This document shows positions 1 to 46,529 of a stretch of 46,529 nucleotides of DNA, in pieces. The stretch covers positions 1 through 46,529 of the forward strand of contig MNCZ01000038.1 in the NCBI GenBank assembly GCA_001914695.1, in the 5' to 3' direction. The notes beneath the pieces were generated by a model. It was not told where the DNA came from. It saw nothing but the letters and a program-made list of their open reading frames with translations, and did no database searches. Numbering within the stretch: position 1 is the stretch's first letter; every line of letters starts with the position of its first letter. The stretch is from Gammaproteobacteria bacterium 13_2_20CM_66_19. Lineage in GTDB: Bacteria; Pseudomonadota; Gammaproteobacteria; Steroidobacterales; Steroidobacteraceae. The position numbers and the translations under genes were made by a program.

Positions 1-473
1 CAGCGGGCGCAGTGCGGCGGATTCACCTCGGACACCTGGACCTGGCCGGCGCCGGCCGCAGGGTCGGGAAACACCAGCTCGCGCAGCCGGAACTCCTTCT
101 CCCCGTCGTCGAACTCCATCGTCTCGACGACCCGGAAGCCCCGCTGCGCGGGGCTGCCGTTGAAAGTCAGGATGATACGGGCATCCGGTCCGAAGAGAAT
201 GACGCGCGGATTTTCCGGCGTCGCCCCCTGGAGACTGCGGCTCTCGAACATGAGCGCGTAGCGGCTGCGCTGCGGGGCCGGGAGCGCCGCCAGCAGCTCC
301 TCGACACTGCCGATATCCTGACTCCTGACGAGCGTCAGCAGCGCTGGGAAGTCGAAGCCTCCGGCCCGCACGGCGGGCGCGGCGAGCGCCGTGCCAGCCA
401 GCAGACACAGGATGCAGCGCAGGGCGCCCGGGGCGGCGCCTACGGGCCGGAGCGGATTGCCGGCGTCACTCAT
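1..473 (-). CDS. Exported hypothetical protein, 3' part off the window (possible CxxCH protein)
   Basis: Reading leftward from an ATG at 473, 157 codons stay open to the window edge, so the gene is cut there. Residues about 15-40 form a signal peptide (hydrophobic CILCLLAGTALAA, then an Ala-rich cleavage zone). The mature part has a regular domain-like composition (segments PRVILFGPDARIILTFNG and ELVFPDP). The last readable residues are NPPHCAR followed by a codon beginning TG, most simply Cys, giving C-A-R-C. If the next residue is His this would be a haem-binding CxxCH site, which I recall in similar short periplasmic proteins, but the base is outside the window. No strong ribosome site is visible before 473. 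The gene is divergent from the histidine kinase at 707, with 233 bases between them. Function is not recognised. Confidence 0.7.
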   Translation of the reverse strand, partial: MSDAGNPLRPVGAAPGALRCILCLLAGTALAAPAVRAGGFDFPALLTLVRSQDIGSVEELLAALPAPQRSRYALMFESRSLQGATPENPRVILFGPDARIILTFNGSPAQRGFRVVETMEFDDGEKEFRLRELVFPDPAAGAGQVQVSEVNPPHCAR

Positions 474-706
474 TTTGTTGAGGCGGTCACGCCGCACGGA
501 TGTCGGCCTTTGTAGCTTGGCAAAGCGTGACCCGTCTCCCGGTTTCTGCCCCAGGCAACATGTTATCGCTTCACCGTGCGTGGAAGCCGGCGATCCTGCC
601 GTCACGCGCAGGACGTGACCTGCCTCACATTCAGGAGCCTCATGCTTTTAGTCGGTCATACCAGCCATTTGCGGGTGCCAGCGGGGCCCGTCTGCGGGAG
701 GACGCG

Positions 707-2560
707 ATGCGGCGCTCGACGGACCGCCTGATCGCGCTGCAGTTCCTTGCGGTGGCCGTGCCCATTGCTTTCGTGCTGCTCGCGCAGATGGCGGCAGACG
801 CCCGCCGCGCCGCCGCGCTCGAGCAGTCGCGCCCGCTGCGCACGCTCGCCAACGAGGCGCGCGCCAACTATCGCACCTTCACCAACGGCGCCGCGGATGC
901 GGTGGACACGGGAGCGCTGGGGCGGCAGTCCGCGGAGGCGCTGAACACCACCGCAGCGCTCCTCGCCCGGCTCGCCGAGCGCGGCGAGGCGGCAGCGCTC
1001 GGCGATACGCCGGGGCAGGTGGCGGATCTGGCGGCGCAGGTGGCGAGCGGCGCCACGCTCGAGCGGCTGATGGCGCTGCGTCCGCAGATCGCGCGCGCCG
1101 ACCACGAGACACGCGCCATCGACGAGAGCTTCGAGCGGCGCGACGCCGCGGTCGTGCAGGACGCGGTCGAGTCGGCGCGCGTGCAGAAGCAGGAGGTGAG
1201 CCTGGCGCTCCTCATCAGCGGGGTGCTCACGGTCGTCTTCGTGCTCGCGACGCGGCGGCGGCTGCGGCGGCAGCTGGAGGCGGACGCCGCCATCGAGCGG
1301 CGGCGCCGCGCTGAGCTCGAGACCGTCGAGATCCGCTTCCGTGTGGCGACGCGCGCGGCGCGCGCGGGTGTCTACGAGATGGACGAGAGCGGCGGCACGG
1401 TATGGTGGAGCGACACCATGAATGAGCTCTACGGGGTGTCGGCGGGGAATTTCCAGCCGACGTTGAGCGGCTGGCTCGAGCTGATTCACCCCGCGGACCG
1501 CGACGGCGCGCGTGCGGCGATGACCGCCGCGATGCGGGAGCGCAAACCGCTGCGCACCCAGTACCGCGCCGTACGCCCGGACGGGAGCATCGCTCACCTG
1601 GAATCCGTCGCCGCGGTGGTCGGCGACCCGGCCGGCGAGGGGGTGCGCATGGTGGGCATCGATCTCGACGTCACCGAGCGTGTCGCGGCCCAGCGTCGCG
1701 AGGACGTCCTGCAGCAGCAGCTGCGCGACGCCTCGAGACAGGCAGGCATGGCCGACGTGGCCACGAGCGTGCTGCACAACGTCGGCAACGTGCTGAACAG
1801 CGTCAACGTCTCGGCGAACCTGGTGGCGGACAGCCTGAAGCGATCGCGCGCGGCAGGGCTCACCCGGGTCGTGGCGCTCCTCGAGGAGCACCAGGGCGAT
1901 CTCGGGAGCTTCGTGGCGCACGACGCGCGGGGCAAGGTGCTGCCGGTGTACCTGGCGGAGCTGTCGCGTCACCTGAGCGCCGACAACAGTAACGCGCTGC
2001 AGGAGCTCGATGCCCTCAGGGGCAACATCGACCACATCAAGGACATCGTGACCATGCAGCAGCGCTACGCCAAGCTCGGTGGCGCAGCCGAGCCTATCGA
2101 CGTGGGACGCCTCGTCGAGGAGAGCCTGCGGATCAACGCTAGCGCCTTCGAGCGTCACGCCATCGAAGTGGTGCGCCGGTTCGCGGACGTGCCGCAGATC
2201 ACCGTCGACAAGCACAAGGTGCTGCAGATCCTCGTCAACCTGCTGCGCAACGCCAAGGACGCCTGCGACGCTGCGGGCGAGCGCGAGCGGCGGGTGACCC
2301 TGAGCGTCGGGCGGTGCGCGACCGGAGTGCGCGTCGCGGTCGCCGACAACGGCGTCGGCATCGCCGCCGAGCACATGAGCCGCATCTTCACTCACGGCTT
2401 CACCACCAAGAAGACCGGGCACGGCTTCGGGCTGCACAGCGGCGCGCTCGCCGCCAGGGAGATGGGCGGCGTGCTGCGCGTCGAGAGCCCGGGCTTGGGT
2501 TGCGGCGCCACTTTCGTCGTCGAGCTGCCCCTTGGGCCACCCGGGAACGCACATGCCTAG
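707..2560 (+). CDS. Membrane PAS sensor histidine kinase
   Basis: A 617-residue two-component sensor. The ATG at 707 is chosen because GGGAGGA lies four bases upstream and it places a membrane helix (residues 8-28) at the N terminus. An upstream in-frame start at 500 would add a non-protein-like leader. A periplasmic helical region follows, then a second helix (about 166-182), a coiled coil, a PAS domain (about 208-328) and the kinase core. The phospho-acceptor region reads VLHNVGNVLNSV with His357, the HNxGNxLN form of the H-box rather than the common HExxxP form. The ATPase part shows an N-box (LVNLLRNAKDA), VADNGVGI and a HGFGLH glycine loop, so it looks active. It overlaps the response-regulator gene by eight bases, so the two very likely form a pair. 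The signal sensed is unknown. Confidence 0.9.
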   Translation: MRRSTDRLIALQFLAVAVPIAFVLLAQMAADARRAAALEQSRPLRTLANEARANYRTFTNGAADAVDTGALGRQSAEALNTTAALLARLAERGEAAALGDTPGQVADLAAQVASGATLERLMALRPQIARADHETRAIDESFERRDAAVVQDAVESARVQKQEVSLALLISGVLTVVFVLATRRRLRRQLEADAAIERRRRAELETVEIRFRVATRAARAGVYEMDESGGTVWWSDTMNELYGVSAGNFQPTLSGWLELIHPADRDGARAAMTAAMRERKPLRTQYRAVRPDGSIAHLESVAAVVGDPAGEGVRMVGIDLDVTERVAAQRREDVLQQQLRDASRQAGMADVATSVLHNVGNVLNSVNVSANLVADSLKRSRAAGLTRVVALLEEHQGDLGSFVAHDARGKVLPVYLAELSRHLSADNSNALQELDALRGNIDHIKDIVTMQQRYAKLGGAAEPIDVGRLVEESLRINASAFERHAIEVVRRFADVPQITVDKHKVLQILVNLLRNAKDACDAAGERERRVTLSVGRCATGVRVAVADNGVGIAAEHMSRIFTHGFTTKKTGHGFGLHSGALAAREMGGVLRVESPGLGCGATFVVELPLGPPGNAHA

Positions 2561-4499
2561 CCACCCCCTGCGTATCACCCGCCGGGTGCTCGTCGTCGAC
2601 GACAACGCGGCCATCCACGAGGACTTCCGCAAGATCCTCGGCGGCAATACCGAGAGCAGCGCGGAGCTCCTGGCGGCCGAGCGGCTGCTGCTAGGTGAAG
2701 CGGCCCCCGGCGTCGCGCGCCCGGCATTCGAGATCGACACCGCGCTCCAGGGGCAGGAAGGCGTGGCGCGGGTCAGGCACGCGCTCGAGGAGGAGCGCCC
2801 CTACGCGATGGCGTTCATCGACATGCGCATGCCGCCCGGCTGGGACGGCCTGGAGACGATTCTCCGCCTGTGGGAGCTCGATCCGCACGTGCAGGTCGTC
2901 ATCTGCTCGGCGCACTCCGATTACGACTGGACCGAGGTGGTCGCGCGTCTCGACCATTCCGACAAGCTGCTGGTCATCAAGAAGCCGTTCGAGCCCATCG
3001 AGGTGCTGCAGTGTGCCAACGCGCTGACGCGCAAGTGGGACAACGAGCGGACACTGCGCCGTCAGGTCGAGCATCTGGAGCACGTCGTGGAGGCCCGCAC
3101 CCAGGGACTGGAGGCCGCCAATAAGCAGCTCCGTCACCTCGCGAGCCACGACGCCCTCACCGGCCTGCCGAACCGCGTGTTGCTGGACGATCGCCTGTCG
3201 CAGGCGGTGGCCCACGCCGAGCAGGACGGACACAGCTTCGGGGTCGCCATGTTCGATCTCGACCGCTTCAAGGTCGTCAACGACTCGCTGGGACACCGCG
3301 CCGGGGATGCGCTCATCAAGGAAGTGGCGCACCGCCTGGCGGGCGTCGCGCGCGGCACTGACACGGTGGGGCGCCTCGGCGGGGACGAGTTTCTGTTCAT
3401 CATGGACCGCCTGGCGAAGCGCGAGGACGCGGAGCACATCGCGCGGCGCGCCGTCAAGGCGCTCGAGCTCCCGATCCGCCTCGACGGCGTCGACCTGCAC
3501 ACCTCCGCGAGCATCGGCATCGCCATGTTTCCGGCCGACGGCAAGAGCGCGGAGGGGCTCATCGCCAACGCCGACGCCGCCATGTACTGCGCCAAGCAGC
3601 GCGGCCGGAACAACATTCAGTGCTACGCGGAAGGCATGAATTCCGCGACCCAGGAGCGGGTGAAGCTGGAGAGCGACCTGCACCAGGCGCTCTCGCTCAA
3701 GCAGCTCGAGCTGCACTACCAGCCGAAGGTCGACACCAAGACCGGCCTCATTCACGGCGTCGAGGCGCTGGCACGCTGGCGGCATCCGCAGCGGGGCCTC
3801 GTGCCGCCGGGGGAATTCATCCCGCTGGCGGAGTCGTGCGGGCTGATCGACGGGATCGGCGAGTGGGTGGTGCGCGAGAGCTGCCGGCAGGCGCGCGCCT
3901 GGCAGCTCGAGGGGCTACCGCCGCTGCGCGTAGCGGTCAATCTGTCGGCGTTCCAGTTCCGGCACGGGAACCTCCTGCAGATGATCCGCGAGGCGCTGCA
4001 GGCCGCACAGCTCGAGCCGCGCTTTCTCGAGGTCGAGATCACCGAGAGCGCGCTGATGAGCGACCCGGAAGAATCCGTGACGATTCTCGAGCAGTTGAGC
4101 CGCATGGGCGTGGTGGTATCGGTCGACGACTTCGGCACCGGCTATTCCAGCATGAGCTACCTGCGACGCTTCCCGATCGACAAGCTGAAGATCGACCGGG
4201 GGTTCATCGCCGAGCTGATATCGCGGGCCGACGACGCCTCGATCGTGAGAGCGATCGTCTCGCTCGCGCATAGCCTGCGCCTCAAGGTGGTGGCCGAGGG
4301 CGTCGAGACCAGCGAGCAGCTCAACGTGCTCCGATCCCTCGGCTGCGATCAGTACCAGGGCTTCTGCTTCAGCCCCGCGGTGCCGGCGGCCCAGTTTGCC
4401 GCGCTGCTGCGCGAGTCGCAGCAGAAGACCGGCCCCGCGCCCGACTCCCCGCTGGACCGCACCTACAGCAAGCTCGCCTACCGGCCGCCGCGCGCCTAG
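2553..4499 (+). CDS. Response regulator with GGDEF and EAL domains (c-di-GMP turnover)
   Basis: A 648-residue cytoplasmic protein whose ATG at 2553 overlaps the kinase stop by eight bases. The receiver domain (about 10-155) has the acidic pair D16-D17, a phospho-acceptor D90 in FIDMRMPP and K144 in KKPFE, with an unusually long segment between the first strand and D90. A coiled coil (about 160-195) leads to an intact GGDEF domain (GGDEF at 276-280) with an RxxD inhibitory site five residues before it (R267-D270). The EAL domain is also intact (EAL 404-406, then EITES and DDFGTGYSS). Both making and breaking c-di-GMP are therefore possible; which activity dominates, and how phosphorylation switches it, cannot be read from sequence. 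The partner is the upstream kinase. Confidence 0.92.
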   Translation: MPSHPLRITRRVLVVDDNAAIHEDFRKILGGNTESSAELLAAERLLLGEAAPGVARPAFEIDTALQGQEGVARVRHALEEERPYAMAFIDMRMPPGWDGLETILRLWELDPHVQVVICSAHSDYDWTEVVARLDHSDKLLVIKKPFEPIEVLQCANALTRKWDNERTLRRQVEHLEHVVEARTQGLEAANKQLRHLASHDALTGLPNRVLLDDRLSQAVAHAEQDGHSFGVAMFDLDRFKVVNDSLGHRAGDALIKEVAHRLAGVARGTDTVGRLGGDEFLFIMDRLAKREDAEHIARRAVKALELPIRLDGVDLHTSASIGIAMFPADGKSAEGLIANADAAMYCAKQRGRNNIQCYAEGMNSATQERVKLESDLHQALSLKQLELHYQPKVDTKTGLIHGVEALARWRHPQRGLVPPGEFIPLAESCGLIDGIGEWVVRESCRQARAWQLEGLPPLRVAVNLSAFQFRHGNLLQMIREALQAAQLEPRFLEVEITESALMSDPEESVTILEQLSRMGVVVSVDDFGTGYSSMSYLRRFPIDKLKIDRGFIAELISRADDASIVRAIVSLAHSLRLKVVAEGVETSEQLNVLRSLGCDQYQGFCFSPAVPAAQFAALLRESQQKTGPAPDSPLDRTYSKLAYRPPRA

Positions 4500-4615
4500 A
4501 CGCTTCCCGCCCCGCACGCCTCGCCGTGTCGCATCAGGTCAACGCTCCGGCGCGTGCGGCCGCTTAAACCGCCCGGACGGCGCTAGCATCCCAGGGTCGC
4601 GGGGGTGCGTTCGCC

Positions 4616-7600
4616 GTGGACAGCCTGAAGTGGTCGAGCCGCAGTCCGATCGGGGTCATCGTCATTGCGGTGTTCCTCGGCCTGGTCGGCCTCTTGAGCC
4701 TCGGCCGCCTGCCGCTGCAGCTCTTCCCGGACATCAACAAGCCCGAGCTCTCGATCCAGGCGGGCTGGCGCACCGCGTCTCCCGAGGAAGTCGAGTCGGA
4801 GCTCCTCGAGCCGCTCGAGAGCGTCTTACAGGGCATGGCCGGCGTCGAGGAGATCGAGGGCAACGCCTTCCCCGGCCAGGCGCAGGTGAAGCTGCGCTTC
4901 GCACTCGGAACGGACATGAAGAATGCGCTCGTCGAGGTGATCGGGCGCATCAACCGACTGCCGCCGCTGCCGCGGGATGCCGACCGCCCGAGCGTCTCGC
5001 TCGGCGGTGACGGCAACACCAACGAGACGCTGTCCTGGTTCTTCGTGCAGCTGCTGCCGGGCACCTCAGGTCCGATCGAGGCGCAGCGGCGCTTCATCGA
5101 GGACACCGTACGCTCGCGGCTCGAAGCGATTCCGGGAGTCGCGGCCGTCGAGGTGAACGCGGGGCCGCCCGACAACGTGCGCATCACGCTCGACCTGGCG
5201 CGCGCCGCGGGACTTGGCATCAGTGTCCCGGACGTGGCCAGCCGCGCCGCGAGCGCGACCAACGTGTCCGGCGGCCAGCTCGACGTCGGCCGGCGCCAAT
5301 ATACGCTGCGCTTCACCGGACGCTTCTCGCCTGAGCAGCTCGGAGCGCTGGTGCTCGCGTGGCGCGAGGGCCGCCCGGTGCGCCTCGCCGACCTGGCCAC
5401 GATCGATGTCCGGCCGCCGACGCGGCAGTTCTTCGCCTACCAGAACGGCAACCCGGCGATCGGCATCCGGGTGCTGCGGGCCAACGGCGCCAACGTGCTG
5501 GCGACGCTCGACGCCGTCAAGGCCGCGGTCGCAGAGCTGCGCGCCGGGCCGCTCACGGCCCATGGGCTCGGCATCGAGCAGTCCTTCGACGCGTCGCTGT
5601 TCATTCGCCGCGCGGTGCGGCTGCTCACGGAGAACCTGGTGGTCGGGGCGCTGCTCGCACTGCTCGTGGTGTGGTGGTTCATGCGCGAGTGGCGCGTCAC
5701 GCTGCTGATCGCCGCCACCATCCCGGTGTGCCTGTGCGCAACCTTCGTCGTGCTCGATCTCTGCGGCCGGAGCCTGAACGTCATTTCGCTCGCCGGGCTC
5801 GCGTTCGCGGTGGGCATGGTGGTCGAGGGAGCGATCGTGGTCTCCGGCAACGTGGTGCGCCTGCGCGAGGGCGGGACGCCGCTGGATGAGGCGACGAGGA
5901 CCGGGGCCCGCCAGGTCGCCGGCGCGCTGCTCGCCTCCACCGCCACGACGGTCGCGGTGTTCGTGCCGGTATTGTTTTTGAAGGACGTCGAGGGCCAGCT
6001 GTTCGGCGATCTGGCGCTCACGATCTCGATCGCCGTGGCGATCTCGGTCGTGGCCGCGCTCACCCTGTTGCCCGTGGCCCTGAGCTTCGCGCTCGACCGC
6101 CCGCTGCCTCCTAGCGGCTACGGTCAGGGCTGGCCCTGGCTCACCGAATGGGTGCTGCGGGTGACCGACACGCGCGCCAGGCAGCTCTCGTGGATCGCAG
6201 GGCTCCTGGTCTTTCCACTGCTGCTCACGTGGTGGATGCTGCCGCCGCTCGATTACCTGCCGCCGGTCAAGCGCGCGGCCATCGATGCGTTCTTCGACTT
6301 TCCGCCGGGCATGAGCTCGGAGGCCGTCAATCGGGAGCTCCTGCCGACGATGCTGGAGCGGATGCGACCCTACATGGAGGGCAGGCAGGAGCCGCGACTC
6401 AAGAACTGGTACATCCTCACCTGGCCGGGAGGCGGCACGATCGGCGCGCGCGTGATCGAGGAGCGCCGCATCGGCGAGCTCGAGCGGCTGGTGCGGGACA
6501 AGATCGTCGTCGGCCTGCCGGATACGCGGGTATTCACGGTCGAGGGAGACCTGTTCGGCGGCATCGGTGGCTCGGCCCGCTCGGTCGGCATTCACCTGCA
6601 AAGCGAGGACACCGCAAGGCTCAACCGCGTGGCACTCGAGGGCCGCTCGCTGCTCGAGAAGCTGTTCCCCGGCGCCGCCGTGCAGAGCTTCCCCAACCCC
6701 GACGACGTGGCGCTCGAGTTGCACGCGGTGCCCGACGACCGGCGGATCGCGGAGGTGGGCTGGGACCGGGCGACGCTCGGGACCGTGGTGCGTGCCGTGG
6801 GGGAGGGGGCCTGGCTCGGAGAGTATTTCGACGGCAAGTCGCGGCTGCCGATCATCCTGCGCTCGAGCGAGGGCACGACGCCCGAGGACCTGTCGAACGC
6901 GCCGCTGATGACGCCGGCAGGACTCGTCGTGCGACTCGGGGATCTGGTGCAGCTCTCGACGGTGCTCGGGCCGCCGGCAATTCGCCGCCTCAACCACCGG
7001 CGCACCGTGACGCTCACCGTGGATCCCCCGGCGTCGCTGTCGCTCGAGACAGTGCTGAGCACGATCGATGCAAAGGTACTGCCGCCGCTGCGCGCCCACA
7101 TGCCGCCCGACGGTTCGATGCGCCTCGCCGGCAGCGCCGACAGCCTGAGTCAGACGCTCGCGGCGATGAGCCGCGTGTTCGCGCTGGCCCTCATCGTGCT
7201 GCTGCTCCTGATGACGGTCCTGTTCCGCTCGGTGCGCGACAGCGTCATCGTGCTGCTGACCGTGCCGCTCGCTCTGGTCGGCGGAGTGTTCGGGCTGCGG
7301 CTGCTCGACCTCGTGAAATTCCAGGCGCTCGATCTGCTCTCGATGATCGGTTTCGTGATGATGATCGGCGTCATCATCAACCACGCGATACTGCTCGTGG
7401 CCGCGGTCCGCAGCGCCGAGGCCGAGGGCGCGACGCTCGATGAGGGGATTCGCGCGGGGCTCCAGCAGCGCCTGCGCGCCATTCTCGCCAGCACGCTCAC
7501 CGGGGCGCTGGGAGCATTGCCGATGGCGGTGAATCCCGGACCCGGCAGCGTCATCTACCGGGGACTGGCCGCCGTCAACATCGGCGGCGTGGTGATCAGT

Positions 7601-7705
7601 CTGGTGTTCAGTCTGGTGCTGATACCGGCGCTGATGCGGCTGCTGCGCGCGCGTGGCCGCACTGAAGCCGCCGCTGCGCCGGACGCCTCGCTGGTGAGGT
7701 CGTGA
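4616..7705 (+). CDS. RND-family efflux permease with atypical proton-relay residues
   Basis: A 1029-residue inner-membrane pump protein of the AcrB superfamily, with the usual two halves: a first helix, a large periplasmic loop and six helices in each. Near the start it has the family pattern LPLQLFPDINKPELSI. It starts at GTG 4616. In AcrB-type pumps helix 4 carries an Asp-Asp pair and helix 10 a Lys that relay protons; here helix 4 reads GMVVEGAIVV (E404, G405) and helix 10 reads GVIINHAIL (N922). One acidic residue is kept, as in the heavy-metal and NolG-like branches, so it may still be proton driven. The substrate is unknown. The adaptor gene overlaps its stop by four bases (GTGA), and its order, permease before adaptor, is the reverse of the usual one. 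No outer-membrane channel gene is nearby. Confidence 0.92.
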   Translation: MDSLKWSSRSPIGVIVIAVFLGLVGLLSLGRLPLQLFPDINKPELSIQAGWRTASPEEVESELLEPLESVLQGMAGVEEIEGNAFPGQAQVKLRFALGTDMKNALVEVIGRINRLPPLPRDADRPSVSLGGDGNTNETLSWFFVQLLPGTSGPIEAQRRFIEDTVRSRLEAIPGVAAVEVNAGPPDNVRITLDLARAAGLGISVPDVASRAASATNVSGGQLDVGRRQYTLRFTGRFSPEQLGALVLAWREGRPVRLADLATIDVRPPTRQFFAYQNGNPAIGIRVLRANGANVLATLDAVKAAVAELRAGPLTAHGLGIEQSFDASLFIRRAVRLLTENLVVGALLALLVVWWFMREWRVTLLIAATIPVCLCATFVVLDLCGRSLNVISLAGLAFAVGMVVEGAIVVSGNVVRLREGGTPLDEATRTGARQVAGALLASTATTVAVFVPVLFLKDVEGQLFGDLALTISIAVAISVVAALTLLPVALSFALDRPLPPSGYGQGWPWLTEWVLRVTDTRARQLSWIAGLLVFPLLLTWWMLPPLDYLPPVKRAAIDAFFDFPPGMSSEAVNRELLPTMLERMRPYMEGRQEPRLKNWYILTWPGGGTIGARVIEERRIGELERLVRDKIVVGLPDTRVFTVEGDLFGGIGGSARSVGIHLQSEDTARLNRVALEGRSLLEKLFPGAAVQSFPNPDDVALELHAVPDDRRIAEVGWDRATLGTVVRAVGEGAWLGEYFDGKSRLPIILRSSEGTTPEDLSNAPLMTPAGLVVRLGDLVQLSTVLGPPAIRRLNHRRTVTLTVDPPASLSLETVLSTIDAKVLPPLRAHMPPDGSMRLAGSADSLSQTLAAMSRVFALALIVLLLLMTVLFRSVRDSVIVLLTVPLALVGGVFGLRLLDLVKFQALDLLSMIGFVMMIGVIINHAILLVAAVRSAEAEGATLDEGIRAGLQQRLRAILASTLTGALGALPMAVNPGPGSVIYRGLAAVNIGGVVISLVFSLVLIPALMRLLRARGRTEAAAAPDASLVRS

Positions 7706-8817
7706 GCGCGTCCCGGGCGCGGCTTGTGGGCCACCCCTCGAGAGCCGCGCTCGCGGGGATCGCCGCCGCATCGGCGCTCACCGGGGCGCACGCCGCCGAC
7801 GGCCCGCCGCCGAGCGCGCCGCGCGTGGTGGTCGAGGTCGGCACGGTGAGCGTCCGCCCGGTGACGGTCAACAGCTGGATCCCGGGCTCGATCGTGAGCC
7901 GCGCCGACGCCCGCATTGCGAGCGTGATCGGGGGCCGGGTGATGTGGATTGCCGAGGTGGGTACGCGCGTCAGGGAGGGCGACCCGATCGCGAGGCTCGA
8001 CGACACGATGCCGCGGTTGCGGGCCGAGGATCTGCGTGCGCAGGTTGCGCGTGTGCGTGCCCAGCGCGAGGTCGCCAGCTCGCAGCTCGAGCGCTTCAAT
8101 CGCCTGGCCGCAACTCAGGCGCTGAGCGCCAGCCAGCTCGAGGACGCGCGCGCGCAGCGCGAGGTGTCGGCCGAGGACGTCGCCCGCGCGGAGGCGCAGC
8201 TCGAGCAGGCGCAGTACGAGACGAGTCAATCGGTAATCCGCGCTCCATTCCCCGGGGTCGTGACCGAGCGCTTCATACAGCGCGGCGAGTACGTGCAGAT
8301 CGGCGCCGCGACCGTGCGGCTCGTCAACACCACGGACATCGAGGCGCGCGCCACCGCCGCGCTCGCGCTCGCCGCCAATGTCCGCCCCGGACAGCAGGTC
8401 ACGGTGCGCGAGCACGGCGTCGAGCGCGGGGGCCTGGTGCGCACCGTGGTCCCCGTGGGCGACGATCGCTCGCGCCAGTTCGAGGTGCGCGTCACGCTCG
8501 CGGATCCGCACTGGCTGGTCGGGACCCCGGTCGAAGTCAGCCTGCCCTCGAGCGCCGCGCGCACCGCGGTCACCGTGCCGCGTGACGCCCTCGTCATCCG
8601 GCAGAATCGCTCCTACGTGCTGCGCGTCACGCGCGCCGACACGGTCGAGCAGCTCGACGTGACGCCGGGCGTCGGCATGGAGGATGCGGTGGAGGTGAGC
8701 GGTCCCCTCTCGCCCGGAGATCGATTGGTGATCCGCGGCGGCGAGCGGCTGACGGCCGGACAGGCCGTGCGCGTCATCAATCCGACGCAGCGCGCGGTCC
8801 AGCTGCACCCCGGCTAG
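7702..8817 (+). CDS. RND efflux periplasmic adaptor (HlyD/MFP family)
   Basis: A 371-residue membrane-fusion protein starting at GTG 7702, which overlaps the permease stop by four bases and so is probably translationally coupled. Residues 1-32 include an Ala-rich signal peptide ending near AHA. Next come the lipoyl half-motifs (IGGRVMWIAEVGTRVREGDPI and VIRAPFPGVVTERFIQ) flanking a helical hairpin with alternating Glu/Arg/Gln (about 108-175), then a beta-barrel and a membrane-proximal domain (about 200-371). It should link the permease at 4616 to an outer-membrane channel encoded elsewhere. The gene ends four bases inside the end of the convergent permease gene on the other strand, leaving no room for a separate terminator. 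Confidence 0.9.
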   Translation: MSASRARLVGHPSRAALAGIAAASALTGAHAADGPPPSAPRVVVEVGTVSVRPVTVNSWIPGSIVSRADARIASVIGGRVMWIAEVGTRVREGDPIARLDDTMPRLRAEDLRAQVARVRAQREVASSQLERFNRLAATQALSASQLEDARAQREVSAEDVARAEAQLEQAQYETSQSVIRAPFPGVVTERFIQRGEYVQIGAATVRLVNTTDIEARATAALALAANVRPGQQVTVREHGVERGGLVRTVVPVGDDRSRQFEVRVTLADPHWLVGTPVEVSLPSSAARTAVTVPRDALVIRQNRSYVLRVTRADTVEQLDVTPGVGMEDAVEVSGPLSPGDRLVIRGGERLTAGQAVRVINPTQRAVQLHPG

Positions 8818-11800
8818 CCGGCATCGACACGCCTCGCCTGCTCGGCGTGATGGTCCGCCGCGAGCAGCATGTAGAAGGCCGGCACGACGAACAGCGTGAA
8901 CAAGGTGCCGATCGAGAGACCGGTTGCGATCACGAGACCCATGGCGAAGCGTCCCGCGGCGCCGGCGCCCGAGGCGATCACGAGCGGAATCACGCCGAGC
9001 ACCATCGCCGCGGTCGTCATCAGGATGGGACGCAGGCGCACCGCGGCCCCGTGGATGATCGCGTCGCGCTTGGCTAAGCCGGCACGCTGCGACTCGTTGG
9101 CGAACTGCACGATCAGAATCCCGTGCTTGGACACCAGGCCCATGAGCGTGACCAGGCCGACCTGGGTGTAGATGTTGAGGCTCGATATCAGGTTGACGAA
9201 GATCAGCGCGCCGAACAGCGCCATGGGCACCGACACCAGGATGACGATCGGATCGCGCAGGCTGTTGAACTGCGCCGCGAGCGCGAGGAACACGATGATG
9301 ACCGCGAACATCAGCGTGGTGGCGAAGCCGCCGGACTCCTGCACGAACTGGCGCGACTGGCCGGAATAGTCGAGCTGATAGCCGCTGGGCGCGGCTTCGG
9401 TGAGCGCATTGCGCAGGAACTGCAACGCCTCGCCCTGCGACATGCCGCCGCCACCGGTAATGGTCGCGGAGTTCAGCTGCTGGAAGCGGTTGATGGACTG
9501 CGGAACGGTGGTGCGCTTGAGACTCGCCACGGTCGAGGCCGGCAGCACCGCGCCGCCCGGCGCGCGCACGTAGTAGTCGAGCACCTGGTTGGGATTGAGG
9601 CGATCGGCCTGCAGCACCTGCGGGATCACCTTGTAGGAGCGCCCGGCGATCGAGAAGTAGTTGACATAGCCGCCGCCGAGCGCGTCGCCGAGGGCGCTGC
9701 CGACGTCCTGCTGCGTCAGGCCGAGGGTGGAGATCAGGTCGCGATCGACCACCACGGTCGACTGCGGCTTGTCGATCTTGAGATCGGTGTCGACGAACCA
9801 GAACTTGCCGCTGTCGCGGGCCTTCGCCAGCACCGCCTGCACCACTTCGTTCAGATTCTGAAACGGCTCGGTGGTGTTGATGACCACCTGGATCGGCGCG
9901 CCCGCCGCTCCTGGGAGGGCCGGCAGCGAGAAGACGAAGATCTGGCCACCGGCGATCACGCTCCACTTTGCCTGCAGCTCCTGTTGCAGCTGGGCGGCGG
10001 ACTTGCTGCGCTGGTCCCAGGGCTTGAACAGCATGCCGCCGAAGCCCTGTCCCGGGGTGATGATCTGGAACATCATTTCGTATTCCGGCAGCTTCCTCCC
10101 GATCGCGAACATCTGCTGCGAGTAGCCGAGCATCTGCTGTGCGGTCGCGTCGGGCGCGGCCTTGAGCTGGTAGAAGACGAACCCCTGGTCTTCCTCCGGC
10201 GTGAGCTCGGACTTGGAAGTCATGCCGAGCAACAACGTCGCGCCGAACAGCAGCAGGCCCATCACCACCACCACGCTCCAGGTCTGCAGCAGCCCCTGCA
10301 GCAGGCGCTGATAAGCGCGCCGCACCTGCTCGAACACCCGGTCGATCAGCCGTACGAAGCGCCCGCCCTCCTGTTCGGCGCGGAAGAAGCGCGAGCACAT
10401 CATCGGCGAGAGGGTGAGCGCGATGACGGCGGAAACGGTGACCGCGGCCGCGAGCGTGAAGGCGAACTCGGTGAACAGCGCGCCGGTCAGCCCCTTCTGG
10501 AAGCCGATGGGCACGTACACGGCGATCAGCACGACCGTCATGGCGAGAATCGGGCCGCCGAGCTCGCGGGCCGCGAGCAGCGACGCCTGCAACGGCGTTT
10601 TGCCTTCCTCTTTCATGTGCCGGTCGACGTTCTCGACCACGATGATGGCGTCGTCCACGACCAGTCCGATCGCGAGCACCAGCGCGAGCAGCGTCAGCAG
10701 GTTCATCGAGTAGCCGAGCGCCAGCATGACGAAGAACGTACCGATCAGGGACAGGGGCATGGCGAGCACCGGAATGATCACGGCGCGCACGCTGCCGAGG
10801 AACAGGAAAATCACCACGGTGACGATCAGCAGCGCCTGGATCAGGGTCTTGACGACCTCGCGAATGGATGCGCTGACGAATTTCGTGGCGTCGTAGACTA
10901 TTTCGCCGGACAGGCCGGTCGGCAGCTGCGCCTGGATGTCGGGCATCACGTCGCGCACCCGCTGCGCGACGTCGAGGATGTTCGCATCCGGCGCCGCCTT
11001 GATGCCGATGAACACCGCCAGCCTGCCGCTGAAGGAGACATTGGCGTCGTAGTCCTCGGCGCCGAGCACCACGGTGGCGACATCCTGCAGGCGCACGATC
11101 GCGCCGTTGCTCTGCTTGACGCTGAGCTGCTTGAACTCCTCGACCGAATGCAGGTCGGTGCTGGCGGTGAGATCGACGCTGACCGCCTGTCCCTTGGTGG
11201 TGCCGACCGCGGCCAGATAGTTGTTGGCACTGAGCGAGTGGTAGACGTCCGCGGCCGTGACGCCGTGGGCGGCGAGGCGCGCCGGGTCGAGCCAGGCGCG
11301 CAAGGCGAACTGGCGGCCCCCGAGGATTTCCGCGGTTTGCACTCCCTGCACGGCGTCGAGCTTCGGCTTGACCACGCGCGCCAGATAATCGGTGATGCTG
11401 TTGGACGGCAGCACGTCGCTGCGAAAGCCCATGTACATCGCATCAATCGTCTCGCCGACCTGTATGTTCAGCACCGGTTGCTGCGCCTGCGGCGGGAGCT
11501 GATTGCGCACCGAGGTGACCTGAGTCTGGATCTGCGTGAGCGCGCGGTTGGCGTCGTAGTTGAGACGCAAGGTGGCGGTGATGGTCGACTGTCCGGTGGC
11601 GCTGCTCGACGACAGGTAGTCGATGCCCTGCGCCTGCGCGATCGCCTGCTCGAGCGGCTGGGTGATGAAGCCGGCGACCGTCTGCGCGTCGGCGCCGTAA
11701 TAGGCGGTAGTGATCGTGACCACCGCGTTCTCGGTCTTCGGATACTGCCGTACCGAGATATCGGCGAGGGCACGCAGCCCCAGCACGAGAATCAACAGGC

Positions 11801-11852
11801 TGACCACGATCGCCAGGACCGGTTTATTGATGAAGGTATCGGTGAAGTTCAT
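8814..11852 (-). CDS. RND multidrug efflux permease (HAE-1/AcrB type)
   Basis: A 1012-residue inner-membrane transporter starting at ATG 11852. It begins with the family's short first helix (FINKPVLAIVVSLLILVLG) followed by the DISVRQYPKTENAVVTI region. The proton-relay residues are canonical: D400-D401 in GLVVDDAIIVVEN and K909 in GLVSKHGILIVQF, in clear contrast to the neighbouring permease at 4616. It lies 24 bases downstream of its adaptor gene (11877-13139), the usual adaptor-permease order. The second periplasmic loop and C terminus are complete, so it should be functional. It probably exports hydrophobic or amphiphilic compounds by proton antiport; specificity cannot be predicted. No TolC-like gene follows. 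Confidence 0.94.
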   Translation of the reverse strand: MNFTDTFINKPVLAIVVSLLILVLGLRALADISVRQYPKTENAVVTITTAYYGADAQTVAGFITQPLEQAIAQAQGIDYLSSSSATGQSTITATLRLNYDANRALTQIQTQVTSVRNQLPPQAQQPVLNIQVGETIDAMYMGFRSDVLPSNSITDYLARVVKPKLDAVQGVQTAEILGGRQFALRAWLDPARLAAHGVTAADVYHSLSANNYLAAVGTTKGQAVSVDLTASTDLHSVEEFKQLSVKQSNGAIVRLQDVATVVLGAEDYDANVSFSGRLAVFIGIKAAPDANILDVAQRVRDVMPDIQAQLPTGLSGEIVYDATKFVSASIREVVKTLIQALLIVTVVIFLFLGSVRAVIIPVLAMPLSLIGTFFVMLALGYSMNLLTLLALVLAIGLVVDDAIIVVENVDRHMKEEGKTPLQASLLAARELGGPILAMTVVLIAVYVPIGFQKGLTGALFTEFAFTLAAAVTVSAVIALTLSPMMCSRFFRAEQEGGRFVRLIDRVFEQVRRAYQRLLQGLLQTWSVVVVMGLLLFGATLLLGMTSKSELTPEEDQGFVFYQLKAAPDATAQQMLGYSQQMFAIGRKLPEYEMMFQIITPGQGFGGMLFKPWDQRSKSAAQLQQELQAKWSVIAGGQIFVFSLPALPGAAGAPIQVVINTTEPFQNLNEVVQAVLAKARDSGKFWFVDTDLKIDKPQSTVVVDRDLISTLGLTQQDVGSALGDALGGGYVNYFSIAGRSYKVIPQVLQADRLNPNQVLDYYVRAPGGAVLPASTVASLKRTTVPQSINRFQQLNSATITGGGGMSQGEALQFLRNALTEAAPSGYQLDYSGQSRQFVQESGGFATTLMFAVIIVFLALAAQFNSLRDPIVILVSVPMALFGALIFVNLISSLNIYTQVGLVTLMGLVSKHGILIVQFANESQRAGLAKRDAIIHGAAVRLRPILMTTAAMVLGVIPLVIASGAGAAGRFAMGLVIATGLSIGTLFTLFVVPAFYMLLAADHHAEQARRVDAG

Positions 11853-11876
11853 CGCTCGGCCCTCGCGCGGCGGGAC

Positions 11877-13139
11877 TCAATGCTCCTGGGGCGTCGGATT
11901 CGGACTGTTGGCCGGCTGCACGCTGTTGTCGATGCGGATCGGCGCACCGCTCTTGAGCTTGATCTGTCCGCTGGTGACGACCTCGACGCCCTCGTCGAGG
12001 CCCTTGAGGATCGCGACCTGATCCCCGCGCGTGGGCCCGGTGGTGACGAAGGTCTGCTGGACCACGAGCGCGTCCGGCGGCAGCTGCGGCCCCTTGCCGG
12101 GCTTCTTGGCCGCCCTCTGATCCTGCTGTTTTTCTTTCGGCGGGTCGTCGTTCGCGGCCGCGGTCGCGGCCGCTTCTGCAGCCTGCCGCCTGTCGGCCTC
12201 GGCTTTGGTCAGCACCACGAACACCGTCTCCCCGTACGGGTTATAGACCACCGCGGTCTGCGGCAGCGTGAGGTGGCGCTGCTTCGAGCCGACCTCGACG
12301 CTGACGCTGGCGAACATGCCGGGCGTCAGCACGCGATCCGGGTTCGGAACTTTTGCCTCCACCTGAACGTTGCGCGTGTCGCTGTCGACCTTCGGGCTGA
12401 TCGCACTCACCGTGCCCCCGAACGTCCTGCCCGGAAACGCATCGAGCCCGAGGGTGAGCTTCTGGCCGGTGCGCAGCTCCGCCAGATCCTTCTGCGGCAC
12501 ATGGAAATCGACATAGATCGGATCGAGCTGCTGCAGCGTCACGATCGTGGTGCCGGGGTTGAGGTAAGCGCCCGGGTTGATGGTGACGATGCCGGCGCGT
12601 CCGGAGAACGGAGCGCGCAGCTGCTTCTTCGCAACGTTGACTTCCTGCTGCGTCACCGCGGCGTGCTTGGCCTTGAGATCCGCGGCGCTCTGGTCGTAAT
12701 CGGCTTTGCTGATCACCTGCACGGCGAGCTGGTCCCGGGCACGGGCGAAAGTGACGTCGGCGAGCGCCGCGGCGGCCTCGAGCTGATGCAACAGCGCGAT
12801 GTCCTCGCTGTCGCGCAGCTGCAGCAGCAGCTGACCCTGCCTGACCTCGTCACCCGACTTCACGTTGACGCGGGTCACGAGACCTGCGACATCGAGGGCA
12901 AGGTCGGCGCCGCGCACCGCGCGCAGCGTCCCCACCGCGCGCAGCTCCGGCTGCCAATCCTGAGAAGTGGCCTTCGCGGTGCTGACCACCGCGGGCGGCG
13001 GCGGCTTGCTCGCGGCGATCATCCTCATGATCGACAGCACCTTGATGCCCGCGATCACTGCGACCAATCCCAGCACCGCGACGATCATCACGATCATGCG
13101 CTTGGTGGTGCTCGGCTTATTTTCGACGCGTGTCTGCAT
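11877..13139 (-). CDS. RND efflux periplasmic adaptor (MexA/AcrA-like)
   Basis: A 420-residue adaptor. The ATG at 13139 is preferred because GGGAG lies upstream and the next residues form a Lys/Arg-rich start followed by an N-terminal helix (MIVMIVAVLGLVAVIAGIKVL). An open frame reaching back to 13373 adds 78 Arg-rich residues that do not look coding. It has lipoyl halves around LALDVAGLVTRVNVKSGDEV and LRAPFSGRAGIVTINPGAYL, a helical hairpin between them, then a beta-barrel (LRTGQKLTLGLDAFPG). An odd feature is a charged, Ala/Lys/Gln-rich insertion at roughly residues 313-353, which separates the barrel from the membrane-proximal domain and is absent from textbook adaptors. It serves the permease immediately downstream. 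Confidence 0.9.
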   Translation of the reverse strand: MQTRVENKPSTTKRMIVMIVAVLGLVAVIAGIKVLSIMRMIAASKPPPPAVVSTAKATSQDWQPELRAVGTLRAVRGADLALDVAGLVTRVNVKSGDEVRQGQLLLQLRDSEDIALLHQLEAAAALADVTFARARDQLAVQVISKADYDQSAADLKAKHAAVTQQEVNVAKKQLRAPFSGRAGIVTINPGAYLNPGTTIVTLQQLDPIYVDFHVPQKDLAELRTGQKLTLGLDAFPGRTFGGTVSAISPKVDSDTRNVQVEAKVPNPDRVLTPGMFASVSVEVGSKQRHLTLPQTAVVYNPYGETVFVVLTKAEADRRQAAEAAATAAANDDPPKEKQQDQRAAKKPGKGPQLPPDALVVQQTFVTTGPTRGDQVAILKGLDEGVEVVTSGQIKLKSGAPIRIDNSVQPANSPNPTPQEH

Positions 13140-13617
13140 GCGCGGCTCTCCCGAGGCACCGTGTACGAAAACTAAGTAAGGCCAGGGCCGGCGCGTTCCT
13201 TTATACAGTCCGGTCCGCTTCCGGCCGACTGGGTATTCTGCCGTGCCATCGCGGTGACGTGCCCCTCCCAAAAGGCGGAGACCGTTGCGGCGAGCCGACG
13301 CGGGCAGGCGCTGAGGCGTGAGGACGGCGGCGACCGTCGGCGCGGCGAGCCTCGCGCAGCGCCCGCGACCCAAGCGGTGCGTCGAGCCGGATAGCGCGCC
13401 CGTCGCCGGGAAACGATCTGAGATTAATGAGCTAAGTTGTGGATTCCATAGTTAAAAGAAGGGTAGGGCACGTTGCCTCCAAGGCGGCCTGTCTCGTGCG
13501 TGCAAGCGAAGTCAGCGCAGGGCTGCGAAGAGGGCCGGACTTGACCGCCGTGCGGGGACGCTTCAGGGTTAGGCGTTTCCGGATGCGCCCTCCCGGCGAT
13601 GGTTGCGGAGAAGAACC
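13140..13617. other. Intergenic region between divergent adaptor and NTF2-like genes
   Basis: These 478 bases hold no convincing gene: the open frames on both strands are short, Arg-rich and lack ribosome sites. On the minus strand 13200-13205 reads TATAAA, a fair -10 box for the efflux operon, but no matching -35 box is seen 16-18 bases upstream. Positions 13420-13460 are locally AT-rich (around GAGATTAATGAG and TAGTTAAAAG), which suits a promoter or regulator-binding zone. No efflux repressor gene (TetR, MarR or LysR type) sits here, although such genes often neighbour RND operons. Confidence 0.5.
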
Positions 13618-13995
13618 ATGCAGCGCACGGTGCACGAGTATCTGAAGGCGCTCGAGGCGGGGGATGCGGACAAGGCCGCCTCGCTGTTCATTCCCGACGG
13701 TTGGGTCGAGTCGCCCTTCCTCGGGCGGCTGCCGGTGCGGCAGTTCATCAAGAAAGTCGCTGAGTCATCGAAGGGAACTCGGCTCACCGTGCACGACGTG
13801 CTGGTGAGTGCCGAGGGGCACCTGCGCGCGGTCGCCTACTACCTGTACGATTGGCGACTGAAAGACGGCTCGCGCGTGGCCTTCGACTGCGCGGACGTAT
13901 TCAACTTCGACCCGAGCACCGGCCGCCTTCAATCGATCGTGCTCGTGTACGACACCCACCCGGTGCGCGGCGTGGTGGAGAGCAAGTACCCCTGA
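13618..13995 (+). CDS. NTF2-like (SnoaL-type) small protein
   Basis: A 125-residue cytoplasmic protein starting at ATG 13618 with a GGAG motif eight bases upstream. The opening VHEYLKALEAGDADKAASLF and the following DGWVESPF are the helix-loop pattern of the NTF2/SnoaL cone fold. Later strands (VRQFIKK, TVHDVLVSAEG, VAYYLYDWRLKDGSRV, CADVFNFD) complete it. Members act as small isomerases or cyclases or as plain binding proteins, so the ligand cannot be named. It stands alone between the divergent efflux operon and the convergent transporter at 14039. The domain fits at full length with no sign of truncation. Confidence 0.8.
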   Translation: MQRTVHEYLKALEAGDADKAASLFIPDGWVESPFLGRLPVRQFIKKVAESSKGTRLTVHDVLVSAEGHLRAVAYYLYDWRLKDGSRVAFDCADVFNFDPSTGRLQSIVLVYDTHPVRGVVESKYP

Positions 13996-13998
13996 GCC

Positions 13999-14037
13999 GG
14001 TGCGCGGCGACTGCGTCCGCGGCTTGCCGCGCGCACC
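13999..14037. terminator. Inverted repeat between convergent genes
   Basis: GGTGCGCGGC at 13999-14008 can pair with GCCGCGCGCACC at 14026-14037, with a two-base bulge. It lies in the 43-base gap between two convergent stop codons. There is no T-run on either side, so it may hinder read-through or be only a GC-rich coincidence. Confidence 0.35.
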
Positions 14038-14038
14038 G

Positions 14039-15358
14039 TCACTCGAAGTCCCCCTCGATGTCCTTGCCGGTGTAGTCGGTCATCAGGCTGGTCGCGATGA
14101 GCGTTACCACGCTGCAGGCCGCGATGTAGCCCGCAATCGCGTAGGCGGAGTGATAGTGGCTGAAGAGCCAGGCAGCCACGAGCGGCGCCGGCCCGCCGGC
14201 GATCACCGACGAGAGTTGGTAACCCAACGACGCGCCGCTGTAGCGAACGCGACCCTTGAACGACTCCGCGATCAGCGCCGCCTGCGGTCCGTACTGCATG
14301 TCGTGCGGAATGAGCGACAGGAAGATGGCAAGGAAGATCAGGGCCCGGCTGCCCGTGCCGAGCAGGCCGAAATAGATGAAACCGAACACCAGCGTCGCGG
14401 CGGCTCCGAGCAGGTACATCTTCTTCCTTCCGATGAGGTCGGAGATGTGGCCGCAGAGCGGGATCGAGACGAACGACAGGATCGAGGCGGCGAGCACGGC
14501 GAGCAGCAGGAAATCGCGCGGCACCTTCAACGTCTCGACCCCGTAGGTGAACACGAAGGCCGTGAAGATGTAGAAGGGCGTCTGCTCCGACATGCGCGCG
14601 AACATGGCGAGGACGATCTCGCGCGGCTGGCGCCGCAGCACCTCGCGCAGCGGCGCGCTCTCTACCTTGCGGGTGGCGAGGATCCGGGAGAACACCGGGG
14701 TCTCGAGAATGCCGAGACGGATATAGAGACCGACGCCCACCAGCAATAGGCTGAGAAGGAACGGCACCCGCCAGCCCCAGCGCAGGAACTGGTCGCCCGA
14801 GAGACGGCTGAAGGCGAGCACCGCCAGGTTGGCGAGAAAGAGTCCGCAGGGCACTCCGAACTGTGGCCAGGAGGCGATGAAGCCGCGGGATTTGCTGGAG
14901 CGCGCCCACTCCATCGACATCAGCACCGACCCGCCCCATTCCCCGCCGACGCCGATGCCCTGAATGAAGCGCAGCACCGTGAGTATGACGGCGCCCCAGA
15001 TTCCCGCCTGCTCGTAGGTGGGGACCAGCGCGACCAGGAACGTGGCGATGCCCATGAGCAGGAGCGTCGCGATCAGTGCCGCCTTACGCCCGATGCGATC
15101 GCCGTAATGGCCGAAGATCGCAGCTCCGATCGGGCGCGCGACGAAGCCGACGGCGTAGACCGCAAAGGCCTGCAGGGTACCGACCAGCGGGTCTGATTTC
15201 GGGAAGAAGAGCTTGGCGAACACCAGCCCGGTCACGATGCTGTAGAGAAAGAAGTCGTACCACTCGATGGCGGTTCCGACGGTGGCGGCGATCACGGCGC
15301 GCCTGAGTTGGATTCCGTGCTCTTGTGCGGAAAGGGTGTCGACGTCGGTTGCGACCAT
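14039..15358 (-). CDS. MFS transporter, metabolite:H+ symporter (MHS) family
   Basis: A 439-residue inner-membrane transporter with about twelve helices. The ATG at 15358 is chosen because GGGGGAAA precedes it by seven bases and the upstream in-frame extension (to 15538) is not protein-like. The signature loop between helices 2 and 3 reads GHYGDRIGRKAAL, and TAIEWYDFFLYSIVTGLVFAKLFFP followed by GFIASWPQFGVPCG is typical of the MHS group (ProP, KgtP, ShiA). These import organic acids or compatible solutes with protons. The actual substrate is unknown, and there is no metabolic gene beside it that would give a clue. It is divergent from the small membrane protein at 15529; the gap of 170 bases must hold both promoters. 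Confidence 0.9.
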   Translation of the reverse strand: MVATDVDTLSAQEHGIQLRRAVIAATVGTAIEWYDFFLYSIVTGLVFAKLFFPKSDPLVGTLQAFAVYAVGFVARPIGAAIFGHYGDRIGRKAALIATLLLMGIATFLVALVPTYEQAGIWGAVILTVLRFIQGIGVGGEWGGSVLMSMEWARSSKSRGFIASWPQFGVPCGLFLANLAVLAFSRLSGDQFLRWGWRVPFLLSLLLVGVGLYIRLGILETPVFSRILATRKVESAPLREVLRRQPREIVLAMFARMSEQTPFYIFTAFVFTYGVETLKVPRDFLLLAVLAASILSFVSIPLCGHISDLIGRKKMYLLGAAATLVFGFIYFGLLGTGSRALIFLAIFLSLIPHDMQYGPQAALIAESFKGRVRYSGASLGYQLSSVIAGGPAPLVAAWLFSHYHSAYAIAGYIAACSVVTLIATSLMTDYTGKDIEGDFE

Positions 15359-15528
15359 CTTGGTTTCCCCCTGGCTGTCGGGTGGTCTGCGTGCAGTCCG
15401 CCCGGCGAATTCAGCGCCAACGGCCCGGCAAGTGCAAGTCCGCGCCGCACGCGGCTTTTGCGTCGCAGCGGGCCCGCACGGCGGAAAGGCCACGCCTGCC
15501 AGGGCGCGCTGGGATATAAGATCGCCGG

Positions 15529-16056
15529 ATGGACGCATCGCCGCTGGCAGGCTGGGAAAACTTCTACGTCATCATCGGATCCTCGGCCGGAGGACTGACG
15601 GGACTCACGTTCGTGGTGATTGCGTTGATCCGGGACGCGGCGCGCGTGCAGCCCGCCGGTCTCCACGCTTTCGTCACACCGACGATCGTGCATTTCGGGG
15701 CGGCCCTGGCGCTGGCCGCGTACCTGAGTATGCCGCATCAGAGTGTGCCGACCCTGAGCGCCGGTGTGGGGGTCGTCGGGCTCGGCGGTCTGAGCTACGG
15801 CGGGCTCGTAGCCGCCCGGCTGCGCCGTCAGGGCAGTCGCTACGTCCCGGTGCGCGAGGACTGGATCTGGAATGCGATCCTGCCGACGTCCGCGTACGGC
15901 GCCCTGACGGCGAGTGCGGTGCTGATGTGGCACCGGCCGCTCGAGTGCCTGTACGTCGTCGGGGCCATGTCGCTGTTGCTCCTGTTCATCGGTATCCGCA
16001 ATGCCTGGGATATCGCCGTGTGGATGACCCTGCACAAGGAGCCTGACACGAAGTGA
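15529..16056 (+). CDS. Small membrane protein of unknown function
   Basis: A 175-residue protein with about five hydrophobic segments: near residues 12-33, 46-66, 76-95, 110-131 and 138-160. The N terminus (WENFYVIIGSSAGGLTGLTFVVIALI) is Gly-rich within the first helix and resembles a family of uncharacterised bacterial membrane proteins of similar length that I remember but cannot name. No catalytic motif is visible. It begins with ATG at 15529 and has no obvious strong ribosome site. A 7-base perfect hairpin starts two bases after its stop. It is probably a monocistronic gene. Confidence 0.75.
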   Translation: MDASPLAGWENFYVIIGSSAGGLTGLTFVVIALIRDAARVQPAGLHAFVTPTIVHFGAALALAAYLSMPHQSVPTLSAGVGVVGLGGLSYGGLVAARLRRQGSRYVPVREDWIWNAILPTSAYGALTASAVLMWHRPLECLYVVGAMSLLLLFIGIRNAWDIAVWMTLHKEPDTK

Positions 16057-16057
16057 C

Positions 16058-16077
16058 GGCCCGCTCCGCTGCGGGCC
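16058..16077 (+). repeat. Perfect 7-bp hairpin after the membrane-protein gene
   Basis: GGCCCGC (16058-16064) pairs with GCGGGCC (16071-16077) around a six-base loop, two bases beyond the stop codon. Without a T-run it is not a classic terminator. It may protect the mRNA 3' end or be one arm of a REP-like pair with 16131-16158. Confidence 0.4.
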
Positions 16078-16130
16078 GCGCTCGCGCGCCGGCAAGTGCG
16101 CCGCGCGCGGAGGATCGCTCTCGAGTGCCG

Positions 16131-16158
16131 GCGGGTCGTTGCAGCAGGCCCGCTCCTA
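16131..16158 (-). repeat. REP-like palindrome
   Basis: GCGGGTC (16131-16137) pairs with GGCCCGC (16147-16153), with one G-T wobble, and is followed by TCCTAC. Read on the minus strand it begins GTAGGAGCGGGCC, the form of REP elements common in Pseudomonas and Xanthomonas relatives. Only this one full copy is seen here, so the call is tentative. Confidence 0.35.
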
Positions 16159-16250
16159 CGATAGGCTCCGCGCGGCGTGATCGCCGGCAGCCCTTTCAGT
16201 CGCAGCAACCGCTGCGCGCAGCTGCGCCGGGCCGTTCCGGGAGTGTGCGA

Positions 16251-18533
16251 TTGAAGCTCGGGCAGCGCTTCGCGGTGGGCATGTTGGTATGGGCGGCGGC
16301 GTGCGGTGTGGCCGCAGGCGCGGCGCAGGCGCAAACCGATCCGAGCTTTCTCCTCACCGCCACGCCCGAGGACTTCGCCGCCTATTTCCCGAGCTACCTC
16401 GCCAACGGGTATCTCTCGACCATGACCGGGCCGCGCGGCACCGAAGGCAACCTCGCCTACGTGGTCGCCTTCATGGACTACGCCAGGGACGACATCGCGC
16501 GGCCGGCCGCGATCCCCGGCTGGAGCGGCATCGACTACAGCACCGGCGGCACGAGTGCGGGCGAGTTCTGGCTCGACCAGACCAAGCTCTCGGCCAAGGC
16601 GTTCGCGAACTACAGCCAGACGCTCAACCTTCACGACGCGACGCTCAGCACCACCTACCGCTACACCGACGACAGCCAGCGCAGCACGGACGTCCGAGTC
16701 ACGAGCTTCGTGAGTCAGGCGTCGCAGCACCTGGCCGCGACGCGGATCGCGATCACGCCCGACTTCTCCGGCACGGTGCGCCTGAGGTTCTCCTTCGCGC
16801 TCTGGGCGCCGCACCAGCCGCGCTTCCCGATCCGCACGATGAACGGCGAAGAGATGCTCACCGCGGTCGATGCGAACAACATGTCGGTGCTCGAGCCGGT
16901 GAATGCCGTCACCGCCGACCGCGCCCCGGTCTGGTACCACGGCGATACGCACGTGCTCGCACAGGACGGCGACGCTTCCGACCTCACGCTCTGGCTCGAC
17001 GGCCGGGCCGAGCAGGGCCTCGCCATGGCGGAGGCCGCGGCCATCGGTCTGCCGGAGGGAGCCTCGCCGTCCGACGTCAAGCTGATCAAGGGCCCGCACC
17101 GGCTCGGCCTGTTGGTGAGCGTGCCGGTCGAGAAGGGCCGGACCTACAAGTTCGCGAAATACACCGCCGTGTCGCGCGAGGGGTGGGGCGGGGATGCGAA
17201 GGCGACGCTGGCCTTCGCCCGGGCCGCGCGCGCGAGCGGCTTCGACGCGCTGCTCGAGGCGCACGTTTCAGCCTGGCACGAGCTATGGCAATCGGACGTG
17301 CTGATCGACGGCGACGCCCGCGCGCAGCAGGCGCTGCATTCGGACCTGTACTACCTCCTGTCCAACACGACGGTCGGCACCGCGTGGCCCATGGGCGCCT
17401 GCGCCCTCACGCCGAACTACGCCGGACATGCCTTCTGGGACAGCGATTCCTGGGTGTTCCCGGCGCTGCTGCTGCTGTACCCGGAGCGCGCCAAGCCGAT
17501 CGTGATGTTCCGCCACCGCACGATGCAGCCGGCGCGCGAGCGCGCACGCCAGTACGGAGCACGCGGCACCATGTACCCGTGGGAGTCGGATCCCGAGACG
17601 GGCGTCGACCACACTCCATATTTCGCCTACGGCGTGTGGCGCGAGATTCACGTCAATGCCGACATCGCGATCGCTCAGTGGCAGTACTACCTCGCCACCG
17701 GGGATCGCGCCTGGCTGCGCGAGTACGGCTGGCCGGTCATCCGCGAGATCGCCGAGTTTTGGGTGAGCCGGGTCGAGCTCAACGCCGCCGAGCATCGCTA
17801 CGAGATCCATCACGTCACCTCGCCCGACGAGGCGTACGACGACGTCTCGAACGACTCGTTCACCAACGCGAGCGCGCGCAAGGCGCTCGATATCGCCGTC
17901 GCCGCGGCCCGGGAAGTCGGCGCCGCGCCCGACCCGCGCTGGGAGCGGATCGCGCGGCAGATGTACATTCCGTTCTCGACGCGGGAGCAGCGGCACCTGG
18001 ATTTCGACGCGAGCACGCCGCACGACAAGGTCACCTGGATGGGCTCCTCGCTCTCCTGGCTCGCCTATCCCAATCTCGACCTGCCGATGACGCAGCAGGT
18101 GCGCCGCAACGATTTCGAGTTCCAGCTGAAGGAGCTCAAGGTCCACGGCGACGATCCGAACGAGATGATGATGGTCATGCTCGCGGTGCACGCGGCCGAG
18201 CTCGGCGACGGCAACGCCGCGGGCGTTTGGATCGCCCGCAATCTCGTCGGCTTCCTCAAGCCGCCGTTCAACGTGCGCAGCGAGACCGCGGCCAACAACG
18301 CCGGCTACATCCTCTCGACCTCTGCGGGTTTCGTGCAGAGCTTCGTTTACGGGCTGACGGGGCTGCGCATCGACGACAAAGGACTCAGCGAGGCCTACCC
18401 GCCGGTGTTGCCGGATGGGTGGAGGTCGGTGACCCTGAAGAACATTGCCTTCCGCGGCCAGCGCTACGATGTCGTCGTGAGCCGCGATGCCGGCGGCAAA
18501 GTGCGGCTCAAGCGCACTCAGCGGCCGCTGTAG
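16251..18533 (+). CDS. Exported GH65-family glycosidase
   Basis: A 760-residue protein of the glycoside hydrolase 65 type (acid trehalase, kojibiose or maltose phosphorylase family). TTG at 16251 is chosen as start: GGGAG lies seven bases upstream and it gives a clean signal peptide ending AAQA. Reading back to 16053 adds Arg-rich noise. An N-terminal beta-sandwich domain (about 30-340) precedes the (alpha/alpha)6 barrel. Family marks are FWDSDSW at 395-401, a substrate-pocket motif, and TSPDEAYDD with E527 in the place of the catalytic general acid of the GPDEY motif, followed by NDSFTNASARKAL. An exported enzyme is more likely a hydrolase than a phosphorylase. It heads a run of four exported proteins, 48 bases ahead of the first Asp-box protein. 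Confidence 0.85.
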   Translation: MKLGQRFAVGMLVWAAACGVAAGAAQAQTDPSFLLTATPEDFAAYFPSYLANGYLSTMTGPRGTEGNLAYVVAFMDYARDDIARPAAIPGWSGIDYSTGGTSAGEFWLDQTKLSAKAFANYSQTLNLHDATLSTTYRYTDDSQRSTDVRVTSFVSQASQHLAATRIAITPDFSGTVRLRFSFALWAPHQPRFPIRTMNGEEMLTAVDANNMSVLEPVNAVTADRAPVWYHGDTHVLAQDGDASDLTLWLDGRAEQGLAMAEAAAIGLPEGASPSDVKLIKGPHRLGLLVSVPVEKGRTYKFAKYTAVSREGWGGDAKATLAFARAARASGFDALLEAHVSAWHELWQSDVLIDGDARAQQALHSDLYYLLSNTTVGTAWPMGACALTPNYAGHAFWDSDSWVFPALLLLYPERAKPIVMFRHRTMQPARERARQYGARGTMYPWESDPETGVDHTPYFAYGVWREIHVNADIAIAQWQYYLATGDRAWLREYGWPVIREIAEFWVSRVELNAAEHRYEIHHVTSPDEAYDDVSNDSFTNASARKALDIAVAAAREVGAAPDPRWERIARQMYIPFSTREQRHLDFDASTPHDKVTWMGSSLSWLAYPNLDLPMTQQVRRNDFEFQLKELKVHGDDPNEMMMVMLAVHAAELGDGNAAGVWIARNLVGFLKPPFNVRSETAANNAGYILSTSAGFVQSFVYGLTGLRIDDKGLSEAYPPVLPDGWRSVTLKNIAFRGQRYDVVVSRDAGGKVRLKRTQRPL

Positions 18534-18581
18534 CTTCAGCGCGATGGTATTCACGACCGCGCGCACGCCGGGGGGGGCCTC

Positions 18582-21500
18582 ATGAGCATCCACAGGCCGG
18601 GACTCCTTCTGCTGGCGGCGTGCGCCGCTCTCGGGGGCCTCGCGGGCGTCGCCGTCGCGCAGCACTATCCGCCGGGGGTCTACCAGGAGCTCGCGTGGCG
18701 GATGATCGGGCCGTTGCGCGGCGGGCGCACGCGCGCGCTCGCGGGCGTGCCGTCGCAGCCGCACGTCTTCTACGTCGGCGCGGTCAACGGCGGCGTCTGG
18801 AAGACCGATGACGCCGGCCGCACGTGGCGGCCGATCTTCGATGCGCAGCCGACCCAGTCGATCGGGGCGCTCGCGGTCGCGCCCTCGGATCCGAATGTCA
18901 TCTACGTGGGAAGCGGCGAGGGCTTGCATCGACCGGACCTGTCGGTGGGCGACGGCATCTACCGTTCCGCGGACGCGGGCCGGACCTGGACTCACCTCGG
19001 CCTCGCCGATGCCCAGCAGATCCCCGAGCTGGCCGTGGATCCGCACGATCCGGGCCGCCTGTTCGCCGCGGTGCTCGGTCATCCCTTCGGTCCGAATTCC
19101 GAGCGCGGCATCTACCGCTCGCTCGACGGCGGCGTCACGTGGCAGCGGGTGCTCTACAAGGATCAGGACACCGGCGGCTCCGCGGTCGCGATCGACCCGA
19201 GCCGCCCGGACATCGTGTACGCCGCGTTGTGGCAGTCGCGTCTCGGCCCCTGGGAGGACAAGAACGAGTTCCAGGGCACGGGAGGCGGGCTGTTCAAGTC
19301 GACCGACGGCGGCACGAGCTGGAAGCCCCTCACGGCAGGGCTTCCTTCCAATCTCGTCCAGATCAACATCGCGATCGCGCCCAGCGCGCCGCGGCGCCTC
19401 TATGCCGCCGCGGGCACCAGCGAGGCCGGCGATTACTCCTCGGCGGCCGGACTTGGCGTGTTCCGCTCGGACGACGCCGGCGAGAGCTGGGTGCGCATCA
19501 CTTCCGATCCGCGGCCGGCGCTGCGCATCGGCGGCGGCGACCTGCCCGTGCTGCGCGTCGATCCGACGAACCCCGACGTCGTTTACAGCGCGAGCCTCGT
19601 GACGATGAAGTCGAGCGACGGCGGCAGGAGCTGGGTGTCGCTGCGGGGAGCGCCGGGCGGCGACGATTATCAGAATCTATGGATCAGTCCGAGCGATCCG
19701 CGCGTCATCGCGCTCGCCGGCGACCAGGGCGCGATCGTGACTCTCAACGGCGGCGAGTCGTGGAGCTCCTGGTTCAACCAGCCGACGGCGCAGCTGTTCC
19801 ACGTGAGCGTCACGCCGACCTTTCCCTACCAGGTCTGCGCCGCGCAGCAGGAGAGCGGCTCGCTGTGCATCGCGAGCCGCGGCAACGACGGCGAGATCAC
19901 CGACCGCGACTGGCACCCCGTCGGGGCGATCGAGTACGGTTACGTCGCGCCGGATCCGCTCGATCCGGACGTGATCTACGGGGGCGGTCGCAACGAGGTA
20001 TCGAAGTTTCACCGCTCGACCGGACAGGTGCAGAACGTGACACCGATTCCGGTGCGGGGCGCGGAGGTGCGCGTCGATCGTACCGAGCCGCTCATGTTCT
20101 CGCCGGTCGATCCGCACACGCTCTACTTCGCGGCCAACAGACTCTTCAAGACCAGGGACGGCGGAGCGAACTGGCAGGCGATCAGTCCCGACCTGGCGCG
20201 CGAGGTCCCCGGCGTCCCGATGAGCGTCGGGGAGCTGCATCGGCCCGGCGCCGAGCGCCAGCGCGGCGTGATCTACGCTCTCGGCGCCTCGCCCTTGAGC
20301 CTCGACACGCTCTGGGCCGGGACCGACGACGGACTCGTGTGGCTGACGCGAAACGGCGGCGCCCACTGGGCGAACGTGACTCCGCCGGGTACGGGTGCGT
20401 GGAGCAAGGTCACCCAGATCGAGGCTTCGCACTTCGACGTGGGCACGGCCTACGTCTCGGTGAGCCGCCTGCGTATCGACGACCTGCATCCCTACCTCTT
20501 CAGGACCCGCGATGGCGGCAGGACCTGGGAGGCGATCGCCGGCGCCCTGCCGGCGGATGCGCCGGTGAACTCGGTGCGCGAGGATCCGCAGCGGCAGGGA
20601 CTGCTGTACGCGGCGACCGAGAAGGCGGTGTGGATCTCGGACGACGACGGTGAGCACTGGGACTCGCTCCAGCTCAATCTGCCCCATACCTCGATGCGGG
20701 ATCTATGGGTCCACGGCGACGATCTCCTCGTTGCCACGCACGGCCGCTCGCTGTGGATTCTCGATGACATCTCGCGGCTGCGGCAGTTGCGCGGCCCGAA
20801 CGTACGCGAGGCCGTCCTCATCCATCCGGCAGCGAGCTATCGGGTGAGCCGCAGCACCTGGACCGATACCCCGATCCCGCCCGACGAGCCGCTCGCAGCC
20901 AACCCGCCTGCCGGCGCAGTCGTCGAGTATTACCTGCCGCGCGATGAGCGCGGCGCGGTGGCGCTGGAGGTGCTCGACGGCAAGGGCGAGCTCGTGCGGC
21001 GCTACCGCAGCGACGACCCATTAGAACCGAGCGCGGAGGAGCTTTCGCGCGAGCTCATTCCGCGCTACTGGCTGCGCGAGCCGCGCACGCTCCCGGCTCA
21101 GGCCGGCATGCACCGCTGGGTGTGGGATCTGCACTACCCGGCGCCGGTGGCGATCGCCCGGGGCTATCCGATCTCCGCCGTACCCCACGCGACGCCGCGC
21201 GGCCCCGAGGGGCCGGTCGCACTGCCCGGCACTTACCTGGTGCGCCTGACCGCAGGCGGTCGCCGGCTCGAGGCGCCGCTCGTGATCAAGGAGGATCCGC
21301 GAGTCAAGCTCGCCGACGGTGCGCTCGACGATCAATTCCATCTGGCCATGAAGCTTGCCGATCTCGTGAGCGGCGCCTCGAGGACGCTGCTCGCCGCGAG
21401 ATCCGTGCATCAGCAGCTCGCGGCGCTCGCGCCGGGCGGAGCCGCGGCGCAGCCGGTGAGAGACTTCGACAGGCGCCTGTCGGAGCTGCTCGAGCCCGCA

Positions 21501-21806
21501 AAGGACGCGCCTCAGGCGCGGGCCGCTCCGGCGCAGGCCGCCGCGGCGCGCCTCACGCTCACCGAGGTACAGGACCACCTCAGCACGCTCTATGCCGAGG
21601 TGACCCGGGCCGATGCGGCACCGACCGCCGCGCAGCGTACGGCGTGCGAGGCCGCCGAAGCCGCGCTCGCCGATCTGCTCGCTGCCTGGCGGCAGCTCGA
21701 GAGTGAGCTCCCGGCTCTCAACTCGGGCCTCAAGGCGCTGCGACTCACCGAGATCCGCCCCGAGCTGCCTCCGGCGCGGGATCCCAACCTCGCGGATGAG
21801 AACTGA
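18582..21806 (+). CDS. Large exported Asp-box (BNR/VPS10-like) repeat protein 1
   Basis: A 1074-residue exported protein, signal peptide 1-26 (cleavage after AVA). Residues about 30-750 carry at least ten Asp-box motifs of the form S/T-x-D-x-G-x-T/S-W, for example KTDDAGRTW, RSADAGRTW, KSTDGGTSW, RSDDAGESW, KSSDGGRSW, KTRDGGANW and RTRDGGRTW. This predicts one or two beta-propellers as in sortilin/VPS10 and sialidase-like proteins. Asp boxes are structural, so this does not show glycosidase activity. The C-terminal third has a beta-sandwich stretch (HRWVWDLHYPAP, LPGTYLVRLTAGGRRLEAPLVIKEDPR) and then a helical Ala-rich part. A similar but clearly different copy follows at 22641. Such proteins are abundant in Acidobacteria and some gammaproteobacteria, mostly with unknown function. 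Confidence 0.88.
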   Translation: MSIHRPGLLLLAACAALGGLAGVAVAQHYPPGVYQELAWRMIGPLRGGRTRALAGVPSQPHVFYVGAVNGGVWKTDDAGRTWRPIFDAQPTQSIGALAVAPSDPNVIYVGSGEGLHRPDLSVGDGIYRSADAGRTWTHLGLADAQQIPELAVDPHDPGRLFAAVLGHPFGPNSERGIYRSLDGGVTWQRVLYKDQDTGGSAVAIDPSRPDIVYAALWQSRLGPWEDKNEFQGTGGGLFKSTDGGTSWKPLTAGLPSNLVQINIAIAPSAPRRLYAAAGTSEAGDYSSAAGLGVFRSDDAGESWVRITSDPRPALRIGGGDLPVLRVDPTNPDVVYSASLVTMKSSDGGRSWVSLRGAPGGDDYQNLWISPSDPRVIALAGDQGAIVTLNGGESWSSWFNQPTAQLFHVSVTPTFPYQVCAAQQESGSLCIASRGNDGEITDRDWHPVGAIEYGYVAPDPLDPDVIYGGGRNEVSKFHRSTGQVQNVTPIPVRGAEVRVDRTEPLMFSPVDPHTLYFAANRLFKTRDGGANWQAISPDLAREVPGVPMSVGELHRPGAERQRGVIYALGASPLSLDTLWAGTDDGLVWLTRNGGAHWANVTPPGTGAWSKVTQIEASHFDVGTAYVSVSRLRIDDLHPYLFRTRDGGRTWEAIAGALPADAPVNSVREDPQRQGLLYAATEKAVWISDDDGEHWDSLQLNLPHTSMRDLWVHGDDLLVATHGRSLWILDDISRLRQLRGPNVREAVLIHPAASYRVSRSTWTDTPIPPDEPLAANPPAGAVVEYYLPRDERGAVALEVLDGKGELVRRYRSDDPLEPSAEELSRELIPRYWLREPRTLPAQAGMHRWVWDLHYPAPVAIARGYPISAVPHATPRGPEGPVALPGTYLVRLTAGGRRLEAPLVIKEDPRVKLADGALDDQFHLAMKLADLVSGASRTLLAARSVHQQLAALAPGGAAAQPVRDFDRRLSELLEPAKDAPQARAAPAQAAAARLTLTEVQDHLSTLYAEVTRADAAPTAAQRTACEAAEAALADLLAAWRQLESELPALNSGLKALRLTEIRPELPPARDPNLADEN

Positions 21807-21873
21807 GCGCATCTGGTGTCGCAGCAAACGGCAATGCATCATAGCGCCCCCCACCCAAACCCCCGGAGCTCGC

Positions 21874-22617
21874 ATGCGCCACCTGGCCGCGTTTCTATTG
21901 ATGCTGGCAGCGTCCGGTGCACTCGCCCACACCGCCGATGAGCTGGCCGCGAAGAACGCCGCCGCGAAAGGAAGCCCCGACGAGCTCGCCGCCCTCAAGT
22001 CGGTGCGCCTGTCGGGGAAGCTGCGGGTCAACCGCGGAACGCTCGAGCTGCGCTACGTTGCTCTGATCAGGCGACCCGACTCGATCCGCTATGAGGTACA
22101 GCTCCAGGGACTCACGCGGGTGCAGGCTTTCGACGGCGAGCAGGCGTGGCAGATCAACCCGTTCCAGGGCCGCAAGGACCCGGAAAGACTCTCGGCCGAC
22201 GACGCCAAGGGGCTCTCCGAGAATGCCGCCGACTTCACCGGGGTGCTCGTCGACTACAAGGCAAAGGGCTACACGCTCGATTACCTGGGCACCGAGGACA
22301 TCGACGGCACTCAGGCGCACAAGCTGCGCGTCACGCGTCCGAACGGCGATCTGACCTACGTCTACCTCGACCCCGATTACTTCCTCGAGATCCGCGCCGT
22401 CAACCGGCGCATCGAGCACGGGGTGCCCAACGAGACCGTCGTCGACTACGGTGACTACGAGAAGGTGGCCGGGGTCTACGTCCCGTTCGCGGTGGAGTCG
22501 GGACCGAAAGGCTCGAGCGAGCGCGTCAGCGTGCAGGTCGAGAAGGCGGAAGCGAACGTTGCGGCCGAGAGCCGGCTGTTCCAGTTTCCGGCCGCGCCCA
22601 CAAGCGCCGCGAAGTAA
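21874..22617 (+). CDS. Periplasmic LolA-fold-like protein
   Basis: A 247-residue protein beginning at ATG 21874, with GGAG seven bases upstream and a signal peptide of about 18 residues (cleavage after ALA). A longer open frame from 21613 overlaps the previous gene and is rejected. The core pattern (KSVRLSGKLRVNRGTLELRYVALIRRP, then IRYEVQLQG, QAFDGEQAWQINPFQG, and later HKLRVTRPNGDLTYVYLDPDYFLEIRA) matches outer-membrane lipoprotein-sorting-like proteins: an unclosed beta-barrel that holds a hydrophobic ligand. It is not LolA itself, which is shorter and sits in a different context. Placed between two related Asp-box proteins, it may be a co-factor of them. It is 24 bases before the second one, so surely co-transcribed. 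Confidence 0.75.
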   Translation: MRHLAAFLLMLAASGALAHTADELAAKNAAAKGSPDELAALKSVRLSGKLRVNRGTLELRYVALIRRPDSIRYEVQLQGLTRVQAFDGEQAWQINPFQGRKDPERLSADDAKGLSENAADFTGVLVDYKAKGYTLDYLGTEDIDGTQAHKLRVTRPNGDLTYVYLDPDYFLEIRAVNRRIEHGVPNETVVDYGDYEKVAGVYVPFAVESGPKGSSERVSVQVEKAEANVAAESRLFQFPAAPTSAAK

Positions 22618-22640
22618 GGCGCGGATAAGGAGAACAATCC

Positions 22641-25600
22641 ATGCGATTGGAGCTCGCAGCGCTCTGCTGCCTGGTGCCCGGCACCATCGGCTGCGCCGCA
22701 GTCGCCGCGGCCGAGGGAACCGCGATCGACTCGGGCGCGATTTCGGGTCTGGGTGCGCGCAACATCGGAGCGGGGGCGATGAGCGGGCGCATCGCGGCGC
22801 TCGCCGGCTTCGCCGACCGGTCGGGGAAGCTGACGCTGTTCGTCGGCGCAGCGAGCGGGGGAGTGTGGAAGTCCACTGACGGCGCGACCACCTTCAAGCC
22901 GGTGTTCGACGAGCAGCCGGTCCAGTCGATCGGCGCCATCGCCGTCGACCCGACGCATCACGACAACGTCTGGGTCGGCACCGGCGAGACCTGGACGCGC
23001 AACAGCGTCTCGATCGGCAACGGCATCTACAAGTCCACCGACGCCGGGGAGACCTGGACCTTCTCGGGGCTGCCGGAGTCCGAGCGCATCTCGCGGATCC
23101 TCGTCGATCCGCGCGCCTCGGACACCGTCTACGCCTGCGTGCCCGGCAAGCTCTGGAGCGACTCGGCCGATCGGGGCCTGTACCGCACAGGGGACGGCGG
23201 CAAGACCTGGCAGCTGGTGCTCAAGGGCGGGAATCTCTCGACCGGCTGCGGAGACGTCGCGATGCAGCCCGGCAGTCCCGACGTCCTCATCGCCTCGCTC
23301 TGGGACTTCCGCCGCCGGGGCTGGACCTACCGATCGGGCGGCGAGAGCCCGAAGGCGCCTTCGGGCAGCGGGCTCTACCGCAGCACCGACGGCGGGGCGA
23401 GCTGGACCGAGCTCACGACGGCCTCCGGCAAGGGGCTGCCGCCGAAACCCTACGGACGCATCGCGGTGCGCTTTGCGCCGAGCGAGCCGAAAACCGCCTA
23501 CGCCTTCATCGAGTCGACCGACTCCGGGCTCCTCGTCTCGCACGACGGCGGCGACAGCTGGGAGCGGGGCGACAAGAGTCAGTGGATGGTGTGGCGGCCG
23601 TTCTACTTCGCCAACCTGATCGTCGATCCCAGGGACGCCAAGCGCGTCTTCAAGACCGACGGCAACCTGATCCTCTCAGAGGACGGCGGCAAGAGCTTCG
23701 CGGTCGTCGGCGGCTTCAACGGCATGCACGGCGACCTGCACGACCTGTGGATCGATCCCAACAACTCCCAACACGTGTTCGCGGGCGACGACGGCGGGCT
23801 GTGGATCTCGTACGACGGCGGCAACAGATGGTGGAAGAGCGACAATCTGCCGATCGCGCAGTTCTATCACGTGAGCGTCGACGACCGCGACCCGTATCGC
23901 GTCTACGGCGGGCTGCAGGACAACTCGAGCTGGGTGGGCGATTCGGCCTACCCGGGCGGCATCACGAGCTCGCGCTGGGAGAACATGTTCGGCGGCGACG
24001 GGTTCTGGATGTTCGAGGACCCTTCCGATTCCGATTACGTGTATGCCGAGTACCAGGGGGGCTTCATCGGCCGCGTCAACCGGCACACCCACGAGACCCG
24101 CGACATCCAGCCGCGCCTCGGCGCGCAGGAGCTGAAGCGCTACAAGAAGCTGCGCTTCAACTGGAATACGCCCATCGCGCTCTCGCCGCACGACCCGTCG
24201 ACGATCTATATCGGGGCGCAGTTCCTGTTCCGCTCGCACGATCACGGCCAGACGTGGGAGCGCATCTCGCCCGACCTCACCAGCAACGATCCGCAGAAGC
24301 AGAAGCAGGAGGAATCCGGCGGCGTCACGGTCGACAACTCGGTGGCGGAGATGCACACCACGATCTTCTCGATCAGCGAGTCCCCGCTCACCGCCGGCCT
24401 CATCTGGGTCGGCACCGACGACGGCAACCTGCAGCTGACGCGCGACGGCGGCGGGCACTGGGAGAACGTGGTGGGGAACGTGCGCGGGCTGCCCAAGAAC
24501 AGCTGGGTGAACTGGGTTCAGGCGGGCCAGTACGCGCCGGGCACGGCGTATGCAGCCTTCGACCGGCACACGTTCGGGGACATGACGCCGTATGTCTACG
24601 TCACGAAGGATTACGGTCGCACCTGGACGGCGCTCCTCGATCCGAAGGACGGAAAGGGTGTGCGCGGTTACGCGCACGTGATCAAGGAGGATCCCATCGA
24701 CCCGCAGCTCCTCTACCTCGGCACGGAGCTGGGACTCTCGATGTCGGTGGACGGCGGCGCGCACTGGGCGCAGTACAGGGGCGGGCATCTGCCCACCGTC
24801 GCGGTGCGCGATCTCGCCGTGCAGCCGCGCGACAGCGACCTCGTGATCGCCACGCACGGCCGCGGCATCTGGATCGTCGACGACATCACGCCGCTGCGTA
24901 AGCTGACGCCGGAGCTCGCCTCGCAGGACGCCGCCTTCGTGTCGGCACGCCCCGCGCAGCAGCGCATCGAGGCGCAGGGGGGCTGGGCCAACGGCGCCGC
25001 GGCGTTCGTGGGCGACAACCCGAAGGACGGCGCGGTCGTCACTTATTACCAGCGCACCCGGCACCTGTTCGGCAAGCTGAAGATCGAGGTGCTCGACGCG
25101 AGCGGAGCGGTGATCGACGAGCTGCCGGCCAGCACCCGCCGCGGCCTGAATCGCGTCGTGTGGACCATGCACCGCTCGCCTCCGCACGTGCCGCCGGCCG
25201 TGCAGGTGGCCTTCGCCGGCACGCAGGGCCCGCGCGTGCCGCCGGGGACCTACGGCATCCGCATGGTGAGGGGCGACAAGACCTACGATACGCAGCTCAC
25301 CGTGGGCCTCGACCGGCGCGTGAAGTGGACGGTCGCCGACCGCAAGGCGCAGTACGACGCGGCGATGAAGGTCTACACGCTCTTCAACGACGAGTCGGCG
25401 CTATTCGCCCGCATCTCGGGCCTGCGCGCCCAGGTGGCGGAGGCCGGCAAGGGCCGCGCCGAGAAGGATCCTTTGCACAAGAAGCTCGCCGACTTCGACG
25501 GCAAGCTCGACGAGCTGCGCAGGCGGATCGTCGCGACCAAGGAGGGTGGGGCGATCACGGGAGAGGAGCGCCTGCGCGAGCACACCGATCAGCTCTATGG

Positions 25601-25874
25601 AGCGCTCCTCTCGTGGGAGGGGCCGCCGTCGGCTTACCAGATCGACAACATCGCCGCGATGCGCGCTGAGCTCAGCGACATCGACGCGGGTTTCGCCGCA
25701 TTAACGGCGCGGGAGCTGCCCGCGCTGAATTCGCTCCTGCAGAAGGAAGGCCTGAAGACCCTCACCGTACCCACTCCGGGAGCAGACGAGCAGCCGGGCG
25801 CGGGAGCTCATGGAGGCGGCGGCGACATCGCAGGCGGACGATCCGAGCTGCAAAACCTGCGTCTCTGGAATTGA
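22641..25874 (+). CDS. Large exported Asp-box (BNR/VPS10-like) repeat protein 2
   Basis: A 1077-residue paralogue-like companion of the protein at 18582, starting at ATG 22641 with AAGGAGAAC upstream. Its leader is a signal peptide of about 24 residues (cleavage after VAAA); Cys18 in TIGC is a poor lipobox, so a lipoprotein is possible but unlikely. Asp boxes include KSTDAGETW, RTGDGGKTW, RSTDGGASW, SHDGGDSW, SYDGGNRW, RSHDHGQTW, TRDGGGHW, TKDYGRTW and SVDGGAHW. The opening NIGAGAMSGRIAAL corresponds to MIGPLRGGRTRAL in the first copy, and both end with a helical region after a beta-sandwich, so they share architecture. The C terminus has a Gly/His-rich tail (GAHGGGGDIAGG). Function unknown; the fixed pairing with GH65 suggests saccharide or peptide turnover. 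Confidence 0.87.
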   Translation: MRLELAALCCLVPGTIGCAAVAAAEGTAIDSGAISGLGARNIGAGAMSGRIAALAGFADRSGKLTLFVGAASGGVWKSTDGATTFKPVFDEQPVQSIGAIAVDPTHHDNVWVGTGETWTRNSVSIGNGIYKSTDAGETWTFSGLPESERISRILVDPRASDTVYACVPGKLWSDSADRGLYRTGDGGKTWQLVLKGGNLSTGCGDVAMQPGSPDVLIASLWDFRRRGWTYRSGGESPKAPSGSGLYRSTDGGASWTELTTASGKGLPPKPYGRIAVRFAPSEPKTAYAFIESTDSGLLVSHDGGDSWERGDKSQWMVWRPFYFANLIVDPRDAKRVFKTDGNLILSEDGGKSFAVVGGFNGMHGDLHDLWIDPNNSQHVFAGDDGGLWISYDGGNRWWKSDNLPIAQFYHVSVDDRDPYRVYGGLQDNSSWVGDSAYPGGITSSRWENMFGGDGFWMFEDPSDSDYVYAEYQGGFIGRVNRHTHETRDIQPRLGAQELKRYKKLRFNWNTPIALSPHDPSTIYIGAQFLFRSHDHGQTWERISPDLTSNDPQKQKQEESGGVTVDNSVAEMHTTIFSISESPLTAGLIWVGTDDGNLQLTRDGGGHWENVVGNVRGLPKNSWVNWVQAGQYAPGTAYAAFDRHTFGDMTPYVYVTKDYGRTWTALLDPKDGKGVRGYAHVIKEDPIDPQLLYLGTELGLSMSVDGGAHWAQYRGGHLPTVAVRDLAVQPRDSDLVIATHGRGIWIVDDITPLRKLTPELASQDAAFVSARPAQQRIEAQGGWANGAAAFVGDNPKDGAVVTYYQRTRHLFGKLKIEVLDASGAVIDELPASTRRGLNRVVWTMHRSPPHVPPAVQVAFAGTQGPRVPPGTYGIRMVRGDKTYDTQLTVGLDRRVKWTVADRKAQYDAAMKVYTLFNDESALFARISGLRAQVAEAGKGRAEKDPLHKKLADFDGKLDELRRRIVATKEGGAITGEERLREHTDQLYGALLSWEGPPSAYQIDNIAAMRAELSDIDAGFAALTARELPALNSLLQKEGLKTLTVPTPGADEQPGAGAHGGGGDIAGGRSELQNLRLWN

Positions 25875-25881
25875 AGGGCGC

Positions 25882-25926
25882 GCGCACGCTACCGCCGCTT
25901 GAGTCGCGAGCGGTCAGCGCGTGCGC
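25882..25926. terminator. Imperfect inverted repeat between convergent genes
   Basis: GCGCACGC (25882-25889) and ACCGC (25891-25895) can pair with GCGGT (25910-25914) and GCGTGCGC (25919-25926), leaving bulges. It fills the 55-base gap between the second Asp-box gene and the leftward diguanylate cyclase, where a two-way terminator would be expected. No T-run is present. Confidence 0.35.
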
Positions 25927-25929
25927 ACC

Positions 25930-26751
25930 TCAGGCCGTCGTGCCGGGTGCGCTGGGAACGCCAGGCCTGCGCGACGGCGGGGAGCCGCCGCTGGGCGACG
26001 GCCCGCCCTGGCGGGCCAGGCGCGCAAGCTCGAGCGGAATGGCGTTGCGCGCGGCCGAGGCGAGGCGCAGCGTCCGCTTGTGCTCGTACATGGCCTGTTC
26101 GGCGTCCTCGAGCAGCTCTTTGATGCCGATCGGCAGCAGCGGATTGAAATACGCGAGCCCCACGCTGAGCGACAGCGGGTGGCGGTCGGAGATCAGACCC
26201 TGGCGCATCCGGGCGCGAAGCAGGATTTCGCTTCGTGAGGGACACTTCTTATCGGTCGTCAGCGCTGCGAACTCGTCCCCGCCGAGCCTTCCGAGTACCT
26301 CGTGCACGCCGTAGCTCGGGAACAGCTCGCGCAGGAAACTGCCCGTCTGCCGGATCAGATCGTCGCCGGCCGCGTGCCCCGAGCTGTCGTTGACCTCCTT
26401 GAGGTTGTTGAGGTCTATGTAGACGAGATAAGCGGAACGCAGATCGCGCCGGGCGACATCGAGGAAGCGCTTGCCGGCCTGCAGGAAGCCGCGCCGGTTG
26501 TAGACGCCGGTGAGCTCGTCCGTCAGCGCCAGCGAGCGCATCGAGTCGATGAGGTGCGTGAGGCCCTCCAGCGCCAGTCGCCGCTCCGGGGTGAGGCGCT
26601 TGAATTGCAGCAGGTCGGAGAGGAGCCGCGTGATGCGCAGCGTATCGCCCTTCATGGCTGCCGCACGCAGATCGGCCGCGAGCTCCGCGACCCGCTCGCG
26701 CAGTATGTCTTCGTCACTCAAGCGTACCGTGTGCGCCGCGGCCTCGTCCAT
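25930..26751 (-). CDS. Diguanylate cyclase (GGDEF domain)
   Basis: A 273-residue soluble enzyme that should make c-di-GMP from GTP. ATG 26751 is preferred since GGGGAG lies seven bases upstream; ATG 26778 is the alternative and adds nine residues. The N-terminal part (about 10-75) is helical and coiled-coil-like with no recognised sensor domain. The GGDEF domain spans about 76-235: LTDELTGVYNRRGF, YIDLNNLKEVNDSSGHAAGDDLI and an intact GGDEF at 157-161. The RxxD inhibitory site is missing (GVHE at that position), so product feedback by that site is not expected. The tail is Pro/Ser/Gly-rich and probably disordered. It is convergent with the Asp-box operon. Confidence 0.9.
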   Translation of the reverse strand: MDEAAAHTVRLSDEDILRERVAELAADLRAAAMKGDTLRITRLLSDLLQFKRLTPERRLALEGLTHLIDSMRSLALTDELTGVYNRRGFLQAGKRFLDVARRDLRSAYLVYIDLNNLKEVNDSSGHAAGDDLIRQTGSFLRELFPSYGVHEVLGRLGGDEFAALTTDKKCPSRSEILLRARMRQGLISDRHPLSLSVGLAYFNPLLPIGIKELLEDAEQAMYEHKRTLRLASAARNAIPLELARLARQGGPSPSGGSPPSRRPGVPSAPGTTA

Positions 26752-26854
26752 GATGGGACTCCCCACACTTTCATCCATGGGCCCAGCATACCGGCCCTCG
26801 GGGGGGCGCCAAGACAGCGAAGGCATGAATTCGACCTCGCGAAACGGCGCGCCT

Positions 26855-26879
26855 GGGGATCGGGAATTCCCCGATCCCC
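26855..26879. repeat. Perfect 10-bp inverted repeat
   Basis: GGGGATCGGG (26855-26864) pairs exactly with CCCGATCCCC (26870-26879) around AATTC. It lies upstream of the diguanylate cyclase start. It could be an operator or an RNA hairpin in the cyclase leader; there is no T-run. Confidence 0.55.
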
Positions 26880-26899
26880 GGTCCCCGCTCGCCAAGCCG

Positions 26900-26940
26900 C
26901 CATCGTGGCCTTGCCGCACACCATCGCTGGCCTTGCCGCA
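26900..26940 (+). repeat. Tandem imperfect 20-bp direct repeat
   Basis: CCATCGTGGCCTTGCCGCA (26900-26918) is repeated as CCATCGCTGGCCTTGCCGCA (26921-26940) with one extra base, spaced 21 bases start to start, about two helical turns. That spacing would suit a dimer or tandem regulator site, but no protein can be named. Confidence 0.5.
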
Positions 26941-27281
26941 ACACTTTGGCGCGCAGTCGCCTGGACGCGGGCTGCGTCATCCGGAAATTCCCGATGGGAC
27001 GCCTGGGCGCGCGACTGATCCTGCGTTCAGTCTTTCGCCGATGTTGGATATGCAGCGTGCGCAATAAGCTGTGATCGGCCTGTAAGGCTAAGGCTACGGA
27101 GAGTGGAGCTGCGGCGACCGAAGGGGCCCGCGGCTCATGCACAGGGATGTGCGTATGCATGAGGGCTCGGTCAGTGATCTCAGCGCAACATATCTTCGGA
27201 CCGCCCGCCCGACTCATCACAGGGCTCCCCTAACAGTTTTAACCAACACAACGCGGGAGGAACGCCGGCTGGCGTTTGGCT

Positions 27282-28016
27282 ATGATGGTCAAATCCTCGA
27301 CGTACACGGGCATCGTGATCATCGAGCCTCACGGAATTCTGCGCGAGGGATTGCGCGCGCTGATCGAGCTTGAAGTCGACCTCCGTGTGGTCGGCGAGGC
27401 GAGTACCGGAGCGGACGGCGTGCGTGTGGTGCAGAGCACCGATCCGGCGCTCGTCATCACGGACCTCGCCCCCCCGGGCACCCAGGGGTTGCGGATCATC
27501 GAGCAGCTGCGCGCCGTGTCGGCGCGCGTGCATGTGCTGGTGCTCACCGCGTATTGCACGGACGAGTACATACGGGCAGCGCTCGGCGCCGGCGCCGACG
27601 GCTACGTGCTCAAGGACGCCGGCCGCGCGGAGCTGCTGCAGGCGATCCGTTCCGTGATCGCGGGCCAGAAGTACTTCTCCGAGCCGGTCTCGGCGCGCCT
27701 GGTGTCGGGGTATCTGCGCCGCAACGAGCCGACCCTGGGAGCGGCAGCGGGAGTGTACCCCCGGATCACCGACCGCGAGCGCGAAGTGCTGACGCACGTT
27801 GCACTCGGGGAATCCAACAAGCGTGTGGCGCTCGCGCTACGGCTCAGTGTGAAGACGGTCGAGAAGCATCGCGCGAATCTGATGCGCAAGCTCGAGTTGC
27901 ACAACACCGCGAGCGTCACGCTGTTCGCGGTGCGTAACGGTCTTGTGCCGGCACAGTACGGCGATCAACCTCGCGGCGACCCGCCGCCGATGGTTGCAAC
28001 GGCCGTGCGGCCCTAG
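27282..28016 (+). CDS. NarL/LuxR-type response regulator
   Basis: A 244-residue transcription factor. Starts TTG 27276, ATG 27282 and ATG 27285 are all possible; GGGAGG lies at 27255-27260, rather far away, so the start is uncertain by a few residues. The receiver domain (about 10-130) has D61 in VITDLAPP as phospho-acceptor and K111 in YVLKDAG. The acidic pocket is altered: E15-P16 replaces the usual Asp/Glu-Asp pair, which may weaken Mg binding. A LuxR helix-turn-helix follows (ITDREREVLTHVALGESN to LSVKTVEKHRANLMRKL, about 163-208). No kinase gene is adjacent. It precedes the radical SAM gene by 36 bases in the same direction and probably regulates, or is expressed with, that operon. Confidence 0.9.
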   Translation: MMVKSSTYTGIVIIEPHGILREGLRALIELEVDLRVVGEASTGADGVRVVQSTDPALVITDLAPPGTQGLRIIEQLRAVSARVHVLVLTAYCTDEYIRAALGAGADGYVLKDAGRAELLQAIRSVIAGQKYFSEPVSARLVSGYLRRNEPTLGAAAGVYPRITDREREVLTHVALGESNKRVALALRLSVKTVEKHRANLMRKLELHNTASVTLFAVRNGLVPAQYGDQPRGDPPPMVATAVRP

Positions 28017-28052
28017 GCGCAAGCCGAGACCGCTGCCAGGAGGGCATCCCGA

Positions 28053-29666
28053 TTGGTGGACTCGCCGCGGATCCTGCTGATCGGACCGTACGACCCGCAC
28101 TGCGGGGAATACACCTTTCTCGCCCCACCGCTCGGCGTGTGGCGCCTGGCCGGCGTACTCGAAGCCGCCGGCGCCGAGGTCAAGGTCTTCGACCCGAACT
28201 GCTGCGGCGGTCTGCCGGTGGTGCGGGCGCTCGAGCGCGAGCTCCTCGGGGGTGCCTGGGACATCATCGGCAGCTCGACCACCGGCATGACGCTGCGCTT
28301 CGATCTCGAGCTCGCGCACGTGGCGCGCCGGATGCAGCCGCATGCGTTGCTGGTCGCGGGGGGGATGGAGGCCACCTTCCGGCCCGAGCTCATGTTCGGC
28401 CTCGGGCCTTTCGATTGCGTCGTGCTCGGCGAAGGCGAGCGGCCGCTGCTCGAGCTCGTGGCGCGGCTGCGCGCGGGAGCGACCCTCAAGGGCGTCACCG
28501 GAACGGCGGAGCGGGGCGCCGACGGCCAGTGCCTGACGATGCGCCAGCAGGCCCTCACCCGCACCGAGCTGCGCGACGCCATCTTTCAAACGCCCTACGA
28601 GCGGATGCCCTACGCCGCCTACTGGGAGCGGCTCGAGAAGGCCTGCCGTGTGGGGGCGCTGCCGAGCAAGGCGGCGCGCGAGGCGAGTCTCGCCGAGATC
28701 CGCTCGGTGCGCCTCATCACGCTCAACTACTGCCCGATGGGCTGTACCTTCTGCTCCTCGACCAACTTCCTGCACGAGGCGCAGGGCAGTGTCGCGAGCA
28801 TCGCGCGACTCGACGCCGAGGAATGCGTGCAGATGATCCAGCGCATCGTCGGCGCGCACCCGCGCGTGCGCACCATCATCTTCCAGGACGACATCTTCGT
28901 GTTCACGAAGGACAAGCGCGTCCTGCCGCTCTGCGAAGCGATCGTCGCCGCGAAGGCCAGCGGCGCGCTGCCGGAGGCCCTGCAGTTCATCAGCACCAAT
29001 CGGGTCGACGCCATGTCGCCCGAGCGGCTCCACGCGATGCGGCGCGCGGGCTTCCGCGTGCTCGGATTCGGTATCGAGAACTTCTCGCGCAACGTGCTCG
29101 CCGAATTCAACAAGGCGCAGATCTACTCTCACATCCAGCCGACGCTCACGGACGCGCTCGCGCTGGGCATCACGCCGTTTCTCGATATCATCCTGAGCTC
29201 GCCGCGCGCTACGCTCGCGGACGTCGCGACGACGTTGCGCGAGGCGTATCGCTGGCTGAAGCAAGGCTGCGAAGTCGGAATGTATCCGTACGTGATTCCG
29301 TTCTCGGGAGCTGCCATGGCGGTCGATCCGGCGCTCAGGCAGTTCACCGTCTCCGAGCGCCGACAGGTCGCCGGAACGGACGTCGCGTGGGATCAGCCCG
29401 CCAAGATCCTGCCGCTCGATCCGGCGGTGCGCGAGGCGATCCTGAGGATCGAGCGCGAGTTCGAGGCGTCGCTCCTCGAGCTGCAGGGCCGCGCGGCGCA
29501 TCTGCCCTCGCGCGTGCGCTCGCTGATCTGGATTCTGTGCTCGCTGCCGATCATGGCCGAGCACGGCCTGGCCGTCGCCAATGAGCCGGACCTGAAGCGC
29601 GAGCTCGCCCGACGGCTGCCGCAGCCGGAGGCGGCCGCGGGCGCTGCCGTAGCCGCGACCGCGTGA
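28053..29666 (+). CDS. Radical SAM protein with B12-binding-type N-terminal domain
   Basis: A 537-residue iron-sulfur enzyme. The ribosome site AGGAGGG lies eight bases before TTG 28053; GTG 28056 is the close alternative. Residues about 5-140 have the Rossmann-like layout of B12-binding domains (PRILLIGPYDPH, PPLGVWRLAGVLEAAGAEVKVFD, VAGGMEATF, VLGEGERPLLELV), but the cobalt-ligating DxHxxG motif is not evident, so cobalamin may not bind in the usual way. The radical SAM core has NYCPMGCTFCSS with C227, C231 and C234 to hold a 4Fe-4S cluster, then FQDDIFVF and GFGIENFSRNVLAEF. Relatives carry out methylations and rearrangements on lipids, pigments or antibiotics. The substrate here is unknown. 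It starts the run of closely spaced genes that ends with a glycosyltransferase. Confidence 0.9.
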   Translation: MVDSPRILLIGPYDPHCGEYTFLAPPLGVWRLAGVLEAAGAEVKVFDPNCCGGLPVVRALERELLGGAWDIIGSSTTGMTLRFDLELAHVARRMQPHALLVAGGMEATFRPELMFGLGPFDCVVLGEGERPLLELVARLRAGATLKGVTGTAERGADGQCLTMRQQALTRTELRDAIFQTPYERMPYAAYWERLEKACRVGALPSKAAREASLAEIRSVRLITLNYCPMGCTFCSSTNFLHEAQGSVASIARLDAEECVQMIQRIVGAHPRVRTIIFQDDIFVFTKDKRVLPLCEAIVAAKASGALPEALQFISTNRVDAMSPERLHAMRRAGFRVLGFGIENFSRNVLAEFNKAQIYSHIQPTLTDALALGITPFLDIILSSPRATLADVATTLREAYRWLKQGCEVGMYPYVIPFSGAAMAVDPALRQFTVSERRQVAGTDVAWDQPAKILPLDPAVREAILRIEREFEASLLELQGRAAHLPSRVRSLIWILCSLPIMAEHGLAVANEPDLKRELARRLPQPEAAAGAAVAATA

Positions 29667-29696
29667 GACCGAGGCGCGCGCGGTGAGGGCCTGGCG

Positions 29697-30530
29697 GTGA
29701 CGAGCACGGCAGTTTCGACGGCGCCTTCTCATCCGCCCCAGGCTTACTGGGAAGCGCGCGCGCAGCGCTTTGCCGTCGAAGGCGAAGGGCTCGCCGCGGT
29801 GTGCTCCTACGGGATGCCCGCCTTCTATAACCGGGTCGTCGATCTCTCTCAGCGGCTGGCGCTCGCGCCCTGGCTGCGGGTGCGCCCCGGCACGAGCGTG
29901 CTCGACGTCGGCTGCGGTGTGGGCCGCTGGTGCCGCGAGCTCGCCAGGCGCGGCGCGCGGGTGACCGGAGTCGATTTCAGTCCCACGATGATTGCCGAGG
30001 CGCGGCGGCGCGCCGCCGCGCGGGGCGTCCTCGCGCGCTGCCGGTTCCTGGTGCAGGACCTGGCTCACCTCGATGCGGGAGAGAAGTTCGATCTCGTACT
30101 GGGCGTTACGGTGCTGCAGCACATTCTAGAGCCGCAGGCCCTGCGTGCCGCCGTGCGCCGCCTGGCCGACCATCTGAGCGAGGCGGGCAGGCTCGTGCTG
30201 CTGGAGGCGGCACCCGAGCGCAGCATCGGGAGTTGCGACAGCCCGATTTTCCAGGCACGCCCGCGGAGCGACTACCTGCGACTGTTCGCCGAGTGCGGGC
30301 TCACGCTGCGGGCAATCCGCGGGGTCGATCCCGCGCCATTCAAGATCTGGCTGTGGCCGCATCTGCCGCGGCTCGCCCCACCCGTGCGCACCGCGGCGCT
30401 CATCCTGGCCACGGCCTTGTCCGTACCCATCGACGTGCTCTTCGGACGCCGCGCGGTCGGCCGCTCGTGGCACGCCGTCTTCATCCTAGAACACGCGCGT
30501 GAACACGCGCCCGAGCACGCGGGGGGCTGA
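29697..30530 (+). CDS. SAM-dependent class I methyltransferase
   Basis: A 277-residue enzyme starting at GTG 29697, 30 bases after the radical SAM gene. Motif I reads VLDVGCGVG (68-76), followed by GVDFS (91-95), LVQDLAHLDAGEKFDLVLGVTVLQHI as motifs II-III and a post-motif GRLVLLEAAPE. That is a complete methyltransferase fold. The C-terminal quarter contains a hydrophobic stretch (AALILATALSVPIDVLFG) that could attach it to the membrane, fitting a lipid-linked or surface-glycan substrate. The acceptor is not known. Its C terminus repeats HAREHAPEHA. Only two bases separate its stop from the next start, so the genes are co-translated. Confidence 0.88.
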   Translation: MTSTAVSTAPSHPPQAYWEARAQRFAVEGEGLAAVCSYGMPAFYNRVVDLSQRLALAPWLRVRPGTSVLDVGCGVGRWCRELARRGARVTGVDFSPTMIAEARRRAAARGVLARCRFLVQDLAHLDAGEKFDLVLGVTVLQHILEPQALRAAVRRLADHLSEAGRLVLLEAAPERSIGSCDSPIFQARPRSDYLRLFAECGLTLRAIRGVDPAPFKIWLWPHLPRLAPPVRTAALILATALSVPIDVLFGRRAVGRSWHAVFILEHAREHAPEHAGG

Positions 30531-30532
30531 TC

Positions 30533-31795
30533 ATGAGCAACAAACAGCGAATCGCGCTTGCCGTCGCAGTGTTCGTGCTGCTGGGGGCTCTGGCCTTCCT
30601 CGGCTGGTCGTACGAGAGCCAACGCGCGGCACCGGGTCCGGCCGCCGGCGCGGTGTCGGTCACCGTCACCAGCCCGGCCGACAGCGGGCCGGGTACGTTG
30701 CGGGAAGCGCTGTTCATCGCAGACGCCGCCAAGGGCTCGGCGAGCGTCGTGATCCGGACCCGCACGGTCACGCTGCAGACCGCGCTGCCGCCGCTGGTGA
30801 ACTCGCACGGCGTGCGGATCCTTGCCGAACAGCCCGGCGCCGAGATCGACGCTCGGGCGCTCACCGCGGGACCGGTGCTCGACATCACCGGGGACTACGC
30901 CTCGATCGAGGGGCTTACTCTGCGCAATTGCTCCGGGACGGCCATCCTGCTGCGGGCGGCGCATTTCCATCTGCTGTCGAGCGTGGTCGAATCCTGTGAC
31001 GTCGGCGTGGACGTCGCGGAGAACGCCGGCGACATCCTGCTCGAGCACAACCGCTTCACGAACGACAGGGTGGGAGTGCGTTTCGCGGCCCCGAATCGCA
31101 ACACCATGGTGGTCGGCAATACCTTCCAGCAGGACAAGGACGCGGGCCTGTGGGCGGTGCGCGGCACCGCCGACGGCCGCGGCGGCGCGATCGGAGTGCG
31201 CGAGAACCACTTCATCGCCGACGGTAGCGGCGTCGTGGCGGGTAACGTCGGCTTGCTCGTCGAACGCAACGAGTTCGCGAACGCACGCGATGCCGCCATC
31301 CATCTGATCGGCGCGGGCGCGGTGATCCGCGGCAACCAGATCAGAAGCGGCACCGCCATGGGCATCGTCGCGGAGAATGCCGGCGAGACGGTCATCGACA
31401 GCAACGAGCTCGAGCAGTTCGGCACCTATGCCATCATGGTGCGGGGCTCGGGCAATGCCCTGGTGCGCGCCAACCGTATCCACAACTGCGGCTATGGCCT
31501 GGCGTTCGTGCTCGGTGATCCGCGCCGCCCGAGCAGCGCGGTCGGGAACACCATCATCGAGCCGAAGTTCAACGGCATCGACATCATCGGCGATTCGCCG
31601 ATCCTGCGGCACAACGAGGTGTTGCGGCCGCACGCGTTCGCGCTGCACGTGCTGGACTACCAGACGCCCGGCGGTCAGACCGTCGCGGCGCGGCCGTTTC
31701 TCGAAGGCAACAACTTCCGCGCCGATGCGGTGCAGACGCCCGAGGATCTGCAGATGCCGAATAGTCAAATGCGCGCAGCGGCGCGACGGCAATGA
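30533..31795 (+). CDS. Membrane-anchored right-handed beta-helix protein
   Basis: A 420-residue protein with an N-terminal helix (residues 7-25, LALAVAVFVLLGALAFLGW-like) acting as uncleaved anchor or signal, then a periplasmic repeat domain. From about residue 95 onward short turns repeat the pattern of PbH1 parallel beta-helices: VLDITGDYASIEGLTLRNC, GVDVAENAGDILLEHNRFTND, NTMVVGNTFQQD, VVAGNVGLLVERNEFAN, AVIRGNQIRSG, ETVIDSNELEQFG, ALVRANRIHNCG, ILRHNEVLRP. This fold is shared by polysaccharide lyases, epimerases such as AlgG, and surface glycan-binding proteins. No catalytic triad can be assigned. Its stop overlaps the next start (ATGA). In this context a glycan-modifying or glycan-binding role is the best guess. 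Confidence 0.85.
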   Translation: MSNKQRIALAVAVFVLLGALAFLGWSYESQRAAPGPAAGAVSVTVTSPADSGPGTLREALFIADAAKGSASVVIRTRTVTLQTALPPLVNSHGVRILAEQPGAEIDARALTAGPVLDITGDYASIEGLTLRNCSGTAILLRAAHFHLLSSVVESCDVGVDVAENAGDILLEHNRFTNDRVGVRFAAPNRNTMVVGNTFQQDKDAGLWAVRGTADGRGGAIGVRENHFIADGSGVVAGNVGLLVERNEFANARDAAIHLIGAGAVIRGNQIRSGTAMGIVAENAGETVIDSNELEQFGTYAIMVRGSGNALVRANRIHNCGYGLAFVLGDPRRPSSAVGNTIIEPKFNGIDIIGDSPILRHNEVLRPHAFALHVLDYQTPGGQTVAARPFLEGNNFRADAVQTPEDLQMPNSQMRAAARRQ

Positions 31796-33189
31796 ACGAG
31801 CCGGACTCGACACAACTCCTTCCGGTGCTGGTGTGGCACGATCCGCGCGTCCACCTGCTGGACGACACCTGGCTGCTGACGATATTCGCGATTCTGCTCG
31901 GTATCGCGCTGCCGTGGTTCGTCAGCGGGCTGCACATCGACTTCGCGGCCACCGCGGCGGGACTGCTGGCTCTCGCGGCCGTCCACGTCGTCCTGGCCGC
32001 GATCTCCGGTGTGCGGCCGAGTAGCCAGTCGCGCGGGACGCTCGGGCTCTCGAGCCTGCACGCCCTCGGTGTGGCCGCGATGGTCTTCATCTGGCACCAC
32101 GCCGGAGGGCTGCAGAATCCGCTGTTCCTCGCGGTGTTCGCCCTGCCGGTGATCGGCTCGATCTTTCTCTCGCGCTGGCAGCCGTATCTCATGGCCACGC
32201 TGGCGTCGCTGCTCGTGCTGCTGGCGGCCTCGAGCGAGGCGCCGGAGCTTCGCTGGTATGCGCCGTGGCTGGGTACGGCCGGCGACTGGCTCGAAACGCT
32301 GCTCGGCAGCGCGCGCGCCGGCGCGAGCCTGCCGTTCGCGGCCTTCTACGCGCCGTCGCAGTACTTCGTCGTCCTGCTCGAAGTGTTCGTGGTCGTGATG
32401 TTCGCCTGCGCCGTCGCAGCGGAATATCTCGCGAACGTCTTCGACAGGCTCGCCGCGCAGATGTGGACGGCGCGTGCCGAAGCGGCCCGCAGTCAGGAAC
32501 TATGGGCGACGCTCGTGGAGCAGCTGCCGGTGGCGGCGGTTCTGCTCGACGCCGGCACGCACGAGGTGGTGGGCGCGAGCGGGATCGCGTTGAAGAAATT
32601 CCTCAGCGGCGCCGAGGGGGTCGTCGGCCGCGATTTCTTCGAGGCGATCCAGTTCTCCTACCCCGAGCCCATCGAGCGGCTCGTCGACGGCGCGGACGGC
32701 GTGGAGCCGCTCTGCATGGTGCGCTTCGGCGGGCAGCTGCTGGCGACCGAGATCCGCGTGCAGCATCTCGCGCAGCACGGGCGCCGATTCGCGCTGCTGG
32801 TGATCAACGATACGACGGAGGACTTCTGCGTGAAGGCCGCGCTCGACGTCGCCGAGTACGCCACCCTCGTGGCCGACGCGCAGGGGCGCGTGGTGGCTCT
32901 CAACCGGCCGGCGCGCGCGCTCTTTGGCGGGGCCAGTCCCGGCGCCGAGGTGTCGAGCCTGCTGCCCCAGGCCAACCCGGGCGCACGCTGGTGGGATCCC
33001 GGCTTGAGCGGCCGCCACAAGATGCACGTGACCGTCATGCGGCGCATGTACCAGGTCACGACCACCGCAGTGGCTCTGCCCGGTGAGGACGCGCGGCTGT
33101 ACGTGATCGCCTTCCTGCCGATGGCGCGCGTCGCGGCCGAGGATCAGAGCGCCACCACCGGCTCGAACACCGTGGTGCAATGGCCATGA
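31792..33189 (+). CDS. Membrane protein with cytoplasmic PAS-like domains and no output domain
   Basis: A 465-residue protein with about six membrane helices in its N-terminal half (near 28-46, 52-72, 88-102, 108-125, 132-148 and 190-210). A short coiled coil (215-240) and two PAS-like stretches follow: [24 protein letters not shown] onward (240-345) and [21 protein letters not shown] onward (about 350-450). It ends there: no histidine kinase, GGDEF, EAL or HTH is attached. It may be a sensor that signals by contact, possibly with the membrane-bound EAL protein encoded two genes downstream. Its ATG forms an ATGA overlap with the beta-helix stop, and its stop forms another with the barrel gene. 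Confidence 0.8.
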
Positions 33190-33954
33190 AGGCCGCCGCG
33201 CCGATCGGCTGGCTGGCCGCGGCGCTCACGGGCGCCGAGGCCGCCGCGGTCGACCTGCCCCCGCCATCGCCCACGCCGGCGGCCGTGGGCGATCAGCGCC
33301 TGGTGTTCAGCACCAACGGATCGACGCTGACCGGCGGCAGTGGCGGCGGCGGCGCCTCCGCCGCCTGGGTGGGAAGCGTCGGTCCGGATGCCGTGCTGGG
33401 GGCCGGGGCGGAGTACCAGCAGATCGCGAACGCCCATTGGACCACGGGCAGCTTCACCGGCTCGATGGGGTTCGGGGGCGGCAGGACACACCTGTACGTC
33501 GACGCTCACGAAGGCGCCGGGGATGTCGGGGACCACGCCTTCCACTACTCCGTCGCCTCCCTCGGGCTCCTCGGTCTGCTCACACCGGAGCTCACCCTGC
33601 AACTCGAGGAGCGCTACATCGATATCGACAAGAGCCATGGGAGCCTCCCCAAGCTCGGTCTGACGTACCGGGTCACCCTCGAGCTCTCGGCTTCGGTGTC
33701 ATATGCCAAGTCATTCAGAGGGAATCTCGGCACGCGGCTCGTGACGGGGCGCATCGACTACACCGGGGTCAGCTTCAACGCCATGGCGGGGCTGGCGGGA
33801 GGAGCTCCACGAGGGTTTCGTCGGCATCGGCAAGACCTTCGGCCGCAGCGACTGGCTGCTGCTCGGCGACTACCAGGACGTCAGCGGAACCAGGCGCACC
33901 AGCATCACCGTGAACTGCACGGTTCACCTGCGCGCACCGGCCCAGGCGCCATGA
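33186..33954 (+). pseudogene. Outer-membrane beta-barrel protein, single-base frameshift
   Basis: ATG 33186 overlaps the PAS gene stop (ATGA) and opens a signal peptide (cleavage after AEAAA). Alternating strands then follow ([89 protein letters not shown]). After GVSFNAM near 33785 the frame turns into Arg/His/Gln noise. The next frame instead continues as [20 protein letters not shown], then [12 protein letters not shown] and ITVNCTVHL, ending at TGA 33952-33954, which forms an ATGA overlap with the next gene. The span is 769 bases, exactly one more than a multiple of three, so one extra base, probably in GGGG at 33788-33791, explains it. The fold resembles YaiO-type barrels of polysaccharide export loci (weak). 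It could be a true mutation or a sequence error. Confidence 0.85.
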
Positions 33955-36383
33955 CCGAGCTCGGGCCCTTTTCGCGATGGCTGCCGGCGACGCTGGTCGC
34001 CGCGGTGGTGCTGCTCGGGGGTGGGCGATTGATCGCTCTCAGCATGCGCGATCATGCCGCGCAGATGCGCGCCGCGGCGCAGAGCGCGGTGGCGCGCGAG
34101 TCGCGGCTCGTCGAAGCGCAGCTGCTCACCCTCGCCGATCGCACCCGCGAGGAAGCACGCCGCGCCAGCCGCGCGGCCCGCGCGCCTGCGCCGAGCCCGA
34201 GCTCCTCACCGGCCCCGGGCGCGGCTCCGGGCCGGGGCGCCTTCTGGATGACTGCCGGTGGCACGGTGGTGCGTGCCGGCGACGCCGACACCGCCGTCAG
34301 CCGTGCGCTCGCCGCCGAATGGGCGGTGGCGGGGGCGGGCGCGCGCGGGGCGGCCGGGTTCTTCGGTCCCGTGCGCTACGGCGCCCAGTGGATGATCGCG
34401 GCTTACGCGGCCCTTGAGGGCCGGCCGGCGACGGCTGCGGCGGCCGCGCCCGCATGGGCCGTGGGCTACGAGAGCCTCGATTCCCTCCTCGTGCGCGCCG
34501 GTTTCGGCCGGCTCGCGAGCGAGGGATACGACTTCCAGATCACCCAGATCGATCCCCTCACCCACAGGGTTCGCGAGCTCTTCGGGTCCCGCCCGGACGT
34601 GCCCGCCGACGCGGTGTCGGGCGCGATTCGTGCGGGCGCGGCGCTCTCCCCGCCGAGCGCTTCCGCCTACCTGGGGCTCGCGATGTGGCCGCGGTCGGGC
34701 TGGTACCCGGTACTGGACCTCGCGACCAAGACGGGTCTTCTCCTGCTCCTGGGCTGGACGTTCGTCTTCGGCGCGCACGAGCTGACGGCGAGCGTGCGGC
34801 GCACGCAAGGCGCGCTCGCGCAGGTGCGCAAACGGCTGCACGCGGTCAACGAGCGGCTGTTCAACGAGATGGAGCAGCACCAGGCGCTGCAGAAAAGCCT
34901 CGAGCATGCCCGCTACCACGACCCCTTCACCGGGCTGCCGAACCGCCGCTACCTCATGGATCAACTCGATCGTGCGCTGCGCGAGGTGCGCACGCGACGC
35001 CGGCAGCGCATCGCCGTCGTTCTCATCGAGATCGATCGCTTCAAGCTGATCAACGACACGCTGGGCCACACCGCGGGCGACGAGCTGATGCTGCAGGCGT
35101 CGCAGCGCTTCGCCCGCGCGGTCGAGGGGATGCAATGCGTGCTGTCGCACTGGGAGGGCGGGCAGCTGGCGCTGCTCCTGTACGAGGTGGAATCGCCCGA
35201 GGCCGCACAGGCCCTCGCCGCCAAGCTCCTGAGCGTCCGCCAGGAGCCCTTTACGCTGCGCCAGCAGCGCATCAGCGTCGCCTCCCGTATCGGACTCACC
35301 TGTATCGACTCGGGCCTGCAACGCGTGGAAGAAGCGCTGCGCGAGGCGGATATCGCGCTCTCGTTCGCCAAGCGGCAGCCGGCCCAGCCGATCGTGGCGT
35401 ATACGCCGGGCATGGGTGGCGCGGCCGTGAGCCTGGTCAGTCTCGAGGCCGACCTGCACGTGGCCCTGGATCGCCGGCAGTTCCGGCTGCTGTTCCAGCC
35501 GATCGTCGACCTGCGCGGGAAACGCGTGGTGGGCGCCGAGAGCCTGCTCAGGTGGCAGCATCCGGTCGAAGGCGTGCTGACACCCGAGAAGTTCCTGCCG
35601 ATCGCGGAAGAGGCGGGCGTGATCGTGCCGGTCACGCGCTGGGTCATCCAGAGAGTCTGCCGGCTGGCCGCGGAATGGCGCCAGCGCCTGCCGCAGGCCA
35701 TCGACTTCTACCTGAGCGTGAATCTCTCCGCGGCCAGCTTGCGCGATCCGGGGTTGCGCGAGTACGTGGCGCAGGTCCTTCAGGAGACCCATACCTCGCC
35801 CCGGCAGCTGAAGTTCGAGCTCACCGAGGTCGGTCTCATCAGCAACGTGAGCGCCGCGCGCGAGCTGCTCAACGGCTTCCACAGCATGGGTATCGAGCTG
35901 ATGCTGGATGATTTCGGGACCGGCTACTCCTCACTCAGCTACCTGCAGCTCTTCCCGTTCAGTTACGTCAAGATCGACCGACCGCTGCTCACCTGGACCG
36001 GGTCGGAACGCTCCAACAATGCCATCACCTCCGCGATTCTGCAGATGACTTCGAATCTCGGATTGCGCGCGGTCGCGGAGGTCGTGGAGACGCAGGCGGC
36101 GGCGCAGGCGCTGCAGCGCATGGGCTGCGATTTTGGCCAGGGCTACTTCTTCTGCGAGCCGGTCGAAGCGGAAGAGGCTCTGCATCAGGTGCGCACCTAC
36201 AACGGTCCGCCCGCGGTCGTGCCGGTCCTGCGGCCCGCATCCGGCCAGGGCGGCGGGACGGAAGTCGCCGGCGATCATTCGCCGACTGTGGTGCTGCCGC
36301 CGGAGGATGGCGGCATCAACGACGATACCGTGGGCCTTCCCGGGCTGTCCCCGCGCGCCGGGAAGTCCCCGCGCGGGACCTGA
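33951..36383 (+). CDS. Membrane-bound degenerate GGDEF / EAL protein
   Basis: An 810-residue protein starting at ATG 33951 in an ATGA overlap with the barrel gene; the frameshift upstream makes the two look like one 1067-residue protein, which they are not. Helix 10-30 and helix about 258-276 flank a periplasmic sensor region with a Pro/Ala-rich linker (78-95) and a CHASE-like part ([16 protein letters not shown], then [16 protein letters not shown]). A coiled coil (285-318) leads to a GGDEF domain whose signature is EGGQL (402-406), so it should be inactive as a cyclase. The EAL domain has ESL at 530-532, keeping the catalytic Glu, with ELTE and [14 protein letters not shown], so phosphodiesterase activity is plausible. 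The next gene is a glycosyltransferase, which it may control locally. Confidence 0.9.
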
Positions 36384-36389
36384 GCGGAC

Positions 36390-37886
36390 ATGGCCGCAGA
36401 GCCCTGGAAGAGCCGACGTCCCTGGCCGTTGCTCGTGCCGCTCGGCGTCTATGCGCTGCTGCTCGCATGGATCGGATTCTCGGCGGCCGCCGTCCAGGGC
36501 TACGACTTCTCGTACCTGCTCTATGCGCTCGCGAACCTGATCGTGTTCACCGATGCGATCGATTTCGGGTTGCGCCTGTACGTGCATCGGCGTCATACCG
36601 CGGTCACCGCCGACTTGAGCCGGGGCGCCGTGCGGCAGCTCTCGATAGATCTCCCCGCCGCGCAGCGCAAGCCCGGCGGCCCGATCACCGTGCGGGCGGC
36701 GTGCCGGCCGTATGCGATCATCGCCTCGATATACAACCTCGAGGACGAGCTCGATGAGTTCATGGAGCGACTCGAGCCCCAGCGCGATCGTGTCTGGCTC
36801 ATCAGCGACGGCTCGACCGACAGAACCGCGAAACGCCTGCAGCAGCGCGGCTGGCGATGCCTCGACGAAGAGGAAAACCGGCACAAGCCGGCGGCACTCC
36901 GCCATCTGCTCCAGACCCTGCCTCCGCAGATCGAAACCGTCATGGTCCTCGATCCCGACGTCAAGATCTGCGGCCGGCACGAAGGCAGTGTCGTCGAACT
37001 CGAGCGCGCGATCGCAGACCTGCAGCAGTCGGGGGCGGCGGCGGCGTGCCCGCGCGTCATGATCGAACGGGACGGCTTTCTCGCGCGGTTTCAGGCGCTC
37101 GAGTACACCCTGACCTTCGTGGTCGGGCGGCGAAGTCTTGCCGATTACGGCATCACCTCCGGCGTCTCCATCTACAGGCGCGACGCGCTCGAGCGGGCGC
37201 TCGATCAGCATTCGCTCTCCATCTACGCGGAAGATCTCGAGAATACCGTGATCCTGCTGGAGGCCGGCGAGCGCATCTACTACGACGGCCGGCTGGTGGT
37301 GAGTACTCATGGGCCGCACACTCTGCGCCGCTGGTACTCGCAGCGGGTGGGCTGGTACTACGGGCTGCTGAGGCTCTACACGCAGCGCTCCCGCGAGCTG
37401 TGGCGCATCGGCCGGCGCACGCCCTTTGCCATGTACAACTTCATCGGCTACCTGGGCGTGCTCGGCCTGGGCCTGCACTTCCTCAGGGTCGCGAGCGCGG
37501 GGCTGCTGCTCGTGAGCGTCCTCGCCATCCTCGACAATCTCTTCGTGCTCGATCTGCTGCACACGGGCAGGGTGATCAACCCGGTGTACATCGCGGCCGC
37601 CGTAGGCAGCTACCTGGCGCTCGCGGTGATCGCACTCTTCACGGTCGTGCCGAAGCGCGAGCGCGCCTACATCGCGCCGATCCTGCCGATCTACTTCGTC
37701 TATGTCCTGGCGCACATCGCTCCGATCACCGTCGGATTCGGCAACTGGGTGGCGCTGCGGCTGTGGGGCCGGCGGCTGTACCGCGACCACTACCAGGCGG
37801 ACGAGGACGACACGGTCCGCCTGCGACGCAACGGCCTGAGGTCCAACGGCCTGAGATCCAACGGCCTGAGATCGCCTGCGGCCTGA
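36390..37886 (+). CDS. Membrane family-2 glycosyltransferase, processive type
   Basis: A 498-residue inner-membrane enzyme beginning six bases after the EAL gene. Two N-terminal helices (13-33, 40-58) precede a GT-A domain. Its motifs are LISDGSTDRT (D140), LDPDVKI (D188 and D190, the metal-binding DxD), YAEDLENT (E281-D282, catalytic base region) and QRVGW (318-322), the counterpart of the QxxRW motif of processive synthases such as cellulose, hyaluronan and chitin synthases. At least three C-terminal helix pairs (about 350-460) would form the export channel. The product is unknown. No PilZ domain is present, so c-di-GMP control would have to act through the upstream EAL protein. The C terminus ends in three copies of a five-residue repeat (NGLRS) encoded by a 15-bp tandem repeat. 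Confidence 0.9.
   Translation: MAAEPWKSRRPWPLLVPLGVYALLLAWIGFSAAAVQGYDFSYLLYALANLIVFTDAIDFGLRLYVHRRHTAVTADLSRGAVRQLSIDLPAAQRKPGGPITVRAACRPYAIIASIYNLEDELDEFMERLEPQRDRVWLISDGSTDRTAKRLQQRGWRCLDEEENRHKPAALRHLLQTLPPQIETVMVLDPDVKICGRHEGSVVELERAIADLQQSGAAAACPRVMIERDGFLARFQALEYTLTFVVGRRSLADYGITSGVSIYRRDALERALDQHSLSIYAEDLENTVILLEAGERIYYDGRLVVSTHGPHTLRRWYSQRVGWYYGLLRLYTQRSRELWRIGRRTPFAMYNFIGYLGVLGLGLHFLRVASAGLLLVSVLAILDNLFVLDLLHTGRVINPVYIAAAVGSYLALAVIALFTVVPKRERAYIAPILPIYFVYVLAHIAPITVGFGNWVALRLWGRRLYRDHYQADEDDTVRLRRNGLRSNGLRSNGLRSPAA
37830..37874 (+). repeat. 15-bp tandem repeat, three copies, inside the glycosyltransferase C terminus
   Basis: The unit AACGGCCTGAGATCC occurs at 37830-37844 (one change), 37845-37859 and 37860-37874 (one change at the end). 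It encodes NGLRS three times just before the stop codon. Copy number could change by slippage without breaking the frame. Confidence 0.85.
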
Positions 37887-37923
37887 AGCGGCCGAGCTGC
37901 CCGCGGGATGCGCGCTCGCGCCC

Positions 37924-38862
37924 CTACATCCGATCCCCGGACTGGACGTCGAAGGAGAGCGCTCGCCAGCTCCGCACGGTGGGCTCGTGCCGGGCCTCGG
38001 GCGCGAGCGCCATCAGGTATCCCGGACGCGTGACGAGTCCGAGCCGGCGCGCCGCCTCGGCATCGTCGCCGCGGGTCGAGTACATGAAGAAGAGGCGCCG
38101 ATGTCGCTGCGCGTGCGCCGCGATGGCGCGGATCGCCGCGACGCGCTCGCGCGGGTCGCCGTCGAGCCACTGCAACCGATCGGTGCGTCCGACGGACTCG
38201 ATCAGCGCGCGGCAGGTCGCCCCCACGCGCAGCGACTGGACCGGATGAGGACGCTCGACCATCTGCGACGCCCAGGCGCTCATGTCCGGATAGTGAAAGA
38301 CCGTCCGGGGAGGCGAGCCTCCGAGGCGCGCGCCGGCGCGCGCCGGCCAGCGCCCCGTCACCGCGGCGCGGCGCACGCGCAGGGTGGGGGTTCCCGCGAC
38401 GCCCAGCCCACCGCGCGAGGCGATATACGCGCTCGCGATCTCCGTAGCGCCGAGCCGTCGCAGGCCGCGGCCGGTCGCATTGTCGGCGGTGACGAATCCC
38501 AGCAGTGCCGTGCAACCGCGTACCGCACTTCTGGCGAGGGCACCCTGCAGCACCTGTGCGTAGCACCCGCGCCCCCGCTCGCCGGGCAGGGTCGCGGCCG
38601 AGACTACGACGCTCACCCGATGCGCCGCGCCATCGGGAGTCCGCAGCAGCCGATAGGCGAGACCACAGCCCGCCACGACGCGCTCCCCGTCCACCAGCAT
38701 GATGCGATCGGGAGCCTCGCCGCCGAAGGGGCGCTGCATATACCAGCGGTACATCGCCTCGGTCCAGGGAGTGCCGAAGCAGCGCGTGAGAAAACGCGCG
38801 CCGGCGTCTGCGTCGAGCCCCGCGGGGTTGACGAGGATCCTCAGGCCGCCGTCGCCCGACAT
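37924..38862 (-). CDS. GNAT-family acetyltransferase-like protein
   Basis: A 312-residue protein. ATG 38862 is taken as start because GGAG stands just before it; GTG 38895 is possible but lies deeper in the upstream gene. The N-terminal half has the GNAT layout: IMLVDGERVVAGCGLAYR, VSVVVSAATLPGERGRGCYAQVL (acetyl-CoA loop at about 92-101), then GFVTADNATGRGLRRLGA. The C-terminal half (about 190-312) looks like a second, degenerate acyltransferase domain (LFFMYSTRGDDAEAARRLGLVTRPGYLMAL). The acceptor is unknown. It overlaps the end of the deacetylase gene by 22 bases, so the two are one operon. They converge on the glycosyltransferase, which hints at acyl or amino-sugar editing of the same glycan. 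Confidence 0.8.
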   Translation of the reverse strand: MSGDGGLRILVNPAGLDADAGARFLTRCFGTPWTEAMYRWYMQRPFGGEAPDRIMLVDGERVVAGCGLAYRLLRTPDGAAHRVSVVVSAATLPGERGRGCYAQVLQGALARSAVRGCTALLGFVTADNATGRGLRRLGATEIASAYIASRGGLGVAGTPTLRVRRAAVTGRWPARAGARLGGSPPRTVFHYPDMSAWASQMVERPHPVQSLRVGATCRALIESVGRTDRLQWLDGDPRERVAAIRAIAAHAQRHRRLFFMYSTRGDDAEAARRLGLVTRPGYLMALAPEARHEPTVRSWRALSFDVQSGDRM

Positions 38863-39839
38863 CGCTCCGCCACCTCGGCGAGAGTCGTCCACCACAGGGC
38901 ATCGCCGTAGCGGTCCCCGAGCTCCCGCCAGAGCCGCCCGAGATAGCTGCAGTACTGGTCATCGAGTCCGTCGAGCATCGTGATGCCGCCGCCGGTCTTG
39001 AAGATGTGAGCCTTGATCGAGAGCACCCCGCCGCACTCGATGATGGCGCGCGCGCGCTCGAGCGTGGAAGTGGCCTGGAAGTTGGTCGTGAGATGCACCA
39101 GGCCGGCGGGAGAGTCCGTTCCGCGCGCCGGGTTCCCGTCGGGTTTGCACCGGATCAACGTCGGCTGGATGAGGGAAGCCCCGCGCAGGCCGTTTCCCGC
39201 GGTCCGTGCCTCACCCGTCACGGCCGTGTCGAGATCACGCGCCGAGGTGACGAAGCGGAAGTCCGCGTCACTCAGGGCCTGGCAGAGCGCTGGCGGAGAA
39301 TTCCACGCCGGCGCGGCGAAGCCCTGAACGTGCCTCAAGCCCGCGGCCGCGAAGATCCGCCGTCCCTCCTCGAGCATCGCGCGGCACTCGCTGCGCGACT
39401 GCTCCTGAAACTCGACCGCCATGCGTGGACCCACATGGGCGTGATTCAGGCCGTGCACGGCGCACTCGGCGCGCGGCAGCGCGTTCAGGTAAGAGACAAA
39501 CTCCGGGTGGCGATCGACACGGAAACGGCCCTTGGGAGCAAGCGGCGCCCAGTGGATGCGCTCGCGCAGGAGCGGGATCCGGGTGAGCCACCTGCGGGTT
39601 GGAACCAGGCGCTGCAAGCGCCAATCCGGTGTGACGAAAAGGGTGACCCGGACACTGGGATTGCGCTCGAGCAGCCGCTCCAGGCGCCCGAGCGCTCCGC
39701 GGCCGAGGTCGCCGCCGGCGTCGAACTCGTCCCGCGAGGTTGCCGGATGGATGTCGTCGACGCTGAAGCACACCGCTGCCCGCTTTCCGGCGGGCAGCCA
39801 CGTGTGATGTTCGACGAGCGTCATCGCGGTCGCGGTCAT
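38841..39839 (-). CDS. Polysaccharide deacetylase-like (NodB homology) protein
   Basis: A 332-residue protein starting at ATG 39839 with GGAAGGG just upstream; the open frame up to 40043 adds a charged non-protein-like leader. NodB-type marks are the Asp pair in VDDIHP (D28-D29), the HxxxH metal site HGLNH (H129, H133), GFAAPAWNSPP corresponding to the RxPxW region and LSIKAHIF near the end, where the last catalytic His would be. The enzyme should remove acetyl groups from an amino-sugar polymer or lipid-linked sugar. No signal peptide is evident with this start, so it probably acts in the cytoplasm. It is followed by the GNAT gene. Confidence 0.82.
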   Translation of the reverse strand: MTATAMTLVEHHTWLPAGKRAAVCFSVDDIHPATSRDEFDAGGDLGRGALGRLERLLERNPSVRVTLFVTPDWRLQRLVPTRRWLTRIPLLRERIHWAPLAPKGRFRVDRHPEFVSYLNALPRAECAVHGLNHAHVGPRMAVEFQEQSRSECRAMLEEGRRIFAAAGLRHVQGFAAPAWNSPPALCQALSDADFRFVTSARDLDTAVTGEARTAGNGLRGASLIQPTLIRCKPDGNPARGTDSPAGLVHLTTNFQATSTLERARAIIECGGVLSIKAHIFKTGGGITMLDGLDDQYCSYLGRLWRELGDRYGDALWWTTLAEVAERCRATAA

Positions 39840-40045
39840 GGAGCCCTTCCAGAGCCGGTCACTCGGGTGGCGGCAATCGGGTCTTTCCCGATGGCGGCTT
39901 TCCTCGCAGGCGGCCTCGTCATTCTGCTTCTTTTCGGCGGGAGAGGGCATGTCCGCAGACTTGCGGTCCGTCAGCGGGGGCGTATGCTCGGCGTCCGCGG
40001 CCCGGGCTCCCGGCGGAGGGGCGTTGCCGGATCCGAGGGGCACCC

Positions 40046-40465
40046 ATGAACAAGAAATTCCTCATTGCCTGGATCGTGCTGTTCGTCGCCTGGTTCATCG
40101 GCAGCTTCATCGTGCACGGCGTCCTGCTGAGTGCGGACTACATGCATCTCACCAGCCTCTTCCGCGCGGAGCGCGACCAGCAAAAATACTTTCCGTGGAT
40201 GATCGTGGCTCACGTGATGCTCTCCGGCGCATTGGTGTGGATCTATGCGCGCGGCGTCGAATCGAAGCCGTGGCTCGCCCAAGGCGTGCGCTTCGGAATC
40301 GCGGTTGCATTCCTCACGACCGTGCCGACGTACATCATTTACTTCGCCGTGCAGCCGATGCCCGGGGAAGTGGTGGTCAAGCAGATCGTCTTCGACGGGA
40401 TACTCACCGTCGTGCTGGGAGCGATCGTCGCCTGGCTGTATCGAGGCGCGCCGGCACGGCCCTGA
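40046..40465 (+). CDS. Small four-helix membrane protein of unknown function
   Basis: A 139-residue protein beginning at ATG 40046, with four hydrophobic segments near 6-28, 50-67, 82-102 and 112-131. The sequence between helices 1 and 2 (LSADYMHLTSLFRAERDQQKYFPWM) resembles the DUF1761-like group of small bacterial membrane proteins, but I cannot assign it firmly. No catalytic residues stand out. It is divergent from the deacetylase gene (206 bases apart) and 60 bases ahead of the methanethiol oxidase gene, so it might share that transcript. Confidence 0.7.
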   Translation: MNKKFLIAWIVLFVAWFIGSFIVHGVLLSADYMHLTSLFRAERDQQKYFPWMIVAHVMLSGALVWIYARGVESKPWLAQGVRFGIAVAFLTTVPTYIIYFAVQPMPGEVVVKQIVFDGILTVVLGAIVAWLYRGAPARP

Positions 40466-40525
40466 GTGACGGGTTGGGCACCGCGGGTGCACCTAAACTG
40501 AGCGAAGAAAGCGAGGGTTCAGGCT

Positions 40526-41848
40526 ATGCGTCAGTCATTGCAGCGAGCGGTCGTGTTGGCGAGCGTATGCATGGGCTTCGTCGTTGCAACGCCGCCTGCG
40601 GTTGCGGACGAGACCTGCAATTCGCCTTACATCAGCAACCTCATCAAGGGGCAGGAGGACTTCGTTCACGTCTGGACCCTCGGAGTCGAGGGCCTCGGTG
40701 ACGGGTCCGACAAGCTGGTCACCATCGATGCGAATCCCGGGTCGAAGAGCTACGGCAAGGTCATCCATAGCCTGTCGGTCGGCGGGCGCGGTGAAGCTCA
40801 CCACATGGGCTTTACCGACGATCGCCGATTTCTCTGGGCGGGGGGACTCGACGACAGCCGGATCTACGTCTTCGACGTCGGTACTGATCCGTCCAAACCG
40901 AAGCTGATCCGCACGATTGCCGACCTGCCCACCAAGACGCGATTCGTCGGTCCGCATACGTTCTACGCGCTGCCGGGCCGGATGCTGATCGGCAACCTGT
41001 CGAACAACGCCGATCAGGGCGGCGTGACGGGAATGGCCCTGTACAACAACAAGGGGACGCTGATCACCCGCTACGAAATGCCGACCGCCTCGATCGGTGG
41101 GGTCAAGGGCGACGGGTACGGCTACGACATTGCGATCAATCCGGCCAGGAACGTGCTGCTGACATCGAGCTTCGCCGGCCGGCAGAACTACATGCGCGAG
41201 CTCGGTGAGCTGATCAAGGATGCCGAGGCGATGAAGCACTTCGGCAACACGGTGGTCGTGTGGAACCTCAAGTCGATGCAGCCGACCCAGGTGCTGAGCG
41301 TGCCGGGGGCGCCTCTCGAGGTCCGCTGGGCGCTCGCGGCCGGGCAGAACTGGGCGGTTACCGCGGCCGCCCTGACCTCGAAGCTCTGGCTCATCAAGCC
41401 AGCCGAGGGCGGCAGATGGGCTGCCCGGGAGGTCGCGACGATCGGAGATCCGGCGCAGGTTCCGCTGCCCGTGGACATCTCCATCACGGCCGACGGCAAG
41501 GGTCTGTGGGTCAACACGTTCATGGACGGCGTGACGCACTACTTCGATCTCACCGATCCCGAGCACGCCAAAGAGACCTATCAGAAGCACACCGGCAGCC
41601 AGGTCAACATGATTTCCCAGAGCTGGGACGGCAAGAGGCTCTACATCACCTCGAGCCTGCTGACGCACTGGGACAAGAAGGGCGCGGACAACGAGCAATT
41701 CCTGCGCGCCTTCCACTGGGACGGTCATGCGCTGACCCCGGCCTTCGAAGTGGACTTCACGAAGGAGAAGCTCGGAAGGCCGCACCACATGAAGTTCTCC
41801 GCAAAGGGCGGCCAGTCGCGAGCCCTCGCCGCGCTCGCCCCGCACTAG
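40526..41848 (+). CDS. mtoX: Methanethiol oxidase (SBP56/selenium-binding protein family)
   Basis: A 440-residue periplasmic protein with a signal peptide of about 27 residues (cleavage after AVA). It shows the SBP56 family pattern: CNSPY near the mature N terminus, GEAHHMGFTDDRRFLWAGGLDDSRIYVFD, TRFVGPHTFYALPGRMLIGNLSN and GRPHHMKFSA close to the end, all in a seven-bladed propeller-like layout. H92-H93, H144 and H420-H421 are the conserved histidines expected to bind copper. Bacterial members oxidise methanethiol to formaldehyde, hydrogen sulfide and hydrogen peroxide. The copper-chaperone gene that follows after four bases matches the known mtoX gene order, which supports the call. No mauG gene, often third in that order, is present. 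Confidence 0.85.
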   Translation: MRQSLQRAVVLASVCMGFVVATPPAVADETCNSPYISNLIKGQEDFVHVWTLGVEGLGDGSDKLVTIDANPGSKSYGKVIHSLSVGGRGEAHHMGFTDDRRFLWAGGLDDSRIYVFDVGTDPSKPKLIRTIADLPTKTRFVGPHTFYALPGRMLIGNLSNNADQGGVTGMALYNNKGTLITRYEMPTASIGGVKGDGYGYDIAINPARNVLLTSSFAGRQNYMRELGELIKDAEAMKHFGNTVVVWNLKSMQPTQVLSVPGAPLEVRWALAAGQNWAVTAAALTSKLWLIKPAEGGRWAAREVATIGDPAQVPLPVDISITADGKGLWVNTFMDGVTHYFDLTDPEHAKETYQKHTGSQVNMISQSWDGKRLYITSSLLTHWDKKGADNEQFLRAFHWDGHALTPAFEVDFTKEKLGRPHHMKFSAKGGQSRALAALAPH

Positions 41849-41852
41849 AGTC

Positions 41853-42524
41853 ATGAGCCGGGGCCTGCGAACGCTCGCGGCGTGCCTGTCGCTCTCCGCA
41901 GGCGCAGGCACGCAGGCGGCCGTCGATGCAGGCCCGGCGACGGCGCCACGGATGGAGTTCACGCCGCTGCCGGCGGGCAGCTATCGGCTCCCGCAAATCC
42001 AATCCGTGGCGGACGCAGCGCTGCTCGACGAGCGCGGCCGTCCTGTGCGCCTGAGCTCGGTGACGAACGGCAAGATCACGCTGCTCACGTTCTTCTACAC
42101 CTATTGCGCGGATCCGCTGGGATGCCCGTTCGTGCATGAGACCATGACCTGGCTTCGCAGTCGCATTGCCCGCGACCACGAGCTGGCGCATCGGGTACGG
42201 TTCGTGGCGATCAGTTGCGATCCCACCACCGATACGCCCGAGGTCCTGGCCCGATACGCCGGGGAGCTCGCCGATGACTCGCGATTCGAGTGGCGCTTTC
42301 TCACGGCGCGCTCGGTGCCCGAGCTGCTGCCGGTGATCGATGACTTCGGGCAGAGTGTGAGCGTGGAGCTGGACCGGAGCGGGCGGCCGACCCGGGCACT
42401 TCATCACATGCTCAAGGTCTTTCTGATCGATGGTCGCGGCAAGGTGCGGGAAATCTATTCACTCGCCTACCTGCAGCCGCAGGTGATGCTGAACGACATG
42501 CGGACTCTTTATCTGGAGCGGTAA
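41853..42524 (+). CDS. SCO1/SenC-type copper chaperone with a C-x5-C site
   Basis: A 223-residue exported thioredoxin-fold protein starting at ATG 41853. Signal-type N terminus (LAACLSLSAGAGTQAA). The family's copper-binding CPxxCP motif appears here as YCADPLGCPF, with C85 and C91 separated by five residues instead of three. The partner His lies in ALHHMLKVFLID (H184/H185). SCDPTTDTPEVLARYA is the usual following segment. It probably loads copper into the methanethiol oxidase encoded immediately upstream. The wider Cys spacing may be a trait of chaperones dedicated to that enzyme or a local variation; I cannot tell without comparison. Confidence 0.85.
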   Translation: MSRGLRTLAACLSLSAGAGTQAAVDAGPATAPRMEFTPLPAGSYRLPQIQSVADAALLDERGRPVRLSSVTNGKITLLTFFYTYCADPLGCPFVHETMTWLRSRIARDHELAHRVRFVAISCDPTTDTPEVLARYAGELADDSRFEWRFLTARSVPELLPVIDDFGQSVSVELDRSGRPTRALHHMLKVFLIDGRGKVREIYSLAYLQPQVMLNDMRTLYLER

Positions 42525-42557
42525 GCCTCCGTGCGTCGGGTCGCGAACGTGACCATC

Positions 42558-42578
42558 TGACCGCAGACGCTGCGGTCA
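42558..42578 (+). terminator. Perfect 9-bp hairpin after the mtoX-SCO operon
   Basis: TGACCGCAG (42558-42566) pairs exactly with CTGCGGTCA (42570-42578) around ACG, 34 bases beyond the SCO stop. The following bases (CTCGTTGCGCTC) are not a T-run, so termination would need Rho or be weak. Confidence 0.45.
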
Positions 42579-42701
42579 CTCGTTGCGCTCATGTGACACC
42601 GGAACTACCTGAGTCCCGGCGCGCGGCGTGGCTCCGCCGCCGCGCACTGCGTCACAGTCCCGCGGGCGCTCCCTCACGCGGCCGCCAGGGGGTGAGGTAG
42701 T

Positions 42702-43190
42702 GTGACCACTATGAAGCGTTTGAGGTGGCTCCTGCTCGTCGCCATCGTGGCCGTCGCATTCGTGCACTACAGGAGTCACGCCGCGCCGTCCGCCCGCGAG
42801 GTCGAGTCGGCGCTACGCGTCTACCTGTCATCGCCCAAGTCGCAGAACTGCTCCGGGTCGATGACGCTCGAGCAACTCGATGAGGTCCGCGTCGGAGAGT
42901 ATGCGGAGCAGTTCGGCGGTTGGCCGGTGTATGCGGCCCACCGTGAGACCTGCCACGAAGAGAATCGTTCTTCCGGATATTCCTCGAGGTACTCGCAGAC
43001 CTTTGACGGCCGCCGGGACGGCGAGCGCAACGTCGCCGTGGCCTTCGTGCGCCGCTCCGTCACCGGTCAGGTCGAAGTGTTCGTGCCGGGGCTGTTCGGC
43101 GAGGGCGAGCGCCAGATGCGGGAGACGATCCACAAGAGCCTGGAGAGCATCCAGCTCAACGTGCCATCGGGATCCAGGCCGACTACCTGA
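42702..43190 (+). CDS. Small exported hypothetical protein
   Basis: A 162-residue protein. GTG 42702 has GAGG five bases upstream; ATG 42711, three codons on, is the alternative and leaves the signal sequence intact. Residues about 7-27 form a signal peptide or anchor (LRWLLLVAIVAVAFVHY). The mature part has two Cys (in QNCSGS and ETCHEEN) that could form a disulfide, a Ser/Tyr-rich turn (SSGYSSRYSQTFD) and a beta-type C terminus (VAVAFVRRSVTGQVEVFVPGLFG). No family is recognised. Its stop overlaps the end of the decayed regulator on the other strand by eight bases. Confidence 0.65.
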   Translation: MTTMKRLRWLLLVAIVAVAFVHYRSHAAPSAREVESALRVYLSSPKSQNCSGSMTLEQLDEVRVGEYAEQFGGWPVYAAHRETCHEENRSSGYSSRYSQTFDGRRDGERNVAVAFVRRSVTGQVEVFVPGLFGEGERQMRETIHKSLESIQLNVPSGSRPTT

Positions 43191-43527
43191 CGCGGCGCAG
43201 CCGCGCCGGCGTCGTGCCGAGGCGTGCCTTGAGGACGGCGCCCATGCATTCCTGGTGTTTGAAGCCTGCACGCTCGGCCACGGCAACCAGCGGCAGGTCG
43301 GTGTTGAGCAAGAGGTCGCGTGCGCTCCGGTGGAATCGCGCGGCAATTCGTACCTCGCGACGTCGCGGCATACCGCAGCAACCGCCAGCGAAAATCCGGC
43401 GAAGCGTTGCTCCGACCAGTTCTCCCCCTCGATGCCGAAGAATGCAAATTGCCGCAGCCCGCTCGAGCAGGTGTTCGGCTCCCATCCTGGCGATCGCCGA
43501 CTCGCAGTCCGGTCCCGGGGATCGGGC
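43183..43527 (-). pseudogene. Decayed XylR-family (AraC-type) transcriptional regulator
   Basis: Reading leftward, codons from 43527 give ESAIARMGAEHLLER, the pattern of XylR's sugar-binding domain. The match then jumps frame near 43455-43466 and continues as GLRQFAFFGIEGENWSEQRF (to about 43390). It then jumps back to end in an AraC helix-turn-helix (LLLNTDLPLVAVAERAGFKH, GAVLKARLGTTPARLRR) closing at TAG 43183. An intact XylR-type protein has about 390 residues, so most of the sensor domain and the N terminus are missing. A stop (43528-43530) precedes the first piece. At least two frame changes and one large deletion show this is a relic. It once probably governed a sugar-uptake regulon; the TonB-dependent receptor next door is a candidate target. 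Confidence 0.75.
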
Positions 43528-43600
43528 CTACCGGTTGAGATAACCGCTCAAGCCCTGTAGAAATCCGGTCGATTCATCTGTTGCGGGGGCGCAACAAGGC

Positions 43601-43629
43601 TTGTTATCGCGGATCATTCGAATTAAAGT
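43601..43629 (+). promoter_or_regulatory. Possible sigma-70 promoter for the TonB-dependent receptor
   Basis: TTGTTA (43601-43606) and TAAAGT (43624-43629) are separated by exactly 17 bases; each matches the consensus at four of six positions. The stretch is AT-rich for this genome. Transcription would give a leader of about 140 bases before the start at 43777. Confidence 0.35.
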
Positions 43630-43761
43630 TTCCTGGAGTGCCGGGCCCGCGACGGGTACATGCCAGGGGTTCGAACGACGTAACCGCGCGAGCGACCAGC
43701 ACCTTCTCAGATCGACTTGCGGTCCTATCAGCTTGAGCGCCCGTTTCACTAAATGGTATCC

Positions 43762-43769
43762 GGGAGGGG
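43762..43769 (+). promoter_or_regulatory. Strong ribosome-binding site deciding the receptor start
   Basis: GGGAGGGG ends seven bases before ATG 43777. It lies downstream of the earlier in-frame ATG 43753, which therefore has no site of its own, so 43777 is the likely start. Confidence 0.7.
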
Positions 43770-43776
43770 ACGGTCC

Positions 43777-46443
43777 ATGAGAGTAAAAAGCAACAAAGCA
43801 CTCCGCAGGAGTGCCCGGCTGGCTCGACGCGCGTTCATTTCACCGGCCGCTGCGCTGCCGTCGGCCCTAACCGCCGCGGGGGCCACCCTGCGGGCGGCTC
43901 TGGTTCCAGTCGCGCTGGGGGTGGTGCTGGGGGCGGCGCTCGTGCCGGGCGTCTCGCACGGGCAGGGGACGCCGAGCGGCGGCGGACAGGCCGGAGGTAC
44001 CGAGCAACCGAGCGAGACGCAATCGCTGGAGACGGTGGTCGTGACCGCCACCGCCACCGGCGTCAAGAAGCTCGACGCCGCCTACACGGTCATCGCTGCG
44101 GACGAGGAGATGATCAAGGAGGCCAACCCGAAGAGCACCGCCGATCTGCTGAAGATCTCCCCGGGGCTGTGGCCGGAGTCGAGCGGCGGCCAGACGGGCG
44201 CCAACATCGAGATCGCCGGCATTCCCGGCGGCGGCGACGCGCCGTTCTTCACCGTGCAGGTCAACGGCTCGCCGATCTACGGCTTCCCGACGTTGTCGTT
44301 CTTCGAGGGCACCTCGGCCTTCCGCCTGGACGATACCGTCGAGCGCGTGGAGATCGTGCAGGGCGGGCCGTCGGTGGTATTCGGCGACGGGCAGATGGGC
44401 GCGACCTCGAACTTCATCCTGCGACGCGGGACTGATAAACCGACCGGCAGCGCCGGCGTTACCTACGGCTCGGAAAACCTGAAACGCGTGGACGCGTTCT
44501 ATGGTTTTCCGGTCGCGCCCGGCTGGCTCGGCAGCGTGGGTGGCTTCTATCGTGACTCGAACGGCGTGCGCGATCCACAGTTTTCGGCCGACAAAGGCGG
44601 GCAGTTGACTGCGACGCTGACGCATGACCTGGGCAACGGCTCGGTGATGTTTTATGCCCGCTACCTCAACGACAAAAACCAGTTCATCACGCCGATCCCG
44701 CTGATCCAGCACGGTACCGATTCGTTCAGCGCGTATCCGGGCTTCGACCCGCTGACGACGACGTATTACAGCTCGGCCATCCAGCACGTGTTCCTGCCGT
44801 CCTATCCCGGCGGCTCGAATGCGGATCTGGCGAACGGTCGCGGTGCCGACATGAAGTTCTTCGGCGGCAATCTCGACCTGAACTTCGACGGCGGCTGGAA
44901 GCTGTCGGACCAGCTGCTGATCGACGGCGGCGACATGGACACGAACGCGCTCTTTTCGGGAGCGAACCCCGCGCCATTCTCGGCCCTGGCGGCCGGATGC
45001 GGTGCGCCGGGGCCGACGCCGTGTCCGGAATTTGGGGGCTCCGCGGGGACCACGGACGCCGGCGGCTATGTGGTACCTGCCGGCTACACCGCGGTCGGGA
45101 CCTACGTCGGCGGTGGAGCGGTCGATCCGGCGCAGAGCATCATCCACCAGGGCTGGTGGTTCATTCACAAGCACCTGTTCATGTGGGAAAACGACCTGCG
45201 GCTCAGCAAGGAGCTGTTCGGCGGCAACACCCTGACCGCTGGCCTCTACACGACGCATTTCACCGATGATGACAAGTGGTCGCTCGGCAATCAGATGCTG
45301 ATGACCAATACGCCGAACGCGCGGCCGATAACGGTCACTTACGTGCCGACCGGCGTGGGCGTCGCCCAGCAGCGCACCGACGCCCAAGGGTTCACTGACT
45401 TTGGCGGCTTCCACATCACCGAGCACGGCACGGCCACCAACATCGCTTTCTATCTGTCGGACTCCTGGCGTGTGGATCAGTGGTTGTTCGATGGCTCGTA
45501 CCGCATCGAGAAGGTCGACGCCACGAATACGGTCTGCAACCTGACCAACCAGGACCTGGACGGCAATCCAAACACGCTCTATGACAACTCGGTGCCGGTC
45601 TGTAATGGCACCTTTGCCGTCACGGACTACAAGCCGACGCGCGGCTCGGGGACCGTGGGAGCGAACTACGAGTTCTCCAACCACATGAGCGCGTATGGGC
45701 GTTATAGCCGCGGCGTGCACTTCCTCGATTTCGACAACGGCATTCGCGGCAGCACGACTGGCAACACGCCGCCCGAGACGACCATCGAGATCGAGGAAAT
45801 CGGCTTCAAGTACCAGGCCAACTGGATCTATGCTGACCTGGTCGGCTACTTCAAAACCTTCGATGGCCTGCTATATCAGCCGACCGACGGTTCGGGAGCG
45901 CCGGTCGGCCCGCAGCTGGTCTACGGCTCCTCGTCCAAGGGCGTGAACGCCATCATCGCCCTGACGCCGGTGGAGCACCTGAAGCTGCAGCTCGCAGGCA
46001 ATTACATGGACGGGCACTACACGCATTACTTCGCCTGCATCCCGTACGTGAACACCGTGACTGGCAACGGCTGCGCGTTCATCGAAGGGCAGCAACTGCA
46101 GCGGCAGCCCAAGATACGTTGGGTCGCCACGCCCAGTTACCGGATGCCCTTCGGCTGGGGTGACGTCACCGCCTTCTTGACGTACACCTACGTGGGCTCG
46201 CACACCCAGGACCAGTCAGGCCTGCAGCACCTCGGCACTTACCACACGCTGGACTTCGGCGTCGTCGCCGGGATCGGCCAGAATTGGGAGGTCCGCGTAC
46301 AGGGTACCAACGTGACGGACGAGCTCGGCCTCACCGAGAGCAACTCGCGCATCCTCGGTCCGGCCGCGGGCTCGGGAGGTGTGATCCTGGCCCGGCCGCT
46401 CGAGGGACATGAGATCAACGGCCAGGTTACGTACAAGTTCTGA
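43777..46443 (+). CDS. TonB-dependent outer-membrane receptor
   Basis: An 888-residue receptor. The leader is unusual: about 40 basic and Ala-rich residues come before the hydrophobic core (39-57), with cleavage around residue 60-62. A Gly/Gln-rich stretch and the TonB box (ETVVVTATA) follow. The plug domain runs to about 230 (STADLLKISPGLWPE, IEIAGIPGGGD, VERVEIVQGGPSVVFGDGQMG, SNFILRRG). The barrel ends in the expected aromatic residue (VTYKF). Three Cys pairs lie in likely outer loops (CGAPGPTPC, CNLTNQDLDGNPNTLYDNSVPVC as a longer loop, CIPYVNTVTGNGC). The ligand is not certain; the neighbouring regulator relic hints at a sugar. No SusD-like partner is present. A clear terminator follows, so the gene is transcribed alone. 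Confidence 0.92.
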   Translation: MRVKSNKALRRSARLARRAFISPAAALPSALTAAGATLRAALVPVALGVVLGAALVPGVSHGQGTPSGGGQAGGTEQPSETQSLETVVVTATATGVKKLDAAYTVIAADEEMIKEANPKSTADLLKISPGLWPESSGGQTGANIEIAGIPGGGDAPFFTVQVNGSPIYGFPTLSFFEGTSAFRLDDTVERVEIVQGGPSVVFGDGQMGATSNFILRRGTDKPTGSAGVTYGSENLKRVDAFYGFPVAPGWLGSVGGFYRDSNGVRDPQFSADKGGQLTATLTHDLGNGSVMFYARYLNDKNQFITPIPLIQHGTDSFSAYPGFDPLTTTYYSSAIQHVFLPSYPGGSNADLANGRGADMKFFGGNLDLNFDGGWKLSDQLLIDGGDMDTNALFSGANPAPFSALAAGCGAPGPTPCPEFGGSAGTTDAGGYVVPAGYTAVGTYVGGGAVDPAQSIIHQGWWFIHKHLFMWENDLRLSKELFGGNTLTAGLYTTHFTDDDKWSLGNQMLMTNTPNARPITVTYVPTGVGVAQQRTDAQGFTDFGGFHITEHGTATNIAFYLSDSWRVDQWLFDGSYRIEKVDATNTVCNLTNQDLDGNPNTLYDNSVPVCNGTFAVTDYKPTRGSGTVGANYEFSNHMSAYGRYSRGVHFLDFDNGIRGSTTGNTPPETTIEIEEIGFKYQANWIYADLVGYFKTFDGLLYQPTDGSGAPVGPQLVYGSSSKGVNAIIALTPVEHLKLQLAGNYMDGHYTHYFACIPYVNTVTGNGCAFIEGQQLQRQPKIRWVATPSYRMPFGWGDVTAFLTYTYVGSHTQDQSGLQHLGTYHTLDFGVVAGIGQNWEVRVQGTNVTDELGLTESNSRILGPAAGSGGVILARPLEGHEINGQVTYKF

Positions 46444-46448
46444 TATGG

Positions 46449-46482
46449 CCCCTCGTGTCAAGTTGGCACGAGGGGTTTTCTC
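46449..46482 (+). terminator. Rho-independent terminator of the receptor gene
   Basis: CCCCTCGTG (46449-46457) pairs with CACGAGGGG (46467-46475); the stem can extend by three more pairs with one wobble. TTTTCTC follows. It starts five bases after the receptor stop. This is the only textbook terminator in the window. The remaining 47 bases to the window end hold nothing recognisable. Confidence 0.92.
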
Positions 46483-46529
46483 GCGAAGCCGCGCTTGAGG
46501 TGGTGGGAGCGGGTTGGAACGAGTAGGTG

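Follow-up and report, generated by a model that had tools for sequence, protein, structure and literature searches.

The window, a stretch of 46,529 nucleotides that is the entire contig C93 of a 3.1-Mb gammaproteobacterial assembly (completeness 82.6%), carries a tightly packed set of seven genes that recur jointly in soil bacteria of several phyla, as a rare but well-conserved unit of seven to nine genes. On balance these probably form a self-contained, patchily distributed surface-glycan module, in which sensors would control the making, editing and export of a glycan, and the edit would be made by a B12-binding radical SAM enzyme (rSAM) and a methyltransferase (MT). The parts are of known kinds; as far as we have searched, the combination is new. 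The genes are itemized in Table 1. Their domain content is that given by an earlier sequence-only reading, including the LuxR-type regulator on the 5′ side and the acetyltransferase (GNAT) and deacetylase on the opposite strand. By sequence the closest carriers of the rSAM locus are gammaproteobacterial bins.

Table 1. Genes of the module and its neighbours in the window, with the profile matches (E-values) and motifs that identify them
Feature	Position	Strand	Evidence and remarks
Diguanylate cyclase	25930..26919	-	PF00990 E 3.5e-25; motif RLGGDEF, GGDEF intact; divergent from operon; start codon uncertain, 26778 or 26919
NarL/LuxR-type response regulator	27276..28016	+	PF00072 7e-21, PF00196 7.7e-16
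B12-binding radical SAM enzyme (rSAM), CxxxCxxC	28053..29666	+	PF02310 2.5e-15, PF04055 1.1e-9
Class I SAM-dependent methyltransferase (MT)	29697..30530	+	PF13649 7.2e-24; hydrophobic C-terminal stretch by eye
Right-handed beta-helix protein	30533..31795	+	PF13229 1.5e-26; N-terminal hydrophobic anchor by eye
Membrane PAS protein, no kinase domain found	31792..33189	+	PF13188 8.9e-5
14-strand outer-membrane barrel gene, broken	33180..33954 (start 33180 or 33186)	+	AlphaFold model of relatives
CHASE-like periplasmic sensor, degenerate GGDEF and EAL	33951..36383	+	PF00563 6.6e-71, PF00990 5e-33 (fused ORF)
Membrane GT2, hyaluronan/cellulose-synthase fold, QRxGW replacing QxxRW	36390..37886	+	
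GNAT-type acetyltransferase	37924..38895	-	PF13527 3.4e-4 (under cut-off); start codon uncertain
DUF2334/CE4-like (NodB-like) deacetylase	38841..40043	-	PF10096 2.5e-11; SVDD and HGxxH motifs; start codon uncertain

From rSAM to GT2 all intergenic gaps are 30 bases or less, and three junctions are ATGA overlaps (beta-helix/PAS at 31792, PAS/barrel at 33186 and barrel/EAL at 33951), as had been claimed. Terminator-like matches are near the shuffled level (7 against a shuffled mean of 4.7, both strands), and the two on the plus strand among the seven genes both lie within coding sequence. The grouping goes beyond chance, because the gene set recurs across phyla. A scan of an 84,980-species collection with two exact peptides, a search that misses distant relatives for that reason, located 42 loci, many of which are the same contigs as L041–L060. 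In the 39 that continue past rSAM, the core gene that follows it is GT2 in 33 cases and MT in six, and the first two and the last four genes of the window's set do occur adjacent to each other. Same-strand core gene pairs in these loci (n = 187) have a median gap of 2 bases; 133 have a gap of 30 bases or less and 75 a 4-base overlap (gap statistics and gene calls are from a home-made codon-bias gene caller, with missed genes recovered by tblastn). GT2, MT, beta-helix, PAS and barrel genes are each present in all 22 loci that extend at least 8 kb past rSAM, two of the MT and two of the barrel genes being detected by tblastn alone. The EAL protein is found in 20 of the 22, and not 21, because the candidate in L092 is a hybrid kinase with a shared sensor half.

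Shared occurrence extends to whole genomes. Among 148 relatives (own genome counted) rSAM is present in 17 and GT2 and the PAS protein in 18 each, all three being confined to 3 of 48 genera; six of the 96 best genomes have rSAM. GT2 accompanies rSAM in all of these 17 genomes and the PAS protein does so in 16. Discrepancies fall at contig ends: one contig terminates in the beta-helix gene (G031), another starts at GT2 (G005), and in G009 the genes from MT to EAL lie on a 5-kb contig that terminates in the MT gene. Every one of 11 carriers has a single GT2 of the module family (E 1e-15). The rSAM and GT2 trees both separate the main gammaproteobacterial group (support 99) and recover a Steroidobacter group. 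They differ over L075 and L080, which are close to the window only in the rSAM tree, and over L096, which that tree places outside; deep branches are long and weakly supported.

The common order is rSAM-GT2-MT-beta-helix-PAS-barrel-EAL. The window's clade has a second order, with GT2 last and the acetyltransferase and deacetylase genes converging upon it. Two relatives do not conform, G033 and G017, the latter having a divergent gene set split over two contigs. Flanking genes are mostly different from lineage to lineage. This variation in what follows rSAM (GT2 or MT), together with the placing of the deacetylase and acetyltransferase between GT2 and rSAM in G033, and an rSAM far better conserved than the rest, would suit a metabolic rSAM-MT pair lying next to an envelope-sensing set with no common product. 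We regard two such separate functions as very improbable, since GT2, MT, beta-helix and PAS genes accompany rSAM in all the long loci, in several phyla and often with overlapping ends.

The module is carried by Steroidobacter gossypii, S. agaridevorans, Peristeroidobacter agariperforans and P. soli among named strains, all Steroidobacteraceae, by many gammaproteobacterial bins and by six acidobacterial bins, the acidobacterial copies being several and diverged. It also appears in one bin each labelled Gemmatimonadetes, Rhodothermaceae and Actinobacteria; such lone bins can contain foreign contigs. Within 349 genomes from the window's phylum rSAM is found in the window's own genome alone, and within 347 genomes around an acidobacterial carrier in four. 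The module is thus rare and patchy; the figures behind this are rough, no more than four first-look candidates having been scored in each genome. Plasmids show no sign of spreading this rSAM, as 72,556 plasmid records gave two matches to it at about 25% identity.

The rSAM is the most conserved component of the module, far above the rest. Compared with the window, cross-phylum members have a median identity of 64.7% for rSAM (n = 9, range 60–68%), 52.8% for MT (8), 44.8% for GT2 (9), 34.0% for the EAL protein (3), 33.2% for the beta-helix (7), 27.0% for the barrel (2) and 26.8% for the PAS protein (6). Both domains that define a B12-binding radical SAM enzyme (PF02310 and PF04055) are above cut-off, and the three cysteines of CxxxCxxC are invariant in 20 of 20 aligned rows. 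Against the named NCBIfam subfamilies of such enzymes (ApyD, BchE, HpnJ, HpnR, PhpK and others) the window rSAM reaches at best 64 of 750 bits; none is above cut-off, and the families matched range from RiPP and lipid to phosphonate and porphyrin enzymes. In other families, B12-dependent radical SAM enzymes methylate carbons that are not activated. We infer that rSAM and MT add a modification, the reaction of rSAM being perhaps of this kind. Alignment rows that were truncated, stop-containing or near-duplicate were excluded (L013, for a stop codon, from alignment A1); GT2 is represented by 30 rows, rSAM by 20 and the beta-helix by 32 (alignment A4), and MT is covered by alignment A7.

The GT2 is of the membrane synthase fold, as had been proposed, and its model resembles hyaluronan and cellulose synthases. 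The profile has no match in the PDB at 0.001, and hyaluronan synthase (0.0013) is the sole match at 10. The QxxRW motif reads QRxGW, in which Q, R, G and W are invariant in 30 of 30 rows, so that the arginine of QxxRW is glycine throughout. Polymerisation by this enzyme is unsure because of that substitution. The further claim that it is processive is doubtful, as the top structural match also ties with PcManGT of Pyrobaculum calidifontis, a minimal synthase-fold enzyme that we take to be non-processive. PcManGT is likewise a membrane GT2 of cellulose-synthase-like fold; it differs in being archaeal and has 16% identity to the module GT2.

With a non-processive GT2 the product could be a lipid-linked oligosaccharide or modified glycolipid of the envelope, and the barrel could serve uptake or the exchange of lipids rather than polymer export. 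This is possible but rather unlikely. The model aligns over 367 residues with hyaluronan synthase and 350 with cellulose synthase, against 326 with PcManGT, and polymer loci more often include a deacetylase and a periplasmic beta-helix. Within the lipid readings, the hopanoid set HpnI-HpnJ-HpnK unites the same three enzyme classes (GT2, B12-dependent rSAM and deacetylase). The module rSAM scores 32.6 of 577.6 bits to the HpnJ model, however, and TIGR03463 (oxidosqualene cyclase), used as a stand-in for hopene cyclases, gives a whole-domain match, below cut-off, in two of 13 carriers and short matches in two more. Hopanoid modification as such is thus unlikely. In the window's own genome the contig with the TIGR03463 match is not that of the module but C72, which has two other rSAM genes as well.

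The barrel found in relatives is modelled by AlphaFold with 14 strands (pLDDT 82.8) and is OmpG/CymA/FadL-like, in keeping with the outer-membrane porin first suggested; its profile has no relevant match in the PDB at E up to 1. In the window the frame misses the stop of the relatives and continues into the EAL gene as a single ORF of 1067 codons, because an out-of-frame stretch is absent (62 bases relative to L042 and 56 relative to L043, the two nearest relatives). Either a genuine mutation or a fault of the assembly could account for the break, and the alignment comprises 22 barrels with that of the window excluded. The beta-helix has no catalytic signature; across 32 rows there is no invariant histidine or lysine, which makes an AlgG-like epimerase unlikely. 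The alginate system is comparable in having a GT2, a periplasmic beta-helix, an outer-membrane porin, acetylation genes and a c-di-GMP link. The module departs from it in the missing invariant histidine and in its barrel, for which AlgE first appears at rank 19 of the fold search, below OmpG and FadL. To our knowledge rSAM and MT are without counterpart in that system.

The acetyltransferase and deacetylase are true parts of the module in some lineages, because they lie within a one-strand array in two acidobacterial genomes. One of these, G675, was drawn from the phylum of an acidobacterial carrier; on one strand it has a histidine kinase/receiver, rSAM, deacetylase, GNAT, GT2, MT, beta-helix, PAS, barrel and EAL genes (identities of 58% for the deacetylase and 36% for the GNAT), followed by a DegT aminotransferase and a UDP-GlcNAc 2-epimerase. 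Homologues of the deacetylase are located between rSAM and GT2 in L114 and L090, in the latter together with the GNAT between MT and GT2. GNAT homologues are inside the co-directional array in L114 (PF13527 7.3e-9) and, in two pieces, in L090. A deacetylase is present at two of the 22 long loci, with a GNAT beside it in both (tblastn), and also in L114; most loci are without one. Glycan genes adjoin some copies, in support of the earlier reading: besides G675, in L074 a Wzx-like gene (PF01943) overlaps the EAL gene at its end, and hexapeptide transferases stand beside L095 and L076. Flank families were checked for part of the 142 flank genes listed, and most of the proteins so tested are not glycan genes.

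The PNAG system (pgaABCD) and hyaluronan synthase resemble the module in the membrane GT2, the deacetylase (in some copies), the outer-membrane barrel and the c-di-GMP enzymes. PgaC is the NCBIfam model matched by 15 of 15 GT2 members; the window GT2 scores only 48 of its 422 bits and has QRxGW, the barrel is 14-stranded without a TPR domain in the unit, and rSAM, MT, beta-helix and PAS proteins are additional. No TPR match was found in the window's operon. A TPR gene is present 5′ of rSAM in four of four Steroidobacter-clade copies scanned, two of which match a barrel model above cut-off; among the copies tested, a TPR protein lies just 5′ only in these and L093.

In the EAL domain E530, N591, E623, D653, D654, K674 and Q730 are invariant in 18 rows, and E710 is kept at 90% or more. 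Taking these roles to hold in the window protein, the EAL protein by its sequence keeps the catalytic residues of a phosphodiesterase. Its GGDEF is degenerate (EGGQL). A diguanylate cyclase adjoins the operon in the window's clade; related GGDEF genes (44–58%) lie 5′ of rSAM on the same strand in G034, G041 and L065, and a gene 73–75% identical to the window's NarL/LuxR-type regulator is found on the far side of the deacetylase in G034 and G041. The output is not constant. In L092 the sensor half of the EAL protein (profile E 2.3e-16, in a target set of two proteins) is borne by a hybrid kinase with receivers and Hpt; Pfam classifies it as CHASE, and the CHASE relation of the sensor is established through this protein only. 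The PAS protein of L093 carries a fused GGDEF, and a NarL-type kinase and regulator come after it. PF13188, the PAS-domain model, is matched by 16 of 25 PAS-protein members. That the sensor is kept in these two copies while the output changes suggests that it is part of the module's job. The c-di-GMP link proposed earlier thus stands as regards the EAL residues, and is weakened by the replacement of the output by a phosphorelay in L092, its alteration in L093, and the lack of a PilZ domain in the ten window proteins scanned (Pfam). PilZ genes are present elsewhere in 12 of 13 carrier genomes, and the role of c-di-GMP receptor could fall to the PAS or EAL protein.

Such sensors might instead detect a glycosylated signal or specialised metabolite secreted by the module itself. 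A PAS protein at all 22 long loci, and the EAL protein or same-sensor kinase at 21 of them, are in line with this, as are the halogenase-like and second methyltransferase genes before rSAM in L097 and the many metabolite-pathway enzymes among the B12-dependent rSAM models matched. We consider it improbable, as by Pfam the ten window proteins have neither an NRPS nor a PKS domain and the gaps between the seven genes are too small for a precursor-peptide gene. A RiPP is unlikely because of that lack of room, although a distant precursor is conceivable. Mycofactocin (MftC-MftF) likewise combines an rSAM with a GT2. The MftF model match is 24 bits, far under the cut-off of 280, no precursor peptide is seen, and the module rSAM has a B12 domain.

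A surface glycan remains the preferred product, on the basis of the GT2 fold, the porin, the deacetylase, the acetyltransferase and the glycan genes beside some copies; the evidence for a polymer is weaker. The earlier idea of a glycan being made, edited and exported by one system survives in its unit, synthase fold, porin, GNAT and deacetylase, EAL protein and glycan neighbours; a processive GT2 is doubtful and an epimerase unlikely. What the data show is which genes are present and how well they are conserved, that rSAM and GT2 occur together, and which folds and motifs their products have; the product, chemistry, order of steps, export and regulation are proposed, as follows. GT2 would join sugars, probably N-acetylated hexosamines, on the cytoplasmic side, the product passing into or across the inner membrane. 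The conserved core of rSAM and MT would then act on the sugar or on the lipid that carries it, the change being most likely a methylation, with an unactivated carbon among its sites. The deacetylase and acetyltransferase would fix the acetylation state in some lineages. The anchored beta-helix may bind or guide the product, and the 14-strand porin may pass it through the outer membrane. Finally, the CHASE-like periplasmic sensor and the membrane PAS protein would report on the envelope or the product, the output being turnover of c-di-GMP (by EAL and, in the window's clade, the neighbouring GGDEF enzyme) or, in other lineages, a phosphorelay.

A synthase-dependent exopolysaccharide system, as defined in PMC7112194, has an inner-membrane polysaccharide synthase with QxxRW (named for BcsA), a c-di-GMP-binding domain or co-polymerase, periplasmic modification enzymes, and a periplasmic TPR protein with an outer-membrane pore. 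The module shares the fold of the synthase and lacks QxxRW, and its unit in the window has a pore-type barrel with no TPR match. It is not filed under this class, with which it agrees in the fold of the synthase, differs in QxxRW, and may share the other three features in part. The term 'radical SAM' is absent from the main text of PMC7112194. A literature search returned no description of the locus among openly licensed papers, a scope that makes this weak evidence. A bolder proposal, which we consider less likely than not, is a sixth bacterial type of synthase-linked glycan export. Its defining step, acting on a surface glycan or on what carries it, would be a radical cobalamin-dependent C-methylation (or another radical rearrangement), and it would have passed between phyla as a cassette with interchangeable envelope sensors.

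If true, this would place one more glycan-assembly system beside the five synthase-dependent ones counted in PMC7112194, and would bring B12-type radical SAM chemistry into surface-glycan biosynthesis. With rSAM so tightly kept next to sensors and porins that change fast, it seems to be the modification that selection retains. The module can be tested in named soil strains, namely the four Steroidobacter and Peristeroidobacter species given above.

The barrel gene of the window is interrupted. The gap is out of frame, comprising 62 bases by comparison with L042 and 56 with L043 (the two nearest relatives for this gene), and through it the barrel frame and the GGDEF-EAL gene are joined as a single open reading frame. 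Coordinates are collected in the table below.

Positions of features in the window and in related loci
Locus	Positions	Feature
Window	2553-4499	Additional receiver-GGDEF-EAL protein
Window	18582-25874	Two large proteins, consecutive genes
Window	33180-36383	Joined barrel frame and EAL gene
L076	8032-9521	Hexapeptide acyltransferase and ~260-residue family
L095	4864-6395	Hexapeptide acyltransferase and ~260-residue family
L097	7451-9747	Halogenase-like FAD enzyme and second methyltransferase

The first of the two large proteins is Sortilin/VPS10-like by Pfam, and the second, named from reading alone, is putatively of the same type. In L091 and L097, too, a relative of this second protein (33-35%) is encoded close to the radical SAM gene. 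Far upstream of the operon, the additional receiver-GGDEF-EAL protein adjoins a PAS histidine kinase.

A hexapeptide acyltransferase and the ~260-residue family, for which Pfam gave no match, are paired next to the radical SAM gene in L095 and L076, which belong to two phyla and carry the pair on opposite relative strands. The two L097 enzymes (Gemmatimonadetes bin) lie directly 5′ of it.

Glycan-type genes adjoin the array in some copies. In the acidobacterial L114 it is followed by a DegT aminotransferase and a UDP-GlcNAc 2-epimerase. In L074 (a gammaproteobacterial bin) the EAL gene shares its end with a Wzx-like flippase gene.

In the Steroidobacter-clade copies L064, L066, L067 and L071 a TPR gene is located 159-385 bases 5′ of the radical SAM gene, on the same strand. 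The barrel model PF10082 scores above its cut-off in L064 and L067, whereas its hits in L066 and L071 stay under that value. In L064 a sigma-70-type regulator is encoded two genes earlier. These copies possibly encode a TPR-type exporter.
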